Shown: positions 1-64,000 of the stretch, one piece after another
How positions within the stretch are numbered: the first letter of the stretch is position 1
Layout of the letters: every line of letters starts with the position of its first letter
NCBI GenBank assembly: GCA_018267135.1
Contig: JAFDZA010000004.1
Span: 1-64,000, forward strand
Length of the DNA: 64,000 bases
Direction of reading: 5' to 3'
DNA from: Bacteroidota bacterium
GTDB lineage: Bacteria > Bacteroidota > Bacteroidia > Cytophagales > Cyclobacteriaceae
The notes under the pieces: model-generated
Databases searched by the model: none
What the model saw: the letters and a program-made list of their open reading frames with translations, nothing else
Told to the model about the DNA's origin: nothing
Position numbers and translations under genes: made by a program

Positions 1-3000
1 AGCTATGCGGGGAGCCCTTTTTGTGCAACTGGTACCGCGAACGTAACGCAGACAGGGCAGGGCGGGGGCACCTACACTTCTACAGCCGGTTTGTCTATCA
101 ACAGTGCTACCGGCCAGCTTAATTTAGCTACGAGCACGGCCGGCACTTATACCGTTACATACAGTTTTACCAATGGAACTTGTTCTAACACTACCACTAC
201 GAGTGTTACAGTTACGGCTGTGCCTTCAGTGGCGATCAGTTACGCAGGCTCTCCATTTTGCCAATCGGTAGCAACGCCACAGGCTGTTACACAGTCGGGC
301 GGGGTAGGAGCTTATGCCGGAGGAACTTATACCGCCAGTCCGGCTGGTCTTTCTATTGACGGCCCTACCGGCAATGTTACCCCCAGTTTAAGTACGCCCG
401 GCACGTACACCGTTACTTACACTATTCCTGCATCGGGAGGCTGCCCTTCCGTTTTGGAAACGACCACGGTAACCGTTAATCCTACACCCACCGTTGTAAT
501 TACTAACCCGGCAGCAGTATGTAATCCAACTACCGTAGATTTAACGGCTGCATCTGTTACGGCCGGTTCAACTTCGGGATTAACTTTTACATACTGGACG
601 GATGCCGCGGCAACCATCGCATTAGCTACTCCTAATGCAGTTGGTACAGCCGGAACTTATTACATTAAAGGCACAACAGCAGCGGGATGTAGTGATATAC
701 AACCTGTAACCGTAACTATAAACTCCGGGCCTACCTCGGCTGTACTTAGCGGAGATAATACAATTTGTAAAGGAGTATCAACTAATCTTATCATAACAAT
801 AACAGGGGGTGCGAGCCCTTACAGTTTTACCGTGGATAACTCAGTAGGAAACATAACCGGATATATTTCGGCAAACCCTATTTCAGTTACTCCATTAACC
901 AATACGGTTTATTCAATTGTAGGAAATGTAACCGATGCCAACGGTTGTACGGTGGCCGGTAGTGGCACGGCCACCATTACGGTAAATACCCCGGCAACTC
1001 CTACCTTAACAGGCCCAGTAAATGCCTGTCAGGGCTCTACAGTAAATTATGCTACGGATGCCGGGATGACCAATTACAACTGGGTACTATCGGCTGGCGG
1101 AAGCATTACAAGTAACAATGGCGATAATATTGATGTAACCTGGAATACAGCTGGTGCACAAACGGTAAGTGTAAATTACCAAGATCTAAATTCATGCACT
1201 ACGACTACTACCGTGTTGAATGTAAGTGTAGCCAATTTAGTAGTAACACCTACCATTACCGACAATACCAATTGCCCGCCAAGTTATAATGGAGCGATTA
1301 GCTTAGCCATAAGCGGGTCTGTAGGTGTTTTGAGTTTTTCATGGACATCCGTAGGAGGCTTTACTTCAGCGGCTCAGAACATAACAAACCTTAAACCCGA
1401 TAATTACAGTTTGACAGTAACCGACCCGGTTTCGGGGTGTACTGTAACTTATACCGGATTGATTGTAAACGATAACCCACCTACTATTACAGCAACTCTT
1501 ACAGCCAGCACAGACAACAACAAGTGTGTTGCACCATTTGTTGGAGCATTGTCTATTTCTACTACCGGCTCAGTGGGCGTGCCTACATTTTCGTGGACTG
1601 GCCCGGGCGGATATACTTCCTCAAGCCAGAATATTACCGGTTTAAATGCGGGCAACTATACCGTTACGGTTACAGATCCCTCATCGGGGTGCTCAGCTAA
1701 TCAATCTTTTACGGTAAATGATATAACACCTGTTATCATTCCATCAACTAACCCAACTGATAATACTAACTGTGTTGCGCCTTTTAATGGAGCGATCACT
1801 TCTTCCGTAAGCGGAGGAGGCCCGGCTTATACCTATCAATGGAGTGGCCCTTCGGCATATACGGCTACCACGCAAAATATTTCTAATCTGGCTCCCGGCT
1901 CGTATGATTTAACCGTTACCGATGTTGCCACCGGTTGTACAGGCACGTTGTCGGGTACACTCGTAAACAACTCCCCCCCCACCATTACGGTTACTTCCGT
2001 GGCTACTACTAATGCCACTTGCTTGGGGGTTAATAACGGTCTGATTCAGGTAAATGGAGTTACAGGAGGTGCAGCCCCTTATCAGTATTCAATTGATAAT
2101 GGAGTAACTTTTCAGGCATCGAATACTTTTTCAAATATCGCACCGGGAAATTATCAGGTAGTTGCCAAAGACAATGGAGGGTGTGTATCGACCGCCTATC
2201 CGGTAACGATTACTTCCGGCACGACCATTACAGCAAGCACGGGTACAACCAATGCCACATGCGTAGGAACCACCGATGGAGCCATTACCGTAACCACTGT
2301 GGTGGGAGGCACCTCACCTTATACCTATTCGGATAACAACGGCACTACTTTTCAGGCCTCTAACAATTTCACGAATCTGGCTTCGGGCACTTATCAGGTC
2401 ATTGCCCGCGATAATAATGGTTGCCAGTCTGCTCCGGCCAGCGTAACGGTAGGTACCAATACTACCATTACATACACGGCTACACCTACCAATGCTTCTT
2501 GTGCCGGAATAAACGATGGCCAGATTGCGGTAACAGCCCCTACCGGAGGAATAGCCCCCTACACCTATTCGGATGATAATGGAGTTACCTTTCAAGCATC
2601 GGCCACTTTCAGCTTGTTAGCTCCGGGTTCTTATAATGTAGTTATTAAAGACACTAACGGTTGCTTATCAGCAGCGAGCGCCATTACAGTAGGAAGCAAT
2701 ACGACCATTTCCATTACTACAGTAAATCATACTGACGCTACTTGCTCAGGTTTAAATGATGGCTCGATTACGGTAGCGGCTGTAACAGGTGGAGTTTCGC
2801 CTTACACATATTCAACTGACAATGGAGTTACATTTCAGGCAAGCAATGCTTTTTCAAATCTTGCACCGAATACATACCAGGTGGTAGTAAAAGATTCTAA
2901 CGGGTGTATGTCAATAGCCACGGCTGTTACAGTTGGCTCCGGTTCTACTATAACAATCGTTACATCAAAAGTAGATGCCACTTGTGGAGGCAACAGCGAT

Positions 3001-5370
3001 GGTTCCATTACAGTATCGTCCGTAGTGGGAGGCAATCCGGCATACACTTATTCCAGTAATGGAGGCATCACGTTTCAAGCATCGAATGTATTGACGGGCT
3101 TGGCTGCCAATACCTATAGTGTGGTAGTAAAAGATAATTCGGGGTGCTTGTCTAATCCGGTTTCGGTTATCATCAATAATTCGGTTTCAATTATCCCGAA
3201 CTACACCAAAACAGATGCCAGTTGTGCGGCCAACGATGGTTCTATTATCGTTAATTCGGTAAGCGGTGGAGCAAGCCCGTACTCCTATTCAATTAATAAT
3301 GGAGTAACCTTCCAAGCTTCTACCTCTTTTACCAGTTTAGCCGTAGGCACATACAACTTAGTTGCAAAAGATAACAATGGATGTTTATCTACAGCCATCG
3401 CTATTGTAGTGAGTAAACCCGGAAGTTGTGGAGGAACCAATTGTGGCGTATTTACCATTTTAGCAACCGACACACGGCCCACGTGTAACAATCAAAATAA
3501 TGGAACCATTACTATTAATGTAAGCGGAGGAACACCTAACTACATTGTCACTCTTTCGGATCCATCTATTTCTTTTAATCAGGCGATGTCGGGTCTGGGG
3601 CCGTTTACATTTGTTAATCTGTCGCCTTCGCTTACCTATCAATATACCGTGCAAGATGCCTCAGGAAATACATGTACGTTACCCTATAGTTTGCCCATCA
3701 ATTCTACGGTGCAGGCTTCAGCCTCAAGTTTTGTGAACGCCCAGTGTTTTGGCCAGCCGGTAGGTCAAGCTACGGTAACGGTTACATCTGGTGGCACCTC
3801 GCCTTTTGCATATTCATTAGATAACGGAACCACCTGGACTTCGTTTACCTCGCCTGTAGTGATTACTAATCTGAAACCGGCCCCGGCACCCTACAGTATT
3901 TTAGTGGCTGATGATCCGAGCGATCCTTGCCCGGCACAGGTTATGGTAACCATTAATAATGCGAATCCGGCCATTGCAATGACAGCCCCTACAGTAACAA
4001 ATGCATCGTGCGCTAACAATGACGGCAGCATACAAGTAGGCACTGTTTCTGGCGGGGTTGCTCCTTATACCTATCGTTTTGATAGTGTGAATTATGCTAC
4101 CCTGCCTTCCGCTAATACCTTTTCTGCGTTGCCCAGTGGGGCACATAAGTTTACGGTAATAGATGCGGCATCTTGCTCGAAAACCTTTACCATTAATGTT
4201 GCCTCACCCGGCTATGTAAATTTCTTTACGCAGCGTATCAATCCAAGTTGTACCGGCAGTGGCAGTGATGGAAAAGTGAAAGTAACTATTTTATCTTCCG
4301 GCAATTTTGATGTGGGCATTACCACCAATTTGGTGGCTCCTCCGGCCACCTTTAAGTTTACCGGTATTTCCAATTTAAGCACACCGGTAACATTCGATTC
4401 TTTATCTCAAGGTCAGTATCATATCGTAGTAAAACCAAACGGAGCATTTTGTTCTACTGATTCAATTGTTACTATCCAGGGCGGCCCCAAGATGGTTGCT
4501 TTTAACCTGACGCCTAACAATTTTGCCTGCTTTGAAAAGAAAGGGACACTGAACTTATACAGCATTAGTGGTGCCCCGGCCATCATTTATAATTACAAGA
4601 TAATAGATACCCTGGGTACTTCCGTGCAGCAGGGAACTATCGCAGCTAACGCCACATCGGCTATTTTAAATAACCTGAGTAACGGAAGCTATAAAATCTG
4701 GCTGTACCAAAAGCAGGCTGTTTGTACGGACACTATTCCCTCCACGGCAAAGAAATTTGCTATTTCCGGCCCCACGCAAGTATCGTTTGATACCCTTACT
4801 GTAAAGCGTACGCTTTCTGAATTGAATTTAGCGACTGGAGCGATGACGATTACACTTCAAAACACATTTGCCCCGGTTTATCTGTTGAACCTGAAGATGA
4901 TCTCTTCCTTTGTGCCGAACCAAACCAATGCTCATAATGTCTTTGATTCTACCTGGGTAAATGTAAACACGTCTGTAACGCCCGTGGTTTTTGTGGCCAG
5001 CGATTTATATGCAGGGGTTTACAAACTTTCAATCGCTGATAAGTTTGGTTGTACCCGGGTGGATACGTTAACGATAAGTGTAAATGCAAAAATATTTATA
5101 CCCAATGTATTCACTCCGAATAACGATGGTAAAAATGATGCCTTTGAAATTCTGAATTTACCTAACAACAATAGCATCGTTATAACTAACCGATGGGGCA
5201 AGCAAGTATTTAGTGGCAATAACTTACCGAGCACACTATTGGCGGACGGAGTAACGTCTACAGTAGTTTGGAATGGCGGTGCGGAATCGGATGGCATATA
5301 CTACTACACGCTAAACGCAGCCGGCAAAGTGTACACCGGCTGGATAGAATTGTTACATCCAACGTACTAA
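1..5370 (+). CDS. SprB-like repeat adhesin with T9SS type B sorting domain (5' end outside window)
   Basis: The frame is open from base 1, so the gene starts upstream; the first residues (SYAGSPFC) repeat a module seen again near base 240. The visible 1789 residues are almost all tandem extracellular modules: two PKD-like YAGSPFC modules, several TDNTNC...PFNGAI modules, then about six very similar 80-residue SprB-type repeats at roughly 1990-3415, each with a TNATC start, a GG-PYTYS core, NG-TFQAS and a KD-NGC end, followed by more diverged copies. The last 90 residues (IFIPNVFTPNNDGKNDAFEI, then NRWGKQVF and GIYYY) match the gliding-motility-associated C-terminal domain that targets proteins to the type IX secretion system. 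Likely a cell-surface or secreted adhesin in the SprB family. Its stop overlaps that of the convergent reductase gene by 4 bp. The ligand and exact role cannot be read from sequence. Confidence 0.9.
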   Translation, partial: SYAGSPFCATGTANVTQTGQGGGTYTSTAGLSINSATGQLNLATSTAGTYTVTYSFTNGTCSNTTTTSVTVTAVPSVAISYAGSPFCQSVATPQAVTQSGGVGAYAGGTYTASPAGLSIDGPTGNVTPSLSTPGTYTVTYTIPASGGCPSVLETTTVTVNPTPTVVITNPAAVCNPTTVDLTAASVTAGSTSGLTFTYWTDAAATIALATPNAVGTAGTYYIKGTTAAGCSDIQPVTVTINSGPTSAVLSGDNTICKGVSTNLIITITGGASPYSFTVDNSVGNITGYISANPISVTPLTNTVYSIVGNVTDANGCTVAGSGTATITVNTPATPTLTGPVNACQGSTVNYATDAGMTNYNWVLSAGGSITSNNGDNIDVTWNTAGAQTVSVNYQDLNSCTTTTTVLNVSVANLVVTPTITDNTNCPPSYNGAISLAISGSVGVLSFSWTSVGGFTSAAQNITNLKPDNYSLTVTDPVSGCTVTYTGLIVNDNPPTITATLTASTDNNKCVAPFVGALSISTTGSVGVPTFSWTGPGGYTSSSQNITGLNAGNYTVTVTDPSSGCSANQSFTVNDITPVIIPSTNPTDNTNCVAPFNGAITSSVSGGGPAYTYQWSGPSAYTATTQNISNLAPGSYDLTVTDVATGCTGTLSGTLVNNSPPTITVTSVATTNATCLGVNNGLIQVNGVTGGAAPYQYSIDNGVTFQASNTFSNIAPGNYQVVAKDNGGCVSTAYPVTITSGTTITASTGTTNATCVGTTDGAITVTTVVGGTSPYTYSDNNGTTFQASNNFTNLASGTYQVIARDNNGCQSAPASVTVGTNTTITYTATPTNASCAGINDGQIAVTAPTGGIAPYTYSDDNGVTFQASATFSLLAPGSYNVVIKDTNGCLSAASAITVGSNTTISITTVNHTDATCSGLNDGSITVAAVTGGVSPYTYSTDNGVTFQASNAFSNLAPNTYQVVVKDSNGCMSIATAVTVGSGSTITIVTSKVDATCGGNSDGSITVSSVVGGNPAYTYSSNGGITFQASNVLTGLAANTYSVVVKDNSGCLSNPVSVIINNSVSIIPNYTKTDASCAANDGSIIVNSVSGGASPYSYSINNGVTFQASTSFTSLAVGTYNLVAKDNNGCLSTAIAIVVSKPGSCGGTNCGVFTILATDTRPTCNNQNNGTITINVSGGTPNYIVTLSDPSISFNQAMSGLGPFTFVNLSPSLTYQYTVQDASGNTCTLPYSLPINSTVQASASSFVNAQCFGQPVGQATVTVTSGGTSPFAYSLDNGTTWTSFTSPVVITNLKPAPAPYSILVADDPSDPCPAQVMVTINNANPAIAMTAPTVTNASCANNDGSIQVGTVSGGVAPYTYRFDSVNYATLPSANTFSALPSGAHKFTVIDAASCSKTFTINVASPGYVNFFTQRINPSCTGSGSDGKVKVTILSSGNFDVGITTNLVAPPATFKFTGISNLSTPVTFDSLSQGQYHIVVKPNGAFCSTDSIVTIQGGPKMVAFNLTPNNFACFEKKGTLNLYSISGAPAIIYNYKIIDTLGTSVQQGTIAANATSAILNNLSNGSYKIWLYQKQAVCTDTIPSTAKKFAISGPTQVSFDTLTVKRTLSELNLATGAMTITLQNTFAPVYLLNLKMISSFVPNQTNAHNVFDSTWVNVNTSVTPVVFVASDLYAGVYKLSIADKFGCTRVDTLTISVNAKIFIPNVFTPNNDGKNDAFEILNLPNNNSIVITNRWGKQVFSGNNLPSTLLADGVTSTVVWNGGAESDGIYYYTLNAAGKVYTGWIELLHPTY

Positions 5371-6377
5371 AGGCTTTGCAAGAATTGCAGTGTATCTACG
5401 CCATCGGCATAATCAGTAACACCGGGTAATTGGGCGCGGCCAAAGGGTACGCTTTTATCGTACCATCCCTTAGCCGAAACAATACATTGTATTTTATTTT
5501 CCTGTGCCTGAAGAGCAGCTTTCAAATCAGTTTGGTCTTTGTATGTTTCATAATACAATACCGAGATAGGAGATACTAAATTTTGACTTTCGGTAATCAA
5601 CAGAAAGCCGGAATCATAAAAAGATATTTGGTTGATCAGTAAAATTGATTTTTGATAATCGTAGTTGTTGGCATATTTATGATGATGTATAATTGACCCA
5701 AATTTCTGCCAGCCCTTAATCAGGGTAACAAAATCAAATTTCTCAGGCACAAAAATCTTTGATACGTTGCGGCAGCCCAACCCAAAGTAGCTGAAAATAT
5801 CTTTGCCCAGCTCGGTCAGTTCTTGGTTCGTTTCCTCGCCCAGCAGCACGGCACAGGAAGATCTGTTTTTGCGGATAATGTGGGGGGTGTTCCGGAAGTA
5901 ATACTCAAAATAGCGCGAAGTGTTGTCGCTTCCGGTAGCAATTAGTGCATCTACGTTGTTCAGCCGTTCTTCTATCACAATTTGGTCTGCAAAACCGCTT
6001 TCTATTTCGGTCAGTAAACCAAATAAAAACTTCATTAGCACGCTGTCTTTTGAACTGAGTTTGGCAACTAATTGGTGCCCACTCATCAAAACACACAGCA
6101 CATCGTGAAACCCCACCATTGGAATGTTTCCGGCCATGGCTACGCCAATTTTTTTAGGCGTTACTTTATTCAGGTCATATTGATTTGCCCACTCTTCTAA
6201 TTTTTCTCGGTTGAGGAGAGTAGAGATGCCAAGCAGAGCTAATTCTATGTTTTCGCTTGTAAACCAAGGATTTTCATTCGCGGTTTCTTCAAAAAGGTAC
6301 TTTTTTTGCCCGACTGTAAGGCTTGTTATTTTTTTACCCATCCGGTTTAAGGCACTGATTCTAGTTTTACTATCCAT
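5367..6377 (-). CDS. Acyl-CoA reductase, LuxC-like
   Basis: 336 residues resembling the LuxC/acyl-CoA reductase family found in many Bacteroidota, an aldehyde-dehydrogenase-fold enzyme that reduces acyl-CoA or acyl esters to aldehydes with NAD(P)H. Visible features are a central nucleotide-binding-like stretch (ALIATGSDNTSRYFEYYF, about residues 150-170), the RNTPHIIRKNRSSCAVL segment and a GLGCRNVSK motif near residue 200 whose Cys is the likely acyl-accepting residue. No signal peptide, so cytoplasmic. It is divergent from the ferredoxin gene at 6463, a pairing I recall from other Bacteroidota, which suggests a shared redox role. The substrate is unknown. The stop codon TAG overlaps the end of the upstream convergent adhesin gene. 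Confidence 0.8.
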   Translation of the reverse strand: MDSKTRISALNRMGKKITSLTVGQKKYLFEETANENPWFTSENIELALLGISTLLNREKLEEWANQYDLNKVTPKKIGVAMAGNIPMVGFHDVLCVLMSGHQLVAKLSSKDSVLMKFLFGLLTEIESGFADQIVIEERLNNVDALIATGSDNTSRYFEYYFRNTPHIIRKNRSSCAVLLGEETNQELTELGKDIFSYFGLGCRNVSKIFVPEKFDFVTLIKGWQKFGSIIHHHKYANNYDYQKSILLINQISFYDSGFLLITESQNLVSPISVLYYETYKDQTDLKAALQAQENKIQCIVSAKGWYDKSVPFGRAQLPGVTDYADGVDTLQFLQSL

Positions 6378-6406
6378 GATTGAACCTTTGTGTAATAATG
6401 TTGTTT

Positions 6407-6437
6407 TTTGTACTGTAACGCGTTGTACTTATTTTTG
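6407..6437 (+). promoter_or_regulatory. Bacteroidetes-type promoter for the ferredoxin gene
   Basis: TTTG at 6407-6410, a 19-bp spacer, and TATTTTTG at 6430-6437 match the Bacteroidetes -33/-7 consensus TTTG-N19/20-TAnnTTTG. It lies 26 bp upstream of the ATG at 6463. Confidence 0.65.
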
Positions 6438-6462
6438 CTGAAATTTATTGAAAACATAGGCC

Positions 6463-6822
6463 ATGGCCATCAAAATAACAGATGAATGTATCAATTGTGG
6501 TGCCTGCGAGCCAGAATGCCCCAACACCGCCATCTATGAAGGTGGGCGGGAGTGGGCTTGGGCAGACGGTACGCAATTAACCGAATTCAAATCAGAGGAC
6601 GGCTCGCTCAAGAGTGCCAAAGAATTGCAACTGCCGGTATCCAATGAGTTTTACTACATCGTTTCCGGAAAATGCACCGAGTGTACTGGTTTTCATGAGG
6701 AGCCACAGTGTGCGGCTGTTTGCCCGGTAGATTGTTGCGTGCCGGATCCGGATCACGTAGAATCTAAAGAAGTGCTGATGGCCCGCAAAGCCTACCTGCA
6801 CAACGAAGAATTACAAGCCTAA
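6463..6822 (+). CDS. 2[4Fe-4S] ferredoxin
   Basis: 119-residue cytoplasmic electron carrier of the bacterial 2[4Fe-4S] type. The first cluster motif is [12 protein letters not shown] near the N-terminus; the second is CTEC followed, after an insertion, by [10 protein letters not shown] (about residues 70-88). The longer spacing in the second motif and the C-terminal tail resemble the Alvin-type ferredoxins. The ATG at 6463 follows a well-formed promoter. It is divergent from the acyl-CoA reductase and convergent with the DUF58 gene (15 bp between stops). It probably supplies electrons to a reductase; the partner cannot be decided from the window. Confidence 0.92.
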
Positions 6823-6837
6823 GTCGTGCCGGAATGG

Positions 6838-7743
6838 TTATCGCATTTTAGCCCGTTTTATCAAATAGGCTTGCAGTACGTCAAAATAATGATGAGGGGC
6901 ATTTACTGAAACAAAATCTATTTTAAGTTGGTCGCACTTCATTTTTAGTTGTGCGTGTAATGCTTGCAGTGTTCGGGTAAATTTTTCTTTTACTTCGGCC
7001 GGGTTCAGTTTTAATTTTTCCCCGGTCTCCAGATCAATAAATTCATACGGTCGTTCTTCAAAATTAAATCCTAATTCTGTAGCGTGGTCGGTAACATGAA
7101 AAAGCAGCACCTCGTGCTGGTTGTGTTTTAAGTGTTGTAAGGCTTTAAAAATTTCATCTGTATGATCGGCTTCAAACATATCGCTGAAAATAACTACCAG
7201 CGATCGCTGGTGTATCTTTTCGGCCAGTGTATGAAGAACTTCGGCAACGTGGGTTGGGCGGGGAGCCGGCAGATCGCTCAATTTTTTTTCGAGCAACTTA
7301 AATAATTTGTCGAGATGAGCGGGAGTTGATTTTACGGTGGTGAGCTCGTCAATCTGATTGGAAAACAAAGCCAGGCCAACGGCATCGCGCTGGCGGCTTA
7401 ACAAATAAGAGAGGGCGGCCGCTGCATATACGCTAAACTGCATTTTTTGCATAGCCGGCCTGGGATAATACATGGAGGGGGAGCAGTCTAACGCAATCAT
7501 ACACCGCAAATTTGTTTCCTCCTCATACTGTTTGGTGTAAAGCCGGTCGGTACGGGCAAAAACTTTCCAGTCTATATGGCGGGTGCTTTGCCCTTCATTG
7601 TAAAGCCGATGCTCGGCAAATTCGACCGAAAAACCATGATAAGGCGATTTGTGTAAGCCGGTAATAAACCCCTCTACCATCTGCTTAGCCAGCAATTCTA
7701 ACCCACCGGCCTGCCTTACCTCATTAAAGTTTTGTGATAACAT
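6838..7743 (-). CDS. DUF58 domain protein (von Willebrand-type fold)
   Basis: 301 residues with the hallmarks of DUF58: an N-terminal region with GFSVEFAEHRLYNEGQSTRH and IDWKVFARTDRLYTKQYEEE, then LDCSPSMYYP resembling the DxSxS metal-site motif of von Willebrand factor A folds (about residues 110-120), and a later VIFSDMFE strand. DUF58 proteins usually sit beside a MoxR AAA+ ATPase and are thought to act in a MoxR-dependent chaperone or maturation system; no moxR gene is in this window. No membrane segment is evident, in contrast to longer DUF58 proteins. Its start codon overlaps the -33 element of the divergent DUF3276 promoter, so the two genes may be regulated together. Confidence 0.88.
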   Translation of the reverse strand: MLSQNFNEVRQAGGLELLAKQMVEGFITGLHKSPYHGFSVEFAEHRLYNEGQSTRHIDWKVFARTDRLYTKQYEEETNLRCMIALDCSPSMYYPRPAMQKMQFSVYAAAALSYLLSRQRDAVGLALFSNQIDELTTVKSTPAHLDKLFKLLEKKLSDLPAPRPTHVAEVLHTLAEKIHQRSLVVIFSDMFEADHTDEIFKALQHLKHNQHEVLLFHVTDHATELGFNFEERPYEFIDLETGEKLKLNPAEVKEKFTRTLQALHAQLKMKCDQLKIDFVSVNAPHHYFDVLQAYLIKRAKMR

Positions 7744-7773
7744 TTGTAAAAAAAAATTAAAATAGTACCTTCG
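7743..7773 (+). promoter_or_regulatory. Bacteroidetes-type promoter for the DUF3276 gene
   Basis: TTTG at 7743-7746, a 19-bp spacer, and TACCTTCG at 7766-7773 (one mismatch to TAnnTTTG). The -33 element overlaps the first bases of the divergent DUF58 gene. Confidence 0.55.
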
Positions 7774-7812
7774 AAATACCTAAACCAAAAACAAAACTAA
7801 ACCTAACGAACT

Positions 7813-8175
7813 GTGGAAGAGAATAAGCCTAACGGCCGCGATGAAATTTACTCAGAAAAGGTGAAAGCCGGCAAGCGTACCTATTTTTTTGATGTAAAAT
7901 CAACCCGTGCCAACGATTTCTATGTAACGATTACAGAAAGTAAAAAACGTTTCAATAAAGAAGGCGAAGGGTTCACGTATGAAAAACATAAAATTTTTCT
8001 TTACAAGGAAGACTTTCATAAGTTTATGGAAGCACTGAATAATACTCTGAACCACGTAAAAAATGAACTGATGCCGGGAGTTGATTTTTCATCATTTGAA
8101 CATACTCACGAAGAGAAGGCGCTGGCTGAAACAAGCGGAAAGCCTTCCTCTGAAACAGAATTGCGCTGGGATTAA
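7813..8175 (+). CDS. DUF3276 / PUR-domain nucleic-acid-binding protein
   Basis: 120 residues; the core IYSEKVKAGKRTYFFDVKST, then NDFYVTITESKKRF and a following helix matches DUF3276, the bacterial PUR-alpha-like family found in Bacteroidota, which binds single-stranded nucleic acid through a beta-beta-beta-beta-alpha whirly fold. The last 25 residues (about 95-120) are low complexity. The frame starts with GTG at 7813, 40 bp after a good promoter; no upstream in-frame ATG fits. A strong terminator follows, so it is a single-gene unit. Cytoplasmic; target unknown. Confidence 0.88.
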   Translation: MEENKPNGRDEIYSEKVKAGKRTYFFDVKSTRANDFYVTITESKKRFNKEGEGFTYEKHKIFLYKEDFHKFMEALNNTLNHVKNELMPGVDFSSFEHTHEEKALAETSGKPSSETELRWD

Positions 8176-8207
8176 ATTTTCTTTTTACCTATACCTAACC
8201 TGATTAG

Positions 8208-8236
8208 TCCCGCTCTGAAGCGGGATTTTTCCTTTT
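8208..8236 (+). terminator. Rho-independent terminator after the DUF3276 gene
   Basis: A 7-bp perfect stem TCCCGCT (8208-8214) / AGCGGGA (8219-8225) with loop CTGA is followed by a T-rich run to about 8236. Confidence 0.85.
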
Positions 8237-8266
8237 TATAGCCACGATACAATAATTAGATCCCTA

Positions 8267-8298
8267 TTTTTTAAAACCTTTTGGTCAGCCTATCTTTG
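8267..8298 (+). promoter_or_regulatory. Probable promoter for ychF
   Basis: TATCTTTG at 8291-8298 is a perfect -7 element, 20 bp from its TSS side to the ATG at 8318. The -33 position holds only a T run (8267-8272), so the upstream half is weak. Confidence 0.45.
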
Positions 8299-8317
8299 CG
8301 CCTCAAATTTTAAAATC

Positions 8318-9415
8318 ATGGCTCTCAAGTGTGGAATTGTAGGTTTGCCGAATGTAGGAAAATCAACGCTGTTCAATGCAATCTCAAATAACAAAGCCGA
8401 AGCAGCTAACTTTCCGTTTTGTACCATCGAACCCAATGTAGGGGTAATATCCGTACCCGATAATCGGTTAACTATTCTCCGAGATTTAGTTAACCCTCAA
8501 AAAATTATTCCCACTACGTTTGAGTTTGTAGATATTGCCGGCTTGGTAAAAGGAGCCAGCAAGGGCGAGGGCTTGGGTAATCAGTTTCTGGCTAATATTC
8601 GCGAAGTGGATGCCATTGCTCATGTAGTGCGTTGTTTTGATAACGACAACATCATTCATGTTGGCGGAAAGGTGGATCCGGTTGGCGACAAAGAAATTAT
8701 TGATACCGAATTGCAGCTAAAAGACCTTGAATCAGTCGAAAAAAAAATAAGCCGTGTAGAACGTACCGCTAAAAGTGGAGATGCCAAAGCCAAAAAAGAA
8801 TTAGCCTCCTTGCTGGCATTTAAAGAAGCGTTGCTGGCCGGAAAAAATGCCCGTTCTGTTTTAATGGATACAGAAGACCGAAAGGCCGTGGAGGATTTGC
8901 AATTGCTTACCGACAAGCCGGTGATTTATGTAGCCAATGTTGACGAAAAATCAATTCACACCGGAAACCAGTATGTAGAGCAACTCAAAAACTTGGTAAA
9001 AGATGAAAATGCCGAGGTGGTAATAGTATGTGCTGCCATAGAAGCTCAGATTGCGGAATTAGAAAGCCAGGAAGACCGGCAGGTCTTTTTGGAGGAATAT
9101 GGTTTGAAAGAATCAGGCCTGGACCGCCTGATACAGGCGGCCTATCACTTATTAAACCTCATTACTTACTTCACGGCTGGCGAAAAAGAGGTACGTGCCT
9201 GGACGATCCACCGGGGGTGGAAGGCCCCCCAGGCAGCCGGTGTTATCCATACCGATTTTGAGAAGGGCTTTATCCGTGCAGAAGTAATTAAAATACCTGA
9301 TTATCAGAAATATAAAACAGAGGTGGGCTGCCGCGAAGCCGGCAAAATGGCAGTAGAAGGAAAGGAATACGTGGTGGCCGATGGCGATGTTATGCACTTC
9401 CGCTTCAATGTTTAG
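8318..9415 (+). CDS. ychF: Ribosome-binding P-loop ATPase YchF (OLA1 family)
   Basis: 365 residues, the usual length for YchF. G1/Walker A is GLPNVGKST (about residues 8-16), G3 is [20 protein letters not shown] (about 68-87), and the G4 position is YVANVDE rather than NKxD, the change that gives this Obg-family member its preference for ATP over GTP. A central coiled coil (about 130-170) and a C-terminal TGS-like domain ([20 protein letters not shown], then [12 protein letters not shown]) complete the architecture. YchF binds ribosomes and takes part in stress responses. It is followed, 123 bp later, by the Cas6-like gene on the same strand. Ends with TAG. Confidence 0.96.
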
Positions 9416-9448
9416 TTACGAAATTCAAATAATACTTACACCAAGGCC

Positions 9449-9468
9449 ATCAATTCTATTGATTTTTA
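9449..9468 (+). terminator. Weak terminator-like hairpin after ychF
   Basis: ATCAAT (9449-9454), loop TCT and ATTGAT (9458-9463), followed by TTTTAG. The stem is short and AT-rich; it could also be the conserved leader of the next gene. Confidence 0.3.
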
Positions 9469-9538
9469 GTACTTTAGCTATGCCTTAAAATGATTTTTTT
9501 GAGAGGCGGTAGTATTTTTTTACCTAAGAATAAAAGCA

Positions 9539-10336
9539 GTGAGGATACGGATCGTTTTTTCCCTGAAAAACCGTGGGGCTTATGTGCCATTTCACCATCA
9601 GTTTTTGCTGGCTCAAACGGTAAAAGGCCTTGTTATGCTCGGAGCCAAACCGGAGTACTATACTTTTAACTATTATAATTTTTCAGGACTTAAAGGGCAA
9701 ACTAAAATAAGCCGGAAGGGGCTACACTTCTATTCATCTAAAGTTACGTTGGTATTTTCATCGCCCCACCGGGAGTTTGTAAACTATTTTTTAACTACTC
9801 TATTTTCTCAGAAAGAACTGATGATTGGCAATTTACAATTGGTGCCCGAGTCGCATGATGTAGAGCACCCCATTCTTTTTGCCGATACCATGAAGTTTTT
9901 GTGTATTTCTCCTATTGTGTTGCTGCCGGCTTCGTTTAATGATGAACAAGGCAAGCGTTTTATCTCGCCCGAGAGCGATGAATTTTCCGATTTTTTGTAC
10001 GACAACACTCTGGAGCGAATGGAAGCCATTAAAGAGTTTTCAACGGAAAAAGTTTCTGACTTCCATAAATTTCAATTGCTGGCCGATCATGATTATCTGT
10101 TAAAGATACAATCGGGTCATAAAAAATTTGCCCGCATTTACCCGCTGTACGATGCCGATGTAAAATACGAAGTGCGCGGCTATACTTTTCCGTTTACACT
10201 TTATGCCCCGCAGCCGGTTCAGCAGTTTATTTACGAAAACGGATTAGGATGTTACTCGCACAAAGGATTTGGCATGCTCGATGTAGCCCACGCCAATTCT
10301 TTGGCAAGAGAAGAAAGTATGGCTATGTATGCCTAA
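9539..10336 (+). CDS. cas6: Cas6-family CRISPR RNA endoribonuclease-like protein, orphan
   Basis: 265 residues with the layout of Cas6 (two ferredoxin-like RAMP domains). The N-terminal half contains PFHHQFLLAQTVKGLV (His18/His19 are candidates for the catalytic His), a G-L-HFYSSKVTLVFSSP strand and IGNLQLV. The middle has KFLCISPIVLLP, typical of the start of the second domain. The C-terminus has the Gly-rich RAMP loop ENGLGCYSHKGFGMLDV (about residues 236-252). Cas6 cleaves CRISPR precursor RNA in repeat hairpins. Here there is no other cas gene and no array in the 64 kb. The start is GTG at 9539; no in-frame ATG lies upstream. The 3' end is 2 bp from the stop of a convergent gene. Either a stand-alone nuclease acting on arrays elsewhere or a repurposed RNA-processing enzyme. 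Confidence 0.78.
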   Translation: MRIRIVFSLKNRGAYVPFHHQFLLAQTVKGLVMLGAKPEYYTFNYYNFSGLKGQTKISRKGLHFYSSKVTLVFSSPHREFVNYFLTTLFSQKELMIGNLQLVPESHDVEHPILFADTMKFLCISPIVLLPASFNDEQGKRFISPESDEFSDFLYDNTLERMEAIKEFSTEKVSDFHKFQLLADHDYLLKIQSGHKKFARIYPLYDADVKYEVRGYTFPFTLYAPQPVQQFIYENGLGCYSHKGFGMLDVAHANSLAREESMAMYA

Positions 10337-10338
10337 AT

Positions 10339-11649
10339 CTATCTGGGGTTAACCTGTATCAGGGCATATCCAATCAACAAGTCGGCATTAGGCCGGAAAG
10401 GGCGATTGTAAACAGCTACTTCGTATGTATTTTGGGTTTCAAAATGAGAACCTTCGATCGTAAAAGATTTTAACGTTTTCGATTCTACTACATATTGGTA
10501 TTCATAATATCCCTGTTTTAAATATTGACGCGATTCGTACAAACCGGTGGCTGCATTGTACTTCATTTTATTCTCGTTGCTGCGTTGGTAGTTATTGAAT
10601 TTACCTATTATATACACATCACCATCGTAAGGAGCATCCGCCTTCAATGAAAAATTAACATAGAGATAATTTCCGTTGATAGAAGGCTCGCCATAATCGA
10701 GATTGTCTATTATAAAATTGCCGTCATTGTCTTTGGTTTGAGAGTACATCTCGTTGCCACGCGAGGCATCGGTAAGCACATAAAGTTCATACGGCTTTAA
10801 GTTGCGAATCATTTTTCCGGTATTTACTCCGGGGGCATTTAATGAACGGAAATCGACAAAACGAAATTCGCTGCCTCCGTAAAATTGCTTGGAGTCGTCT
10901 GTATTTCTGTATTCCAACTGGCTTTGGTCATCGCGCACAAAAGAAGGAGGGAGGTTGATCTTCACATAATCCCATCGTTGGTTTTGCCGGATGTTTACAT
11001 GAACCGATTCAGTGGGGTTTATAATTTGAATATCTCCGTAACTGATTACAAAGTTAAAGGATTGTATTTGCCAGTTTAATGTACCCACGCCAATTTGCTG
11101 GTTGTCTTTCGATATTCCTATTTGGGTATCAAAAATCATCATGCGCTTAGACAGGATCAGGTTCTGCACATCATCGCGGTAAGCGATGAGCAGATAATTG
11201 CCCGGATATTTTACGGAAGGTACCTGAAACCGGTAATGGATGTAGCGCTCGTGTGTATTGCCCGACAGGGCATAGTCGTTGAGGGGAAACTCATTGTACA
11301 CATCCATAAATTCCAGATCGGCCAGCGTAGATTGTGTCCAGTCGTAGTTGCAGTGGATCAACTTTACATAGTAATTGTTTCGCTGATCCTGAAAATCGTC
11401 AAACTCCAGCAGTAGGTTTTGTTGCTGCACGGGGGCAGAGGAAGGCTGCAGGATATCTTGCGGATTGCCGGCCGAGGGATAAAGTTGCACGGTTTTTATC
11501 TGAGTCTCGTAAACTTTGTCGGTAAAAGAAAGTTTATTTTGTGCGAGGACTAAAGTTTGAGTAAGGCACAATACTATTATGAAAAATGATACCAGAAAGT
11601 TCTCAGACTCTTTGCATGCGTTTTCCGAAGTAAAAATCAAATTCTTCAT
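10339..11649 (-). CDS. DUF5103 / type IX secretion plug-like protein
   Basis: 436 residues with an N-terminal signal sequence ending near VLAQ (residue 36). The mature region, all beta-rich, starts KLSFTDKVYETQIKTVQLYP and continues with LLLEFDDF, YYVKLIHCNYDWTQS and FPLNDYALSG, the recognisable start of DUF5103. Members are annotated as the T9SS plug protein that closes the periplasmic or external side of the SprA translocon. Exported to the periplasm or outer membrane face. Convergent with the Cas6-like gene. The function as a T9SS component is from family knowledge; nothing in the immediate neighbourhood encodes another translocon part. Confidence 0.82.
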   Translation of the reverse strand: MKNLIFTSENACKESENFLVSFFIIVLCLTQTLVLAQNKLSFTDKVYETQIKTVQLYPSAGNPQDILQPSSAPVQQQNLLLEFDDFQDQRNNYYVKLIHCNYDWTQSTLADLEFMDVYNEFPLNDYALSGNTHERYIHYRFQVPSVKYPGNYLLIAYRDDVQNLILSKRMMIFDTQIGISKDNQQIGVGTLNWQIQSFNFVISYGDIQIINPTESVHVNIRQNQRWDYVKINLPPSFVRDDQSQLEYRNTDDSKQFYGGSEFRFVDFRSLNAPGVNTGKMIRNLKPYELYVLTDASRGNEMYSQTKDNDGNFIIDNLDYGEPSINGNYLYVNFSLKADAPYDGDVYIIGKFNNYQRSNENKMKYNAATGLYESRQYLKQGYYEYQYVVESKTLKSFTIEGSHFETQNTYEVAVYNRPFRPNADLLIGYALIQVNPR

Positions 11650-11756
11650 GGCTCAAAACTAAGTGATAAATCTTATCCATCAACGATCGAAGGGTTGCCA
11701 ACTATAACGTTTCGTAACGTAGCTTATTTTGAATTTGTCCTTTTAATTCGCCTGTG

Positions 11757-11773
11757 GTGTAACAATTTTACAC
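11757..11773. promoter_or_regulatory. Palindrome upstream of the YVTN protein gene, possible operator
   Basis: GTGTAA (11757-11762), N5, TTACAC (11768-11773): a perfect inverted repeat overlapping the likely -33 region of the gene at 11821. It could bind a dimeric regulator; no regulator gene is adjacent. Confidence 0.35.
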
Positions 11774-11799
11774 AAAAGACAACCGCTTTATTAAATTTG
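11766..11799 (+). promoter_or_regulatory. Probable promoter of the YVTN beta-propeller gene
   Basis: TTTT at 11766-11769 (one mismatch to TTTG), a spacer of about 21 bp, and TAAATTTG at 11792-11799, a perfect -7 match, 21 bp before the ATG at 11821. Confidence 0.45.
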
Positions 11800-11820
11800 A
11801 AATAGCAAAAAATCTTTTTT

Positions 11821-12894
11821 ATGAAAATAATAAAATCATTTTTATCAAATGTAGTCATTGTTTTTGGGGTTGCATTCATTGCTGCATCAATGGTGTGCAA
11901 GGCTCAATCCGCACCGCGCAAAGCATTGTTGGCACTTTCAAAAGCCAATCATACTTTGGCTATAGTTGATGCCGAAAAATTAAATGTGGTTGCTCGCATA
12001 CCAGTGGGTGAAGACCCGCACGAAATCATTTCTTCTTCGGATGGAAAAACGGCTTACGTTTCTATTTATGGCGGAGGCAGTTTGCATGAACTGAATGTGA
12101 TAGACCTTATGTCGCAAAAGCCATCGCTCAATGTTGATACACGACCATTGTTTGGTCCGCACGGAATAACATTTGTCAACGGAAAAGTTTGGTTCAGTGC
12201 TGAAGGTTCTAAAGCTGTTGGCCGATATGACCCAATAGCTAACAAATTGGATTGGAGCATGGGAACGGGCGAAGACAGAACGCACATGATTTATGTTACT
12301 GCCAATGGAAAAAGAATTTATACTACCAATGTTTCTTCAGGAACGGTGAGTATTTTGGTTGATACCTTGATTTCTTTTATGCCACCTCCTGGAATGAAAC
12401 CGCCTGTAGGAAATTCGCCTCCTTCTTTTGCAAGACCACGTGCGAATTGGAATCAAACTATTGTAAAGACAGCAAGAGGCGCTGAAGGATTTGATGTATC
12501 GCCCGACAGCACTGAATTATGGACGGCTTCCGCAGAAGATGGTTTTATCTATGTTATCAATCTTAAATCAAAAAAATTGACAGATAAGATTGATGCCAAA
12601 GTTTTAGGAGCAAACCGTTTGAAGTTTACACCCAATGGCAAGTTGGCATTCATTTCAAGTTTACGCTCGGGCACTCTTTTTATTTATGATGTTAAATCAC
12701 ATAAAGAGGTTAAACAATTAAACATCGGACATGGTGCTTCTGGAATTGTGATGGACCCCGATGGCTCGCGTGCATTTGTTGCTTGCACGCCCGATAATTA
12801 TGTAGCTGTTATCGATTTGAAAACATTAGAAGTAATTCATCGCATTGATGTGAGGCAAGAACCTGATGGATTGGCGTGGGCGATTCGGCTTTAA
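11821..12894 (+). CDS. Secreted YncE-like beta-propeller protein (YVTN repeats)
   Basis: 357 residues. A signal peptide runs to about residue 30 (SMVCKAQS). The rest is a seven-bladed propeller made of YVTN/YncE-type repeats: VARIPVGEDPHEIISSSDGK, GPHGITFVNGKVWFSAEGSK, GFDVSPDSTELW, ANRLKFTPNGKLAFISS, and GHGASGIVMDPDGSRAF. Such periplasmic proteins bind ligands or DNA (YncE) or serve as scaffolds; no catalytic motif is visible. It stands alone on the plus strand, bounded downstream by the palindrome-rich accessory stretch. Substrate unknown. Confidence 0.85.
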   Translation: MKIIKSFLSNVVIVFGVAFIAASMVCKAQSAPRKALLALSKANHTLAIVDAEKLNVVARIPVGEDPHEIISSSDGKTAYVSIYGGGSLHELNVIDLMSQKPSLNVDTRPLFGPHGITFVNGKVWFSAEGSKAVGRYDPIANKLDWSMGTGEDRTHMIYVTANGKRIYTTNVSSGTVSILVDTLISFMPPPGMKPPVGNSPPSFARPRANWNQTIVKTARGAEGFDVSPDSTELWTASAEDGFIYVINLKSKKLTDKIDAKVLGANRLKFTPNGKLAFISSLRSGTLFIYDVKSHKEVKQLNIGHGASGIVMDPDGSRAFVACTPDNYVAVIDLKTLEVIHRIDVRQEPDGLAWAIRL

Positions 12895-12974
12895 TTATTT
12901 TAATGACAACTGATTCGGGCCTTTACACAGTTAGTTAGACACTACCTATGTACAACTTTAATTCCTGTGCCAAC

Positions 12975-13030
12975 GTTGGTGTTCTTCACCAACGTTTTGT
13001 TTTATAAACGTGTTGGTGAAGAACACCAAC
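12975..13030. repeat. Perfect 19-bp inverted repeat, attC-like or terminator-like element
   Basis: Arms GTTGGTGTTCTTCACCAAC (12975-12993) and its exact reverse complement (13012-13030) enclose an 18-base loop; each arm is itself partly palindromic (GTTGGTG...CACCAAC). The right flank shares 17 bases with 14010-14026. It separates the YVTN gene from the minus-strand accessory genes and sits just after the stop of the gene at 13043. Confidence 0.8.
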
Positions 13031-13040
13031 ACGGACGAGG
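13024..13040. repeat. 17-bp direct repeat, copy 1
   Basis: CACCAACACGGACGAGG, identical to 14010-14026 and in the same orientation. The two copies bracket the 298-residue gene, as boundary elements of a cassette would. Confidence 0.85.
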
Positions 13041-13042
13041 GG

Positions 13043-13939
13043 TCATTCTAAAATAATTCTTTTTTTAAGTCTCTTATAGTAGCCAATGTCGCCTACACAT
13101 GACTGATAGTCCCTTGCGTCAACTATTCCTACAACAATACCACTTGAAATAAGAACCCACACCGCACCATAATTCATACTATAACAATTCTCCGCTCTTG
13201 GCTTACCACATACCTGTAAAACTTCTTCTGGTGTCATACCGATGCGAACATTTGTCACCGCTATACTTGTTGCTTCCTTCATTTTCTTTTCGATTTCTTC
13301 TATTTCTGATAAGAGACGTTTCCCTTGTGCTTGGTATGAAGTCAATTGTTGTTTTGATTCAATCAATTGCTGATTCAAAGTATTTAATGAGGTCTGGGTT
13401 GAATCAATTTTCTTTTGTTGAACAGTCAGCTGCTTCTTAAGTCCGTTAAGTTCATAATTTTTTAGCGTGAGTTTGTTATTTGAATTTTTTAGCAATATCT
13501 TAAGGCTATCAACTGCCTCACTGCTTTTTCTTACAGAAAGTGTTTGGTTAATCCTACGCAATACTTCCTCTGGGTCAGCTATTATTTCAGCTTTGATATA
13601 ATATTCATAGCCATCCCAACGCTCTTCTAATATTTTAGTTTCGGTGATGCCAGTACTTAAAGTCTTGATTTCATTTGTAAAGAAATCTTTGGTTATTACG
13701 CCATTCTTATCTGTCACCACATGGTTTACATAACTCTCAACGTAAGTACCTAACTCTTCAATCAACATGGCTTTTACTTCAGTTAAGGCCTTTTGCCGTG
13801 AAGAAACTTTACTGTCCGTTTCACTTGCTTTGTAATAGTATTCTCTGATGAATGTCTTTTTTTGTGCAAATAAGTCATGGATAACCAATTGCATTACTAT
13901 AAAACAAAGTAGATGTCCAAATGAAAATCTTGGCCTCAT
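13043..13939 (-). CDS. Exported coiled-coil protein with BamE/SmpA-like C-terminal motif
   Basis: 298 residues. A hydrophobic signal peptide ends near LFAQ (residue 25). Residues about 30-130 form an alpha/beta region (EYYYKASETDSKVSSRQKAL, EERWDGYEYYIKAEIIAD) resembling domains seen in lipoprotein-processing proteins, though I cannot name the family. Residues about 150-215 form a coiled coil. The end contains TNVRIGMTPEEVLQVCGKPR, the core of the SmpA/OmlA (BamE) fold. Probably periplasmic. It lies between two copies of a 17-bp direct repeat, in line with acquisition as a unit, and its function is unknown. Confidence 0.7.
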   Translation of the reverse strand: MRPRFSFGHLLCFIVMQLVIHDLFAQKKTFIREYYYKASETDSKVSSRQKALTEVKAMLIEELGTYVESYVNHVVTDKNGVITKDFFTNEIKTLSTGITETKILEERWDGYEYYIKAEIIADPEEVLRRINQTLSVRKSSEAVDSLKILLKNSNNKLTLKNYELNGLKKQLTVQQKKIDSTQTSLNTLNQQLIESKQQLTSYQAQGKRLLSEIEEIEKKMKEATSIAVTNVRIGMTPEEVLQVCGKPRAENCYSMNYGAVWVLISSGIVVGIVDARDYQSCVGDIGYYKRLKKRIILE

Positions 13940-14009
13940 ATCTAAATCATTAAGTTAATTGCATATAAAACATCTTTGAACTTGATAAAATTGTTCTAGA
14001 CTCTATTAT

Positions 14010-14050
14010 CACCAACACGGACGAGGTGTAATACCTTGTTAGCAACAGGC
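14010..14050 (-). repeat. Partial attC-like element with 17-bp direct repeat copy 2
   Basis: Read on the minus strand this begins GCCTGTTGCTAACAAGG and runs into the 17-bp repeat at 14010-14026, which continues at 13024-13040 into the large inverted repeat. The CTAAC end is shared with the element at 14645-14784. It marks the boundary between the 159-residue and 298-residue genes. Confidence 0.5.
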
Positions 14051-14089
14051 ATATTTTCTATTCAGTATAATTTTAAGTCGTGACAAGTT

Positions 14090-14566
14090 TTACATCTTTA
14101 AAATATTTTCCCCTGTCAAACGCTTAAACGTAAGATTCATTTTTTCCCAAGTTTTTGGATATTGGTTGCTTCCGTCAATGTGTTTTACCGTTCCATCGTG
14201 AAAGGCAATCATGATGCTCCATTTATGACCACCATCAATATTCAGATTGTTATATTTTCCTTCCCAACTGTTAAAGCCGTTTTTATCAGCATCTGATAAA
14301 AACGAAACCACCTTGTCATCAGTGAAATTCTCCACAAAATCATAACCTTCATTTTTTGTAGACCCATTACGCTCTTTACTGCTAATACTAGCATCGTACT
14401 TCCAGAAAGATTTGTTTTTTATATCTATCTTATACTCAAGCCATGGCCGGAAAATATGATAATGACAAACGTAGATAGCATCTATTCTAACTTTCTCCTC
14501 TTTCTGAGCATTAGCACGAGAGAATAGCATAGTATATGTTATAATTATTGATAATAAATAGTTCAT
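14090..14566 (-). CDS. Small exported hypothetical protein
   Basis: From the ATG at 14566 the protein has about 158 residues; a start 11 codons upstream is possible but places charged residues before the signal sequence. The N-terminus MNYLLSIIITYTMLFSRANA is a signal peptide ending around residue 20. The mature part is rich in Trp, Tyr and Lys, with LEYKIDIKNKSFWKYDAS, NFTDDKVVSFLSDADKNGF and a GGHKWSIMIAFHDGTVKHID segment that looks like a small beta-sheet domain. I do not recognise the family. It is one of the intact genes in the accessory stretch. Confidence 0.65.
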   Translation of the reverse strand: MNYLLSIIITYTMLFSRANAQKEEKVRIDAIYVCHYHIFRPWLEYKIDIKNKSFWKYDASISSKERNGSTKNEGYDFVENFTDDKVVSFLSDADKNGFNSWEGKYNNLNIDGGHKWSIMIAFHDGTVKHIDGSNQYPKTWEKMNLTFKRLTGENILKM

Positions 14567-14644
14567 TTTTATTATTTCTTTCAACCTCTTGTGTTGCACT
14601 TATTAGTTGAACTTAGATATTATTAGTCCGATGTTCGCACTTAT

Positions 14645-14784
14645 TGCAGCTAACGATAGGCAACTTTCGTTCGGGCGGGAAACCGAAGCTCGTCTGCTGA
14701 ATTTATTACTAATGTTTAATCGAAGAACTAATGTTGAGTTTTGCACTTCAGCCAGCCTGACGCAAAACTGTTTGTTATCAGCAG
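14645..14784 (-). repeat. 140-bp imperfect palindrome, attC-like recombination site candidate
   Basis: The two ends are imperfect inverted repeats. On the plus strand the left end begins TGCAGCTAACGATAGGCAAC; the reverse complement of the right end begins CTGCTGATAACAAACAG. Both continue with TTTCGTTCGGGCGGG-like versus TTTTGCGTCAGGCTGG-like blocks and then GAAGC/GAAGTGC. The terminal TAAC/GTTA boxes, the imperfect pairing and the position after a gene's stop resemble integron attC sites. No integrase gene is in the window. Confidence 0.45.
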
Positions 14785-14793
14785 TCCTTTTTT

Positions 14794-15231
14794 TTAATAT
14801 CGCATTCTCCAGCCAGTTATTAGTCCGTTCTCAACGGTGAACAAGAAGTTGGCTTTGTTTGTGTAGCCACGGCTTGAATATTGTCCTTTTACAACCACAT
14901 CATTTTTACTAATTACGGTAAATTCAGGATTTGTAACTTTTCCTTGACGCTCAATTATGTCACTTTCTAACTATTTTTTGGTTTCTTCGGCTGTTTTCAT
15001 TATTCCGTCTGCTCCATACGCTTGGTTTGCTGTTTTAGCAAATTGAGCTCGGATAAGCTTAGCATTTTCTGCTTTCATAGCTTCAATCAAAGCTTTTACG
15101 GGTTTTAATATCGTTTCGTCTTGTATTTTGTTTTCTTTTTTACTTTTCTCTGTATTTTGATTGTTTTTTGTTTGCTGTCCGCAAGCAGTGAGCGAAAGCG
15201 AACAAACTAAAACCAGTGTTAATATTTTCAT
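14794..15231 (-). pseudogene. NTF2/SnoaL-like lipoprotein, interrupted by in-frame TAG
   Basis: The frame from 15231 begins with a lipoprotein signal (SLSLTACGQQ, Cys17), then VKALIEAMKAENAKLIRAQF, typical of NTF2-like proteins. A TAG at 14971-14973 (codon 87) stops it, but the same frame continues another 58 codons to TAA at 14794-14796 with family-like sequence (LESDIIERQGKVTNPEF, VVVKGQYSSRGYTN, FLFTVENGLITGWRMRY). The stop sits just before LESDII, where I would expect Trp, so one TGG-to-TAG change explains it. The full frame gives 145 residues, a normal length. It could be a recent pseudogene, an assembly error or a read-through gene. It lies 4 bp downstream of the membrane protein gene at 15236 and probably shared its transcript. 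Confidence 0.75.
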
Positions 15232-15235
15232 ATTT

Positions 15236-15586
15236 TTAATTATTTTTCAAAGGATGTTGCAGATAGATGATTACTAAATTAAGTAGTAAAAAAGGTATTT
15301 CTATCGCTACACCTTTTAGGTCTTTGTTCAATAATTGCAGACAGATAATCATCAATATTCCTGCTGCCATCAGGAAATTTCCCCACACGAATGTTTTGGG
15401 AAATAATATCAAAACCGAAGCTAGTAATGTTATTGCCCCGTTGATGACAACGGCATTTTTACTAAAATTCCATTTGCCAAACATTTCCAGCATTTCAGGT
15501 TTTGCAGTAAGCATATTCCAACCGTGTTTTGTTCCCATAAATACAGCTACAAGAATTAGAATAGTGTTGATTATTTTTAGTATCAT
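15236..15586 (-). CDS. Small four-helix membrane protein, DoxX-like
   Basis: 116 residues from the ATG at 15586 (a TTG nine codons upstream is possible). Four hydrophobic segments are seen: [56 protein letters not shown] and a final FLLLNLVIIYL. The GTKHGWNML loop after helix 1 and overall size recall the DoxX-like family of inner membrane proteins, often redox-linked, but no diagnostic residue decides it. It is intact and directly upstream of the interrupted NTF2-like lipoprotein gene. Confidence 0.65.
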   Translation of the reverse strand: MILKIINTILILVAVFMGTKHGWNMLTAKPEMLEMFGKWNFSKNAVVINGAITLLASVLILFPKTFVWGNFLMAAGILMIICLQLLNKDLKGVAIEIPFLLLNLVIIYLQHPLKNN

Positions 15587-15655
15587 CGTTATAAGATTTA
15601 TAATAAAAGGCAAATAACTTAGTCATTTCCTTTCTAAAAATACAAAATTGTTTTT

Positions 15656-15994
15656 TTATCTTGTTGTGTAGCCACCATTTGCAAAAATGGTTTGTTCTGT
15701 AATCCACTAGCCATCAGTAACTAAGAACTCTACCAATGGTGCGATGTCTTTAATATCTGTTAACCCACCCAAATCAGATGCTTGTTTGTGGTAAGCAACG
15801 GCATCATCACTTTCTTGTCCATAAAAGAAGGGAGTGTCCATTGGATCCGGTGCAACTGCTGTAACAGAAATTCCACGAGAGCCAAATTCTTTAGAAGCTG
15901 CTCTGGTAAAATGTTCTACTGGTGCTTTTGCTCCTGCATAAGTAGAACGGTTTGCGGCTTGGCGAAGTGACGAATTTTTAGCACAAAAGTTCAA
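15656..15994 (-). pseudogene. C-terminal fragment of short-chain dehydrogenase, with in-frame TAG
   Basis: Only the last third of a short-chain dehydrogenase/reductase remains: TYAGAKAPVEHFTRAASKEF carries the YxxxK catalytic motif, then SRGISVTAVAPDPMDTPFFY and LTDIKDIAPLVEFLVTDG. The NAD-binding Rossmann half (TGxxxGIG) is absent; upstream is attC-like DNA. A TAG at 15707-15709 replaces the first Trp of the DGWW motif known in this SDR group; the frame then continues WITEQTIFANGGYTTR to TAA at 15656-15658. Both the missing N-terminus and the stop mark it as non-functional. Truncation at the palindromic element suggests recombination there. Confidence 0.85.
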
Positions 15995-16036
15995 TTGAAG
16001 AACTGTCTTGAACCTGCAACAAAACTGTCATACGAA

Positions 16037-16077
16037 GCACTGAACCCGCCATTACGCCAAACCGCTGTTATCTGCTG
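16037..16077 (-). repeat. Half of an attC-like element
   Basis: On the minus strand it reads GCAGATAACAGCGGTTTGGC then GTAATGGCGGGTTCAGTGC. This lines up with the right half of the 14645-14784 element (GCTGATAACA-..GTTTTGCGT..AGTGC). It follows the stop of the gene at 16090 and abuts the truncated SDR, so the matching half seems lost. Confidence 0.45.
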
Positions 16078-16089
16078 TGTTTTTGTCTG

Positions 16090-16776
16090 TCAAGTCGTTG
16101 CCTTATTTAATTGTTCGTCAAACCAAATAAGTTCATTCGGAATTTTCTTTTGTAAATATTCATTCCAACTACTCCAGCTAAACATTTGGCTTGTATGTCG
16201 GATAAATATTAGCTGTGTTTCGTTCTTGTCTTTGTCTTTTAACACTGCTATCTTTGCATAGGCATTACGGATGTAATCTTCCCATTTCACTCCATCAGTA
16301 GAAAATTCTGTGCCTTGAACTGCGTGTGCAAGTGAATTTGCTGCACTTGTCCCAATAAACAGACAAGTCTTTGGTTTAAGCAATTGAATAATTTCCAAAA
16401 ACGGAAACCAACTATTGTAGAAGTCATCATAGCTTGGTCGTCCTTTGCTAGTTTCCATTGGTCGTTGAATGAAATTATAAAACGAAACTAAATTCCAAAA
16501 GGTCGGACTGTCAAATTCGTCATTCCTAAATAATGCTCTATGTAAGTTCGGAAATATTTTTGTTCCATAATACCTACGTTCTATCGCAAGCTCTTCAATA
16601 ACTTCCCTTGTGAAAGTAGGCGAGTTGTTTTTCTCAATAGAGTCAGGCGTATTGTCGTGGTAGTGGCTTTCGCCAACAATTAGAAGTTTATTGTCAATTG
16701 AAATGGAATTGAAACGGTCACCAACCCAAGGCAACCACTTCAAATTCTTAACTTGTAAAAATTGTTCATCTGCCAT
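16090..16776 (-). CDS. Uracil-DNA-glycosylase-fold-like protein of unknown function
   Basis: 228 residues, no signal peptide, apparently intact. LLIVGESHYHDNTPDS (about residues 31-46) and a later KTCLFIGTSAANSL are in the order of the two conserved strands of uracil-DNA-glycosylase-like folds (cf. VGExPG and the later strand), and LIFIRHTSQMFSWSSW resembles the final HPS-type motif. The catalytic Asp/Asn of true uracil-DNA glycosylases is not evident, so a DNA-repair activity is not claimed. It is the best-preserved gene of the accessory stretch, with an attC-like half element right after its stop codon. Confidence 0.6.
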   Translation of the reverse strand: MADEQFLQVKNLKWLPWVGDRFNSISIDNKLLIVGESHYHDNTPDSIEKNNSPTFTREVIEELAIERRYYGTKIFPNLHRALFRNDEFDSPTFWNLVSFYNFIQRPMETSKGRPSYDDFYNSWFPFLEIIQLLKPKTCLFIGTSAANSLAHAVQGTEFSTDGVKWEDYIRNAYAKIAVLKDKDKNETQLIFIRHTSQMFSWSSWNEYLQKKIPNELIWFDEQLNKATT

Positions 16777-16811
16777 TGTGTTACAGTTTTGTCTATGAGT
16801 GAAAAGTTGCG

Positions 16812-17000
16812 TTAGGACATGTAAGCATGTGTAAGCAAATCCATTTTGGTCCGCTCAAAAAAAGAACTTTCCAATATCTGTCGAAGTGATGTTGCCATTT
16901 TTGTTAAAAAAATCGCCTTGAAAACCATCAACAAAATCATACGCTTTGTCGCCAGCCCTAAAATTGATTTGTCAGGAAGCTTAGATTTTGTTACTGTCAT
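16812..17000 (-). pseudogene. DUF2867 remnant with two frameshifts
   Basis: The 63-residue open frame starts MTVTKSKLPDKSILG, which is the start of a DUF2867-type protein. The family signature then moves to a second frame (AYDFVDGFQGDFFNKNGNIT, then STDIGKFFF) and again to a third frame (SGPKWICL) after a run of T residues near 16860. Reading across frames gives the expected order of conserved blocks (YDFVD, ITSTDIGKFFF, GPKW), but the protein breaks off after about 60 of roughly 150 residues. It is therefore a decayed, truncated gene. A different explanation, base-calling errors in homopolymers, is possible for the frameshifts but not for the truncation. Confidence 0.75.
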
Positions 17001-17085
17001 TTATTCTATTATCTAATCTCGCAGCGGGGTGGCTTTACAATGAGCGCCAACTTCTGAGTATAAGCAATATAACCTGAAAATAATT

Positions 17086-18999
17086 TTATTTCCCTTCCAA
17101 CTCCTCAATCTCCAAAGCAATTGATTCCCACTTTTTGTTTTCTTCTTCTAACTGTGCATCTGCTTTTTCAAACTTTTGTTGTTGTTCGTTGAGTTTATTG
17201 ATGTCGCTATAAACTTCGGGCTTTGCCATTTTATTTTCTATGACTTCTTTTTCAGAAACTAATTTTTGTACATGTTCTTCTACTTGCTTCAACTCTTTGT
17301 GTAGTGCGTTGAGTTTATTTTGATTGCTTGGTGCTGCTGCAGGTTTCGGTTCTTTCTTCGGAGTTTCTTTTTTTGCTACGGGGGCAGTGTGAATTTTATT
17401 GGCTTCGTTTTGTTTATGCCAATATTCATACTCTTCATACGTGCCGGGATATTCTTTGATCTGATGATTTTCGATATACCAAATCTTATTGGCAACACCG
17501 CTCACAAAATGACGGTTGTGGCTCACGGTGATGAACGTGCCTTGATATTGTTGCAAGGCTTGAATCAAAATATTTTCAGAGATAAAATCCAAGTGATTGG
17601 TTGGCTCATCGAGCAATAAAAAGTTTGCTTCATCAATCAATGTCTTCGCCAATGCCACACGCGATTTTTCACCTCCCGAAAGCACTTTTATTTTTTTGAA
17701 CACATCTTCATCTTGAAACAAAAAGCAACCCAGCACATTGCGCAGTTCTTGTTCGGTCTTGCCACTGCCTGCTTGTTTCAGTTCATCCAAAATTTCATTT
17801 TCAACATGAAGGGATTCTAACTGATGCTGTGCATAAAATCCATAAATTACATTGTAGCCAATCGTGCGCTCACCGGTTACAGGTTCAGTGTTGGCAAGAA
17901 TGCGTAACAACGTTGACTTGCCTTTTCCATTCGCACCAATCAATGCTATTTTATCGCCACGCTCAATCGTGGCGTTTGTGTTTTTCAAAATATCGAGCGC
18001 ACCATACGCTTTTGAAACATCTTTCAACGTAATCACATGTCGCCCCGATGGTTGTTTGAAAGTAAACTTGAAATTTACTTCGGCCACATCGCTCACCACT
18101 TCTTCAATTTTATCCATGCGGTCGAGTGCCTTCACGCGCGATTGTACTTGGCGTGCTTTCGTTGCCTTTGAGCGGAAACGTTCGATAAACCGTTCGGTTT
18201 GTCTAATTTTTGCTTGCTGATTTTCATAAGCCCCCTGCTGAATCTCTTCGCGCAATTCTTTTTCTTCGAGATAGAAAGAATAATTTCCCTCGTAAGTAAT
18301 CAACTGCGAGTTGGTTACTTCAATTGTTTTGTTGATGACATTATCCAAAAAAGTTCTATCGTGCGAAACGATGATGACTGCGCCAGCATAATTGCGCAAG
18401 TAATTTTCAACCCATTCAATCGAGGGCAAGTCCAAGTGATTGGTTGGTTCATCGAGCATCAAGCATGAAGGTTTTTCGAGCAACAGCTTGGCGAGCATCA
18501 CACGCATGCGCCAACCGCCCGAAAATTCCTTTAATGGCCGATGTAAATCTTGTGTTGAAAAACCAATCCCTTCCAAAATCTCTTCGGCTTTGGATTGCAT
18601 GGTGTAGCCATCAAGCTGTTCAAACTTTTCTTGCAAGTGCGTGAGTTTGTCAACCAAATCATCGCTGTAATCTGTTTCGAGCTTGTGCAATATTTTTTCA
18701 ATCTGCCGTTGCGTTTCCACCGCTTCTTTAAATGCTTCCATGGCCACGGTAAGAATGGCATCGTCTGTTTGGTAGGAGAGGAGATCCTGATTAAGAAAAC
18801 CAATGGTACAATCTTTTGCTTTGCTGATAGAGCCTTCGTTTATACTTAACTCACCGCTGAGGATTTTCAGCAGCGTAGATTTGCCACGGCCGTTCAACCC
18901 GATTAAACCGATTTTGTCGTTAGGTCGAATGAACGCAGACGCATTTTCATACAACGCGCGCCCACCAATGAAATAAGAGATGTTAGAAACGGAAATCAT
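17086..18999 (-). CDS. ABC-F family ATPase (Uup/YdiF type)
   Basis: 637 residues with two ABC ATPase domains and no membrane segments. Domain 1: Walker A GLNGRGKST (about 34-42), signature LKEFSGGWRMR, Walker B CLMLDEPTNHLD. Domain 2: Walker A GANGKGKST (about 354-362), signature LSGGEKSR, Walker B FLLLDEPTNHLD. Between them is the charged linker, with ERFRSKATKARQVQSR typical of the ABC-F P-site tRNA interaction motif. The C-terminal 90 residues form a coiled coil, as in Uup. ABC-F proteins bind the ribosomal E site to release stalls or protect from antibiotics; which of these applies cannot be told. A TATCTTTG -7 element (minus strand, 19017-19024) precedes it. Confidence 0.95.
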   Translation of the reverse strand: MISVSNISYFIGGRALYENASAFIRPNDKIGLIGLNGRGKSTLLKILSGELSINEGSISKAKDCTIGFLNQDLLSYQTDDAILTVAMEAFKEAVETQRQIEKILHKLETDYSDDLVDKLTHLQEKFEQLDGYTMQSKAEEILEGIGFSTQDLHRPLKEFSGGWRMRVMLAKLLLEKPSCLMLDEPTNHLDLPSIEWVENYLRNYAGAVIIVSHDRTFLDNVINKTIEVTNSQLITYEGNYSFYLEEKELREEIQQGAYENQQAKIRQTERFIERFRSKATKARQVQSRVKALDRMDKIEEVVSDVAEVNFKFTFKQPSGRHVITLKDVSKAYGALDILKNTNATIERGDKIALIGANGKGKSTLLRILANTEPVTGERTIGYNVIYGFYAQHQLESLHVENEILDELKQAGSGKTEQELRNVLGCFLFQDEDVFKKIKVLSGGEKSRVALAKTLIDEANFLLLDEPTNHLDFISENILIQALQQYQGTFITVSHNRHFVSGVANKIWYIENHQIKEYPGTYEEYEYWHKQNEANKIHTAPVAKKETPKKEPKPAAAPSNQNKLNALHKELKQVEEHVQKLVSEKEVIENKMAKPEVYSDINKLNEQQQKFEKADAQLEEENKKWESIALEIEELEGK

Positions 19000-19042
19000 A
19001 TAAAATTAAAATCCTGCAAAGATAACCTTCTCTCTTCTAATG

Positions 19043-19058
19043 TAGAATCTGGATTCTA
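19043..19058. promoter_or_regulatory. 16-bp palindrome between divergent genes, possible operator
   Basis: TAGAATC (19043-19049), TG, GATTCTA (19052-19058): perfect inverted repeat just upstream of the -7 element of the ABC-F gene (19017-19024, minus strand) and 86 bp before the plus-strand start at 19144. Confidence 0.35.
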
Positions 19059-19143
19059 AAATTCACATGGTTGCGCCACTGGTATTAATTTTCTTGGTTG
19101 TTTCCTTTTTTTTAAAGAGGTTTAGGTTAAACATCAAAAAGAT

Positions 19144-20301
19144 ATGAAAAAGCCGTCCTTACTCGTTTGGATTATGATACTGGCCATTTCGTTTGCACAG
19201 GTATCTTTTAAACCTTTGCCTCACGCTTGGATGCCGGCCATTACAGGCATGAGTGCTTCGCTGCCGTTGGAAAAAATTAAACTTCCGAAAGGATTTTCTA
19301 TTTCCGTTTTTGCGGAAGTAGAGAACGCCCGCTCGCTGGCCATCAGCCCCAGCGGAACCATCTTTGTGGGCAACCGGGATGGCAACAAAGTATATGCCGT
19401 AAAAGATGAGGACAACGATGGCAAAGCCGATAAAAAATGGGTGATTGCCTCCGGACTAAACATGCCCAATGGGGTTGCTTTTCATAACGGGGATTTATAC
19501 GTAGCAGAGGTTAATCGCATTCACAAGTTTGCCAACATTGAAAGCAAACTGGATAATCCCGGAAAATCGCAAATCGTTTACGATCAGTTTCCTACCGATA
19601 CACACCACGGATGGAAATACATTGCTTTTGGCCCGGACGGAAAACTGTATGTGCCGGTGGGCGCGCCCTGCAATATTTGTGAGCCAACCAAGCCGGTGTA
19701 TGCCAGCATTACCCGAATGAATGCCGATGGATCTGGTTTGGAAATTTTTGCCAGCGGAGTGCGCAACTCTGTCGGGTTTACCTGGCATCCGGTAACGAAA
19801 GAGATTTGGTTTACCGACAATGGCCGCGATTTACTGGGCGATGATATACCGCCTTGCGAACTAAATACCGCACCTAAGGCCGGATTACATTTTGGGTATC
19901 CCTATTGCCATGGAGGTTTTTTAAAAGACCCGGAGTTTGGAGATAAACACCCGTGCAGCGATTTTGTAAAGCCAGCCCAAAATTTGGGTGCTCATGTGGC
20001 TCCGCTCGGATTAAAGTTCTACACCGGAAAAATGTTTCCGGCTGAGTACCACCATCAGATTATTTTAGCAGAACATGGCTCATGGAACCGCTCCAAAAAA
20101 AGCGGCTACAAGCTAAGTATGGTAAAAGTAGATGCTCATAGCAAGGCTACAAGCTACACTCCATTTGCTTCGGGTTGGCTAGATGAGGATTCACAAAAAA
20201 TATGGGGCAGACCGGTAGATGTGTTGTTGCTTCCAGATGGCTCTATGCTGGTAAGCGATGACCACGCCAATGTGATTTACCGGATTGTGTACAAAGGATA
20301 A
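19144..20301 (+). CDS. PQQ-type sugar (sorbosone) dehydrogenase-like protein
   Basis: 385 residues with a signal peptide (about residues 1-27). The mature protein shows the blades of the soluble glucose/sorbosone dehydrogenase beta-propeller: LPKGFSISVFAEVENARSLA, GNRDGNKVYAVKDEDNDGKA, NGVAFHNGDLYVAEVNRI, HHGWKYIAFGPDGKLYVPVG, EIWFTDNGRDLLGDDIP and the EHGSWNRS motif. Conserved His and Arg residues (HGWK, GVRNSVGF) fit PQQ binding. A DxDxDG-like segment (DEDNDGKAD) could bind calcium. It would oxidise sugars or related alcohols in the periplasm, passing electrons to a quinone or cytochrome. The substrate is not identifiable; some Bacteroidota homologues may be structural. Confidence 0.82.
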   Translation: MKKPSLLVWIMILAISFAQVSFKPLPHAWMPAITGMSASLPLEKIKLPKGFSISVFAEVENARSLAISPSGTIFVGNRDGNKVYAVKDEDNDGKADKKWVIASGLNMPNGVAFHNGDLYVAEVNRIHKFANIESKLDNPGKSQIVYDQFPTDTHHGWKYIAFGPDGKLYVPVGAPCNICEPTKPVYASITRMNADGSGLEIFASGVRNSVGFTWHPVTKEIWFTDNGRDLLGDDIPPCELNTAPKAGLHFGYPYCHGGFLKDPEFGDKHPCSDFVKPAQNLGAHVAPLGLKFYTGKMFPAEYHHQIILAEHGSWNRSKKSGYKLSMVKVDAHSKATSYTPFASGWLDEDSQKIWGRPVDVLLLPDGSMLVSDDHANVIYRIVYKG

Positions 20302-20322
20302 TCCATCAGAAAAATGGAAAGG

Positions 20323-21399
20323 CTATTCATCATTCTCAATTTCCTGAGCTTGAGAAACATTATTATTGGCGTTCGTTTTTTTTTCTAATTCGCGCAGGCG
20401 ATAGTTGAGGTCGGGCAGCCGTTTAAAGATGGCGTACGACCGGAAGAATTCTTTAATATCAAAAGCAGGTGAGCCAAGAAGGCGCTGACCCTCTTCGGTG
20501 ATAGATTTGCTAATGCCTGCCTGTGCCCCTATGCTGGTGTTGTTGGCAATAACCAAATGGCCGGCAAAGCCCACCTGCCCGGCTATCATATTGTTTTCAC
20601 CTACTTTGGTTGACCCGGAAACTCCCGTTTGAGCAGCAATGACAGTATTCTTCCCAATTTCCACATTATGTGCTATCTGTATGAGGTTATCCAGTTTTAC
20701 CCCTTTGTGAATGGTGGTAGCATCGCCAAACAAAGTAGCACAATCAATTACGGTATTAGAACCAATGGAAACATGGTCTTCTATAATTACACTGCCTAAC
20801 TGGGGAATGGTTTTGTACGAGCCATCTTCTTGCGGAGCAAAACCAAACCCATCGCTGCCAATTACCGCCCCCGAATGCAGGACACAATGGTTACCGATTT
20901 TTGTGTCGGCATAAAGCTTTACGTTCGGGTGTAAGATGGTATGGTTGCCAATGGTTACGTTGTCGCCCACATACACATGCGGATAAATTTTTACATTATC
21001 GCCCACCTTTACATTATGACCGATGTATGAAAATGCTCCGCGGTAACAATCTTTGCCTACCACCGAATTTTTACCAATAAAACTGGGCTCTTCTGTTCCC
21101 GATTTCTGATAGCTGATGGCCCGGTGGTATTCTTCCAGCAACAAAGTGAAGCTGCTGTAGGGATCGTCCACTAAAATTAAGATGGTATTGATTTCTTTTT
21201 TTGCCTGAAAATCTTTTTTAACAATAACTGCGCTGGCCTGGGTAGTGTAGATATACTGCTCGTATTTAGGGTTAGACAAAAACGCAATTTGCCCTTTCTT
21301 AGCATCTTGTATTTTGCCGAGCATGTTGATTTTTTCCTGTCCGTTCCCCTGAACCTCGCCCTTCAACATACCTGCAATTTGGTTGACGGTAAACTCCAT
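20323..21399 (-). CDS. lpxD: UDP-3-O-(3-hydroxyacyl)glucosamine N-acyltransferase LpxD
   Basis: 358 residues. An N-terminal uridine-binding domain (about 1-100; [34 protein letters not shown]) is followed by a left-handed beta-helix of hexapeptide repeats (about 110-320; [46 protein letters not shown]). The His in HNVEIG is the catalytic base position. A C-terminal helix of charged residues closes the trimer. LpxD adds the second acyl chain in lipid A synthesis, in the cytoplasm at the membrane. The next gene, encoding an HD-domain hydrolase, ends 4 bp upstream, so they form an operon. Confidence 0.96.
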
Positions 21400-21403
21400 G
21401 CGG

Positions 21404-22642
21404 TCAATCTGAATTTAGCAAAGGTAAGTTTTTAGGCCAGCATAAATAATTTTTTTTCACGATTTTACTCATGGCCTGAATAGTGGGCAGATCGCTGGCT
21501 TGCGCTATATCGAGGGTTTTTCCACTTTTCATCAGTATGGTAATGGGCTGCCCGCTCGAAACATACCCTTCATTAGAAACCACCCCATGCGAAAAAAAAT
21601 AATTTGTTTCTTTTTTAAGGACATTGAATTGATGTTGAATCGCTCCCCGGATTTTTTCAACTTCTGTTTTTTTAATGGGGAATTGGGTGAGTTCGATATG
21701 AAACAACTCGCGATTTAAAATTTGTTGACATAAGTTGCTCAGTATTTTATCGGGGTGGGTACGCCATAATTTTAGGGCACCCCAAATATCGTTATCGTCT
21801 AACTGCCCAAATAAGCGAAGTAATTTCGGCTGATGAGATATTTCTTCCGAGTGGTTTTTTGCCAAAAAAGTAAGCAACGAATCGCTTCCGTAAATTTTTT
21901 CTCCGGCTGCCGCCAGGTGTTGTGCCCGCTTTATAATGTTGATGATCATTCGTTCGGCACTAACCACGGTTTTGTGTAAGTACACTTGCCAGTACATCAG
22001 CCGGCGGGTATGTAAAAAGTTTTCAATACTAAAAATGCCTTTTTCTTCTACCACCAGCTGATCCCGGTGAACGTGCAGCATCTCGATGATGCGATCAACA
22101 CCTACCGAGCCTTCGGTAACACCGGTAAAAAAACTATCGCGGGTAAGATAATCTAACCGGTCAACGTCCAGCTGGCTGCTGACCAGTTGATGAAAAAATT
22201 TACGCGGGTATCCGTTCCTGAAAATTTTTAAAGCCAAATCGAGGCTTCCGCTGAAATGATCATTTAGCGATTTCATAAACAGATAGGAAAGGCTCTCGTG
22301 GTTGATGCCCGGCAAAAGAATTTCTTCCAGCGAGTGCGAAAGCGGGGCGTGGCCGATGTCGTGAAGTAAAATGGCAATTTGGGCGGCTTCAAATTCTTTT
22401 TCGCTGATCTCAATTTTTTTCTTTCGCAGCGACTCCAGCGCACGGCCCATCAGGTGCATGGCACCCAGAGCATGATGAAAACGGGTGTGCACGGCCCCCG
22501 GATATACAAAATCGCTTACGCCAAGCTGACGAATAAAACGAAGCCGTTGAAAAAACGGATGCGAAATCAAATCGAACAGCAACGGAGTGGGAATGGAGAC
22601 GAACCCATAGAGAGGATCGTTAATGATTTTACGTTTATTCAA
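21404..22642 (-). CDS. HD-domain phosphohydrolase (dGTPase-like, YdhJ/YpgQ type)
   Basis: 412 residues. The HD metal site is visible as [12 protein letters not shown] (about residues 55-66), then [16 protein letters not shown] (about 92-107), followed by a third [14 protein letters not shown] motif (about 158-171), the complete H...HD...D signature of the dNTP triphosphohydrolase-like HD family. The N-terminus [12 protein letters not shown] is the typical start for the Bacteroidota version. No membrane segment. The likely reaction is hydrolysis of a nucleotide phosphate; the true substrate is unknown. Co-transcribed with lpxD. Its start is 44 bp from the divergent porX start, and a TACCTTTG -7 element for it may lie inside porX (22690-22697, minus strand). 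Confidence 0.9.
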
Positions 22643-22686
22643 ACCGGATCTTGGTTTAAAATTGTAAATTGTACTTTTTATTGCCT

Positions 22687-24246
22687 ATGCAAAGGTACAC
22701 TATTCTTTGGGCGGATGATGAAATTGATTTACTCAAGCCACACATTTTGTTTTTACAACAACGGGGATACGACATTATACCGGTAAATAACGGGGCCGAG
22801 GCCGTAGAGCTTTGCGAATCCAAACACTTTGATGTGGTTTTTTTAGATGAGCACATGCCGGGTATGAGCGGGCTGGAAGCACTTACACAAATAAAAAACA
22901 ACAAGCCCAACCTGCCGGTAATTATGATTACCAAAAATGAAGAGGAGCGCATTATGGAAGAGGCTATTGGGGCCAAGATTGAAGACTACCTCATCAAGCC
23001 CATTAACCCAAGCCAGATTCTTTTGGCCGTAAAAAAAATATTAGACAATAAAAGATTGGTGATGGAAAAAACCAATCTAGGATACCAGCAGGAATTTGGA
23101 AAAATAGGGATGGCATTGCTCGACAACATGAACCATGAGCAATGGGCCGATATTTATAAAAAACTGGTGTATTGGGAACTGCAGATGGACGAAGCAGATA
23201 ATCGCGATATGGCCGAAGTGCTGGAGAGCCAGAAGGTAGATGCCAACACCAACTTTTGCCGGTTTATCAAAAAAAACTATGACAGTTGGCTCAATAACCC
23301 GAATGCCGAAAGGCCGATGCTGTCGCATCAACTGATGAAGAAAAAAGTATTCCCGGCATTGTCGGCTCACGCCTGCACCTTTGTAATCGTAATAGATAAC
23401 CTGCGCTACGACCAGTGGAAAGTATTAGAGCCGATTATCAGTGAATACTATAACATCGACAGCGAGGAAACCTATTATTCTATTTTGCCCACCACCACGG
23501 CATATGCCCGCAATGCTATTTTTTCGGGAATGCTTCCATCCGAAATGGAGAAATCGCACCCCGATTTGTGGAAAGGAGAAGACGAAGAAGATGGCAAAAA
23601 TAATTTTGAAGAAGAATTTTTGGCCCGACAACTAAAACGAAATAACCTCAATATTAAGTTCTCCTATCATAAAATAAAACGACTGGAAGAAGGAAGAGAT
23701 TTGGCGGATTCAGTCAGCAATCTGTTTGGAAATAAATTGAACGTAGTCGTTTATAATTTTGTCGATATGTTATCGCATGCCCGCACCGATATGGCTATGA
23801 TTCGCGAACTGGCTCCCGATGAGGCCGCCTACCGGTCTATCACCAAATCGTGGTTTGTACACTCACCGCTATTGGAGATCATAAAAAAAATAGCCGAAAA
23901 AAAAATTAAATTAATCATTACCACCGACCACGGAACCATTCGCGTAAAGCGGCCCTTTAAAATAGTGGGCGACAAAAGTGTTAACACCAACCTTCGTTAT
24001 AAGCAGGGAAAAAATTTGGGATATGAGGGCGATAAAGTAATCGAAGCACTTAAACCCGAGCGTTTTTTTCTGCCAAAACAAAATGTGTCCTCCACATACG
24101 TTTTTGCCATTGAAGATCAGTTTTTTGCTTACCCCAATAACTACAATTACTATGTTAATTTTTATAAAGACACCTTTCAGCATGGCGGTGTAAGCCTGGA
24201 AGAAATGATAATCCCCATAATTTCTTTAACTTCGAAAAATGGCTGA
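22687..24246 (+). CDS. porX: Type IX secretion response regulator PorX (receiver plus PglZ domain)
   Basis: The open frame begins at 22669 with TTG, but the family start MQRYTILWADDEIDLLKPH is at the ATG at 22687, giving 519 residues. Residues 1-120 are a CheY-type receiver with the acidic pair ADDE, phosphoacceptor Asp54 in VFLDEHMPG and later Lys in YLIKP. The rest is a PglZ-type phosphatase/phosphodiesterase domain: VIVIDNLRYDQWKVLEP (metal-binding Asp), SILPTTTAYARNAIFSGM (nucleophile Thr), then ITTDHGTIRV (metal-binding D and H). PorX, with the sensor PorY, controls expression of T9SS genes. No porY gene is in this window. Overlaps tsaE by 8 bp. Confidence 0.95.
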   Translation: MQRYTILWADDEIDLLKPHILFLQQRGYDIIPVNNGAEAVELCESKHFDVVFLDEHMPGMSGLEALTQIKNNKPNLPVIMITKNEEERIMEEAIGAKIEDYLIKPINPSQILLAVKKILDNKRLVMEKTNLGYQQEFGKIGMALLDNMNHEQWADIYKKLVYWELQMDEADNRDMAEVLESQKVDANTNFCRFIKKNYDSWLNNPNAERPMLSHQLMKKKVFPALSAHACTFVIVIDNLRYDQWKVLEPIISEYYNIDSEETYYSILPTTTAYARNAIFSGMLPSEMEKSHPDLWKGEDEEDGKNNFEEEFLARQLKRNNLNIKFSYHKIKRLEEGRDLADSVSNLFGNKLNVVVYNFVDMLSHARTDMAMIRELAPDEAAYRSITKSWFVHSPLLEIIKKIAEKKIKLIITTDHGTIRVKRPFKIVGDKSVNTNLRYKQGKNLGYEGDKVIEALKPERFFLPKQNVSSTYVFAIEDQFFAYPNNYNYYVNFYKDTFQHGGVSLEEMIIPIISLTSKNG

Positions 24247-24682
24247 GGCCGTATCCATTGATAGAGAGAGAACCTATTCCTTGTCGGGAATTGAGCCGTT
24301 GGCTAAAACCTTGCTGGCCGAATGTAGCGATGTAAATGTATGGTTGTTATACGGCTCCATGGGCTCTGGCAAAACCACATTGGTAAAGGCCATTATGAAA
24401 GAACTAAACCCACACGAGAATGTAACCAGCCCTACCTTTTCCATCGTAAATGAATATGTTACCAGCGATCATAAACCCGTTTATCATTTCGATTATTACC
24501 GGATCAATCAGGAGCAGGAGGCATTCGATATTGGAACAGAAGAATATTTTGATTCAGGGTACTTGTGTCTGGTCGAGTGGCCTGAAAAAATCCCAACATT
24601 AATACCGGCCCAATACATCGCTATTTCTATCCAGATTCAAGACAACCAAACACGAACTTTACATTACCGAAAACATGGCTGA
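24239..24682 (+). CDS. tsaE: tRNA threonylcarbamoyladenosine biosynthesis ATPase TsaE
   Basis: 147 residues. Walker A is GSMGSGKTTLVK (about residues 41-52), followed by a NVTSPTFSIVNEYV loop that matches the conserved SPTF/TY motif of TsaE, then HFDYYRI and LVEWPEKI. TsaE works with TsaB and TsaD to make t6A37 in tRNAs that decode ANN codons. Start overlaps the porX stop (ATGGCTGA), and its own end overlaps the start of ald with the same eight bases, so the three genes are translationally coupled. Confidence 0.95.
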   Translation: MAEAVSIDRERTYSLSGIEPLAKTLLAECSDVNVWLLYGSMGSGKTTLVKAIMKELNPHENVTSPTFSIVNEYVTSDHKPVYHFDYYRINQEQEAFDIGTEEYFDSGYLCLVEWPEKIPTLIPAQYIAISIQIQDNQTRTLHYRKHG

Positions 24683-25898
24683 GAAAAAGAATACCGGATT
24701 TGAAACATTGGCTAAAACCAGTTTGTCTCCGCAAGAAGAATTGGTGAAAATAAAAAAAGGGAATCAATCTTTTTTTATAGGCTTACCCAAAGAAATTGCC
24801 TTGCAAGAAAACCGGATCAGCCTTACTCCCGATGCGGTAGCACTACTGGTAAACAACGGCCACGAAGTGTGTGTAGAGAGCAACGCGGGGGCTGGAAGCA
24901 AATTTACCGATCGTGCCTACAGCGAAGCCGGAGCCAAAATTGTGTACTCGCCCCAGGAAGTGTACAAAGCCGATTTTATTTTGAAGATTGAGCCGCCTAC
25001 TATAGAAGAAATGGAATACTTTAGGCCGGGCCAAACTATGATTTCAGCCCTGCAGTTAGGGTACTTAAATGAAGAACGTGTGCAGGCATTACTCCGCAAA
25101 AAAATTACAGCCTTAGCCTATGAGTTTATAGAAGACAAGGCCGGGAGTATGCCTATTATTCGTGCTATGAGTGAGATTGCCGGAAGCACGGTAATGGCTA
25201 TAGCAGCTGAATATTTAAGTACCATAAAAAACGGACGAGGAATTATTTTGGGAGGGATTACCGGAGTACCACCTACCAAAGTAGTTATTATTGGGGCTGG
25301 CACCGTAGCCGAATATGCAGCACGCGCTGCGTTGAGTTTAGGGGCAGAAATTCAGGTGTTCGATAATCATTTATATAAACTAAGACGTATTAAACACACC
25401 CTTGGCCAGCAGTTTTATACCTCTACGATCGACACCGTAACGCTGAGCGAGAGTTTAAAAAGTGCCGATGTGGTCATTGGAGCCTTGCGGGCAGAGAAGG
25501 GCCGCACACGCCATGTAGTAAGCGAAGAAATGGTGAAGAACATGAAACCCGATTCGCTCATCATGGATTTGAGCATAGACCAAGGCGGGTGTGTGGCTAC
25601 CTCCGAAATTACCTCGCATGCTAACCCGGTATATCGCAAATACGAGGTTATTCATTACTGCGTGCCGAATATGGCTTCGCGGGTAGCGAATACAGCGACT
25701 ACGGCCCTCAGCAATATTTTTACGCCCACCATTTTACGCGCAGCCGAAGAAGGTGGAATTGAAGAGATGATTTTTGCCCATAAGTGGTTTATGAAAGGCG
25801 TGTACACCTATAAAGGTAGTTTAGTAAACGAGTCTATCGCCCGTAAGTTTAAAATGAAGTTTAAGAATATTGAATTATTGCTGGCAGTAAGGGTTTAG
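24675..25898 (+). CDS. ald: Alanine dehydrogenase-like protein
   Basis: 407 residues. The first 36 residues form a charged N-terminal extension; the catalytic part begins FIGLPKEIALQENRISLTP, with R in ENRIS and the active Lys region KADFILKIEPP. GGITGVPPTKVVIIGAGTVA (about 193-212) is the nucleotide-binding Rossmann loop, and the H in QGGCVATSE-type loop and NMASRVANTATTALSN are typical of alanine dehydrogenase/PNT alpha. It converts L-alanine and NAD+ to pyruvate and ammonia, in the cytoplasm. Part of the porX-tsaE-ald operon. Ends TAG. The extension is longer than in classic Ald, a trait of Bacteroidota versions I recall, so assignment of activity is by homology. Confidence 0.88.
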   Translation: MAEKKNTGFETLAKTSLSPQEELVKIKKGNQSFFIGLPKEIALQENRISLTPDAVALLVNNGHEVCVESNAGAGSKFTDRAYSEAGAKIVYSPQEVYKADFILKIEPPTIEEMEYFRPGQTMISALQLGYLNEERVQALLRKKITALAYEFIEDKAGSMPIIRAMSEIAGSTVMAIAAEYLSTIKNGRGIILGGITGVPPTKVVIIGAGTVAEYAARAALSLGAEIQVFDNHLYKLRRIKHTLGQQFYTSTIDTVTLSESLKSADVVIGALRAEKGRTRHVVSEEMVKNMKPDSLIMDLSIDQGGCVATSEITSHANPVYRKYEVIHYCVPNMASRVANTATTALSNIFTPTILRAAEEGGIEEMIFAHKWFMKGVYTYKGSLVNESIARKFKMKFKNIELLLAVRV

Positions 25899-25946
25899 CG
25901 GCTCAGCAATCGTTTACAATCTGGTATTTTTATCGTGGTAGAATTT

Positions 25947-25982
25947 TTTGTTTTTCACAAAGGCTGTTACTGCTTATCTTTG
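25947..25982 (+). promoter_or_regulatory. Possible promoter of the metal-efflux operon
   Basis: TATCTTTG at 25975-25982 is a perfect -7 element; the nearest TTTG (25947-25950) is 24 bp away, longer than the usual 19-21. It lies immediately upstream of the ATG at 25991, so the leader would be very short. Confidence 0.35.
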
Positions 25983-25990
25983 TCAGGTAA

Positions 25991-26356
25991 ATGAAAGAAT
26001 CATTTTCCTTTGTCAGTAATTTTTTGCGCAGGGTTGCTCTGTGTTTAGCACTTGTTTACGGTGCTCTCTTATTGCCCACCTTTTTATCAAGCCAAGACGA
26101 AATCACTCCTTCCGTTTTTGGTGCCGAGTTTTTGACTAGCGATGAAAGTTTAGATCAGGCACCTCATTTTCAATTAATCAGACTTTGTCAGGCCAAACTC
26201 AGAACCAATATCCGGCCATTAGGAAGTTTAGCTTTCAGTAAAAATGTATTGCCAGATTTTTTCTTCGAATCGGTTATTCTAAAAAAAATCAGTTTAGAGA
26301 AAAAAAATTATAGGCTGCACGATATACCTGTGCTTTACTGCATTTTCAGGATTTAA
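25991..26356 (+). CDS. Small membrane-anchored hypothetical protein preceding the efflux pump
   Basis: 121 residues. One N-terminal hydrophobic stretch (ALCLALVYGALLLPTFL, about residues 17-33) is a signal peptide or membrane anchor; the remainder is soluble, with no Cys or His cluster characteristic of a metal-binding protein. It is in the same direction as the RND pump (58 bp downstream), suggesting an operon. I do not recognise the family. Confidence 0.55.
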   Translation: MKESFSFVSNFLRRVALCLALVYGALLLPTFLSSQDEITPSVFGAEFLTSDESLDQAPHFQLIRLCQAKLRTNIRPLGSLAFSKNVLPDFFFESVILKKISLEKKNYRLHDIPVLYCIFRI

Positions 26357-26414
26357 TCTCTCCGTTTGCCGGGCTTAAGACCGGCTTCTTTTTCTACCCT
26401 AAAGTTTTTTATAC

Positions 26415-29400
26415 ATGCCTGCAAGGGCGCTCTTTAATTCATATTCAATGATTGATAAACTAATTATATTTTCGGTTAAGAATAAGCTTATCATAAGCGT
26501 GTTGGTGCTGGCGATGAGCATCTATGGATGTCTGTCGCTGGTGAGCCTGCCGCTCGATGCCGTACCCGATGTAACGGGCATTCAGGTTGATGTCATTACC
26601 AACAGCCAAAGCCTGGCCGCCTTAGAGATTGAACGGTTTATTACCGCGCCCCTGGAAATGACCTTGTCAAACATTCCGGGGTTGGTAGAGATGCGCTCTA
26701 CGTCCAAGTTTGGGTTATCGGTAGTGAGGCTGGTGTTTCACGATAACACCGATGTGTACTGGGCGCGCCAACAAGTTTTTGAAAGATTGGAAACGGTGAA
26801 ATCGGAAATTCCTCAAGAATTAGGGAAACCTTTTATGGGGCCGGTATCTACCGGCTTGGGCGAAATCTATCAATATGTAATTCGCCCCAAAAACCCTCAC
26901 GACCAATCCTATTCTTTGATGGAGATTCGCACGTTGCAAGATTGGACGATCCGAAAGCAGTTGCTCGGAATAAAAGGAGTGGCTGAGGTAAGTGGCTTTG
27001 GCGGTTATAAAAAAGAATACCAAGCTTCATTGAAACCAGACCGGATGCGCGCTCTTGGGGTTACGGTGGATGAACTCTTCAATGCCCTGAGTTGGGGCAA
27101 CAGCAATACCGGTGGTGCCTACATTGAAAAAGAAAATAAAGCTTTTACCATTCGCGGAATCGGATTGGCTAATTCATTTGATGAGATAGGGAATACCGTC
27201 ATTAAAGTAAATAACCGCATCCCAGTATTAGTGAAAGACGTAGCCGATATAAGCCTGGGACATAGCATTCGCTATGGAGCCATGACAGTAGATGGGGGAG
27301 GGGAAACGGTGGGCGGTATTGTAATGATGGTGAAAGACGAGAATGGAAGCCAGGTAATTAAACGGATCAAAGAAAAAATGAAAACCATTCAGGCTAATCT
27401 GCCCGAAGGGCTGGTGATTGAACCATTTATTGATCGCTCCAAAATTGTAACCAATGCCATGACAACCGTTGCCAATAACCTCATAGAAGGAGCGCTGATT
27501 GTGGTGGCGGTTATTCTGCTTTTTCTGGGAAACTGGCGTGCCAGCTTGCTGGCGGCTTCGGTTATTCCGTTTTCCATGCTGTTTGCTTTTATTCTGATGA
27601 AGCAGTTTGGTGTAGCCGGAAACTTAATGAGCCTGGGAGCCATCGACTTTGGGTTGTTGGTCGATCCCTCCATCATCGTAGTAGAGTCAGTTCTATTTTT
27701 TCTGGTTCTCGAAACTCGAAACCGCGCACCGGGCGAAATAATTTCTCAACGAGAGCAAGAGCAGATCGTTATTCAATCAGTTCAGAACGTAAAAAAATCG
27801 GTCGTGTTTGGCGGGTTGATTATTCTGATTGTTTACTTTCCCATTCTCACACTAAGTGGCATAGAAGGAAAAATGTTTGGTCCTATGGCCAAGACGGTGA
27901 GTTTTGCCATACTGGGTGCCATTATCTTATCGCTTACCTACGTGCCCATGGTAGGCTCTCTCCTTTTAAAATCATCAGGGCACCACGAAAACGGATTTTC
28001 TGAACGGATCGTGAAATTTCTCTTCCGGGTTTATGAACCGATTATCCGGTATGGGTTAAAGAGCCGCAAAATAATAATGATTGTTTCGGCATGTATCCTG
28101 GTGGCAGGCGTTATTGGCTTTAAATTTATAGGCGGAGAATTTATTCCCAAACTGGCCGAAGGCGATCTGGTCATTGAAACTAATTTGCCGGTAGGCACTT
28201 CCATGACGGAAACAATTCAGTTTAGCAACCGCATTCAAAAACTTCTTCGCGAAACATACCCGGACGAAATCCAGCGCGTGGTTTCTAAAATAGGAACCTC
28301 GGAAGTTCCGCTAGACCCGGTACCGATGGAATCGCAAGATATCGTGATTACCCTTACCGATAAAAAACATTGGACGAAAGCCAACAACCAGGAAGAACTA
28401 ACGAAACAGCTTTCTAATCTCTTCCAGCAATTTCCCGGTATTTTATATTCAATTCAGCAACCCATCGAAAACCGGGTAAACGAACTGATGAGCGGAGCGC
28501 GCACCGATGTGGTTATTAAATTATTTGGGCAAAATCTGGACTCGCTGGTTTCAAAAGGAAACCAGATTATTAAAATTATTAAGACAGTGCCCGGGGCAAC
28601 CGAAGTGCAGGAAAAAAAGATTTTTGGATTGCCGCAGATCAACATTAAATATGACCGCCAGGCCATGGCGATATACGGAGTTACGGTGAATCAGATAAAC
28701 CGCGCTATTCAAATTACTTTTGCCGGAGCTACAGCCGGAATTATTTATGAAAACGATAAACGGTTTGATTTAACGCTTCGCCTGGCAGGCGATGAACGCG
28801 CGAAAGCCGAAAACATTCGAAGTCTTACCGTAAACGATAAAGAGGGATACCCGATTCCACTAAAGGAGCTGGCCGAAATAACGGAAGAGATCGGCCCCTC
28901 AGAGATAAGCCACGAAAATTTGCAACGTAAACTGAATATTGGTTTTAATGTACGCGGCCGCGATCTGGAATCGGTAGTAAATGATGCCATGAAAAAAATT
29001 AATGGGTCAGTATTTTTGCCGGCCGGTTACTCCATTGATTTTGGCGGAGAGTTTGAAAATTTCAGAAGAGCCAAAGAAAGATTGGCTGTGGTGGTGCCCA
29101 TATCACTCCTGGTTATTTTTGGTTTGCTCTTTGCCACTTTCGGAAATGTAAAAGATAGTTTACTGATCTATACCGTGGTGCCTTTATCCGCTGTGGGCGG
29201 AGTCTTTTCTCTTTTGCTTCGCGAGATGAACTTCAGCATCTCTGCCGGAGTTGGGTTTATTGCCTTATTTGGAATTGCCGTGCTAAACGGAATTCTGATC
29301 ATCAGCCGTTTTAATGAATTAGAGAAAGCCGGTGTAAGCGAAGTACACGAGCGGGTTATTCAGGGATTGCGCGATCGCTTTCGCCCCGTGTTGATGACAT

Positions 29401-30779
29401 CGGCTGTGGCGGCACTTGGATTTTTGCCGATGGCGCTTTCGTCTAGTGCCGGGGCCGAAGTACAAAAGCCATTGGCTACGGTAGTAATTGGCGGATTGTT
29501 CACCTCTACTATTCTCACTTTGTTGGTGCTACCGGTAATCTACACCTACTCGGTGCGTAAACCTTCGGTTCGGTCGGGCAAGTGGATAGCCGCAGTATTG
29601 TTTATAGCCGTATCAACAACACAGGCGCAAACCCGAAAACAGCCTAAGCCTGTATCATTAGATAGCGCGATTGTTTTAGCTAAATCAAAAAATCCGGAGA
29701 TGACATTAGCCCGCGAGCGTATAGATCAGCAGGTGGCCCTGAAGCCGACTGCGTTTGGGCTGCCGCAACCCGATCTTATTTTTGAAGCGCCCACCGGCCA
29801 AGAACTGAGGCCTGGCGTATTACAATTGATTGATTACCCGGGCACGTATGTGGCACAAGCCAAAGCACAGCACAGCAAAATAGAACTAACCAAAACAGAG
29901 CAGTCTATAGCCACCAACAGTCTGGTGTACCGGGTGCGCACGGCCTATAACCTGCTGCAATATTTGGTAATTAAAACAACCGTTCTGCAAAGTCAAGATT
30001 CTGTTTTTGATGACATCATTAAAGTAAATGAAATCCGTTATCGGGTGGGGCAAATTTCAGCTCTTGAAAAATTAAATGGAGAATCGCAATACAAACGTAT
30101 TTTGTACAACCTGAAAATGGCTAAAACCGAATTGCGAAATGCTAAATATCAATTTAACCTGCTGTTGGGCGCACCCAATGATACCACACATGTTCCCAAT
30201 GAAGTGTTGAAGAAAAGTACACATCAAATAGTGATTACACCTATTGACACGGCCTATATTGGTAATAACCCTTTACTTGATTATAGTCGTCATCAGGAAA
30301 ACTATAGTTTACATTTTTTAAAAACCGAGCGCAGAAGAAGATGGCCCGGCCTTATTTTGGGTTTTTTAAATCAGGGTACACCCGAAACGGCCATTGAGCC
30401 GCGCATGCGGGTAGGATTTACTTTGCCAATTTGGCAATGGACTTACCAAGCCCATGTAAATGCAGCTAAAAAAGGAGTAGATATAGCCCGTACCCAAAAA
30501 CAACTTACGCGCTACCAGCTCAATACGGAATATGCTAAAGCACAAGCTGAGTTTGCTCAATACCAGGAAAACCTGAATTATTTTGAAACGATCGGCCTGG
30601 TGGAAGCCAACGAAATACTTCGTGCCTCACGCGAGAGCTTTCGCCTGGGCAGCATCAACTATTACCAATTCATTCAAAACCTTGATCTGTCGTACACACT
30701 GCGACAGAATTATTTTGAAACGCTAAAAAATTATAATCAGGCAATTATTAATCTGATTTACCTGCGAGGAGAATATTAA
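26415..30779 (+). CDS. CusA/CzcA-type heavy-metal RND transporter fused to a TolC-type outer membrane factor
   Basis: 1454 residues, about 400 more than a plain CusA. ATG at 26415; an ATG at 26448 (MIDKLIIFSV) is an equally good start. Residues to about 1055 are an RND pump: twelve membrane segments, two large periplasmic domains, LPLDAVPDVTGIQVDV near the N-terminus, and the heavy-metal TM4 region AIDFGLLVDPSIIVVE (about 409-424), which departs from the textbook DFG-x3-DGA-x3-VEN. From about residue 1060 there is a second signal-like stretch (WIAAVLFIAVSTTQAQ) followed by a TolC/OEP region with repeated long helices (SLDSAIVLAKSKNPEM, LVYRVRTAYNLLQYLV). It pumps metal ions, likely monovalent or divalent heavy metals, from the periplasm. 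The adaptor gene follows in 25 bp. Confidence 0.93.
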   Translation: MPARALFNSYSMIDKLIIFSVKNKLIISVLVLAMSIYGCLSLVSLPLDAVPDVTGIQVDVITNSQSLAALEIERFITAPLEMTLSNIPGLVEMRSTSKFGLSVVRLVFHDNTDVYWARQQVFERLETVKSEIPQELGKPFMGPVSTGLGEIYQYVIRPKNPHDQSYSLMEIRTLQDWTIRKQLLGIKGVAEVSGFGGYKKEYQASLKPDRMRALGVTVDELFNALSWGNSNTGGAYIEKENKAFTIRGIGLANSFDEIGNTVIKVNNRIPVLVKDVADISLGHSIRYGAMTVDGGGETVGGIVMMVKDENGSQVIKRIKEKMKTIQANLPEGLVIEPFIDRSKIVTNAMTTVANNLIEGALIVVAVILLFLGNWRASLLAASVIPFSMLFAFILMKQFGVAGNLMSLGAIDFGLLVDPSIIVVESVLFFLVLETRNRAPGEIISQREQEQIVIQSVQNVKKSVVFGGLIILIVYFPILTLSGIEGKMFGPMAKTVSFAILGAIILSLTYVPMVGSLLLKSSGHHENGFSERIVKFLFRVYEPIIRYGLKSRKIIMIVSACILVAGVIGFKFIGGEFIPKLAEGDLVIETNLPVGTSMTETIQFSNRIQKLLRETYPDEIQRVVSKIGTSEVPLDPVPMESQDIVITLTDKKHWTKANNQEELTKQLSNLFQQFPGILYSIQQPIENRVNELMSGARTDVVIKLFGQNLDSLVSKGNQIIKIIKTVPGATEVQEKKIFGLPQINIKYDRQAMAIYGVTVNQINRAIQITFAGATAGIIYENDKRFDLTLRLAGDERAKAENIRSLTVNDKEGYPIPLKELAEITEEIGPSEISHENLQRKLNIGFNVRGRDLESVVNDAMKKINGSVFLPAGYSIDFGGEFENFRRAKERLAVVVPISLLVIFGLLFATFGNVKDSLLIYTVVPLSAVGGVFSLLLREMNFSISAGVGFIALFGIAVLNGILIISRFNELEKAGVSEVHERVIQGLRDRFRPVLMTSAVAALGFLPMALSSSAGAEVQKPLATVVIGGLFTSTILTLLVLPVIYTYSVRKPSVRSGKWIAAVLFIAVSTTQAQTRKQPKPVSLDSAIVLAKSKNPEMTLARERIDQQVALKPTAFGLPQPDLIFEAPTGQELRPGVLQLIDYPGTYVAQAKAQHSKIELTKTEQSIATNSLVYRVRTAYNLLQYLVIKTTVLQSQDSVFDDIIKVNEIRYRVGQISALEKLNGESQYKRILYNLKMAKTELRNAKYQFNLLLGAPNDTTHVPNEVLKKSTHQIVITPIDTAYIGNNPLLDYSRHQENYSLHFLKTERRRRWPGLILGFLNQGTPETAIEPRMRVGFTLPIWQWTYQAHVNAAKKGVDIARTQKQLTRYQLNTEYAKAQAEFAQYQENLNYFETIGLVEANEILRASRESFRLGSINYYQFIQNLDLSYTLRQNYFETLKNYNQAIINLIYLRGEY

Positions 30780-30804
30780 CTACAACGAAACTGAAATACT
30801 ATTT

Positions 30805-31959
30805 ATGAACTTAAAAAAATGGGTTACCGGCTTAGTCGTACTATTTGTAGTTACGGCTTGTACGAAACAAAAAGAAAAACGGCCAGCTGCCAACGAAGAT
30901 TTTAATGCGGTAACGATTGATAAAAAATCATTCGCTTTGATGGATATTCAATTGACCCAACCGATGGTCAGGCTTATTGAATCAAATATTTACCTCTCCG
31001 GGAAAGTTGTATCAACACCCAATAACCGTGCTTCCGTTAGCAGCGATATTGAAGGAAAGGTGGAAAAAATTTTTGTGAATGAAGGAAATCTTGTAAAGAA
31101 GGGAACCCCCCTAATGACTTTGCGCAGCATGGCATTGATTGAATTACAAAATCAATTTTTTGAAGCTAAAAGTCAACTTGATTTTTTATCGCTGGAGTAC
31201 AAACGCCAGGAAGAATTAATCAAAAACAAAATTGGCGCCCTGGTTGAATTCCAGAACACCGATGCCAAATATAAAGCGGCCAAGTCTAAAGTAAATGCCC
31301 TGCAGGCGAAACTTCAAACGTTAGGTTTTTCAAAAGAATCAATGACCAATTCCGAAGTGGCCACAAACATTACTATTTATTCGCCTATAGATGGGTATGT
31401 ATTTTTGTTGCCTGTGCAGTTGGGTGTGCTGGCCACTACCGATATGACATTGGCCGAGATTGTAAATAATTCGGAACTAATGGCTGATGTTTTTGTGTAT
31501 GATAAAGACCTTGATAATATTGCAGAAGGACAAAACGTAGAAATCGATTTTATTGCACACTCGTATCCTTCGGTAATCGGAACGGTGGCCCATATTTCAA
31601 GAGCGATCGATCCACAAACCAAAGCGGTAACGGCACACGTAAAATTTCACGCGCCTGCCGGAAAGATGGTGTTACCTGAAATGAGTGTTCGCTGTGTCGT
31701 AATCAAAAAAGAAAGCCTTGCTCCTAAACTAACCGTGCCCATTTCGGCTGTGCTGGAAGAAGGTGATCACGCCTTTGTTTTCGTTAAGTTGAAGGCAGAC
31801 TCCGCAAACGTGTTGTATAAATACCGCATAACAAAAGGCCATCAAAACGAACAGTGGATTCAGGTGGAATTTGCTAACAACCCTCCGGGCGATTACCAAG
31901 TAGTATCAAAAAACGTGATGCTCATAGAACACGAGCGAATAAAAAGAATAGGACTGTAA
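30805..31959 (+). CDS. RND efflux periplasmic adaptor, CusB/CzcB type
   Basis: 384 residues. A lipoprotein signal ends VVTACTKQ (Cys19). The membrane-fusion-protein order is present: a beta-barrel half, lipoyl half (VSSDIEGKVEKIFVNEGNLV), a helical hairpin (about 105-180), the second lipoyl half (IYSPIDGYVFLLPVQLG) and a C-terminal beta-barrel with VDFVYDKDLDNIAEGQNVEI-like sequence, and DPQTKAVTAHVKF. It bridges the inner membrane pump and the TolC-type domain of the fused protein upstream. No Met-rich metal-binding N-terminus typical of CusB is seen. Operon with the pump. Confidence 0.92.
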   Translation: MNLKKWVTGLVVLFVVTACTKQKEKRPAANEDFNAVTIDKKSFALMDIQLTQPMVRLIESNIYLSGKVVSTPNNRASVSSDIEGKVEKIFVNEGNLVKKGTPLMTLRSMALIELQNQFFEAKSQLDFLSLEYKRQEELIKNKIGALVEFQNTDAKYKAAKSKVNALQAKLQTLGFSKESMTNSEVATNITIYSPIDGYVFLLPVQLGVLATTDMTLAEIVNNSELMADVFVYDKDLDNIAEGQNVEIDFIAHSYPSVIGTVAHISRAIDPQTKAVTAHVKFHAPAGKMVLPEMSVRCVVIKKESLAPKLTVPISAVLEEGDHAFVFVKLKADSANVLYKYRITKGHQNEQWIQVEFANNPPGDYQVVSKNVMLIEHERIKRIGL

Positions 31960-31991
31960 AGTATTTTTTAAAAATAAAATAAACGGAATAC

Positions 31992-34646
31992 CTATTCTAA
32001 GGAAGCCAATCGCTCTTCTAACGATTTAATTTTTGATTCGGCATCGGCTTGTTTTTTGCGCTCTAACTCAATTACCTGCGGGGGGGCTCCGTTCACAAAT
32101 TTTTCGTTTGAGAGTTTTTTTATAACCGAAGACAGAAACCCTTTGTGATAGTCGAGGTCTTTACGAATTTCTTCTTGTTCCTTGGCTACATCCATTTTTC
32201 CTTGCAAAGGAATAAAAAACTCTTGTGTACCCACGAGAAACGAAGTAGCCGATTGGATTGTAGAATCGGCAACTCCAATCTCTTTTATGTTCGCAAGTTT
32301 TGTTACCAACGAATTAAAAACGGCTGATGTCTTGGTCGGGCTATAAACTGTTAATGCTTCCTTAGGCGAGAGGCCTTTGCTGCTGCGCACATTTCGTATT
32401 TGGGTTACGGCTTCAAATGCGGTTTGCACTTCAGTTAGTAACGCGGTGTTAGGCTGGCCTGCCAACGGCCAAGAAGCTACGATAATATTTTCTTTTTCGG
32501 CACGAGGCTTGAGCTCACCCCACAATTCTTCCGTAATGAACGGGATGAACGGGTGAAGCACTTTTAAAATATCTTCAAAGAAAGCAATGGTTTGATTGTA
32601 CGTTTTTTGGTCGATCGGTTTTCCAAATTCGGGTTTAATAATTTCCAGATACCACGCGCAGAAATCGTCCCATACTAATTTGTAAACACACATTAATGCG
32701 TCTGACAATCGGTATTTGCTAAAGTGATCATTCAATTCGGCCATCGACTGATTGATTTTTGATTCAAACCACTCGATGGCAATTTTATTTTCTTCCGATT
32801 GAGCACTGTTTTCGGTATTCCAACCTTTTACTAACCGGAAGGCATTCCATATTTTGTTGTTAAAGTTTCTTCCTTGTTCGCACAGCTTTTCATCGAAGAG
32901 CAAATCATTACCGGCCGGTGAGCTAAACAGCATTCCCGTGCGTACCCCATCGGCTCCATATTTTTCCATCAGCATCAGCGGGTCGGGCGAGTTGCCCAGC
33001 GATTTGCTCATTTTTCTTCCCTGCTTGTCGCGCACAATACCGGTAAGATACACATCGCTAAATGGTTTCTTGTCTAAATACTCATACCCTGCAATGATCA
33101 TCCGGGCTACCCAGAAAAATAATATTTCGGGCGCAGTTACCAGTACGCTGGTAGGGTAGAAATAAGAGAGGTCGGCATTTTTTGAAACATCAATCTTTCC
33201 GGTTTTAAAATCGTAATCCTTAAAACCTTTAAATACTTCGATAGGCCACAGCCAACTCGAAGCCCACGTATCGAGCACATCCGGGTCTTGATTGATTTCT
33301 TCTGATTTTAGATTTGAAATTTTAGATTGGAGGATTTTAAAAGCTTCCTCCCGTGTTTCCGCCACAGCGAATGTTCCATCGGGCGCATACCAGGCCGGGA
33401 TGCGATGCCCCCACCAAAGTTGCCGCGATATGCACCAATCACGTACATTCTCCATCCAATGGCGATACGTATTTTTAAACTTGGCTGGATATAGTTTTAT
33501 TTCATCATTCTCTACGGCATCTTTCGCTCGCACCGAAATCTCTTTCATTTTAATAAACCATTGCAACGATAGCTTGGGTTCTACCACGGTGTTGGTTCTT
33601 TCCGAGCGGCCAATGCGGGTAATAAATTCTTCTTCTTTTACCAGGTTGCCTGCTTCGCGCAAATCTTTCACTATTTCTTTTCGCACGGCAAACCGGTCTT
33701 TGCCTATAAACTTAGGCAACTCGCATTTTTCGTTTAAGGTTCCATCCTCGCTGAGGGTATCAATCACCGGAAGGCTATGCCGCAATCCAATTTCATAGTC
33801 GTTGATGTCGTGAGCCGGTGTTACTTTTAAGCAACCCGTTCCAAATGCGGGGTCAACATAGCTATCGGCAATAATAGGAATTTCACGATGGATAAAGGGC
33901 ACGAGTACTTTTTTGCCGATCAGGTTTTTATACCGTTCATCGGCTGGGTTTACTGCGATGGCAACATCGCCCATAATTGTTTCGGGGCGCTGGGTGGCAA
34001 TAACCATGTATTCATCGGTGTCTTTAATTTTATACCGCACTGAATAAAGAACTGATTTTTCACCTTCTTCTTTATACAGCACTTCTTCGTTGCTCAGGGC
34101 TGTTTTTGCTTCGCAATCCCAGTTAATCATGCGCAACCCGCGGTAGATGTAGCCCTTGTTGTAGAGATCAATAAATACCCGTATTACAGATTGATAATAG
34201 TCAGGATCCATTGTGAAGCTGGTGCGATCCCAATCACAGGAGGCCCCCAGTTTTTTCAGTTGTTCCAGAATAATGCCTCCATATTTTTCTTTCCACTCCC
34301 AGGCATATTCTAAAAATGCATCGCGCGAAAGCGAAGATTTTTTAATTCCTTTTTCGCGTAGCATGGCCACTACTTTTGCTTCGGTAGCAATGGAGGCGTG
34401 ATCGGTGCCCGGCACCCAGCAGGCCTCTTTCCCCTCCATGCGAGCTTTGCGGATGAGCACATCCTGAATGGTGTTGTTAAGCATGTGCCCCATGTGCAAT
34501 ACGCCTGTAACATTGGGCGGGGGAATAACAATGCAATAAGGTTTTTTGTTTTTATTAGGCGTGGCATGAAAATAACCTGCTTCAAGCCAGTGCTTGTACC
34601 ATTTTTCCTCTACTTCGGAGGGGCTGTATTTTGTGGCGAGTGACAT
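31992..34646 (-). CDS. valS: Valine--tRNA ligase
   Basis: 884 residues, normal for ValRS. The HIGH motif is PPPNVTGVLHMGHML (about residues 41-55), the editing domain is present (MVIATQRPETIMGDVAIAVN), and the KMSKS loop is DKQGRKMSKSLGNSPDP. The anticodon domain and C-terminal coiled-coil arm (residues about 815-884) follow. It charges tRNA-Val in the cytoplasm. It has its own promoter on the minus strand, divergent from the ribosomal protein operon. The end of the gene is 33 bp from the adaptor stop, with no clear hairpin between them. Confidence 0.98.
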   Translation of the reverse strand: MSLATKYSPSEVEEKWYKHWLEAGYFHATPNKNKKPYCIVIPPPNVTGVLHMGHMLNNTIQDVLIRKARMEGKEACWVPGTDHASIATEAKVVAMLREKGIKKSSLSRDAFLEYAWEWKEKYGGIILEQLKKLGASCDWDRTSFTMDPDYYQSVIRVFIDLYNKGYIYRGLRMINWDCEAKTALSNEEVLYKEEGEKSVLYSVRYKIKDTDEYMVIATQRPETIMGDVAIAVNPADERYKNLIGKKVLVPFIHREIPIIADSYVDPAFGTGCLKVTPAHDINDYEIGLRHSLPVIDTLSEDGTLNEKCELPKFIGKDRFAVRKEIVKDLREAGNLVKEEEFITRIGRSERTNTVVEPKLSLQWFIKMKEISVRAKDAVENDEIKLYPAKFKNTYRHWMENVRDWCISRQLWWGHRIPAWYAPDGTFAVAETREEAFKILQSKISNLKSEEINQDPDVLDTWASSWLWPIEVFKGFKDYDFKTGKIDVSKNADLSYFYPTSVLVTAPEILFFWVARMIIAGYEYLDKKPFSDVYLTGIVRDKQGRKMSKSLGNSPDPLMLMEKYGADGVRTGMLFSSPAGNDLLFDEKLCEQGRNFNNKIWNAFRLVKGWNTENSAQSEENKIAIEWFESKINQSMAELNDHFSKYRLSDALMCVYKLVWDDFCAWYLEIIKPEFGKPIDQKTYNQTIAFFEDILKVLHPFIPFITEELWGELKPRAEKENIIVASWPLAGQPNTALLTEVQTAFEAVTQIRNVRSSKGLSPKEALTVYSPTKTSAVFNSLVTKLANIKEIGVADSTIQSATSFLVGTQEFFIPLQGKMDVAKEQEEIRKDLDYHKGFLSSVIKKLSNEKFVNGAPPQVIELERKKQADAESKIKSLEERLASLE

Positions 34647-34662
34647 AGTGAAATTAGGAGCG

Positions 34663-34694
34663 CAAAAATAGGGGGTTCGTAGCGTTTCCTCAAT
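34663..34694 (-). promoter_or_regulatory. Probable promoter of valS
   Basis: On the minus strand: ATTG at 34691-34694 (one mismatch to TTTG), a 20-bp spacer, and TATTTTTG at 34663-34670, 17 bp upstream of the valS ATG. Confidence 0.5.
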
Positions 34695-34952
34695 TTTTAG
34701 TAGGGGATATCACAAAATTGCCACTTTGGTTGATAATTTTATTTGCAAGAATAACGAAGCCATGAAAAAATGAGGGTGGCTCTAATTTATTTTGAAGACG
34801 TCTTAACTTTTACATTTATGCAGGAGAGGAGTGATACCTTTTTTACAAGATGGCTAACAAAATGTAGATTCATTTCTGCCTGTAGCGATAGAAACAGTCT
34901 TTTTCACCTGTTTTCACTGATTTTTAGATTGACTAAATTCATTTTATAGTCT
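34695..34952. other. Intergenic region between valS and rpsF
   Basis: About 260 bp between divergent promoters. It holds the 10-bp palindrome AAGACGTCTT (34795-34804) and a 44-codon unsupported frame; no gene, terminator or RNA motif could be recognised. Confidence 0.4.
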
Positions 34953-34984
34953 TTTGGCTGTTCCAAATCCATTTTATACCTTTG
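34953..34984 (+). promoter_or_regulatory. Bacteroidetes-type promoter of the rpsF-rpsR-rplI operon
   Basis: TTTG at 34953-34956, a 20-bp spacer, and TACCTTTG at 34977-34984, both perfect matches. It lies 27 bp before the rpsF start at 35011. Confidence 0.7.
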
Positions 34985-35010
34985 CAGCCCATTTAAAAAC
35001 AATTATTTTC

Positions 35011-35391
35011 ATGAAAAACTACGAGACAGTATTCATTCTCAATCCCGTTTTGTCTGAAGATCAGGCAAAGGATACTGTCGAGAAATTTGTGAAGGTGTTG
35101 ACCAAGGCACAAGCCGAGATTGTCAACAAAGAGTTTTGGGGACTTAAAAAAATGGCATACGAAATCCAGAATAAGTCCACCGGCTTTTATAACCTCATCG
35201 AATTTACGACAGAGAACACCGACATTATCAACACGCTGGAAACCGAGTTCAGACGCGATGAGTCTGTAATGCGCTTTCTTACCCTCGCACTCGACAAGCA
35301 CGCGGTGGCATATAACGCCCGCCGGAAGAAAGGGGAGTTTAACCGTACCAAAAAAGTAGTATCTAAAAAGAGAGAGGAGGCCGCAGCATGA
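35011..35391 (+). CDS. rpsF: Small ribosomal subunit protein bS6
   Basis: The frame is open from 34954, but the family begins [18 protein letters not shown] at the ATG at 35011, 27 bp after the promoter. 126 residues: the beta-alpha-beta-beta-alpha-beta S6 core ([47 protein letters not shown]) followed by a basic, Glu-rich tail (KKREEAAA). S6 binds S18 and 16S rRNA in the platform of the small subunit. Its stop overlaps the rpsR start (ATGA). Confidence 0.97.
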
Positions 35392-35639
35392 CACTGATGA
35401 ATGAACCAATTAAACGCGCAGAGATTAAACCTAAATACTGCCGTTTCAAAAAAAGTGGGATTAAGTACATTGATTACAAAGACCCCGACTTTTTGCTAAA
35501 GTTTATTAATGAGCAAGGTAAAATCCTGCCCCGCCGGCTTACCGGTACCAGTTGGAAATATCAAAAGAAAGTGGCACAAGCCGTAAAGCGTGCTCGCCAC
35601 CTGGCAATATTGCCTTACTTGGCTGATCAAATGAAATAA
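35388..35639 (+). CDS. rpsR: Small ribosomal subunit protein bS18
   Basis: 83 residues: [20 protein letters not shown] near the start, [20 protein letters not shown] and [16 protein letters not shown] at the end, all S18 family blocks. The single-Cys N-terminus lacks the zinc-binding Cys set. The ATG at 35388 overlaps the rpsF stop; a second ATG three codons on is an alternative start. Followed by rplI 18 bp later in the conserved S6-S18-L9 order. Confidence 0.97.
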
Positions 35640-35657
35640 CCTAAACCTTGTAATACC

Positions 35658-36101
35658 ATGGAAGTGATTTTAACACAAGATGTAACAGGGCTTGGTTACA
35701 AAAATGATACGGTAAAAGTAAAGCCCGGCTATGGCCGCAATTATCTCATCCCCAACGGGGTTGCGCTGATTGCCAGCGAGCCAAATAAGAAACGCGTAGC
35801 CGAAGACATTCGCCAGGCAGCTCATAAAGCAGCTAAGATTAAGCAAGATGCGGAAGCCTTAGCTGCTAAAATAGGAGAGCTAACGGTAGAGATCAAAACC
35901 AAAGCCGGAGAAACCGGAAAGATTTTCGGGGCCGTAACACCGCTGCAAGTGAGCGATGCCTTAAAAGCAAAAGGCTTTGAGGTAGATCGCAGAAAAATTT
36001 CATTTAAAGAGCAACCTAAAGAATTGGGTACTTACCAAGCCTTGCTCGATCTTCACAAAGAGGTGAAGCACCATGTGCAGGTAACTGTCGTGGCAGAATA
36101 A
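35658..36101 (+). CDS. rplI: Large ribosomal subunit protein bL9
   Basis: 147 residues. The N-terminal domain MEVILTQDVTGLGYKNDTVK, then VKPGYGRNYLIPNGVALIAS, is followed by a long connecting helix (about 45-75) and the C-terminal RNA-binding domain (ALKAKGFEVDRRKISFKE, HKEVKHHVQVTVVAE). Length is normal. It binds the base of the L1 stalk and supports frame fidelity. Last gene of the S6-S18-L9 operon; a bidirectional terminator follows. Confidence 0.97.
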   Translation: MEVILTQDVTGLGYKNDTVKVKPGYGRNYLIPNGVALIASEPNKKRVAEDIRQAAHKAAKIKQDAEALAAKIGELTVEIKTKAGETGKIFGAVTPLQVSDALKAKGFEVDRRKISFKEQPKELGTYQALLDLHKEVKHHVQVTVVAE

Positions 36102-36118
36102 CTCCGAACCTCTTCTTT

Positions 36119-36156
36119 ACAAAAGCCTGTCTTAATTAAGACGGGCTTTTGTGTTT
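36119..36156. terminator. Bidirectional terminator between rplI and the DUF3109 gene
   Basis: A long stem ACAAAAGCCTGTCTT (36119-36133) pairs with AAGACGGGCTTTTGT (36138-36152), with one G-T wobble and an AATT loop, flanked by A and T runs suited to both strands. The stop codon of the minus-strand gene (36136) lies inside the hairpin. Confidence 0.85.
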
Positions 36157-36726
36157 TGGAGGATGTTCCATTTCTACTAATCGAACCAGTTCGTTATACC
36201 AGGCCTGTCCGTATTTGCGGATGAGCGGTTCTTTTAAAAACTGGTAGAGCGGAATTTGTAAAGACTTTCCCAGCCGGCAAGCATCAGAGCAAATGCTCCA
36301 TTCATGATAATTAACAGCCTCCAGATTTTTCTTTCGGATAATACGAATTGGGTAGAGGTGGCAGGAAATAGGCTTGCGAAAAGAAATTTTTCCATCAAGA
36401 TAAGCCTGTTCAATACCGCATTTTAAAATCCCCTGTTGGTCGTAGTGCGCATAAGCACACTCCTTTCCGCCAATGGTGGGGGTGGAGAAATCGCCATCTT
36501 CATCTAAAATATAAGGCCCTTGTTTTTCAATATTCTTTAGCCCTTCGGGGGTAAGGTATGGCTTTACGGCATCTTGTATCGTCTTCATAACCTCCAACTC
36601 GTCTTTTTCCAACGGAGCGCCCAGTTCGCCTTCTACACAACAAGCACCTTTACATTTTTCCAGATGGCAGACAAACTCCACGTTGGCAATGTCGTCCGAA
36701 ACTAATATTTCTCCTACGTTAATCAC
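36136..36726 (-). CDS. DUF3109 Cys-rich protein
   Basis: 196 residues of the DUF3109 family of Bacteroidota: INVGEILVSDDIANVEFVCH, then CKGACCVEGE (about residues 24-33), GGKECAYAH, LKCGIEQAYL and CHLYPIRI, with a further CSDAC. The many Cys positions follow the order of the YkgJ/zinc or iron-sulfur CxxCxxCC-type proteins, so a metal cluster is likely, but the role is not known. No membrane segment. Its 3' end shares the terminator with rplI. Confidence 0.88.
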   Translation of the reverse strand: MINVGEILVSDDIANVEFVCHLEKCKGACCVEGELGAPLEKDELEVMKTIQDAVKPYLTPEGLKNIEKQGPYILDEDGDFSTPTIGGKECAYAHYDQQGILKCGIEQAYLDGKISFRKPISCHLYPIRIIRKKNLEAVNYHEWSICSDACRLGKSLQIPLYQFLKEPLIRKYGQAWYNELVRLVEMEHPPKHKSPS

Positions 36727-36754
36727 AAGCTTTAATTTTTGGGCAAGTTAACAT

Positions 36755-36789
36755 TTTGAACAGGCTGAAAAACCGATTTACTATCTTTG
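36755..36789 (+). promoter_or_regulatory. Probable promoter of the helicase operon
   Basis: TATCTTTG at 36782-36789 is a perfect -7 element; TTTG at 36755-36758 is 23 bp away, slightly longer than usual. The ATG of the helicase follows 31 bp downstream. Confidence 0.45.
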
Positions 36790-36820
36790 CCACCAACAAA
36801 AAATATTCTTCCCCAATTTA

Positions 36821-39073
36821 ATGGATTACTTGAAATCGCTCAACCCGCCTCAGCATGAGGGAGTCATTAACACCGATGGGCCATGTATGATTATAGCCGG
36901 GGCTGGTTCAGGTAAAACACGGGTGCTTACCTACCGCATTGCTCACCTGATCCAAACTCAAGGCATTGATCCGTTTAATATTATGGCGCTTACATTTACC
37001 AACAAGGCCGCCAATGAAATGCGCGAACGGATTGAAAAGGTAGTAGGGGCAGATGCCCGTAACCTGTGGATGGGCACGTTTCACTCGGTATTTGCACGGA
37101 TGCTCCGGGCCGAGGCTCATCATTTGGGGTACCCTAATAATTTTACGATTTATGATACAGACGATTCTAAGTCTATTATCAAAAATGTAGTAAAAGAAAT
37201 GGGGCTGGATGAAACGCAGTACAAAGTCAATATTGTTTATAACCGTATTTCGGCAGCCAAAAACAAACTCATCAGCTGGCAAGAGTACCTTAATAACCCG
37301 GTGCTGATGGGGGATGATGCGGATAATATGCGGCCTGAAATAGGAAACATCTATAAAAATTATTCGCTCCGTTGCTTCAAAAGCGGAGCCATGGATTTTG
37401 ATGATCTCCTTTTTAACACCGATAAACTTTTTAAGGAACATCTGGAGGTGCTGAACAAATATCAGCATCGCATTCATTATGTGCTGGTAGATGAGTTTCA
37501 GGATACGAACCTTTGCCAATATTATATTATCAGAAAATTGGCAGCCGTGCGACAAAATGTGTGCGTGGTGGGCGATGATGCCCAAAGCATCTATGCTTTT
37601 CGCGGAGCCGACATCAGCAACATACTTAATTTCGAAAAAGATTATCCTGACTTACGTATTATTAAACTTGAACAAAATTATCGCTCTACAAAAAATATTG
37701 TAGAAGCGGCTAATTCAGTTATTGCCAAAAATAAAGCACAGCTTCCCAAACAGGTTTGGACGGCCAATGAAGAAGGAACATTAATTGAATTAATTAAGGC
37801 TACCTCCGATAATGAAGAAGGGAAATTGATTGCCTCGAGCATTTTTGAAGAAAAAATGCAACACCAGTATTCTTTTAAAGATTTTGCCGTACTCTATCGT
37901 ACCAACAGCCAGAGCCGTTCGATTGAAGAAGCTCTTCGCAGAATGAATATTAAATACAAAGTAGTGGGCGGCCTTTCGTTTTACCAGCGCAAGGAAATTA
38001 AAGATCTGCTGGCGTATTTACGGTTTTCGCTTAATCAGCAAGACGAAGCCTCTTTTCGCAGAATTATAAATCTGCCCAAGCGGGGCATTGGCGATAGCAC
38101 CATAGATAAAGTGGTAGTGGCAGCCAATGATCATGGTATTCCGATTTGGGAGGTGCTGGAAAACGCCACTTCCTTTTTGGGTGGGCGTGCTTCCGGCCCT
38201 ATAGATGATTTCGTTACGAAGATCAAACGTTTTGGTATCGAAATTCAAAATAAGGATGCCTACGAGGCGGCAGCCGAAATTGCCAAATCTTCCGGGTTGC
38301 TGAAAGAATTGTATGAAGATAAAACGGCCGAAGGTCTAAGCCGCTATGAAAACGTACAAGAGTTGCTAAACGCGGTGAAAGAATTTGTGGATGACTCGGA
38401 CAGAACAGATAAGGGTCTTGGTGCTTTTCTTCAAGAGGTATCTCTCATTACCGGGCAAGACGAAACCAAAGATAACGATCCTGATAAGGTTACCCTGATG
38501 ACGATCCACATGGCCAAAGGATTGGAGTTTAAAAATGTGTACATCGCAGGTCTGGAAGAAGACTTGTTTCCTTCACAAATGATGTTGAGCAGCCGGGCTG
38601 AACTGGAAGAAGAACGTAGATTATTTTATGTGGCCATTACACGGGCTCAAAAAAAATTATTTCTTTCTTATGCCATTACCCGTTATCGTTTTGGCCGGCT
38701 GAAGCAGTGCGAGTCCAGCCGTTTTTTAGAAGATATTGACAAACGCTATATTAATGTCAATACTAAATTTAGCGGCAAAGAACTTTCTGAGCCTCATCCT
38801 AATTACGCTAAAAAATTTGTGAGCGACATGAAGCGCTCGGCCAGCTTGCAGCCTGCCGCCAAGCCGGTCTATAAACCACCGGTAGATTTTGCACCGAGCG
38901 ATACCCGTGGGCTAAAAGAAGGTATGAAAGTAGAGCATCCTAAATTTGGCTTTGGCACGGTTGTAAAAATGGATGTAGAGGGGGCTGAGCGAAAAGCCCG
39001 GATCAATTTTGTCGATTTTGGCGAAAAGACGTTATTGCTTAGCTTTGCCAAGTTGAAGATTCATGAAAATTAA
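36821..39073 (+). CDS. UvrD/PcrA/Rep-type ATP-dependent DNA helicase
   Basis: 750 residues, superfamily 1A. Motif Q/I: LNPPQHEGVINTDGPCMIIA, GAGSGKT (about residues 27-33); motif Ia ALTFTNKAANEMRER; motif II VLVDEFQDTN (about 222-231); motif III GDDAQSIYAFRGA; motif IV RTNSQSRSIEEALR; motif V VTLMTIHMAKGLEFKNVYI; motif VI RRLFYVAITRAQ. The C-terminal 90 residues include a tandem Tudor-like segment (GMKVEHPKFGFGTVVKMD) that binds RNA polymerase in PcrA/UvrD. It unwinds DNA in repair, replication restart or transcription-coupled repair. 44 bp downstream is the DUF4290 gene, which likely shares its transcript. Confidence 0.95.
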   Translation: MDYLKSLNPPQHEGVINTDGPCMIIAGAGSGKTRVLTYRIAHLIQTQGIDPFNIMALTFTNKAANEMRERIEKVVGADARNLWMGTFHSVFARMLRAEAHHLGYPNNFTIYDTDDSKSIIKNVVKEMGLDETQYKVNIVYNRISAAKNKLISWQEYLNNPVLMGDDADNMRPEIGNIYKNYSLRCFKSGAMDFDDLLFNTDKLFKEHLEVLNKYQHRIHYVLVDEFQDTNLCQYYIIRKLAAVRQNVCVVGDDAQSIYAFRGADISNILNFEKDYPDLRIIKLEQNYRSTKNIVEAANSVIAKNKAQLPKQVWTANEEGTLIELIKATSDNEEGKLIASSIFEEKMQHQYSFKDFAVLYRTNSQSRSIEEALRRMNIKYKVVGGLSFYQRKEIKDLLAYLRFSLNQQDEASFRRIINLPKRGIGDSTIDKVVVAANDHGIPIWEVLENATSFLGGRASGPIDDFVTKIKRFGIEIQNKDAYEAAAEIAKSSGLLKELYEDKTAEGLSRYENVQELLNAVKEFVDDSDRTDKGLGAFLQEVSLITGQDETKDNDPDKVTLMTIHMAKGLEFKNVYIAGLEEDLFPSQMMLSSRAELEEERRLFYVAITRAQKKLFLSYAITRYRFGRLKQCESSRFLEDIDKRYINVNTKFSGKELSEPHPNYAKKFVSDMKRSASLQPAAKPVYKPPVDFAPSDTRGLKEGMKVEHPKFGFGTVVKMDVEGAERKARINFVDFGEKTLLLSFAKLKIHEN

Positions 39074-39117
39074 ACCGGCACCCATTACTCTGTGCCACTT
39101 AACTAATCGAATGTAAA

Positions 39118-39786
39118 ATGATAATCGGAGAATACAATAGCCAGCGCAAACCCATTATTTTAAAAGAATACGGGCGTAACATTCAAAAGTTAGTGAATTA
39201 CATCCGTACCATTCCGGATAAAGAAAAACGAACTCAGATGGCCATCACCCTCATTGAGTTGATTAAACAGCTGGCCCCGGTGGCAAAAGAAGCACAGGAA
39301 AACCCCCAACGTATGTGGGACGATCTTTATATCATAGCTGACTTTGATCTTGACGTGAATAATCCATTTACCACACCCGATCGAAGTATTCTTCAAAAAA
39401 GACCTAGAAAAATGGGCTACCCGCAAAGCGATGTACGGTTTAAGCATTACGGAAAAAACATAGAACAACTGGTGCAGGAGGCTTTAAAGAAAGAAGACCC
39501 GCACGAGCGCGAAGAAGCTACCATTTATCTGGGCAAACTCATGAAAACGTTTTACAGCAATTGGAATAAAGAAACATTAGACGACTCCGTCATCGTGAAA
39601 GACCTGGCGATCATGTCGAAAGGAAAGTTGACATTAAATCTGGACAAGGTGCGCGAAGATAATTTGTTTGAAAAACTCTATCGCGAGAAAAAGAAAATGC
39701 GCCCGGAAGGAAATGGAAGAGAAGGCCGCGATAATCGAAACCGCAAGTTCAATAAAAACCGCCATCACCGCAGACGCGATCAATGA
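39118..39786 (+). CDS. DUF4290 family protein
   Basis: 222 residues. EYGRNIQKLVNYIRTIPDKE and later KHYGKNIEQLVQEALKKEDP form an internal repeat typical of DUF4290, a family restricted to Bacteroidota. The C-terminal 35 residues are very basic and rich in Asn, Arg and His (about 188-222), suggesting RNA binding. Cytoplasmic. The 3' end overlaps the start of murA by 4 bp (ATGA), a layout conserved in the phylum as far as I recall. The molecular function is not known. Confidence 0.85.
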   Translation: MIIGEYNSQRKPIILKEYGRNIQKLVNYIRTIPDKEKRTQMAITLIELIKQLAPVAKEAQENPQRMWDDLYIIADFDLDVNNPFTTPDRSILQKRPRKMGYPQSDVRFKHYGKNIEQLVQEALKKEDPHEREEATIYLGKLMKTFYSNWNKETLDDSVIVKDLAIMSKGKLTLNLDKVREDNLFEKLYREKKKMRPEGNGREGRDNRNRKFNKNRHHRRRDQ

Positions 39787-41093
39787 GTTCGTTCAGAATT
39801 AAAGGCGGAAATAAACTACAAGGAGAGATTGTTCCACAAGGAGCAAAAAACGAAGCATTACAGGTAATTTGTGCTCCGTTACTTACAACTGAACCCGTAA
39901 CGATTCATAACATCCCCGACATCGTGGATGTTAATAAATTAATAGAACTGGTGGGTATCTTGGGGTGTAAAGTAGAAAGACTGCAAAAAGGCACATACCG
40001 GTTTACAGCTTCTTCTATCAATACCTCTTTTCTCCAAACTGAAGATTACCGAAAAAAAGCAGCAGCCCTTCGTGGGTCAGTGATGTTGCTAGGCCCCATT
40101 CTGTCCAGATTTGGTTCGGCCTCAATCCCCAAACCGGGCGGAGATAAAATAGGCAGACGCAGGTTAGATACGCACTTTCTGGGGTTTCAGAGTCTGGGTG
40201 CTAAGTTTAATTTCGACAGCCATGAAAATTTATTTCACATCGATGCGCACGAGTTGAAGGGGTGCTATATGTTGCTGGACGAAACCTCTGTAACCGGCAC
40301 TGCCAATATCGTTATGGCCGCTGTATTGGCCAAAGGAAAGACCACGATCTATAATGCTGCGTGCGAGCCGTACCTGCAGCAACTTTGCTCCATGCTCAAC
40401 CGGATGGGCGCCAAGATATCCGGCATAGGTTCTAACTTATTAGTAATAGAAGGTGTAGAAAAACTTCATGGTACGGAACATACTCTTTTACCCGACATGA
40501 TTGAGATCGGTAGTTTCATCGGGTTGGCTGCCATGACGAAATCAGAAATCACGATTAAAAACTGCCGCATTGAAATGCTGGGAATGATTCCCGGAGTATT
40601 TAAAAAACTGGGCATAAAAATGGAGTTTAAAGGCGATGATATTTTTGTGCCGGCACAAGAACATTATGAAATCGAAAATTTTATTGATGGCTCAATCATG
40701 ACCGTGGCCGATGCACCCTGGCCAGGTTTTACACCCGATTTGTTAAGCATTGTGCTGGTAGTAGCTACACAGGCAAAAGGAAACGTGCTGATTCATCAAA
40801 AAATGTTTGAAAGCCGCTTGTTCTTTGTGGATAAACTGATTGATATGGGAGCGCAGATCATTTTGTGTGACCCGCACCGTGCTACCGTTATTGGTTTAGA
40901 CCGGAAGCAACCTTTACGCGGAGTGAAAATGGCTTCGCCCGATATCCGTGCCGGGGTAGCCTTATTGATTGCAGCCCTTTCGGCTCAGGGCGAAAGCGAA
41001 ATTTCGAACATAGACCAAATTGACCGCGGCTATGAAGACATTGAAGGACGCCTGAAAAAAATAGGGGCAATAATTGAAAGAGTGAACGGATAG
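39783..41093 (+). CDS. murA: UDP-N-acetylglucosamine 1-carboxyvinyltransferase MurA with Asp active site
   Basis: 436 residues. FRIKGGNKLQGEIVPQGAKN carries the active-site K-N pair, RGSVMLLGPIL precedes the catalytic loop, and the GGC motif of E. coli (Cys115) is here GGDKIGRRRLDTH with Asp121 (codon 40143-40145). The rest is the usual two-domain EPSP-synthase-like fold, with DMIEIGSFIGLAAM and PDIRAGVALLIAAL. It makes UDP-GlcNAc-enolpyruvate, the first committed step of peptidoglycan synthesis, in the cytoplasm. Cys-to-Asp at this residue is known from Mycobacterium and Chlamydia and gives fosfomycin insensitivity. Overlaps the DUF4290 gene. Ends TAG. Confidence 0.96.
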   Translation: MSSFRIKGGNKLQGEIVPQGAKNEALQVICAPLLTTEPVTIHNIPDIVDVNKLIELVGILGCKVERLQKGTYRFTASSINTSFLQTEDYRKKAAALRGSVMLLGPILSRFGSASIPKPGGDKIGRRRLDTHFLGFQSLGAKFNFDSHENLFHIDAHELKGCYMLLDETSVTGTANIVMAAVLAKGKTTIYNAACEPYLQQLCSMLNRMGAKISGIGSNLLVIEGVEKLHGTEHTLLPDMIEIGSFIGLAAMTKSEITIKNCRIEMLGMIPGVFKKLGIKMEFKGDDIFVPAQEHYEIENFIDGSIMTVADAPWPGFTPDLLSIVLVVATQAKGNVLIHQKMFESRLFFVDKLIDMGAQIILCDPHRATVIGLDRKQPLRGVKMASPDIRAGVALLIAALSAQGESEISNIDQIDRGYEDIEGRLKKIGAIIERVNG

Positions 41094-41174
41094 AGGTTGA
41101 CTCTAAAATATCAGAGCCACATTTGCCTCTTTTGCATTGAGCCTAATTAAAACAGGCGACTTCTATCAATTCAT

Positions 41175-41318
41175 CTAAAACTGGCTGATGGCGATAACGA
41201 GCATGGTTAAGGCTGCCATAGCCGCCATTAAGCCAACCAAGGTTACTAAAACAAGATCGCGGTTGATCGGATTAATATGCCAGTGAATTTCGGGTAAGAA
41301 GTTTGTGAGGGTTTTCAT
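41175..41318 (-). CDS. 47-residue small membrane protein candidate
   Basis: An open frame from ATG at 41318 to TAG at 41175: start MKTLTNFLPEIHWHINPINR, then a single strongly hydrophobic helix (LVLVTLVGLMAAMAALTMLV) and a short tail AISQF. The composition (charged/aromatic N-terminus, one perfect transmembrane helix) is that of a genuine small membrane protein. It is alone in a 600-bp gap between convergent murA and a histidine phosphatase. No homologue is recognised. Confidence 0.45.
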   Translation of the reverse strand: MKTLTNFLPEIHWHINPINRDLVLVTLVGLMAAMAALTMLVIAISQF

Positions 41319-41692
41319 GTGCCAACTATTTTAGAATAAAACTACAGCTCAACAAAAAAAAAATCAGGCCTATCACAGGTAAAACAGCGTGGTTGTAATA
41401 TTTGTTTCGCAATAACAGGATTTCTTTTTCTGACAAAGATTTTTTTTATACCCAGACTTATAAATTTAAATCTTCCTGCGTGTAATGATGAGGTAAATAG
41501 CTGACAATCTGTATATACCTGCCGAGATAAACAAATATTTAAAGTTTTACTCGAAGTGAAGTAAGATTCTACTTTATCATTGAAAAAATTTGTCGGTAAT
41601 GTAGCTTCGGCTGTTATCTACCACAAGCAACAAACAGTTGTTTGATTTTCACCACATGTTTTGCGTACATTTTCTATTTTGGCGAGGCATGG
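41319..41692. other. Intergenic stretch without recognised features
   Basis: About 370 bp, AT-rich, upstream of the 47-residue frame and beyond the 3' end of the histidine phosphatase gene. No convincing frame, terminator or repeat was found. Confidence 0.4.
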
Positions 41693-42193
41693 TTAGTACT
41701 TTAGCCAGATAACGCTGGCCAATTTGCCGGGTACAAAAACGGTTATGATCAGGAGGTTGCTGTAATCTTGGTCATTAAAATCTTTGTATGTTTCGGTGCC
41801 TGTCAGGTAATTAGCCAGACGAGGAATGGTGTTAGAGTGCCCACAGACCAAAATGGTTTGGCCTTCATTTTCAATCCACATCCGGTTTATTTCATCCATC
41901 TTACCGGGTTGATATTCTTTAATAGAAATTGATTTTGCTTGGGCTAGCGGGAGCACTGTCTGGTGTGTTCGCTGGAAAGGTGTGGCGTACACGGCCGCAA
42001 TAGGTGTGAACAGAAGTAAGTCCATTAGTCGGGCAGCTCTTCTTCTGCCTTCATCAGATAAAACAGGATCTTGGCCATGGACTGACGCAGTTTCTTTTTC
42101 GGCATGCCTTACCAAAATAAAAGTGGTGAGCCGGCTTTGCGAAAAAGCAAGCGAGCTAAACAACGTTAATAAGCCGAATCCAATTATTTTCAT
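41693..42193 (-). CDS. Exported histidine phosphatase (SixA/PhoE-like)
   Basis: From the ATG at 42193 the protein has 166 residues and begins with a signal peptide MKIIGFGLLTLFSSLAFSQS; an in-frame upstream start at 42271 would add 26 residues before it. The phosphohistidine motif is LVRHAEKE (RHG-type, His near residue 30), then YATPFQRTHQT and the second catalytic VCGHSNTIPRL. Family members remove phosphate from small molecules or proteins. The start overlaps the stop of the upstream NTF2-like gene (ATGA), so the two are translationally coupled. Acts in the periplasm. Confidence 0.88.
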   Translation of the reverse strand: MKIIGFGLLTLFSSLAFSQSRLTTFILVRHAEKETASVHGQDPVLSDEGRRRAARLMDLLLFTPIAAVYATPFQRTHQTVLPLAQAKSISIKEYQPGKMDEINRMWIENEGQTILVCGHSNTIPRLANYLTGTETYKDFNDQDYSNLLIITVFVPGKLASVIWLKY

Positions 42194-42684
42194 TTGAACC
42201 GTTCTTGGATTTCTTTTGGAACGGAGCAGTTGTTTTTTTGCCGGGTATCGGCCAAATGAAATATCTGCCATTCTCCTTTTTCATTTTTAAATAGATGGAA
42301 TGCATCGACCCCGCAATGGCTGAATTTTTTACCGGCATAAAACGCGTAGCTCATCCAAACTTGCGCAAAGTTGCCATCGGCTTCTATTTTCTCATTCCAT
42401 ACCACTTCATTGTATTTTTCGGGATGAGGTGTGCCAATGGCTTTTAAAAAAGAATCAATGGATGATTCCCTTTGAAGGGCGAACTTCCCGTTTTTATCTT
42501 TCAGTATCGTAGCCATCGTGGCCTGACCATAAAAAGCCCGGTGCACCTCACTGCTGTCGCCTTTCTGCATCCCTTCAAAAAGCAACCGAATCGGCTTAAG
42601 GATGGATTCTTTTTCGTTGGTTTGGGCTTGCAAGGAAACGAAGCAACAGAAAACCAGCATCCCCGCTAAACTAATGCTTCTCAT
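42190..42684 (-). CDS. Exported NTF2-like protein
   Basis: 164 residues. A signal peptide ends around VSLQAQ (residue 21). ILKPIRLLFEGMQKGDSSEV, YGQATMATILKDKNG, NEKIEADGNFAQVWMSYAFY and GVDAFHLFKNEKGEWQIFHLADTRQK are the alternating helix and strand blocks of an NTF2/SnoaL cone fold. Catalytic residues are not predictable. Its stop overlaps the start of the histidine phosphatase gene, forming a two-gene unit. Confidence 0.82.
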   Translation of the reverse strand: MRSISLAGMLVFCCFVSLQAQTNEKESILKPIRLLFEGMQKGDSSEVHRAFYGQATMATILKDKNGKFALQRESSIDSFLKAIGTPHPEKYNEVVWNEKIEADGNFAQVWMSYAFYAGKKFSHCGVDAFHLFKNEKGEWQIFHLADTRQKNNCSVPKEIQERFK

Positions 42685-42773
42685 ACCTAGAAATGGGTTA
42701 GTAGTTGATAAAATTATTCGTTCCGAATCTTAAATAAAAACAATATTTTTGAAAAAGGTTGTCAGTAAAAACA

Positions 42774-43910
42774 ATGAAAAATCTTTTAGTAACAGTAGTC
42801 TTGGCTATACAGGTGCTGGTTGGCTATGCCCAATTTGCAGACAGCTTGGAAAATGCACTAAAAACTGCAAAAGGAGAACAAAAAGTAAAAAACCTGAACG
42901 AGTTGTTTCGTGCTTATATTAACTCAGACCCGGTAAAAGCGATTGGTTATACACGGGAAGCACTTTCGCTTGCTACCGAAATTAATGATGAAAAAGGAAT
43001 GGCTGCTTCTTACAATAATCTGGGGGTGTCATACAAAAACCAGGGAGCCTTAGATAAGGGGCTGGAATATTACCTGATTTCTTTGCGCATTTATGAAAAA
43101 CTAAATAACAGGGAGGGGATCGGAACCACCAAAAATAATATTGGCACTATTTATTCTTTAAAAAAAGATTTTGGCCAAGCCATGAAATATTTTGAAGAAT
43201 CATATAAAGAGTTTTCACAACTGAACGACAAACCGAGAATTATCGGTTCATTAAATAACCTTGGCAACTTGCACACCGACCTGCATTTGTATGAGCAAGC
43301 ACTGAAATATTATTCGCAAGCCTGGCAGATGAGTGAGCAGGCAAAAAAACAATTTTCCGATCCACTTACCAACCTGGGGAATCTGTATTTCAGGCAAGGA
43401 AACTATCAGCGTTCGGTAGATTATTACGAGAAAGCACTTACTCTTGCTAAAAGGGAAAACAATAAAACCACCATTCTTAATATTACGGCCAACTTAGGCG
43501 AAGTTTTTGATCAATTAGGGCAGAGCGCTAAGGCCCAAATTTATTTTGACAGTGCACTAAGGCTGTGCAAAGAATTACAAAATTTTGTTTACGAACCTCA
43601 GATATTAAAAAACAGAGCTTCTAACTATGCCCGGCAAGGCAAGACAAAAGAAGCATACGAAGCGATGGTAGCCTACGACAAAGCCAAAGAGAAGGTGTAT
43701 GGAGAAGAGAGCACACGCAAAATTGCCCAAATGGAAATGGCTCTCGACTTGCAGGAAAAAGAAAAACAAGTAGAAGGCCTTAAACAACAATCGAAAATTG
43801 ATGCCATGGAATTGCGCAATTCGCGCCTGGTTATTACAATTATCGTATTGAGCGCCATTGTAGCATTGGGTCTCTTTAACCTGTTTATGACTCGCAGAAA
43901 AAGAGCATGA
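42774..43910 (+). CDS. TPR protein with C-terminal membrane anchor
   Basis: 378 residues from the ATG at 42774 (the frame is open from a TTG 15 bp upstream). A signal peptide (about 1-20, VGYAQ end) is followed by at least six tetratricopeptide repeats, e.g. ASYNNLGVSYKNQGALDKGL, IIGSLNNLGNLHTDLHLYEQ and LGNLYFRQGNYQRSVDYYEK. A coiled coil (about 305-340) and one membrane helix (VITIIVLSAIVALGLFNLFM) close the protein. The order resembles the N-terminal half of Bacteroidota TPR histidine kinases without the kinase. The stop overlaps the following HD gene (ATGA). The signal partner is unknown. Confidence 0.88.
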   Translation: MKNLLVTVVLAIQVLVGYAQFADSLENALKTAKGEQKVKNLNELFRAYINSDPVKAIGYTREALSLATEINDEKGMAASYNNLGVSYKNQGALDKGLEYYLISLRIYEKLNNREGIGTTKNNIGTIYSLKKDFGQAMKYFEESYKEFSQLNDKPRIIGSLNNLGNLHTDLHLYEQALKYYSQAWQMSEQAKKQFSDPLTNLGNLYFRQGNYQRSVDYYEKALTLAKRENNKTTILNITANLGEVFDQLGQSAKAQIYFDSALRLCKELQNFVYEPQILKNRASNYARQGKTKEAYEAMVAYDKAKEKVYGEESTRKIAQMEMALDLQEKEKQVEGLKQQSKIDAMELRNSRLVITIIVLSAIVALGLFNLFMTRRKRA

Positions 43911-44446
43911 CCCGCCCGGAAGCCTACGCTTTACTAACCTCCATGACGAAGAGCGAAAGCTTACTCCGCCACATGCGTACGGTAGAATTAGTAATGGAAG
44001 CCTACGCTGTTAAGTTCGGGCAAAATAAAGAACCATGGGCTCTGGCCGGGCTTCTGCACGATGCCGACTATGAAGCTTACCCGGAAAAACACCCCCACAT
44101 TATTGTAGAAAAACTCAATACCCTGGGCGAACACGAAGTGGCTCATGCCATATCAGCCCACTATACCCACTGGAATGTGCCCTACGAAACTCTGCTCGAC
44201 AAAGCCCTGTTGGCATGCGATGAACTGACCGGATTTATTGTAGCCTGCTGCCAGGTGAGGCCAGACGGTATTGCATCATTAGAAACTAAATCGGTTATTA
44301 AAAAACTGAAAGACAAGGGGTTTGCCGCTAAAGTAGATCGAAACGAAGTTTATAAAGGGATCGAACTCCTAGGGGTTGATTTGAACGAACACATTGGGTT
44401 TATTATTGAAATATTGCGAAAAAATAAGGCCGAACTGAGCATTTGA
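43907..44446 (+). CDS. HD-domain hydrolase
   Basis: 179 residues. The HD pattern is visible: LLRHMRTVELVMEAYA (first His), LAGLLHDADYEAYPEKHPHI (HD pair), ISAHYTHWNV and ACDELTGF (final Asp). It fits the small HD phosphohydrolase family with a metal-dependent phosphatase or nucleotidase role. No membrane segment. Coupled by a 4-bp overlap to the TPR protein. The real substrate is unknown. Confidence 0.88.
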   Translation: MTRPEAYALLTSMTKSESLLRHMRTVELVMEAYAVKFGQNKEPWALAGLLHDADYEAYPEKHPHIIVEKLNTLGEHEVAHAISAHYTHWNVPYETLLDKALLACDELTGFIVACCQVRPDGIASLETKSVIKKLKDKGFAAKVDRNEVYKGIELLGVDLNEHIGFIIEILRKNKAELSI

Positions 44447-44494
44447 TTGTCAAAAATATTTTTATCCGTGTTTCAGGTTTTTGGCAGAACATCT

Positions 44495-44502
44495 TATCTT
44501 TG
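44495..44502 (+). promoter_or_regulatory. -7 promoter element of the 45-residue protein gene
   Basis: TATCTTTG matches the Bacteroidetes -7 consensus, 22 bp before the ATG at 44525; no good -33 TTTG lies at the expected distance. Confidence 0.4.
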
Positions 44503-44524
44503 AAGCACATTAATCAATTCTGTT

Positions 44525-44662
44525 ATGGACTTCTTTTTTAATCAAAACATTGGAGATGGGGCAAATGTATTTATTACCATCGTTGCCTTAGTAGTAGGGT
44601 TTGTAGCCGGCTTAAGTTTTATTGATAAAATGAAAACCGGAAAAGAGCAAGAAAAACATTAA
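44525..44662 (+). CDS. 45-residue small membrane protein
   Basis: ATG at 44525 to TAA at 44662. An amphipathic start (MDFFFNQNIGDGAN) is followed by one transmembrane helix (VFITIVALVVGFVAGLSF) and a charged tail (IDKMKTGKEQEKH), typical of real small membrane proteins. A -7 promoter element lies upstream and a strong terminator 21 bp downstream, so this is a complete single-gene unit. It is too short for standard ORF cut-offs. Function unknown. Confidence 0.72.
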   Translation: MDFFFNQNIGDGANVFITIVALVVGFVAGLSFIDKMKTGKEQEKH

Positions 44663-44682
44663 TAGGAATAAAATATTATTTA

Positions 44683-44719
44683 GATAAAAGCCTACGCTTG
44701 CGTAGGCTTTTATCTTTTC
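44683..44719. terminator. Bidirectional terminator after the 45-residue gene
   Basis: GATAAAAGCCTACG (44683-44696), loop CTTG, and CGTAGGCTTTTATC (44701-44714), a perfect 14-bp stem with A and T tracts in the arms, followed by TTTT. It also lies 3 bp from the stop of the convergent thioredoxin-like gene. Confidence 0.88.
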
Positions 44720-44721
44720 TG

Positions 44722-45321
44722 TTAGTTTGTGGCGGGTATAGTTTCCCGGCTGCCATAAGGCGATTGATAAATTTTTTGATACTCCTGCACATTCATTTTT
44801 TGGTAAAAATCTCCGGCTATAAAACCGAGAAATGGATGAAATTCTTCCGGCTTTCGGTAGCCGGGCAATGAATTACTACCTGTGTAAATCGGAATAATCC
44901 GAAATTCTTCATCTAAAAAAACAAAATTGGGGTAACTCATTTGATTATTGAGTAAAGCTGCAGCTAACTGATGTACCCCTTTATTGCCATAGGGGATAAA
45001 CTTAAAAGTAGTACCTCTGAAAAGGATATCGGCCGTTTGCTCGGCATCCAGTTTTACAGCATAAAATTTTTCATTTAGTAATTTGGCCACTTCGGGGTCG
45101 GTAAAAGTATTTTTATCCATTACCTTACACCATCCGCACCATTCGGTATAAACATCTATAAAAATTTTCTTTTTTTCTGATTTCGATTTTTCCACCGCTT
45201 CTTCAAAGGTTATCCATTTCACCTTTACCGGCAAACCGACTGCGACTGCCTCCGGGCTATTTTGAGTATTTCCCCGAAAGGAGAAGCAGACCAGCAACGA
45301 TAGCATAAAAAATGATTTCAT
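44722..45321 (-). CDS. Exported thioredoxin-fold protein
   Basis: 199 residues. The N-terminal signal peptide (MKSFFMLSLLVCFSFRGNTQ) is followed by VKWITFEEAVEKSKSEKKKI and the active-site motif TEWCGWCKVMDKNTF (about residues 57-71, CGWC), then ATFKFIPYGNKGVHQLAAAL and NYPNFVFLDEEFRI. It belongs to the DUF255/SoxW-like group of periplasmic thioredoxins of Bacteroidota, which reduce or repair secreted protein disulfides. The cis-Pro is present as YPNFVF. A TAATTTTG -7 element (45333-45340, minus) lies upstream. Convergent with the 45-residue gene. Confidence 0.88.
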   Translation of the reverse strand: MKSFFMLSLLVCFSFRGNTQNSPEAVAVGLPVKVKWITFEEAVEKSKSEKKKIFIDVYTEWCGWCKVMDKNTFTDPEVAKLLNEKFYAVKLDAEQTADILFRGTTFKFIPYGNKGVHQLAAALLNNQMSYPNFVFLDEEFRIIPIYTGSNSLPGYRKPEEFHPFLGFIAGDFYQKMNVQEYQKIYQSPYGSRETIPATN

Positions 45322-45382
45322 AAGGATTGATACAAAATTATCAGAATAGTAACTCGGGCATGAGGTAGAATGGCGGGCTGCA

Positions 45383-47089
45383 TTATTTTTTTTCGAACAT
45401 TACTTTTCCGCCTACGATGGTCAGCTTAACCTCGGTAGTCAGAATCTGTTCATCCGGCACCGTCATTATATCCTGCGAAAAAACAGTAAAGTCGGCCAGT
45501 TTGCCCGGCTCAATAGAACCTTTTATTTTCTCTTCAAAGGCTCCGTAGGCGGCATCCAGCGTGTAGGATTTAAGTGCTTGTGCACGTGTCATTTTTTCGT
45601 TGGGCTCATATCCTCCGGGCGGGAGGCCTTTTAATGTTTGCCGTGTTACGGAAGCAAAAAAACAGGCAATTGGGTTGATAGGTTCTACGGGCACGTCTGT
45701 GCCGTTTACTATATGGGCTCCCGATTTTAATAGTGATTGCCACATATACGCTCCCTCTCGGATGCGCTTTTCTCCGAGCCTGTCGATAGCCCAGGGCCGG
45801 TCGGATGAAAGATGAATGGCCTGCATGGCAGGTATCACGCCTAATTTGCCAAAACGAGGTATGTCTTGCGGATCAATGTGTTGAGCATGCTCTATTCTAA
45901 AACGTGCCTCTTTTGCTTTTTCGGGATTTTCCAGAAATGCCTGTTCGTACCGGTTTAGAATTTCCCGGTTGGCACGGTCGCCTATGGCATGTGTACAAAC
46001 CTGAAACCCCGCGTTCAATGCTTTGTGCGAAACAGCCCATACCGAATCCATCGGCATGAGCGGCATGCCGGATGTTTCGGTGCGGTCGGAGTAGGGTTGC
46101 AGTAGCCAAGCCCCGCGTGAGCCAAGTGCCCCATCGCTATATAACTTGACTGACCGAACAGTGAGCCAATGAGCGGTATCAACTTCTACTCCTTTTTTAA
46201 AGTATTCCCTTACCAAACTGTAGTCTGATCCTGACAGCATTTCGTACAACCTGATTTTGAGTTTATTTTCACTTTTCAATTTCTTCAGCAGCGAGAGATT
46301 GGCCTGGTTTATACCGGCATCGTGAAAACTGGTAATGCCGTTGCGCAGGCAGGCGGCTAAGGCCAGATCAAAAGCTTTGATTAAGGACTCTTCCGTATTT
46401 TTGGGAATATGGAGGCCAATTAACGATTGAGCATGCTCTACAAAAATACCCGTTGGGTTGCCCATTGGGTCGCGAATAATTTCTCCGCCTACGCCTAAAT
46501 CTTTTTGCAGTTGTTCTTTAGAAAGTTGATTTACCCCGGCTATCTCCATGGCTTTGGCATTTACAAAAGCAGCATGGCCACTGGCATGGGAAAGAAAGAC
46601 GGGATTGTCGGGCGAAACGGAACTTAACAATTCGTGAGTCTGAAATCCTTTCACTAATTTTTTTGGTTTTTCATTCCATCGGTCTTGGTGCCAGCCCCGG
46701 CCCACAATCCAATCGCCCGGTTTAGCTTTGGATGCAGCTTCTTTTACCTTGGCCGCCAGTTCTTCATAACTTTTTGTGTCCGTTAAGTCTAAATTCATTT
46801 CGTTAAATCCCAATCCAAAAAAATGACCATGCCCTTCGGTAAAACCGGGAGTCATGGTTTGGCCTTGCAAGTCAATTATCTGAGTATGATCATTTTTATA
46901 CTTTTCTGCTTCCAGCTCTGAGCCGGCAAAAAGAATTTTATTGCCCTGCACGGCCACGGCTTCCACCATGGGCATAGATTCATTAACTGTATAGATTTTA
47001 CCTCCGCGTATAATTAAATCGGCTGTGGGGTGTTTTGAGGCACACGATAAAAGAGCGAGCAGACAAAAAATCAGATAAATGTTTTTCAT
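45383..47089 (-). CDS. Amidohydrolase family 3 lipoprotein (YtcJ-like)
   Basis: 568 residues. Lipoprotein signal LALLSCASKH (Cys16). The amidohydrolase barrel has TPGFTEGHGHFFGLGFNEMN (the H-x-H metal motif near residues 86-88), FVEHAQSLIGL, GITSFHDAGINQANLSL, VCTHAIGDRANREILNRYEQ and FRIEHAQHIDPQDIPRF. The C-terminal SIEPGKLADFTVFSQDI gives the composite domain. Members hydrolyse N-acyl or cyclic amides, exact substrate unknown. Outer-membrane or periplasmic. No operon partner; the divergent neighbour is 65 bp away. Confidence 0.92.
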   Translation of the reverse strand: MKNIYLIFCLLALLSCASKHPTADLIIRGGKIYTVNESMPMVEAVAVQGNKILFAGSELEAEKYKNDHTQIIDLQGQTMTPGFTEGHGHFFGLGFNEMNLDLTDTKSYEELAAKVKEAASKAKPGDWIVGRGWHQDRWNEKPKKLVKGFQTHELLSSVSPDNPVFLSHASGHAAFVNAKAMEIAGVNQLSKEQLQKDLGVGGEIIRDPMGNPTGIFVEHAQSLIGLHIPKNTEESLIKAFDLALAACLRNGITSFHDAGINQANLSLLKKLKSENKLKIRLYEMLSGSDYSLVREYFKKGVEVDTAHWLTVRSVKLYSDGALGSRGAWLLQPYSDRTETSGMPLMPMDSVWAVSHKALNAGFQVCTHAIGDRANREILNRYEQAFLENPEKAKEARFRIEHAQHIDPQDIPRFGKLGVIPAMQAIHLSSDRPWAIDRLGEKRIREGAYMWQSLLKSGAHIVNGTDVPVEPINPIACFFASVTRQTLKGLPPGGYEPNEKMTRAQALKSYTLDAAYGAFEEKIKGSIEPGKLADFTVFSQDIMTVPDEQILTTEVKLTIVGGKVMFEKK

Positions 47090-47154
47090 GTTGGAAAGGT
47101 TAGCCCATAAAAATAAAAAGAATCAATTTATCTTTCGAGGTAAAAAAAATACAG

Positions 47155-47874
47155 ATGAAGAGGTTTTTTATTTTAATGACCCTGAGTGTGTGCAGCTGGG
47201 CCGCACACGCGCAAAATGTGGGAGTATCCGTTTCGTATTTCCTTCCACGAAATGGTTACTTTTCTACCCCCATCAGCCCGTTTTCTATCCGGGGTATCGG
47301 CATCAACTTTACCGATTTTTTGGGTATTCAAACCGGAGCCTCTATTTACCGCATGTCGGGATTAAACATGATTAACCTTCCGTTCGATTCGAAAGAGCCG
47401 CTGGTGGGGCCAAACTTTACATTTTACATACCGGCCGAATTGGTTTTTCAACTGAAAGGCAACCGGGCTGAGTTAGATATTAAAGGAGGGGGCTTTGTGT
47501 TTTATGGGGTAGACCAAAAACTGAACTACGGCAACCTAGACCGGGCCTTGCGAAGTTATCAAAACTGGGATGTGGCCAATTCTGCTTTATCCTTTCAGAA
47601 TAACCCGGGCGTGGGAACCCACTTTGGGGCTGAGTTTACTTTCTATATTACCAACCAGGTAGGCATTTCGTTGGAAGGAAATTACCTGATGGGCTCATCG
47701 CGTATGCCTTTGAAGGGAAATGTTACGGGTGGAAATTTAAACGGTACGCTTCAATCGGTGGTCATCGATTATGCTGATGCTAAAATTGATTTTACAGGAT
47801 ATGAAATTTCGATGGGGTTGGTTTTTAAAAATGGAGGAGGTGCTAAAAAACCACAATCCAGAAGAAGAAGATAA
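47155..47874 (+). CDS. Putative outer membrane beta-barrel protein
   Basis: 239 residues. Signal peptide MKRFFILMTLSVCSWAAHAQ (20 residues), then alternating strands with Gly/aromatic turns (VSVSYFLPRNGYFSTPISPF, GIGINFTDFLGIQTGASIYR, GISLEGNYLMGSS) and a last strand GYEISMGLVFKN. The final residues (KKPQSRRRR) are basic. This fits an eight-stranded small outer membrane protein, but family assignment is not possible. It converges with the yicC-type gene (1 bp between stops). Confidence 0.78.
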   Translation: MKRFFILMTLSVCSWAAHAQNVGVSVSYFLPRNGYFSTPISPFSIRGIGINFTDFLGIQTGASIYRMSGLNMINLPFDSKEPLVGPNFTFYIPAELVFQLKGNRAELDIKGGGFVFYGVDQKLNYGNLDRALRSYQNWDVANSALSFQNNPGVGTHFGAEFTFYITNQVGISLEGNYLMGSSRMPLKGNVTGGNLNGTLQSVVIDYADAKIDFTGYEISMGLVFKNGGGAKKPQSRRRR

Positions 47875-47875
47875 C

Positions 47876-48751
47876 TTACAATACGTTGTTCAGTTGCTCT
47901 TTAATTTTTTCTAACTCGTCTTTCATTTCTACGACAACCTTTTGTATGGCGGCATCATTGGCTTTCGATCCGATGGTATTGATTTCGCGGCCAATCTCCT
48001 GAGCAATAAAGGCTAATTTTTTTCCATTTGAGTGAGGCTCTGCCATGACACTTAAAAAATAATTGAGATGTGTTTTTAATCTAACCCGCTCTTCTTCGAT
48101 ATCTAATTTTTCTATATAATAAATTATTTCCTGCTCCAGCCGGTTAGTGTCATATCCTTCGTTTCCAAAAAGGGATGAAATACTTCCTTTTAATTTTGCC
48201 CGGATGCGTTCAATTCTTCCTTCATCGGCTGCTTCTACTTGCTGTATATTTTTTTGAATAGCAACCACATAATTTCGTAGTTCATTTTCCAATGCCTTAC
48301 CTTCTTCTTCGCGAAACCGATTACAGGTGGCTACTGCATTTTGGATAGATTCAAAAACCATTTCCCATTCTTTCGGAAGCATGGTTTCGGCCGAGGCACC
48401 CAGCTGCACACCGGGAGCAGCTAAGGCCAAGTGAAAAAGTGAATCGTGGTGGTGGTTTACTTGATCGGCCAGTTTTTTCAGCCCGGCATAGGCTGATAAA
48501 AAAAGTTTTTCATCGTACCGTAGAGCCGGTGGTTCTCCCTTCGATTGAAAATCAACTGTTACTGAAATTTTTCCACGAGTTAACCGGTCTGTCATAAAAG
48601 CTCTTACTTCATTTTCTTTTTCAGCAAATTTTTTGGGCAGCCGGAGTGTTAGATCGAGGAACTTAGAATTCAACGATTTTATTTCAGTAGCTATATTAAA
48701 CTCCTCGGTGTTGCTTGTTACCTGGCCATAGCCGGTCATAGATTGAATCAT
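47876..48751 (-). CDS. YicC/YloC family endoribonuclease
   Basis: 291 residues. IQSMTGYGQVTSNTEEFNIA at the start, then EIKSLNSKFLDLTLRLPKKF, KISVTVDFQSKG and the C-terminal domain EIGREINTIGSKANDAAIQK, then VVEMKDELEKIKEQLNNVL, are the full YicC pattern (N-terminal barrel plus DUF1732). YicC family members are metal-dependent endoribonucleases involved in RNA turnover. Cytoplasmic. The ATG at 48751 is the family start. Confidence 0.95.
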   Translation of the reverse strand: MIQSMTGYGQVTSNTEEFNIATEIKSLNSKFLDLTLRLPKKFAEKENEVRAFMTDRLTRGKISVTVDFQSKGEPPALRYDEKLFLSAYAGLKKLADQVNHHHDSLFHLALAAPGVQLGASAETMLPKEWEMVFESIQNAVATCNRFREEEGKALENELRNYVVAIQKNIQQVEAADEGRIERIRAKLKGSISSLFGNEGYDTNRLEQEIIYYIEKLDIEEERVRLKTHLNYFLSVMAEPHSNGKKLAFIAQEIGREINTIGSKANDAAIQKVVVEMKDELEKIKEQLNNVL

Positions 48752-48776
48752 AAATTAGTATTGCTTGATTGAAACA

Positions 48777-51700
48777 TTAAAAATCAAATCCCAGACTAAC
48801 CTGCAGGCGCGGGCTTTGCACCTGGTAGTTAACTACGGGCCAAGCCATATCCATTTTTAAATAGTACCCAAACATCATAGACCGGAACCCAACTCCATAG
48901 CTGTATAACCACGGGTTGAGGTATTCTTTTATTTTAGCAATAAATACCGGAGGAGTAGAAACTTCCCGCACGCTGCCATTGTTTCCACTGCCGATTGGGA
49001 TAGAGCCTGTCCAGGCAGAGCCGATGTCATAGAACCCGGTAAACTGCAAGTTGCGGAAAAAATTAGATGTAATAGACCCGCTCGATAAGGCTCGCACCAC
49101 CGGTACTCTGATTTCAGCATTGGCTACGGCCACGCTGTTTCCATATTGGGTGGCATAATCAAATCCCCGCAGGCAGGTGGCAAAATCGACAAACAGAAGT
49201 TGGGTGTTGTAGGCGGTGGGCGCATTGTTGAGCGGATTGGTAGAGCCTGAGTAGTTGGTGTTATTAAATGCCCAGTTATCTACTCCACCTAACAAATAAC
49301 TCTTGGGGGCGTTCCCCAAAAACGTACCGGCATACCCGCGCACGGCAAAAACAATTTCGTTATAAATTTTTTGGTAGTGTCTTATATCGGTATAGACTTG
49401 CGAAAAATTCATACGCTTGTTTCCCCAGGCATTATAAGTTATGGCACTTATTTTTCCCCGGGTTCCTTCAATCATATTAAGCCCCGAAACCACGGAGTTG
49501 TCGTAAACTACTTCGGCTCTGGCACCACCGTAAACTTGGGTGCTGGTAGGGAAGAAGGTGGTGCTGGGTGTGCTAGAAGTAGAGGTAGAGGTATAGCCGC
49601 GGTCGAGAAACTCAGTATAACCAAGAAAAGGTTTTAAACTAACTCTGGTTCTGACTGAAAAAGGATATGATACGCCTACTTCTACTTTTTGATAGGAATA
49701 TTTTTGATTTTCAGAATACCCCACGATATCGGCATTTTTGGTTTGCCAGAAAATTACTTTGCGGTCGAATCGCGCACTAAAGTCGAGCCGTTTGGGCAGG
49801 TAATGGAATTCGCCCCACACATCTCCGCTCTTTAAATCAGAAATGGAAAGTTGCAGCCCTCCGTTAAAGCGGAAATTTTCCAGCATATCATTCATTTGGG
49901 TTTCCAGGCGCATACTCCATCCGCGCAGTTGATCAATAACAATATTGGTAATCAGATTGTCATAACTGAATTTAGGTTCGTATGGAAAGGGGCCGGTTAC
50001 TTTGTTAACTTCGCGTGCCTTTAAATAACGGGTAAGAAAAGTTTCATTAGGCCGGGCGGTATTTTTAGGGGTGGTGGCTTCATCGTCAAACACATAATCA
50101 TCGGTATTCAGTGTTTTTTGAGTGGGGTTAACCGTAGGCTGAACAGAAACTTTAGCGGTTGGTTTAGCTACGGTGGTGGGTTCGTCATCAAAAGAATAAT
50201 TTTCGGTATTAATTTCGGTAGGGGGCGCCATTTTTTTTATGGAATCAACAGGTTTCTTTCCATTGGGCAACGGAGCATTTTTGGGTACGAGGGTGTCAGG
50301 TCTTTCTTTTAACCGAGAGTTTATAAGATCCTTAATGGTCATGGGTTTTTCCGGTTCTTTCCGGCTGGCTGAATCGGCTTTTGGTTTTAGGCGCGAGTTG
50401 ATAAGGTCTTTTATGGTTAGGGGTTTTACTGGCTCTTTTTTCTTGCGCTCGATCAGCCCACGTGCTTGTAATAATTCTTTGCGATGTGTAGGGGCCGTAA
50501 AGACTTGCCGGTATAAATCGAAATTTCTTATTAAGAAAATATTTTCTTTCAGATTTTGCGTTACAACCATCGCCAGTTGGCGGTTGTTAAAGTCAATGTC
50601 GTAATCTTTAATGCTGGCATTATACCCGGTAACTTGTGTGTAGGTTTTTAGTTTCAGGTTGTAGCGAAAAATATTAACAATTCCTCGTTGGTCGCTCAGG
50701 TAAAATATATTGCTATCGTTTAGCGCCAATGGATGGAAGTCTTTACTCAGGGTACGGGTAACGCGAATCAGCCGGTTGGTGGTGGTGTCAATATTATATA
50801 GAAACAGGTTATAATTAGGCGATAGTTTTTGAAGTTGTTTTTCGTCCGTAGAAAGCGAATCGCTCACCCGGTTAGAACTGAAAACAATCGTATTGGAGTT
50901 GGGGATGAACGTAGGGTCAAGGTCATCATAAGCATCGCGTGTAAGCCGTTTGGTACGGTCTCTGCGGCTGCTCAATAAAAATAAATCATTTTGGCCTTCA
51001 AAATCGGCACTGATGATGAGTAATCTTCCATTGTTAGAAAAACTAAAACTGCGGATGTTGCTGAACTTATCCAGTTCGCGCGGCAACTTGGTTTTGGTTT
51101 TTAGATCGTAAAGCCAAAATACATACTGGCCATCTTTCAGCCCGATTACTCCCAGTGTGGTGGCATCAGCCCAACTCAGCAAGGGCACGCGGTAGTCAAC
51201 TGTTTGTGTAATGATACGATTGCCTCCGGTCATGATTACGCTTTCTTTTCCGTTTTCAAGCGATTTAACTTTTACCACAAATTTACCGCGGTCGTTTTCT
51301 GCATAGGCTACGCTTTTGCCATCGGGGCTTATTTTAACAGTGGTGTAGATAATTTTTTTAAACCCTTGTTTGGTAAACCGGAGCGAATCGGGCAAGCCGG
51401 TAAAATGTTGTGCTACCCGTTCTTCACTGAGTTTGTAAAAATTCTTCCAATCCGTCATGAGTTGGCGGAATGGGATACCCAGTGTTATAAGTATGCTTTT
51501 TTCTTCATTGCGGATGATGCGCGTGTAGTTTAGAATGTTGTTGATACTGCTTTTTCCATATCGCTCTACGATGTAATTCCACACCGACTGACCGGCCAAT
51601 GCAGCATCGCTGCTGGTAGAACGGAACGAGCGGCTTATTTTGTTACTCTTTACTAACTGCCGGGCATAATCATCCATTTCTTCATTCCATCCATAGGCTA

Positions 51701-52241
51701 CATAATAGGAGGTGCCATCAATAAACCAAGCCGGCAGGTTAAGTAAAACCGAGCTGGCAAAAACATCGCGCAGGTTTCCGCCAAACATCATTTCATTTAC
51801 AAAGAGATTGGAGAGTTTATAGACGAGTTCTTCCTTAAATTCTTCAAGATTGCCGGGGTGGGCAATTTCTACATAGGGCTTGACAAATTCAGTTTCCCCG
51901 CTTACGTTAAAGCGGCTGTGGTTAAGCCCCACATTGCTTTGCTGCAAATCGGCAATAGAATTGTAAAGAAAAACTTTTGTTTTTTGGTAGGGGTAGTACC
52001 CCAGCAGATCAGTAATGCGGTCAAACTCCAGTTCCAGGTATTGCAAGGCTTCTCTTGCTTCTTTGCCGCGCGATCCATAGAAATAAACATCGAAATTTTC
52101 AGAGCTGAGATACTTCCATTCAAAGTCTTTGAATTGAATCCGGTTTCGGCCAAAGGGCTCGGTAGCGTGCTGGCCAAACCCCTGAAAGGTGAAAAATAAA
52201 ATAACAAAAACGCTTGTCAGTCGGCACATCCTGTTCATCAT
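48777..52241 (-). CDS. Three-part TolB-propeller / beta-barrel outer membrane protein
   Basis: 1154 residues. Signal peptide to about residue 24. Residues about 40-260 look like a peptidase-MA-type region (LEFDRITDLLGYYPYQKTKV, LLNLPAWFIDGTSYYVAYGW) but with no HExxH zinc motif: EELVYKLSNLFVNEMM stands where it should be. Residues about 280-600 are a TolB/WD40-like beta-propeller (SPDGKSVAYAENDRGKFVVK, FSNNGRLLIISADFEGQNDL, DLDPTFIPNSNTIVFSSNRV). A Pro/Lys-rich linker holds two copies of TIKDLINSRLK and two of the (N)T-ENY/DDYxFDDE type. Residues about 760-1154 form a BamA/TamA-like beta-barrel ending VSLGFDF. I recall such proteins in other Cytophagales; function unknown. Confidence 0.85.
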   Translation of the reverse strand: MMNRMCRLTSVFVILFFTFQGFGQHATEPFGRNRIQFKDFEWKYLSSENFDVYFYGSRGKEAREALQYLELEFDRITDLLGYYPYQKTKVFLYNSIADLQQSNVGLNHSRFNVSGETEFVKPYVEIAHPGNLEEFKEELVYKLSNLFVNEMMFGGNLRDVFASSVLLNLPAWFIDGTSYYVAYGWNEEMDDYARQLVKSNKISRSFRSTSSDAALAGQSVWNYIVERYGKSSINNILNYTRIIRNEEKSILITLGIPFRQLMTDWKNFYKLSEERVAQHFTGLPDSLRFTKQGFKKIIYTTVKISPDGKSVAYAENDRGKFVVKVKSLENGKESVIMTGGNRIITQTVDYRVPLLSWADATTLGVIGLKDGQYVFWLYDLKTKTKLPRELDKFSNIRSFSFSNNGRLLIISADFEGQNDLFLLSSRRDRTKRLTRDAYDDLDPTFIPNSNTIVFSSNRVSDSLSTDEKQLQKLSPNYNLFLYNIDTTTNRLIRVTRTLSKDFHPLALNDSNIFYLSDQRGIVNIFRYNLKLKTYTQVTGYNASIKDYDIDFNNRQLAMVVTQNLKENIFLIRNFDLYRQVFTAPTHRKELLQARGLIERKKKEPVKPLTIKDLINSRLKPKADSASRKEPEKPMTIKDLINSRLKERPDTLVPKNAPLPNGKKPVDSIKKMAPPTEINTENYSFDDEPTTVAKPTAKVSVQPTVNPTQKTLNTDDYVFDDEATTPKNTARPNETFLTRYLKAREVNKVTGPFPYEPKFSYDNLITNIVIDQLRGWSMRLETQMNDMLENFRFNGGLQLSISDLKSGDVWGEFHYLPKRLDFSARFDRKVIFWQTKNADIVGYSENQKYSYQKVEVGVSYPFSVRTRVSLKPFLGYTEFLDRGYTSTSTSSTPSTTFFPTSTQVYGGARAEVVYDNSVVSGLNMIEGTRGKISAITYNAWGNKRMNFSQVYTDIRHYQKIYNEIVFAVRGYAGTFLGNAPKSYLLGGVDNWAFNNTNYSGSTNPLNNAPTAYNTQLLFVDFATCLRGFDYATQYGNSVAVANAEIRVPVVRALSSGSITSNFFRNLQFTGFYDIGSAWTGSIPIGSGNNGSVREVSTPPVFIAKIKEYLNPWLYSYGVGFRSMMFGYYLKMDMAWPVVNYQVQSPRLQVSLGFDF

Positions 52242-52256
52242 AAATTAGAAACCAAA

Positions 52257-53366
52257 TCAAAACTTCGAATATAACGATTTAAAACGCTTAATATTTATTT
52301 CGTCAGGCAATTTGCCTGCGCCCTCCAGCCAGTGGGCAAAAACGTGGGCAAAATACGGAGCTAAGGTTACGCCTTTGGTGCCCATGCCGTTGAACAAGTA
52401 GAGGTTTTTATGCACCGGATGCTGCCCAACCGTCAGGCGCCTGTCGGGCACAGTAGGGCGAAAGCCCCACTGTTGTTGTTCAATTACATACGGTATGTTC
52501 ATTAAAGCCTGCAATTTTTCTTCCAGTTCTTCTTTGCCTTCGGGTGTAACGTGGTGGGTATCATCGTTGGGTTTGTACGTTGCACCTACAATATAAGTAT
52601 AGGGTTTAGCGGTAGGAACCAGATAAATGCCCCGATTAAAAATCTGATTCAGTTGGTGGGGCAGGCGTACAGTAAGTGTTTCGCCTTTTAATGGGTTTAT
52701 ATATACCCACGAAAAAAATGGATTTTGTTTAACCCCCACTCCTTCGCAAAAAATAATTCCTTCGGCCTCCACCTCTTCGTAGTAAACTTTGTTTGTTTCT
52801 ATTTTAATTTTTGCATAATCAAATGGCCGAGGCAGATAACTTCCGGTAGAAATTAAAGAGGTTCGTACGGCCCCCATAAAAGTAAGCGTATCAACATATC
52901 CTGCGTGTCGAACCAAAATTCCGCCCAGTCCATCTTGCACCAGGTTGCCAAAGGCAGAAGAGGTGTGTATTTTTTCGATAAGTGGGCGCAGTGAGTTATC
53001 CTCGCTTTTGGCCATCCATTCATTTTGTTCTTCTATCGAAATAAAGGGACGGTAGATGGGCATCGGATAAAAGAACCGGGCTCTCAATTTTGCTTCGGCT
53101 TGTTGATAAAATGTTTGGGCAAAAGGAAAGAGGGTGTCGGCCATCCATGTTTTGGCAAGCCCCTTTCCTGCAATGGGGTTAAATAAACCTGCGGCAATGG
53201 CAGACGATCTGTTTTTTGCGGGCTCATCGAATACTAAAACTTTTTTCCCCTCTTTTTCAAAGGCTAAAGCCAGACAAGAACCGGCCAACCCTTGGCCCAC
53301 TATAATATAATTAACAACTGTTTTGATGGCGGCAAATATCTGCAATTTTATGAGGAGCTGCCTCAA
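52257..53366 (-). CDS. FAD-dependent oxidoreductase (DAO family)
   Basis: 369 residues. NYIIVGQGLAGSCLALAFEK (GxGxxG), with E in a later FDEPAKNRSSAIAAG, is the FAD Rossmann start; the first 17 residues ahead of it may be a start-site overcall. The C-terminal VIEQQQWGFRPTVPDRRLTV and NLYLFNGMGTKGVTLAPYFA complete the D-amino-acid oxidase/glycine oxidase fold. It would oxidise an amine or amino acid. Cytoplasmic. Next to the large beta-barrel gene (15 bp gap) and in the same direction, so they may be co-transcribed; the substrate is not identifiable. Confidence 0.88.
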   Translation of the reverse strand: MRQLLIKLQIFAAIKTVVNYIIVGQGLAGSCLALAFEKEGKKVLVFDEPAKNRSSAIAAGLFNPIAGKGLAKTWMADTLFPFAQTFYQQAEAKLRARFFYPMPIYRPFISIEEQNEWMAKSEDNSLRPLIEKIHTSSAFGNLVQDGLGGILVRHAGYVDTLTFMGAVRTSLISTGSYLPRPFDYAKIKIETNKVYYEEVEAEGIIFCEGVGVKQNPFFSWVYINPLKGETLTVRLPHQLNQIFNRGIYLVPTAKPYTYIVGATYKPNDDTHHVTPEGKEELEEKLQALMNIPYVIEQQQWGFRPTVPDRRLTVGQHPVHKNLYLFNGMGTKGVTLAPYFAHVFAHWLEGAGKLPDEINIKRFKSLYSKF

Positions 53367-53394
53367 TCAATAAGTTTACCTGGCAAGAATCGTA

Positions 53395-56088
53395 TTATAG
53401 GTTGTTGTTGTTAGGAAGGGTAATGGTAATGGTGGTTCCGCCTCCCAGCCCGCTTTCAATAACGGCTTGCCCACGGAGCCGGTTTACAATTTTTTTAACA
53501 ATGTATAAGCCCAATCCATTACCGGTGCTGCCCTCGTTGGCACGGTAATACATTTCCCATACGCGCGGCAGGTAAGCGGGGTGGATGCCCTGCCCGTTAT
53601 CGCTGATAATTATTTGTGCTGCTTCGGGTTGGCCTACTACACGAATCTTAATTTCAGGGTCTGTTATTCCGCAAAAGGCAATAGAGTTTTCCAGTAGGTT
53701 CTGGATCATTACTTTGACCAACGCACTATACGAATGAAAAGGAAGGTGCAGCGAAAGATCTATTGTAACTTTTATTTTTTTCTTGTTTAGCTCATCACGA
53801 AAACGTGCTAATTCGGCTTCAATCAGTGTCTTAAAATGAATCTCCGTTTTTACCAATTCTTCGCTGCTGGCCAGGTTTACGGTTTGCAGTTTGTTTAGCA
53901 TTTTATCGAGGCTGCGGGCGGTGTCGTTTACTTTTTCAAATAAGTCGAGCGCTACTTTATCGTGCAGCATAATCTTGGCTACTTCGTGCAACCCCATAAA
54001 CGTAGTTAGTGGTCTGCGAAAATCGTGCGATGACCTATAAAAGAAGGTATCAAGTTCGTGGTAGGCTTCTTTTAATTCAATGGTTCGTTCTTTAATTTTC
54101 TCTTCTAAGCCTTCGTTAATCCGGCCGATGGCCTGATGGCTTTCTACCAACTCTTCCGATTGGGCCTGTATCTCTTCTTTTTGTTCGGATATTTCGCGAT
54201 TTAGTTTTCCCAGTACTTCATTTGCCTCTATCAGCTCTTCTGATTGAGCCGTTATTTCTTCGTTTTGTTCTGAAATAGCCCTATTCAACTGTTTCACTTT
54301 TCGATAGAACCGAAATATGATAAGGGAAGCGATTGAAATTAACAGCAAGATAATAACCCCTACCAAGATGATGGTTCTTTGTTGTCTAATTTCGGCTTGC
54401 TGATGAGCCAAACGGTTTTGCTGGATCTGCTGCTGCTGGTTTAATATTTTTATCTGATTGTCTTTCTGGTCGATCTCAAAATCGTATTGCATAGACGATA
54501 TGCGATTGCTCAGATTTTGATTAAAGAGGGAATCGTGCAGGGCTTCATACAAAAGAGAATACCGGAGAGCATCCGTAAGTTTTGATTGAGCCCGGTATAG
54601 ATCTCTTTTGTTTTGGTACACATCTTTTAAAATATCCTGTGCTTTTATTTTTTTAGACAAGGCTTCGGCCTGGTCTAAATAAACCAAGGCTTTACCAAAC
54701 TGTTTCATCTTGGTATAGAGTTGCCCCAAGGCCTGATAGGCGTATGAAATATTAACCGGGTTGCCCAGATCCCGGGCCATGGCAAGGCTCTTTAAATCGT
54801 ACTCTTCTGCTTTTATTAAATCTCCGGTTTTTTCAAAAAGTATCCCCAGGTTGAGCAAGCTACTGGTGGCGTCATCGCGAAAATTATTTGTTTCCCGTAT
54901 TAAAAGAGCCCGGCTCAGGTAGCTTAGTGCTTCTGTGTAGTTTTGCTTTCGGATGGCCAGCAACCCTAATACATTTGAGGCGGTGGCTTCTTCATACGAA
55001 TATTTCTCTTCGGCCAGCTTCAATGCCTTCAGACTGAATTCTTCGGCCAATTTATTTTGCTCCATCAGGTAGTACACCCAGGCCACACGGGCATACAAGA
55101 GAGTAGATTCCCGGTAAAATTGCTTGGCTTCGGCAAGGGCAATGGCTTTAAAGAAATATTTCAGGCTGGTTTCGTAATTGCTCGAGCTATACGATAGCGC
55201 ATTGCCCATGTCGGTAAATAAATTTACCAATTCAATGGCCGAGGCGTTTCGTTCATAGAATTTTTTTACCTTATCGAATAACAAAAGCGAGGCGCGGTAG
55301 TTACCCAGATCAGCATAGATAATTGCGCGCTCTTTGTACACACGGATTATCTCTTCATTATCTACCGTGTCTTTACCCATCGCAGATTGTATTTGGTCTA
55401 GGATGGAAATACTTTTCTTGTACTCGCTGCGCTCGGTATAATACACCACCAGTTCTTTTCCTGCGTTGGTTAGCAGGCGCATATCATTCATTCTTTTTCT
55501 AATTTCCCAGCTTCTCTTTAAATAGCTTAATTGAAGGGTAGGGTTATTTTTAGATTCGTGCAACTTAGCCAATGCCAAGTATAAATAGGAAAGGTAGCCG
55601 GGGTTAAGGCTGTCTTTTAAAATTTTGTAGGCATTGACATAGCACACCTCGGCTGAATCTAAACGATCTATTTTTTGGTAAGAAGCCCCCATAAAAGTGA
55701 TGGCGTTTGCTTTGAGGTACTCATCTTTTATTTGATTGCTAAGCCCAATACACTGACGGAATTTTTTCCGGGCTAATGTATCGTTGCCGGTGGTATGCTC
55801 TATAATGCCCATGCCTAATACGGCTTGAGCCATACCGGCTACGTACTTTAGTTGTTGGGCTAAGGCGTATGCTCTTTGCACATGCTCTTGTGCTTGCTTA
55901 TAGTCGTATGAAAAAATATCTGAGGCATAAATGTTTAGTGCATCAACCTGGGCTTTGCCGGATGTTTTCTCGATTTGTGTGCGCAGGCTGTCAATCCGGG
56001 TTGATTGCGATTGTACCGGCACAGCCCAACACCCTCCCCATATTAGCAATATGAATAAGCGACCTAAGAATTTTTTCGGTATCAGCAA
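53395..56088 (-). CDS. TPR-containing sensor histidine kinase
   Basis: 897 residues. Signal peptide to about residue 27. Residues about 30-500 contain eight or more TPR repeats (MAQAVLGMGIIEHTTGNDTL, ADLGNYRASLLLFDKVKKFY, VNISYAYQALGQLYTKMKQF). A membrane helix (about 575-597) is followed by a coiled coil with a repeated ISEQ-EEI-AQSEEL unit. The H-box FFYRSSHDFRRPLTTFMGLH has the phosphoacceptor His near residue 686, and ISDNGQGIHPAYLPRVWEMY plus GNGLGLYIVKKIVNRL are the G1 and G2 boxes. No receiver domain or partner response regulator is adjacent. It probably senses an envelope signal through the periplasmic TPR part. Confidence 0.95.
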   Translation of the reverse strand: MLIPKKFLGRLFILLIWGGCWAVPVQSQSTRIDSLRTQIEKTSGKAQVDALNIYASDIFSYDYKQAQEHVQRAYALAQQLKYVAGMAQAVLGMGIIEHTTGNDTLARKKFRQCIGLSNQIKDEYLKANAITFMGASYQKIDRLDSAEVCYVNAYKILKDSLNPGYLSYLYLALAKLHESKNNPTLQLSYLKRSWEIRKRMNDMRLLTNAGKELVVYYTERSEYKKSISILDQIQSAMGKDTVDNEEIIRVYKERAIIYADLGNYRASLLLFDKVKKFYERNASAIELVNLFTDMGNALSYSSSNYETSLKYFFKAIALAEAKQFYRESTLLYARVAWVYYLMEQNKLAEEFSLKALKLAEEKYSYEEATASNVLGLLAIRKQNYTEALSYLSRALLIRETNNFRDDATSSLLNLGILFEKTGDLIKAEEYDLKSLAMARDLGNPVNISYAYQALGQLYTKMKQFGKALVYLDQAEALSKKIKAQDILKDVYQNKRDLYRAQSKLTDALRYSLLYEALHDSLFNQNLSNRISSMQYDFEIDQKDNQIKILNQQQQIQQNRLAHQQAEIRQQRTIILVGVIILLLISIASLIIFRFYRKVKQLNRAISEQNEEITAQSEELIEANEVLGKLNREISEQKEEIQAQSEELVESHQAIGRINEGLEEKIKERTIELKEAYHELDTFFYRSSHDFRRPLTTFMGLHEVAKIMLHDKVALDLFEKVNDTARSLDKMLNKLQTVNLASSEELVKTEIHFKTLIEAELARFRDELNKKKIKVTIDLSLHLPFHSYSALVKVMIQNLLENSIAFCGITDPEIKIRVVGQPEAAQIIISDNGQGIHPAYLPRVWEMYYRANEGSTGNGLGLYIVKKIVNRLRGQAVIESGLGGGTTITITLPNNNNL

Positions 56089-56157
56089 GCCCAGTGAAAT
56101 AATTTCACATAAGGTAATAAAGCTTACCGGTTTTTATAGTCTGCCGGTAAATTTATT

Positions 56158-57789
56158 TCACTCTTTTTCCAAGAACGGATACCGATAGTTGGTGGGGGTA
56201 ACAAATGTTTCTTTAATAGTGCGCAGGGAAACCCAGCGAAGCAGGTTTACTTTAGCACCGGCTTTGTCGTTGGTGCCGCTTCCGCGGGCTCCGCCAAAGG
56301 GTTGCTGCCCCACCACGGCCCCGGTGGGCTTATCGTTAATGTAAAAATTGCCGGCACTGTTGGCCAGTTTTTTGGTAGCGAGTTCTACGGCATGGCGGTC
56401 GCGTGCAAAAACAGAACCTGTCAGGGCATACGGAGAAGTCTGATCTACTAACTCCAGCGTTTGCTCAAAATTTTCTTCGTGGTAAACATAAATCGTCAGT
56501 ACGGGGCCGAAAATTTCTTCGCACATGGTAAGGGAAGAAGGGTCTTTTGTAACAATAACAGTAGGCTCTATAAAGTACCCCTTCGCTTTATCATATTTAC
56601 CCCCGGCTATAATTTCGTTCAATGGATTTTGTCTTGCTTTCTCTATGTAATTGGAAATGGAATCGAATGCTTTTTCGTCAATGACGGCATTCACAAAATT
56701 TCCGAAATCTTCTACACCTCCTACGCTCATACTTTGGAGGTCGCTTACCATCTGTTTTTTAGTTTCCTCCCATAAATTAGAGGGGATATAAGCACGCGAT
56801 GCAGCCGAGCATTTTTGACCTTGGTACTCAAAAGCGCCACGCACCAGGCCGGTGGCCAGTTGTTTGGCATCCGCACTTTTATGGGCAATGACAAAATCTT
56901 TTCCACCGGTTTCGCCCACGATGCGCGGATACGATTTATACTTGGCAATATTTTCGCCAATGGTTTTCCACATACCATTAAACACACCTGTGCTGCCGGT
57001 AAACTGAATACCTCCAAAGTCTTTATGCGAAAAAATAACATCAGCGGCATCGGGGCCGCTTACATAGATCAGATTGATTACTCCGTCTGGCAGGCCGGCT
57101 TCTTTCAGTATTTCCATGATTACGTTGGCGGCATAAATCTGTGTGTTGCTGGGTTTCCACACTACGGTGTTGCCCATCATGGCCATGCTGGTAGGAAGAT
57201 TGCCGGCAATGGCAGTGAAATTAAAAGGGGTGAGGGCAAACGTAAAGCCTTCCAGTGGCCGGTATTCTATCCGGTTCCAAATGCCGGGCGATGAAATGGG
57301 CTGATCGTTATAGATCTCGCTCATAAACGCTACGTTAAATCTCAAAAAATCAATTAACTCACAGGCCGAATCAATTTCAGCCTGAAACGCATTCTTTGAT
57401 TGCCCCAACATGGTGGCGGCATTGATTTTGTAACGGTAAGGCCCGGCCATCAGGTCGGCTGCCTTCAAGAAAATACTGGCTCGGTTTTCCCAACTCAGGC
57501 TAGCCCATAATTCTTTTGCTGCCATGGCTGCGTGGATGGCTTGCAGCACGTGGCTTTTGTCGCCTTGATGAAAATATCCGAGGGTGTGCCGATGGTCGTG
57601 GGGGGGCGAGAGTTTCTTTTTATTACCCGTGCGCACTTCCTCCGCACCGATGTACATGGGTATATCCAGTTCTTTGGCCCGCGCTTCTTGCAGTGCTTTT
57701 TTTAGGGCGGCTCTTTCGGTAGAGCCCGGAGCATAAGATAATACAGGTTCGTTTTTAGGAGTGGGAACTTTGAAGAATCCGGTAGGCAT
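56158..57789 (-). CDS. pruA: L-glutamate gamma-semialdehyde dehydrogenase (delta-1-pyrroline-5-carboxylate dehydrogenase)
   Basis: 543 residues. ALDH fold: TPFNFTAIAGNLPTSMAMMG, VVWKPSNTQIYAANVIMEI, the VGETGGKDFVIAHKSADAKQ catalytic Glu motif, EYQGQKCSAASRAYIPSNLW with the catalytic Cys near residue 319, and the EIFGPVLTIYVY motif. The N-terminus and length match the fused-free PruA of Bacteroidota. It oxidises P5C/glutamate semialdehyde to glutamate with NAD+ in proline catabolism. A -7 element TACCTTTG (57880-57887, minus strand) lies upstream, followed by an inverted repeat in the 5' leader. Confidence 0.96.
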   Translation of the reverse strand: MPTGFFKVPTPKNEPVLSYAPGSTERAALKKALQEARAKELDIPMYIGAEEVRTGNKKKLSPPHDHRHTLGYFHQGDKSHVLQAIHAAMAAKELWASLSWENRASIFLKAADLMAGPYRYKINAATMLGQSKNAFQAEIDSACELIDFLRFNVAFMSEIYNDQPISSPGIWNRIEYRPLEGFTFALTPFNFTAIAGNLPTSMAMMGNTVVWKPSNTQIYAANVIMEILKEAGLPDGVINLIYVSGPDAADVIFSHKDFGGIQFTGSTGVFNGMWKTIGENIAKYKSYPRIVGETGGKDFVIAHKSADAKQLATGLVRGAFEYQGQKCSAASRAYIPSNLWEETKKQMVSDLQSMSVGGVEDFGNFVNAVIDEKAFDSISNYIEKARQNPLNEIIAGGKYDKAKGYFIEPTVIVTKDPSSLTMCEEIFGPVLTIYVYHEENFEQTLELVDQTSPYALTGSVFARDRHAVELATKKLANSAGNFYINDKPTGAVVGQQPFGGARGSGTNDKAGAKVNLLRWVSLRTIKETFVTPTNYRYPFLEKE

Positions 57790-57824
57790 AACGATTCATT
57801 ATTTTAATAATCAATAACTTTAGA

Positions 57825-57870
57825 TGTCTGAAAATACTCCTTATAAAAACATGATCTGGAGTTTCAGACA
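57825..57870. promoter_or_regulatory. Inverted repeat in the pruA 5' leader
   Basis: TGTCTGAAAATACTCC (57825-57840) and GGAGTTTCAGACA (57858-57870) pair with a three-base bulge and a 17-base loop. It lies just downstream of the predicted pruA -7 element (57880-57887), so it would be at the start of the transcript or be an operator. Confidence 0.4.
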
Positions 57871-57897
57871 ATGTAGCTACAAAGGTAACAAAATGAG

Positions 57898-58587
57898 TTA
57901 TAGGATTTCTCTTAACCCGGCCAACTTTTCTATTTCATAATTTACCGGGGTGGTGTGTTTAATTTTATGTGGATTAAAATACACCGAATCTACACGGGCA
58001 TTGGCTGCCCCGGCTATGTCGGTAAGTAAATTATCGCCCACCATGATGGCTTCGTGTGGGCCGAAATTATTTTCGGCCAGCGCAAACTCAAAAATTTCTT
58101 TGGCCGGTTTTTTATGTCCGGCCCGGCCCGAAGTAACAATGCTTTTAAAAAAATGATGGATACCCGAAGAATGAAGTTTGGTAGATTGAATTTCATCGAA
58201 CCCGTTGGTTACAATTACCATGGGGTAATGGGGGTGTAGGTATTCCAGTGTTTCCAAACAATCTTCCATTAAGTTGCTCTTCTTGGGCGACTCGCTGATG
58301 TACGCATCCGACAACTTAAGCGACAGGGCATAATCATGTAGGCCGAAGAAGAGGAAAACCCGGTGGAAACGCTCGAGGCGGATAACATCGCGGTGCAGCA
58401 GGCCGCGGTCATACAAATCCCACAACTCATTGTTTACCCGATAAAAGGAATTGAAAAATTCAACTTCCGAAATTCCTTTGTTGCTTAACTTGAATTGAGT
58501 GTGCAGTTCGGCCAGCGTTTCGCGGGCGTTGGTTTCGTAGTCCCACAGGGTATGGTCAAGATCAAATAATATGCATTTGTATTTCAT
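57898..58587 (-). CDS. YjjG-like HAD-superfamily nucleotidase
   Basis: 229 residues from the ATG at 58587 (an upstream in-frame start would add seven residues). HAD motif I LFDLDHTLWDYE (Asp about residue 8), motif II IVTNGFDEIQ, motif III GHKKPAKEIFEFA (Lys) and motif IV MVGDNLLTDIAGA. The DHTLWDYE sequence is typical of YjjG, which dephosphorylates non-canonical pyrimidine nucleotides as house-cleaning. Cytoplasmic. Follows the ArsR regulator gene in the same direction (59 bp gap). Confidence 0.93.
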   Translation of the reverse strand: MKYKCILFDLDHTLWDYETNARETLAELHTQFKLSNKGISEVEFFNSFYRVNNELWDLYDRGLLHRDVIRLERFHRVFLFFGLHDYALSLKLSDAYISESPKKSNLMEDCLETLEYLHPHYPMVIVTNGFDEIQSTKLHSSGIHHFFKSIVTSGRAGHKKPAKEIFEFALAENNFGPHEAIMVGDNLLTDIAGAANARVDSVYFNPHKIKHTTPVNYEIEKLAGLREIL

Positions 58588-58646
58588 GCCGGGTTCTTCA
58601 AGAAACAAAGGTAATTTTTTTAGAAGGGCAATTGGAAGTAAATAAT

Positions 58647-59030
58647 TTACATGCCCAGTGGTTTTATTTTCAATTTGTTTAGGGCCAGTTCGCGGTTAGA
58701 GTACATGGTTTGAAAGACCGACTGGTCGCGCAGCAGTTGGGTGTCGCGTTTCAGAAACTGCATTACTTGCTGCACCATATCGAATACTTCATCTTTAATC
58801 TGATAGAACATCCATTGGTTGTGTTTTCGGGAAGTAAGTATGCCCGAGTTTTTTAAATAGATCAGGTGCCGCGAAGTTTTGGTTTGTGTAAATTCTAAAA
58901 TCGTTTCCAGGTCGGTAATGCACATTTCGCCATTCATCATAATTAGATGTAAAATGCGCAGGCGCGAAGGATCGCTACAGGCCAGAAAGATCTGTGCCCC
59001 CAGATCAAGATTAAAATGCTTTAACCGCAT
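58647..59030 (-). CDS. ArsR-type winged-helix regulator
   Basis: 127 residues from the ATG at 59030 (an earlier start gives 135). The core IFLACSDPSRLRILHLIMMN and ITDLETILEFTQTKTSRHLI is an ArsR winged helix-turn-helix, then a wing GILTSRKHNQWMFYQI. The family metal-binding Cys pair is not clear: one Cys (MCITDLE) lies in the recognition region. It would bind DNA as a dimer. No obvious target gene is adjacent. Upstream and divergent is the CarboxypepD_reg-like gene. Confidence 0.9.
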   Translation of the reverse strand: MRLKHFNLDLGAQIFLACSDPSRLRILHLIMMNGEMCITDLETILEFTQTKTSRHLIYLKNSGILTSRKHNQWMFYQIKDEVFDMVQQVMQFLKRDTQLLRDQSVFQTMYSNRELALNKLKIKPLGM

Positions 59031-59140
59031 ACCCCAAATCTCAAATTTCAACAATCAATTTGCAAACTATTTCTTGGATCGGACGGGGCCACCAAAAACT
59101 TTTTTAGGATATCCAACATCTTGTATAGTATAGAAATTCA

Positions 59141-59173
59141 TTTAGTGATGTTCGGTTTGATTCGCTACCTTTG
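59141..59173 (+). promoter_or_regulatory. Possible promoter of the 59192 gene
   Basis: TACCTTTG at 59166-59173 is a perfect -7 element; the -33 site reads TTTA (59141-59144) with a 21-bp spacer. It lies 18 bp upstream of the GTG start. Confidence 0.4.
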
Positions 59174-59191
59174 CCCACCTTAATAATTTGT

Positions 59192-59830
59192 GTGAAAAAA
59201 TATCTTTTTTTACTTGCTGCCGTGGTGTTTTGCGGGTTGGTATTCAGCCATAAAACGGAGGCACAAGCCCGCAGACGGGTAGTGCAATTATCGGGTTTAG
59301 TAACCGACACTACCGGTAATTTTTTGCCGGGAGTTAATTTCTATGTGCCCAAAGCAGGACGGGGAACCACCTCTCTTGGAAATGGATTTTTTTCTATGCC
59401 GGTGCTGATTGGCGACACCGTACTGATTACTTCCGTAGGGTTTAAAAAACAGACGTATGTGGTGCCGATGGATGCCAAGGAGTTTACCTCCGTTATTTTT
59501 GAAATGAATCCCGATGTTACTTTTTTAAAAGAAGTGGTTATTACCATGCCCACCGAAGAATTATTTAAAGAAGCGATATTGGCACTGAATGTTCCGTTGG
59601 ACAACACCGGCATTGATCCTAAAAACCTGAATTCGGAATTGCTTGCGCTGATGGTGCGCACTACCCCCATGGATGGGAATGCTAACTACCGTTATTATAT
59701 TAACCAATACAGCAACTCTTTTGGCGATAAATTCCATCCCATCTATAACCCCTTTCTTAACCCGCTTAACTGGGTAAAATTTATTAAAGACATTAAGAAA
59801 AAGAAGAGGCAGGAGCAGAGTAGATATTGA
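59192..59830 (+). CDS. Exported CarboxypepD_reg-like beta-sandwich protein
   Basis: 212 residues from the GTG at 59192; an in-frame start 21 bp upstream would add seven non-signal residues. Signal peptide VKKYLFLLAAVVFCGLVFSH. The mature part starts VVQLSGLVTDTTGNFLPGVN, then TTSLGNGFFSMPVLIGDTVL and ITSVGFKKQTYV: the carboxypeptidase regulatory-like (CarboxypepD_reg) fold that begins SusC-type proteins. The C-terminal region (about 120-212) is less clear and ends in a basic tail. A stand-alone version of this domain is common in Bacteroidota. It is periplasmic or attached to the envelope; role unknown. A terminator follows. Confidence 0.88.
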   Translation: MKKYLFLLAAVVFCGLVFSHKTEAQARRRVVQLSGLVTDTTGNFLPGVNFYVPKAGRGTTSLGNGFFSMPVLIGDTVLITSVGFKKQTYVVPMDAKEFTSVIFEMNPDVTFLKEVVITMPTEELFKEAILALNVPLDNTGIDPKNLNSELLALMVRTTPMDGNANYRYYINQYSNSFGDKFHPIYNPFLNPLNWVKFIKDIKKKKRQEQSRY

Positions 59831-59857
59831 TGGCAACTCTTGTTAAGACTTTAAAAA

Positions 59858-59892
59858 AAAATGGCGGCCGAAAAAGGGCCGCCATTTTCTTT
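59858..59892. terminator. Rho-independent terminator
   Basis: AAAATGGCGGCC (59858-59869) pairs with GGCCGCCATTTT (59877-59888), with an AT-rich-flanked perfect 12-bp stem, followed by CTTT. It separates the CarboxypepD_reg gene from the convergent ssb. Confidence 0.9.
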
Positions 59893-59916
59893 GGCAGAGG
59901 AGCCAACCATTAGGAT

Positions 59917-60255
59917 CTAATTGTTTTTACCCCCCAGCATGGCCAGATCATTTACATTGATCTCCGTGATAAACCGTTTTTCGCCTTTGTCTGTTTCGTA
60001 CACCCGGTGCACGAGCTTGCCCTCTACAGCCACTTCACTTCCTTTTTTCAGGTACTTGCCTGCCACCTCGGCCAGCTTGCCCCAGATGACCAGGTTGTGC
60101 CACTGCGTATCCTCCACTTTCTCACCTTTGGCATTTTTGTACGAATCGCTTGTGGCAATGGAAAAAGCCGCTTTTTTCTTGTCGCCAAATGTTTTCACTT
60201 CCGGATCTTTGCCTAACCGACCGATGAGTTGCACACTGTTTCTTACACTTTTCAT
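59917..60255 (-). CDS. ssb: Single-stranded DNA-binding protein, short form without acidic tip
   Basis: 112 residues. The OB-fold is complete: VQLIGRLGKDPEVKTFGDKK, TSDSYKNAKGEKVEDTQWHN, VIWGKLAEVAGKYLKKGSEV and VEGKLVHRVYETDKGEKRF. The protein ends EINVNDLAMLGGKNN, with no linker and no acidic DDDIPF-type C-terminus that recruits partners in standard SSB. It binds single-stranded DNA but would not dock repair partners in the usual way. Such short SSBs are often second copies. Promoter not evident. Confidence 0.9.
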   Translation of the reverse strand: MKSVRNSVQLIGRLGKDPEVKTFGDKKKAAFSIATSDSYKNAKGEKVEDTQWHNLVIWGKLAEVAGKYLKKGSEVAVEGKLVHRVYETDKGEKRFITEINVNDLAMLGGKNN

Positions 60256-60955
60256 AATGGTAAAATTTAATTGTTAAAAATTGATTTACTTTTTTTAGTT
60301 GCCGGGTTGGTAGCCCGAAATGCTGAGACAAAGGTGGGAGAGGAGGGAGGAAGGAATCGTATAAGATACGTTTACTTACGATTTTATTCGTTTGTAAACG
60401 GATAAAAACGGATCGGCAGGGTTAGTGGCGGTTGCGAAATAGCTATAAACCCTTAAATCCTAAAATGCAAGTTGACAGCGAATTTATAAACTGCCGAAGA
60501 CAATGCTTTTTTATACTCTTTTTTCAAAAACCCTATTGCTTTTACTGCTTCACAGAAAATAATTTTAATGCCCGATTAAATTGTTGTACCATAATAATTT
60601 ATGCAAGTGTTGGCTTTGCGTGCTGAAATGCACGACTTGCTTAGTGAATGTAGAATATACAAGAATAATTTTACCCATGCTTAGGATGTTATTCCCGTAA
60701 GCACAACCGACAGGGTGCGAATATCTCATACTGGAATCAACAAAAAAATACCCCTAATCAGGTTCTTTATTAGCACATAGTAATTTTTCTTAATAAAAAC
60801 AGAGTCGCCTATTATCTGGACTACTACCAAGAGAGAGAGCGATAAACGAAAGGTATTTTTGTTGACAGAATTTTTCGATTATCGTTATAATAATTTTGTC
60901 TTGATCGTATGGATAGGCTTCTTGGTTAATGATAATTTCGGATTAAATTCGATTT
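60256..60955. other. 700-bp leader without a recognised gene
   Basis: AT-rich. It contains the small hairpin CGTGC...GCACG (60619-60634) inside an outer GCAAGT...ACTTGC pair, and a sigma70-like promoter near its end. One 64-codon frame (60432-60626) is rich in Cys/Phe and unlike a real protein. Nothing else is recognised. Confidence 0.5.
60862..60891 (+). promoter_or_regulatory. Sigma70-like promoter of the FGE-domain gene
   Basis: Perfect TTGACA (60862-60867), an 18-bp spacer and perfect TATAAT (60886-60891), 64 bp before the ATG at 60956. The form is the E. coli consensus, not the Bacteroidetes one used elsewhere in the window; a TAATTTTG at 60891-60898 gives a Bacteroidetes -7 without a good -33. 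Confidence 0.5.
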
Positions 60956-63709
60956 ATGAAATTTTTTTTCATATTCCTTTCTTTAGCCTGCCTTGCACCC
61001 GGCACACAGGCGCAAGAACTAACGGAGATTAAACACGATCATTTTTCCGTAAAAGAATTTCTTGGAAAAAAGAATAAAATACACAGCCGGCTTCCGTTGG
61101 TTTCGTTTATAGCAAACGGAAAAAAATATCAATCATCCGGTTTTTCTCCTTTTAAAATTGAAATCCAGTTTCTATCGGTAAAAGAAGGAGTAAAAGCTGT
61201 TATCGAATTTCACAACACATCAAAAGATACCCTTACACTGGAAAATGTGGTGCCGTTTGGTGAGGGCGATCAGGCCTACATTACAGGATTAGGCAAACAC
61301 GCATTGTCGCGAACGCATTTGTTTTTGCCCGGCCGAAAGCCCATCAATGTTATTGTGCCCGACAATGCCTGGAATTTGGGTTACTCGGCCTTGCGGCTGA
61401 ATGATACGCTTAATGTGTGTGGGCTGGTGCGGAGGGAGCGCACCTCGGCCAAGTTATCTACAATGAAGCGTTTTGAAACCATCATTAACCCGGGGGGCTC
61501 GGTTCATTATTTATTCTATGCTGATTTTTATCAAGGTCATTGGCAAGAAGGCCTGCGGCTGATGTTTCAGAAAAGATTTTTGTATGATATTGAAAATTTT
61601 GATGAATCACTTTACGAACGAAAAGATTTGCAATGGATGCGCCAGTCGTATGCCATTCGTTTGCTAATGGCGTGGGACAAAGAATACTATAATGATGCCA
61701 CGGGCCGATTTATGTTGCCGGATTTTATTCGGAAAGGAAAAAAACGGTATGGAGGCGATGAGGTAGTTTGCCTTTGGCCCACATGGCCCACACTCGGGGT
61801 GGATCAGCGAAACCAATTTGACTTGTACAACGATCTGCCGGGCTCTTTGCCAAAAATTAAAGAACTGGCCGACAGCTGCCGCCAACTGGGAACCAAATTT
61901 TTTATTGCTTACAATCCTTGGGATGAAAGCACCCGCAAAGAAGATCACATGAAAGGGTTGCAGGAATTGATTACCGCTACTTCGGCCGATGGGGTAGTGC
62001 TCGATACCAAAGGCGAATCGAGCCGGGAGTTACAGAAGGCGGCCGATCTGGCCCGCGGGGGTGTAATTATGTACAGTGAAGGCATGGCCGTACCCCACGA
62101 CATGCCGGGCATTGTAGCTGGCCGGGTTCACAATGCCTTATATTATCCCCCCATGCTAAACCTTAATAAATTTATAAAGCCTGATTTTGCCATATTCAGA
62201 GTAGCGGAAGTGAATAAAGAAAAAATTCTGCGCGAGTATGCCACTTCTTTTTTCAATGGATATAGAACGGAAATCAATCAGTTTGCGCCCGGTCATCCCG
62301 ATTGGGAAGAAGAACAATCTGTTTTTTGGGGAAAGACATTACGCATCCTACGCGAAAACCATTACAACTTCATTTCACCAAAAATTACTCCCATCCTTCC
62401 TACCCTGCACGATAGCATTTGGGTAAACCAGTGGGAAACCACCGATAAAATTGTTTACACCATTTTCAGCCTGAAGCCGGAAGGATTTAGTAAAAATCTT
62501 TTTAAAGTGGAAAATAAACCAGGCTATCATTTTGTGGATGTCTGGAAGCATAAAATGCTTACGCCCACAAAAGAGGGAAACGTGGCTGTAGATGTAGATG
62601 CCTTCAATCAATCCGACCTGGGCACTAACAACGAAGGCCAGGTAAGTTGTATAATCCGTTTCCCTGAATTGATTAAATGGAAGACGGATGGAGACGCACT
62701 GACAATAGAAACGCCATACGATTTAAAACTCTGGACCGGCAATCCATCGTACAACAAAAAAGAAATTATAATTCCGAAAGGCCGGCAACAACTTCATCTT
62801 CCTGAATGGATCGGTAGGTTTGAGGGGAATGTAGTGATTCAGGCATTTGACGGGAAAATAGTAAAAGATGAAATCTGTTTTGAAATTAAAGCCGGAACAC
62901 CCCGGTTGGTTTCCGCCATCACAAAGCCTTCTCTTCGCAGCCCACACGGCATGGTAAAAATTCCGGCCGGAAAATTTTTATTTAAAGCCACTCAGAGCGA
63001 TGAATTTATTCCGTACCCCCAAGCCGGAATAAATGAACAACATGAAATGCAAAGTTTTTATATGGATCCATTTCCGGTTACCAACGAGGAGTTTCAAAAA
63101 TTCTTAACGAGTTCCGGCTACCAACCGGGCGATACTACCAATTTTTTGAAGCATTGGAAAAACCATGCACCCGTAAAAGATGAAAAAAATTTTCCGGTTG
63201 TCTATGTTTCGTATGAAGATGCGCGTGCGTATGCAAATTGGAGCGGTAAGCGACTGCCCACAGAAATGGAATGGCAATATGCGGCACAAACAGCATCGCT
63301 TAACGAGTGGCCATGGAAACAAACGAAACCGGTAACCAGAAAAGAAACGGTAGTAACCGAAACACTAAAAGTAACCGAACTGCAGGGTATTGCATCTGAA
63401 CACTGTAATTTGGGTGATGGTAAACTGTATCCGGTAGGAAAATATAAGGCAGGCGTAAACCCGTATGGTTTGTATGATCTGACCGGTTGCGTGTGGCAGC
63501 TTACCAACGATATATATGAAAGCGGCAGTTATCGGTACATCATTATGAAGGGCGGCAGCTACTTCAAGCCATCATCCAGCTGGTGGTACGTACAGGGCGG
63601 CCCGCACGAGTTACATTATCGCCAATATTTATTGCGTGTGTCACCTGGATTTGAGCGCAACGCCACGGTGGGGTTTAGGTGCATGATGGATGGAATTAAT
63701 AATAAGTAA
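60956..63709 (+). CDS. Secreted protein: glycosidase-like barrel with C-terminal formylglycine-generating-enzyme domain
   Basis: 917 residues. Signal peptide [20 protein letters not shown]. Residues about 20-210 are a beta-sandwich ([36 protein letters not shown]). Residues about 225-520 look like a TIM-barrel with [48 protein letters not shown] and [10 protein letters not shown], recalling a glycoside hydrolase; D and E residues are at strand ends, but catalytic residues are not proven. From about residue 665 is a formylglycine-generating-enzyme/SUMF1 domain: [63 protein letters not shown] and VGFRCMMDG. The Cys pair of true FGE is not evident. Periplasmic or secreted. This fusion is unusual. 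Confidence 0.82.
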
Positions 63710-63737
63710 AGAAAATTTCAATACAGTTTTATATAAC

Positions 63738-63767
63738 CCGCTTAAGTATCAATACTTTTTTTAGCGG
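63738..63767 (+). terminator. Weak terminator-like hairpin after the FGE-domain gene
   Basis: CCGCT (63738-63742) pairs with AGCGG (63763-63767) around an inner AAGTA-TCAA-TACTT stem (63744-63757), with a T run between the arms. Imperfect. Confidence 0.35.
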
Positions 63768-63828
63768 AAAGAAGAGGCGGGCTTTCTTTTTCAAGGCAAT
63801 TTGTTTGTAATCGTTTTCGGTCGAGTTA

Positions 63829-63878
63829 TTAATATTTTTAAACATTTGTTTAAAAATATTAAACGATTGTTTAATATT
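63829..63878. promoter_or_regulatory. Two overlapping palindromic operators of the TetR gene
   Basis: Operator 1 is a 34-bp perfect palindrome (63829-63862) centred on TTAAACATTTGTTTAA; operator 2 is a 24-bp palindrome with a 4-base non-palindromic centre (63855-63878) around TTAAACGATTGTTTAA. The two share the motif TTAAAC-N4-GTTTAA, and their centres are 21 bp apart, two helical turns. They end 15 bp before the ATG. Confidence 0.75.
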
Positions 63879-63893
63879 GCGCGTTCATAAGCC

Positions 63894-64000
63894 ATGACCA
63901 AAGAAAAGATCTTATCGGCAGCACAAGAATTGTTTGAGGAACGGGGATTTGACGGTACTTCCGTGCGCGATATTGCCACCCATGCCGAAGTAAATGTGGC
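63894..64000 (+). CDS. TetR-family regulator, 3' end outside window
   Basis: The visible 35 residues, MTKEKILSAAQELFEERGFD and then GTSVRDIATHAEVNVA, are the N-terminal helix-turn-helix of a TetR protein: helices 1-3 with G-T-S-V-R-D-I-A as the recognition region. It is preceded by two palindromes that fit autoregulation by a TetR dimer or pair of dimers. The ligand-binding part and the regulated genes lie beyond the window. Confidence 0.88.
   Translation, partial: MTKEKILSAAQELFEERGFDGTSVRDIATHAEVNV

Follow-up and report, generated by a model that had tools for sequence, protein, structure and literature searches.

The 64,000-nucleotide stretch of Bacteroidota DNA analyzed here (the window) contains, on its minus strand, a run of small genes and gene remnants flanked by a YncE-like gene (11821–12894, plus strand) and an ABC-F gene (17086–18999, minus strand). 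The run consists of three ORFs (13043–13939, 14090–14599, and 16090–16776), a DoxX gene, the 3' fragment of an SDR gene, a lipoprotein gene containing a single in-frame stop, and a short ORF that is doubtful. An earlier note on this DNA had counted seven genes or remnants on one strand, several of them decaying; the minus-strand run and the broken state of several members are as described there, while the count of seven is loose. The features are as follows.

17029–17051, minus strand: cassette-start-like sequence GTTGGCGCTCATTGTAAAGCC (regex search and comparison with the cassette starts of other arrays)
16090–16776, minus strand: intact 228-amino acid ORF, cassette gene (ORF call and Pfam)
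15940–16075, minus strand: complete attC-type site, R'' GCAGATAAC, R' GTTCTACTT (covariance model R1, 45.7 bits, E 6e-9; repeats in relatives)
15707–15949, minus strand: 3' fragment of a short-chain dehydrogenase (SDR) gene (Pfam PF13561, E 2.9e-13, profile positions 133–219)
15236–15613, minus strand: DoxX-like gene (Pfam PF13564, E 8.9e-7)
14797–15231, minus strand: lipoprotein-like gene carrying a single in-frame stop codon, at 14971 (translation)
14646–14782, minus strand: complete but degraded attC-type site, R'' GCTGATAAC, R' GTTAGCTGC (covariance model R1, 38.7 bits, E 2.3e-7)
14090–14599, minus strand: cassette gene, a 169-amino acid ORF of unknown function that probably starts with the ATG at 14566 (ORF call and Pfam)
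14030–14050, minus strand: R''-like remnant of a third site, GTTGCTAAC (sequence)
13043–13939, minus strand: 298-amino acid ORF with a coiled coil (ORF call and Pfam)
12975–13040, no strand assigned: perfect 19-nt inverted repeat with CACCAACACGGACGAGG tail, a REP-like element (repeat search, model R1, and sequence comparison)

The 228-amino acid ORF has weak similarity, under the Pfam cut-off, to the uracil-DNA-glycosylase superfamily. The SDR fragment lacks its 5' part, and the break falls exactly on the GTT of the attC site at 15940–16075. The cassette-start-like sequence lies 35 nt from the ABC-F stop codon and is probably the upstream border of the array. Membership of the 298-amino acid ORF in the array is unsure, because no attC site follows it. 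Pfam identified no immunity family among the window genes, and Rfam gave no match within the window.

Four palindromic elements in this run had been proposed to be attC-like. Covariance model R1, which was built from other loci and had neither window site in its training set, matches two of them: the element placed at 14645–14784 is indeed a complete site (14646–14782), and that placed at 16037–16077 covers no more than the first third of one (15940–16075). The element at 14010–14050 is a half-remnant of composite nature, containing an R''-like sequence (GTTGCTAACAAGG, within 14030–14050) and half of another repeat; the complement of this remnant, GTTAGCAAC, equals the R' of the 14646 site over the first six bases. 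The palindrome at 12975–13040 was rejected as an attC site, having no match to model R1 and being a different repeat; its tail is common to 14010–14026, and the palindrome recurs near the end of contig C22. In the decayed window cassettes the R'/R'' pairs no longer match, and our own stem scanner, at its strict threshold, misses these sites, which the covariance model alone detects.

Could the window elements be mere dispersed REP or MITE-like palindromes, lying between genes and unrelated to cassettes? The repeats at 12975–13040 and 14010–14026 are of this kind, and the window sites are degraded. However, the sites at 14646–14782 and 15940–16075 fit the model with AAC/GTT arms, and the same site type forms arrays elsewhere, mostly with one gene per unit and with paired ends. 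The dispersed-repeat reading is already disfavored for these two sites and, taken as a whole, is extremely unlikely. The earlier note had considered that further copies might occur at unrelated places without genes; the type recurs in the same genome on contigs C6, C12, C26, and C4 and weakly on C13, and elements outside the window lie in arrays with mostly one gene per unit. A cluster of attC sites lacking an integron integrase is termed a CALIN. By model R1, the window has two close attC sites, and no recombinase occurs among the ORFs around them, in agreement with the integron-cassette layout and relic array first proposed. No empty site corresponding to the window array was found; of 18 relatives searched for the YncE-like neighbor, 2 yielded it.

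A better preserved cassette array, with paired cassette ends, is on contig C6 and is headed by the gene of a tyrosine recombinase. The attI site lies ~110 nt after the recombinase stop codon, and the cassettes are co-oriented with the recombinase gene. Two records from the window's species, C6 and L139, share 3,887 identical nt that run through the integrase and attI to ACAGACGTT, and exactly after the GTT of attI their first cassettes differ; the cassettes of both have their own complementary R' and R''. The sequences of two Salinimicrobium strains part 3 nt after the GTT, so that in both record pairs the divergence is at the GTT shortly past the integrase stop, as for an attI beside its integrase gene. 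Sequences similar to attI occur at many other loci of this integrase family. The comparison of sister strains suggested for the window locus thus has its counterpart on C6, where a second same-species record documents precise cassette replacement. Likewise, the absence of an integrase holds for the surroundings of the window array but not for the genome, although the C6 enzyme is not a canonical IntI: it scores under the TIGR02249 cut-off.

The C6 integrase is a member of a large, mainly Bacteroidota family of at least 489 loci, related to IntI. Its best solved relative is the integron integrase 2a3v, in which residues 189–242 have only 11 residues opposite them in the C6-type integrase. Members of the family do not have the IntI-specific additional (I2) domain, a region of ~42 residues, and the spacing from the lysine motif to HxRH is 63–66 residues versus 106 in IntI. 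A TIGR02249 screen at E 1e-30 under-counts this I2-less family; more loci were detected with a dedicated profile, A3, which gives XerA, XerC, and XerD, the chromosome-dimer enzymes, ~110–165 bits versus >290 for full-length family members. Many records in the survey are MAGs. Phage records contain no close relative of the integrase. In one tree IntI forms a clade (SH-aLRT 100) and so does the I2-less set (98), whereas a second tree, built on different outgroups and enlarged by four rows, requires two changes for the latter; I2 may accordingly have been lost or may never have been present. The integrase core, modeled with six sequences at pLDDT 78.9 and informative for the general fold only, has archaeal XerA structures as its top structural matches.

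N-terminal HARP-like domains occur in ~94% of the I2-less integrases. The profile match to HARP (PF07443, E 3.8e-4) is the only significant match in the PDB, and of 22 members examined with Pfam, 7 give HARP, at best with E 0.0022. Foldseek ranks HARP first (probability 0.92, E 0.05); the VIA result (Z 4.0, rmsd 1.8 over 46 residues) is not above background. None of six tested XerA, XerC, and XerD proteins has a HARP-like domain. The HARP assignment is of moderate strength.

The sites at these loci have R'' and R' boxes with AAC and GTT and form an imperfect hairpin of 120–165 nt, as expected of attC, and the arrays mostly have one gene per cassette, co-oriented. All 92 matches to model R1 at 80 named loci are downstream of, and co-oriented with, the recombinase, and an independent stem scan identified 55 sites in 254 kb downstream versus 2 in 591 kb upstream of it. 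Complementarity of R' and R'' is 9/9 in 44 of 47 consecutive cassettes from five arrays, versus 10% when shuffled. Of 33 loci with 2 kb or more of downstream sequence, 10 have no match to model R1. From the MAFFT alignment RNAalifold yielded no structure; the attC structure, a column pairing, was supplied to the model by hand, and covariation counts are biased because the training sites were picked partly for stem complementarity.

Within a set of 59 genomes of relatives, 48 carry this attC type, and the number of recombinases is associated with the number of sites (p 1.5e-4); 19 of the 29 relatives scored as lacking the recombinase still carry sites. It is conceivable that these are ordinary cassettes which a canonical IntI with an I2 region moves in trans, and that the I2-less recombinase heading the array is a passenger. 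GTT attC sites with complementary R boxes are IntI substrates, and 107 of the 392 genomes sampled from the phylum carry a canonical IntI. Against this, no canonical IntI scores over the cut-off in the 19 genomes with the recombinase (18 of which have sites) or in the 59 relatives, in every case it is the attI end of the array that carries the recombinase, and the attC model has no match at 30 canonical IntI loci, for which only ~1.5 kb of flank was covered. We consider this very unlikely. Host XerC and XerD might instead move the cassettes, as in Xer-exploiting integrative elements, with the I2-less gene regulatory or idle. Both Xer proteins are present in nearly every relative, including those with arrays but no I2-less gene; yet genomes with Xer alone are often devoid of sites, and both the placement of the array and attI are linked to the I2-less gene. 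A Xer-driven system is very unlikely.

The best explanation, to which we assign a probability of about 0.84, is that the cassette array in the window (a CALIN) is orphaned and in decay and belongs to an integron-type system whose I2-less platform, with attI and cassettes, is on C6. A cassette is usually one gene followed by an attC-type site, its first nine bases (R') being complementary to the outer arm (R'') of its own site. The I2-less recombinase would be the enzyme that moves cassettes, exchanging strands within the GTT, with entry at attI and exit by attC x attC recombination. The attC site may be used as a folded single strand, and the N-terminal HARP-like domain or domains may substitute for I2 in helping to recognize it. 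Off-target insertion or rearrangement was probably the origin of the window array, which then decayed.

Recombinase-associated acquired interbacterial defense (rAID) clusters have been described in Bacteroidales: behind a tyrosine recombinase come short genes, all co-oriented, with motifs in the intergenic spaces (PMC12247911). Two plasmid clusters of this layout, L251 and L255, annotated as arrays of orphan immunity genes, have recombinases inside the I2-less set, grouping with three of its members (SH-aLRT 99), and many junctions in rAID-layout clusters obey the R'/R'' rule. Judged from sequence, the I2-less family appears to include the rAID-like immunity clusters of the gut as well as the recombinase fragment found next to plasmid tet(X3), and tet(X3) lies in a fragment of such a system. 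As an intact cassette, tet(X3) was rejected, its start (GTTATGTGC) having no matching R'' after the gene. We see even odds for the broadest reading, in which a second integron machine in Bacteroidota and some related phyla combines an I2-less integrase, a 3' attI, and folded attC sites read by N-terminal HARP-like domains as a fork-binding module, also underlies rAID arrays, and had a fragment carried into Acinetobacter tet(X3) plasmids.

Published accounts treat the I2 helix as a requirement for capturing cassettes and as the innovation behind integrons (PMC7790495, PMC4792948), and integron surveys pick or recognize integrases by the I2 domain (PMC2426708, PMC9668308). If the proposed reading is true, the I2 domain is not essential to the integron principle, many Bacteroidota integrons have been missed so far, and natural enzymes exist with which to test the origin of folded-attC recombination. 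The reading would be directly relevant, too, to gene gain by rAID clusters, a process called unresolved in a 2025 preprint (PMC12247911).

The I2-less platform appears to be an undescribed integron variant. As in IntI integrons (class 1, Vibrio superintegrons, and archaeal integrons), its attC-type sites form hairpins, run from R'' ...AAC to R' GTT..., and span 120–165 nt, with mostly one co-oriented gene per cassette, an attI-like insertion point, and replacement at the GTT. It differs in that the integrase lacks the I2 region and carries N-terminal HARP-like domains, and in that the array is 3' of the integrase gene, although a 3' attI is also known for archaeal integrons (PMC9668308). With XerA, XerC, and XerD the recombinase shares its fold and catalytic layout. 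The rAID clusters have been presented as arrays of immunity genes, with no mechanism of capture, and have shorter sites (~45–55 nt) with ATTA instead of GTTA and no match to model R1, whereas the I2-less cassettes here are of mixed function. Like a CALIN, the window array has its two attC-type sites in a span of 4.2 kb, with no integrase close by; unlike one, it belongs to a genome that holds elsewhere a recombinase plausibly serving such sites and unrecognized by IntI models.

Minus-strand genes and gene remnants fill the interval between a YncE-like gene and an ABC-F gene in the window, which belongs to contig C25 of a 3.4-Mb genome. Two complete attC-type sites were detected within this interval by a covariance model trained on contigs other than the window's.

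11821–12894, plus strand: YncE-like gene, flank of the array
14030–14050, minus strand: R''-like remnant of a third site, after a 169-amino acid gene
14646–14782, minus strand: complete attC-type site (38.7 bits, E 2.3e-7)
15940–16075, minus strand: complete attC-type site (45.7 bits, E 6e-9)
17086–18999, minus strand: ABC-F gene, flank of the array

The earlier note had likened the elements at 16037–16077 and 12975–13040, among others, to attC sites. The former is indeed attC-type but constitutes only the first third of the site at 15940–16075. The latter had to be set aside: it is a perfect 19-nt inverted repeat whose tail recurs at 14010–14026, and it had no covariance-model match. Both 12963–13046 and 14008–14026 hold REP-like palindromic sequence that carries CACCAACACGGACGAGG as its tail.

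The array is decayed, as its lipoprotein-like gene carries an in-frame stop, its SDR gene is cut at a GTT, and the complementary outer boxes of its cassettes (R' and R'', AAC/GTT) are now mismatched by sequence comparison. The SDR gene is broken exactly at the GTT of the site at 15940–16075 (position 15949), and its 5' part is missing and was not found. Judged from sequence, such a break would be expected after an insertion at a secondary (attG-like) target. A 35–40-nt sequence, CTAAGTTCAACTAATAAGTGCAACACAAG (14579–14618), lies upstream of the 169-amino acid gene and recurs near the starts or ends of contigs C22, C24, C26, and C4 of the same genome; it probably marks one end of an insertion sequence present in multiple copies.

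Similar attC-type sites occur on contigs C6, C12, C26, and C4 of this genome, and weakly on C13. Those on C6 come after a recombinase gene.

C6 1226–2389, minus strand: tyrosine recombinase, 387 amino acids

The first C6 cassette begins just over 110 nt past the recombinase stop codon with GTTGTACGC and ends with its exact complement, GCGTACAAC; the second begins with GTTGTGTGC and ends with GCACACAAC. A second record of the species (MAG SZAS-27) is identical to C6 for 3,887 nt across the recombinase and attI, the entry site beside the integrase, up to ACAGACGTT. Past this point the two hold different cassettes, each with a matching R'/R'' pair, and the first cassette of SZAS-27 (about 5.5 kb) encodes a type IIG restriction-modification system. 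Likewise, two Salinimicrobium strains are 93% identical through the recombinase and diverge 3 nt past the GTT. The attI is located some 20–150 nt 3' of the stop codon, often with an inverted repeat inside.

Among solved relatives, the Vibrio cholerae integron integrase (2a3v) matches the C6 recombinase best, but only 11 residues lie opposite 2a3v residues 189–242. The lysine motif and HxRH are separated by 63–66 residues in about 97 such recombinases lacking I2 (one without a measurement), as compared with 106 residues in the seven canonical IntI measured. None of the tested I2-less members passed the curated IntI cut-off. The I2-less set and IntI formed separate clades in a first tree (SH-aLRT 98 and 100), while the I2-less set came out unresolved in a second tree with other outgroups. 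One complete genome (G040) has nearly identical copies of a 326-amino acid recombinase in at least eight places (about 218 bits to the I2-less profile), so relatives of this family also behave like transposable elements.

Nearly all I2-less members have one to three copies of a ~60-residue domain ahead of the core. A profile of this domain had a sole significant match in the PDB, the SMARCAL1 HARP domain (4o66, E 3.8e-4), and there were weak Pfam HARP matches in 7 of 22 members. When the structure of the domain was predicted (pLDDT 96.8), Foldseek likewise ranked 4o66 first, at probability 0.92 but E 0.05, and the structural comparison reached a Z of only 4.0. This domain occurs in 90 of 96 I2-less recombinases (some near-duplicates), 0 of 29 IntI, and 0 of 6 others. 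The HARP domain is important in fork reversal (PMC4666394). Its counterpart here may help handle folded attC.

A scan of one genome per species (84,980 species) yielded at least 489 related loci, of which the best 80, with their organisms named, were retrieved; most are from Bacteroidota, alongside a few from Cloacimonadota, Marinimicrobia, and other groups. In a simple stem scan, the 254 kb downstream of the recombinase contained 55 sites and the 591 kb upstream contained 2. With the covariance model, 92 sites were detected in the 80 loci, all 92 downstream and on the recombinase strand, with matches at 23 of the 33 loci having at least 2 kb downstream. Contigs end less than 1 kb from the recombinase downstream in 36 of 80 loci versus 8 upstream, as assembly-breaking repeats would cause. 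Array genes are mostly single per cassette and co-oriented. R'/R'' complementarity is 9/9 in 44 of 47 consecutive cassettes (five arrays) versus 10% after shuffling. Many cassettes, for example in L048, L050, L051, and L186, share a short leader like CATTNTAANACGACA past the R' box. Large multi-gene cassettes carry restriction-modification and other defence-like genes (L139, the SZAS-27 locus, 3885–9462; L151, 15698–20612; L147, 15483–20199), and these arrays may store anti-phage systems.

Sites were found in 18 of 19 genomes carrying the I2-less gene (up to 58 sites), and none of the 19 had an IntI over the cut-off. Among 59 relatives, sites occur in 29 of 30 genomes with the gene (median 14) and in 19 of the 29 that lack it (median 3). 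This association has p 1.5e-4, uncorrected for kinship. Several attC-rich genomes negative at first scoring do hold the gene, and in G036 and G039 it directly precedes the array on the same contig. A canonical I2-bearing IntI over the cut-off occurs at G095:C40:3592–4530, the only such genome of the window's class among the matches listed from a 392-genome phylum sample; the rest are in other classes.

In the mechanism proposed for the observed sites, array order, R'/R'' pairing, and cassette replacement, we infer both the enzyme and the strand used. The recombinase would exchange strands at the GTT of attI and of folded attC. This would add cassettes on the 3' side of the recombinase gene, and attC x attC exchange would take them out. 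The window cassettes would have been left behind at a secondary place and then decayed.

Relatives occur on plasmids. In Chryseobacterium sp. SNU WT5 (L252, 5965–11763), an I2-less integrase with a HARP-like domain, named 'site-specific tyrosine recombinase/integron integrase' by PGAP, has a downstream array with one 140-nt site in three copies. In Acinetobacter indicus (L253, 4052–6207), a truncated recombinase adjoins tet(X3); it matches the Thermoflexibacter ruber I2-less integrase at 74% identity over 221 columns. An attI-like sequence follows the recombinase. After tet(X3) comes an attC-type site reduced to its first half, with 84% identity over 70 nt to a site in genome G055; it is cut short where sequence common to many other plasmids starts.

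The I2 domain, a ~42-residue region of IntI, is taken as necessary and defining in the integron literature (PMC7790495, PMC9668308, PMC2426708), and the IntegronFinder 2.0 paper gives Salinibacter ruber as the complete integron detected in Bacteroidetes (PMC9024848). A literature search covering few subscription papers found no description of I2-less integrons. Of the systems described so far, rAID comes nearest: it has a tyrosine recombinase, immunity-gene arrays, and intergenic motifs, and its gene acquisition was termed unresolved (PMC12247911). The recombinases of two plasmid clusters of rAID layout fall within the I2-less set.

L251 (Parabacteroides distasonis plasmid), 5854–12942: immunity-gene cluster headed by an I2-less recombinase
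L255 (Bacteroides ovatus plasmid), 8857–18936: immunity-gene cluster headed by an I2-less recombinase

Many of their junctions follow the R'/R'' rule, but with ATTA replacing GTTA and with short sites (about 45–55 nt). In L251, 4 of 6 junctions show 8/8 complementarity (12% shuffled); in L255, 6 of 14 do (4% shuffled). The I2-less recombinases at their head and the R'/R'' pairing suggest from sequence that rAID clusters are cassette arrays. From the literature on I2 and the comparison with rAID, the I2-less system is therefore classed as a new integron variant, outside the canonical family.
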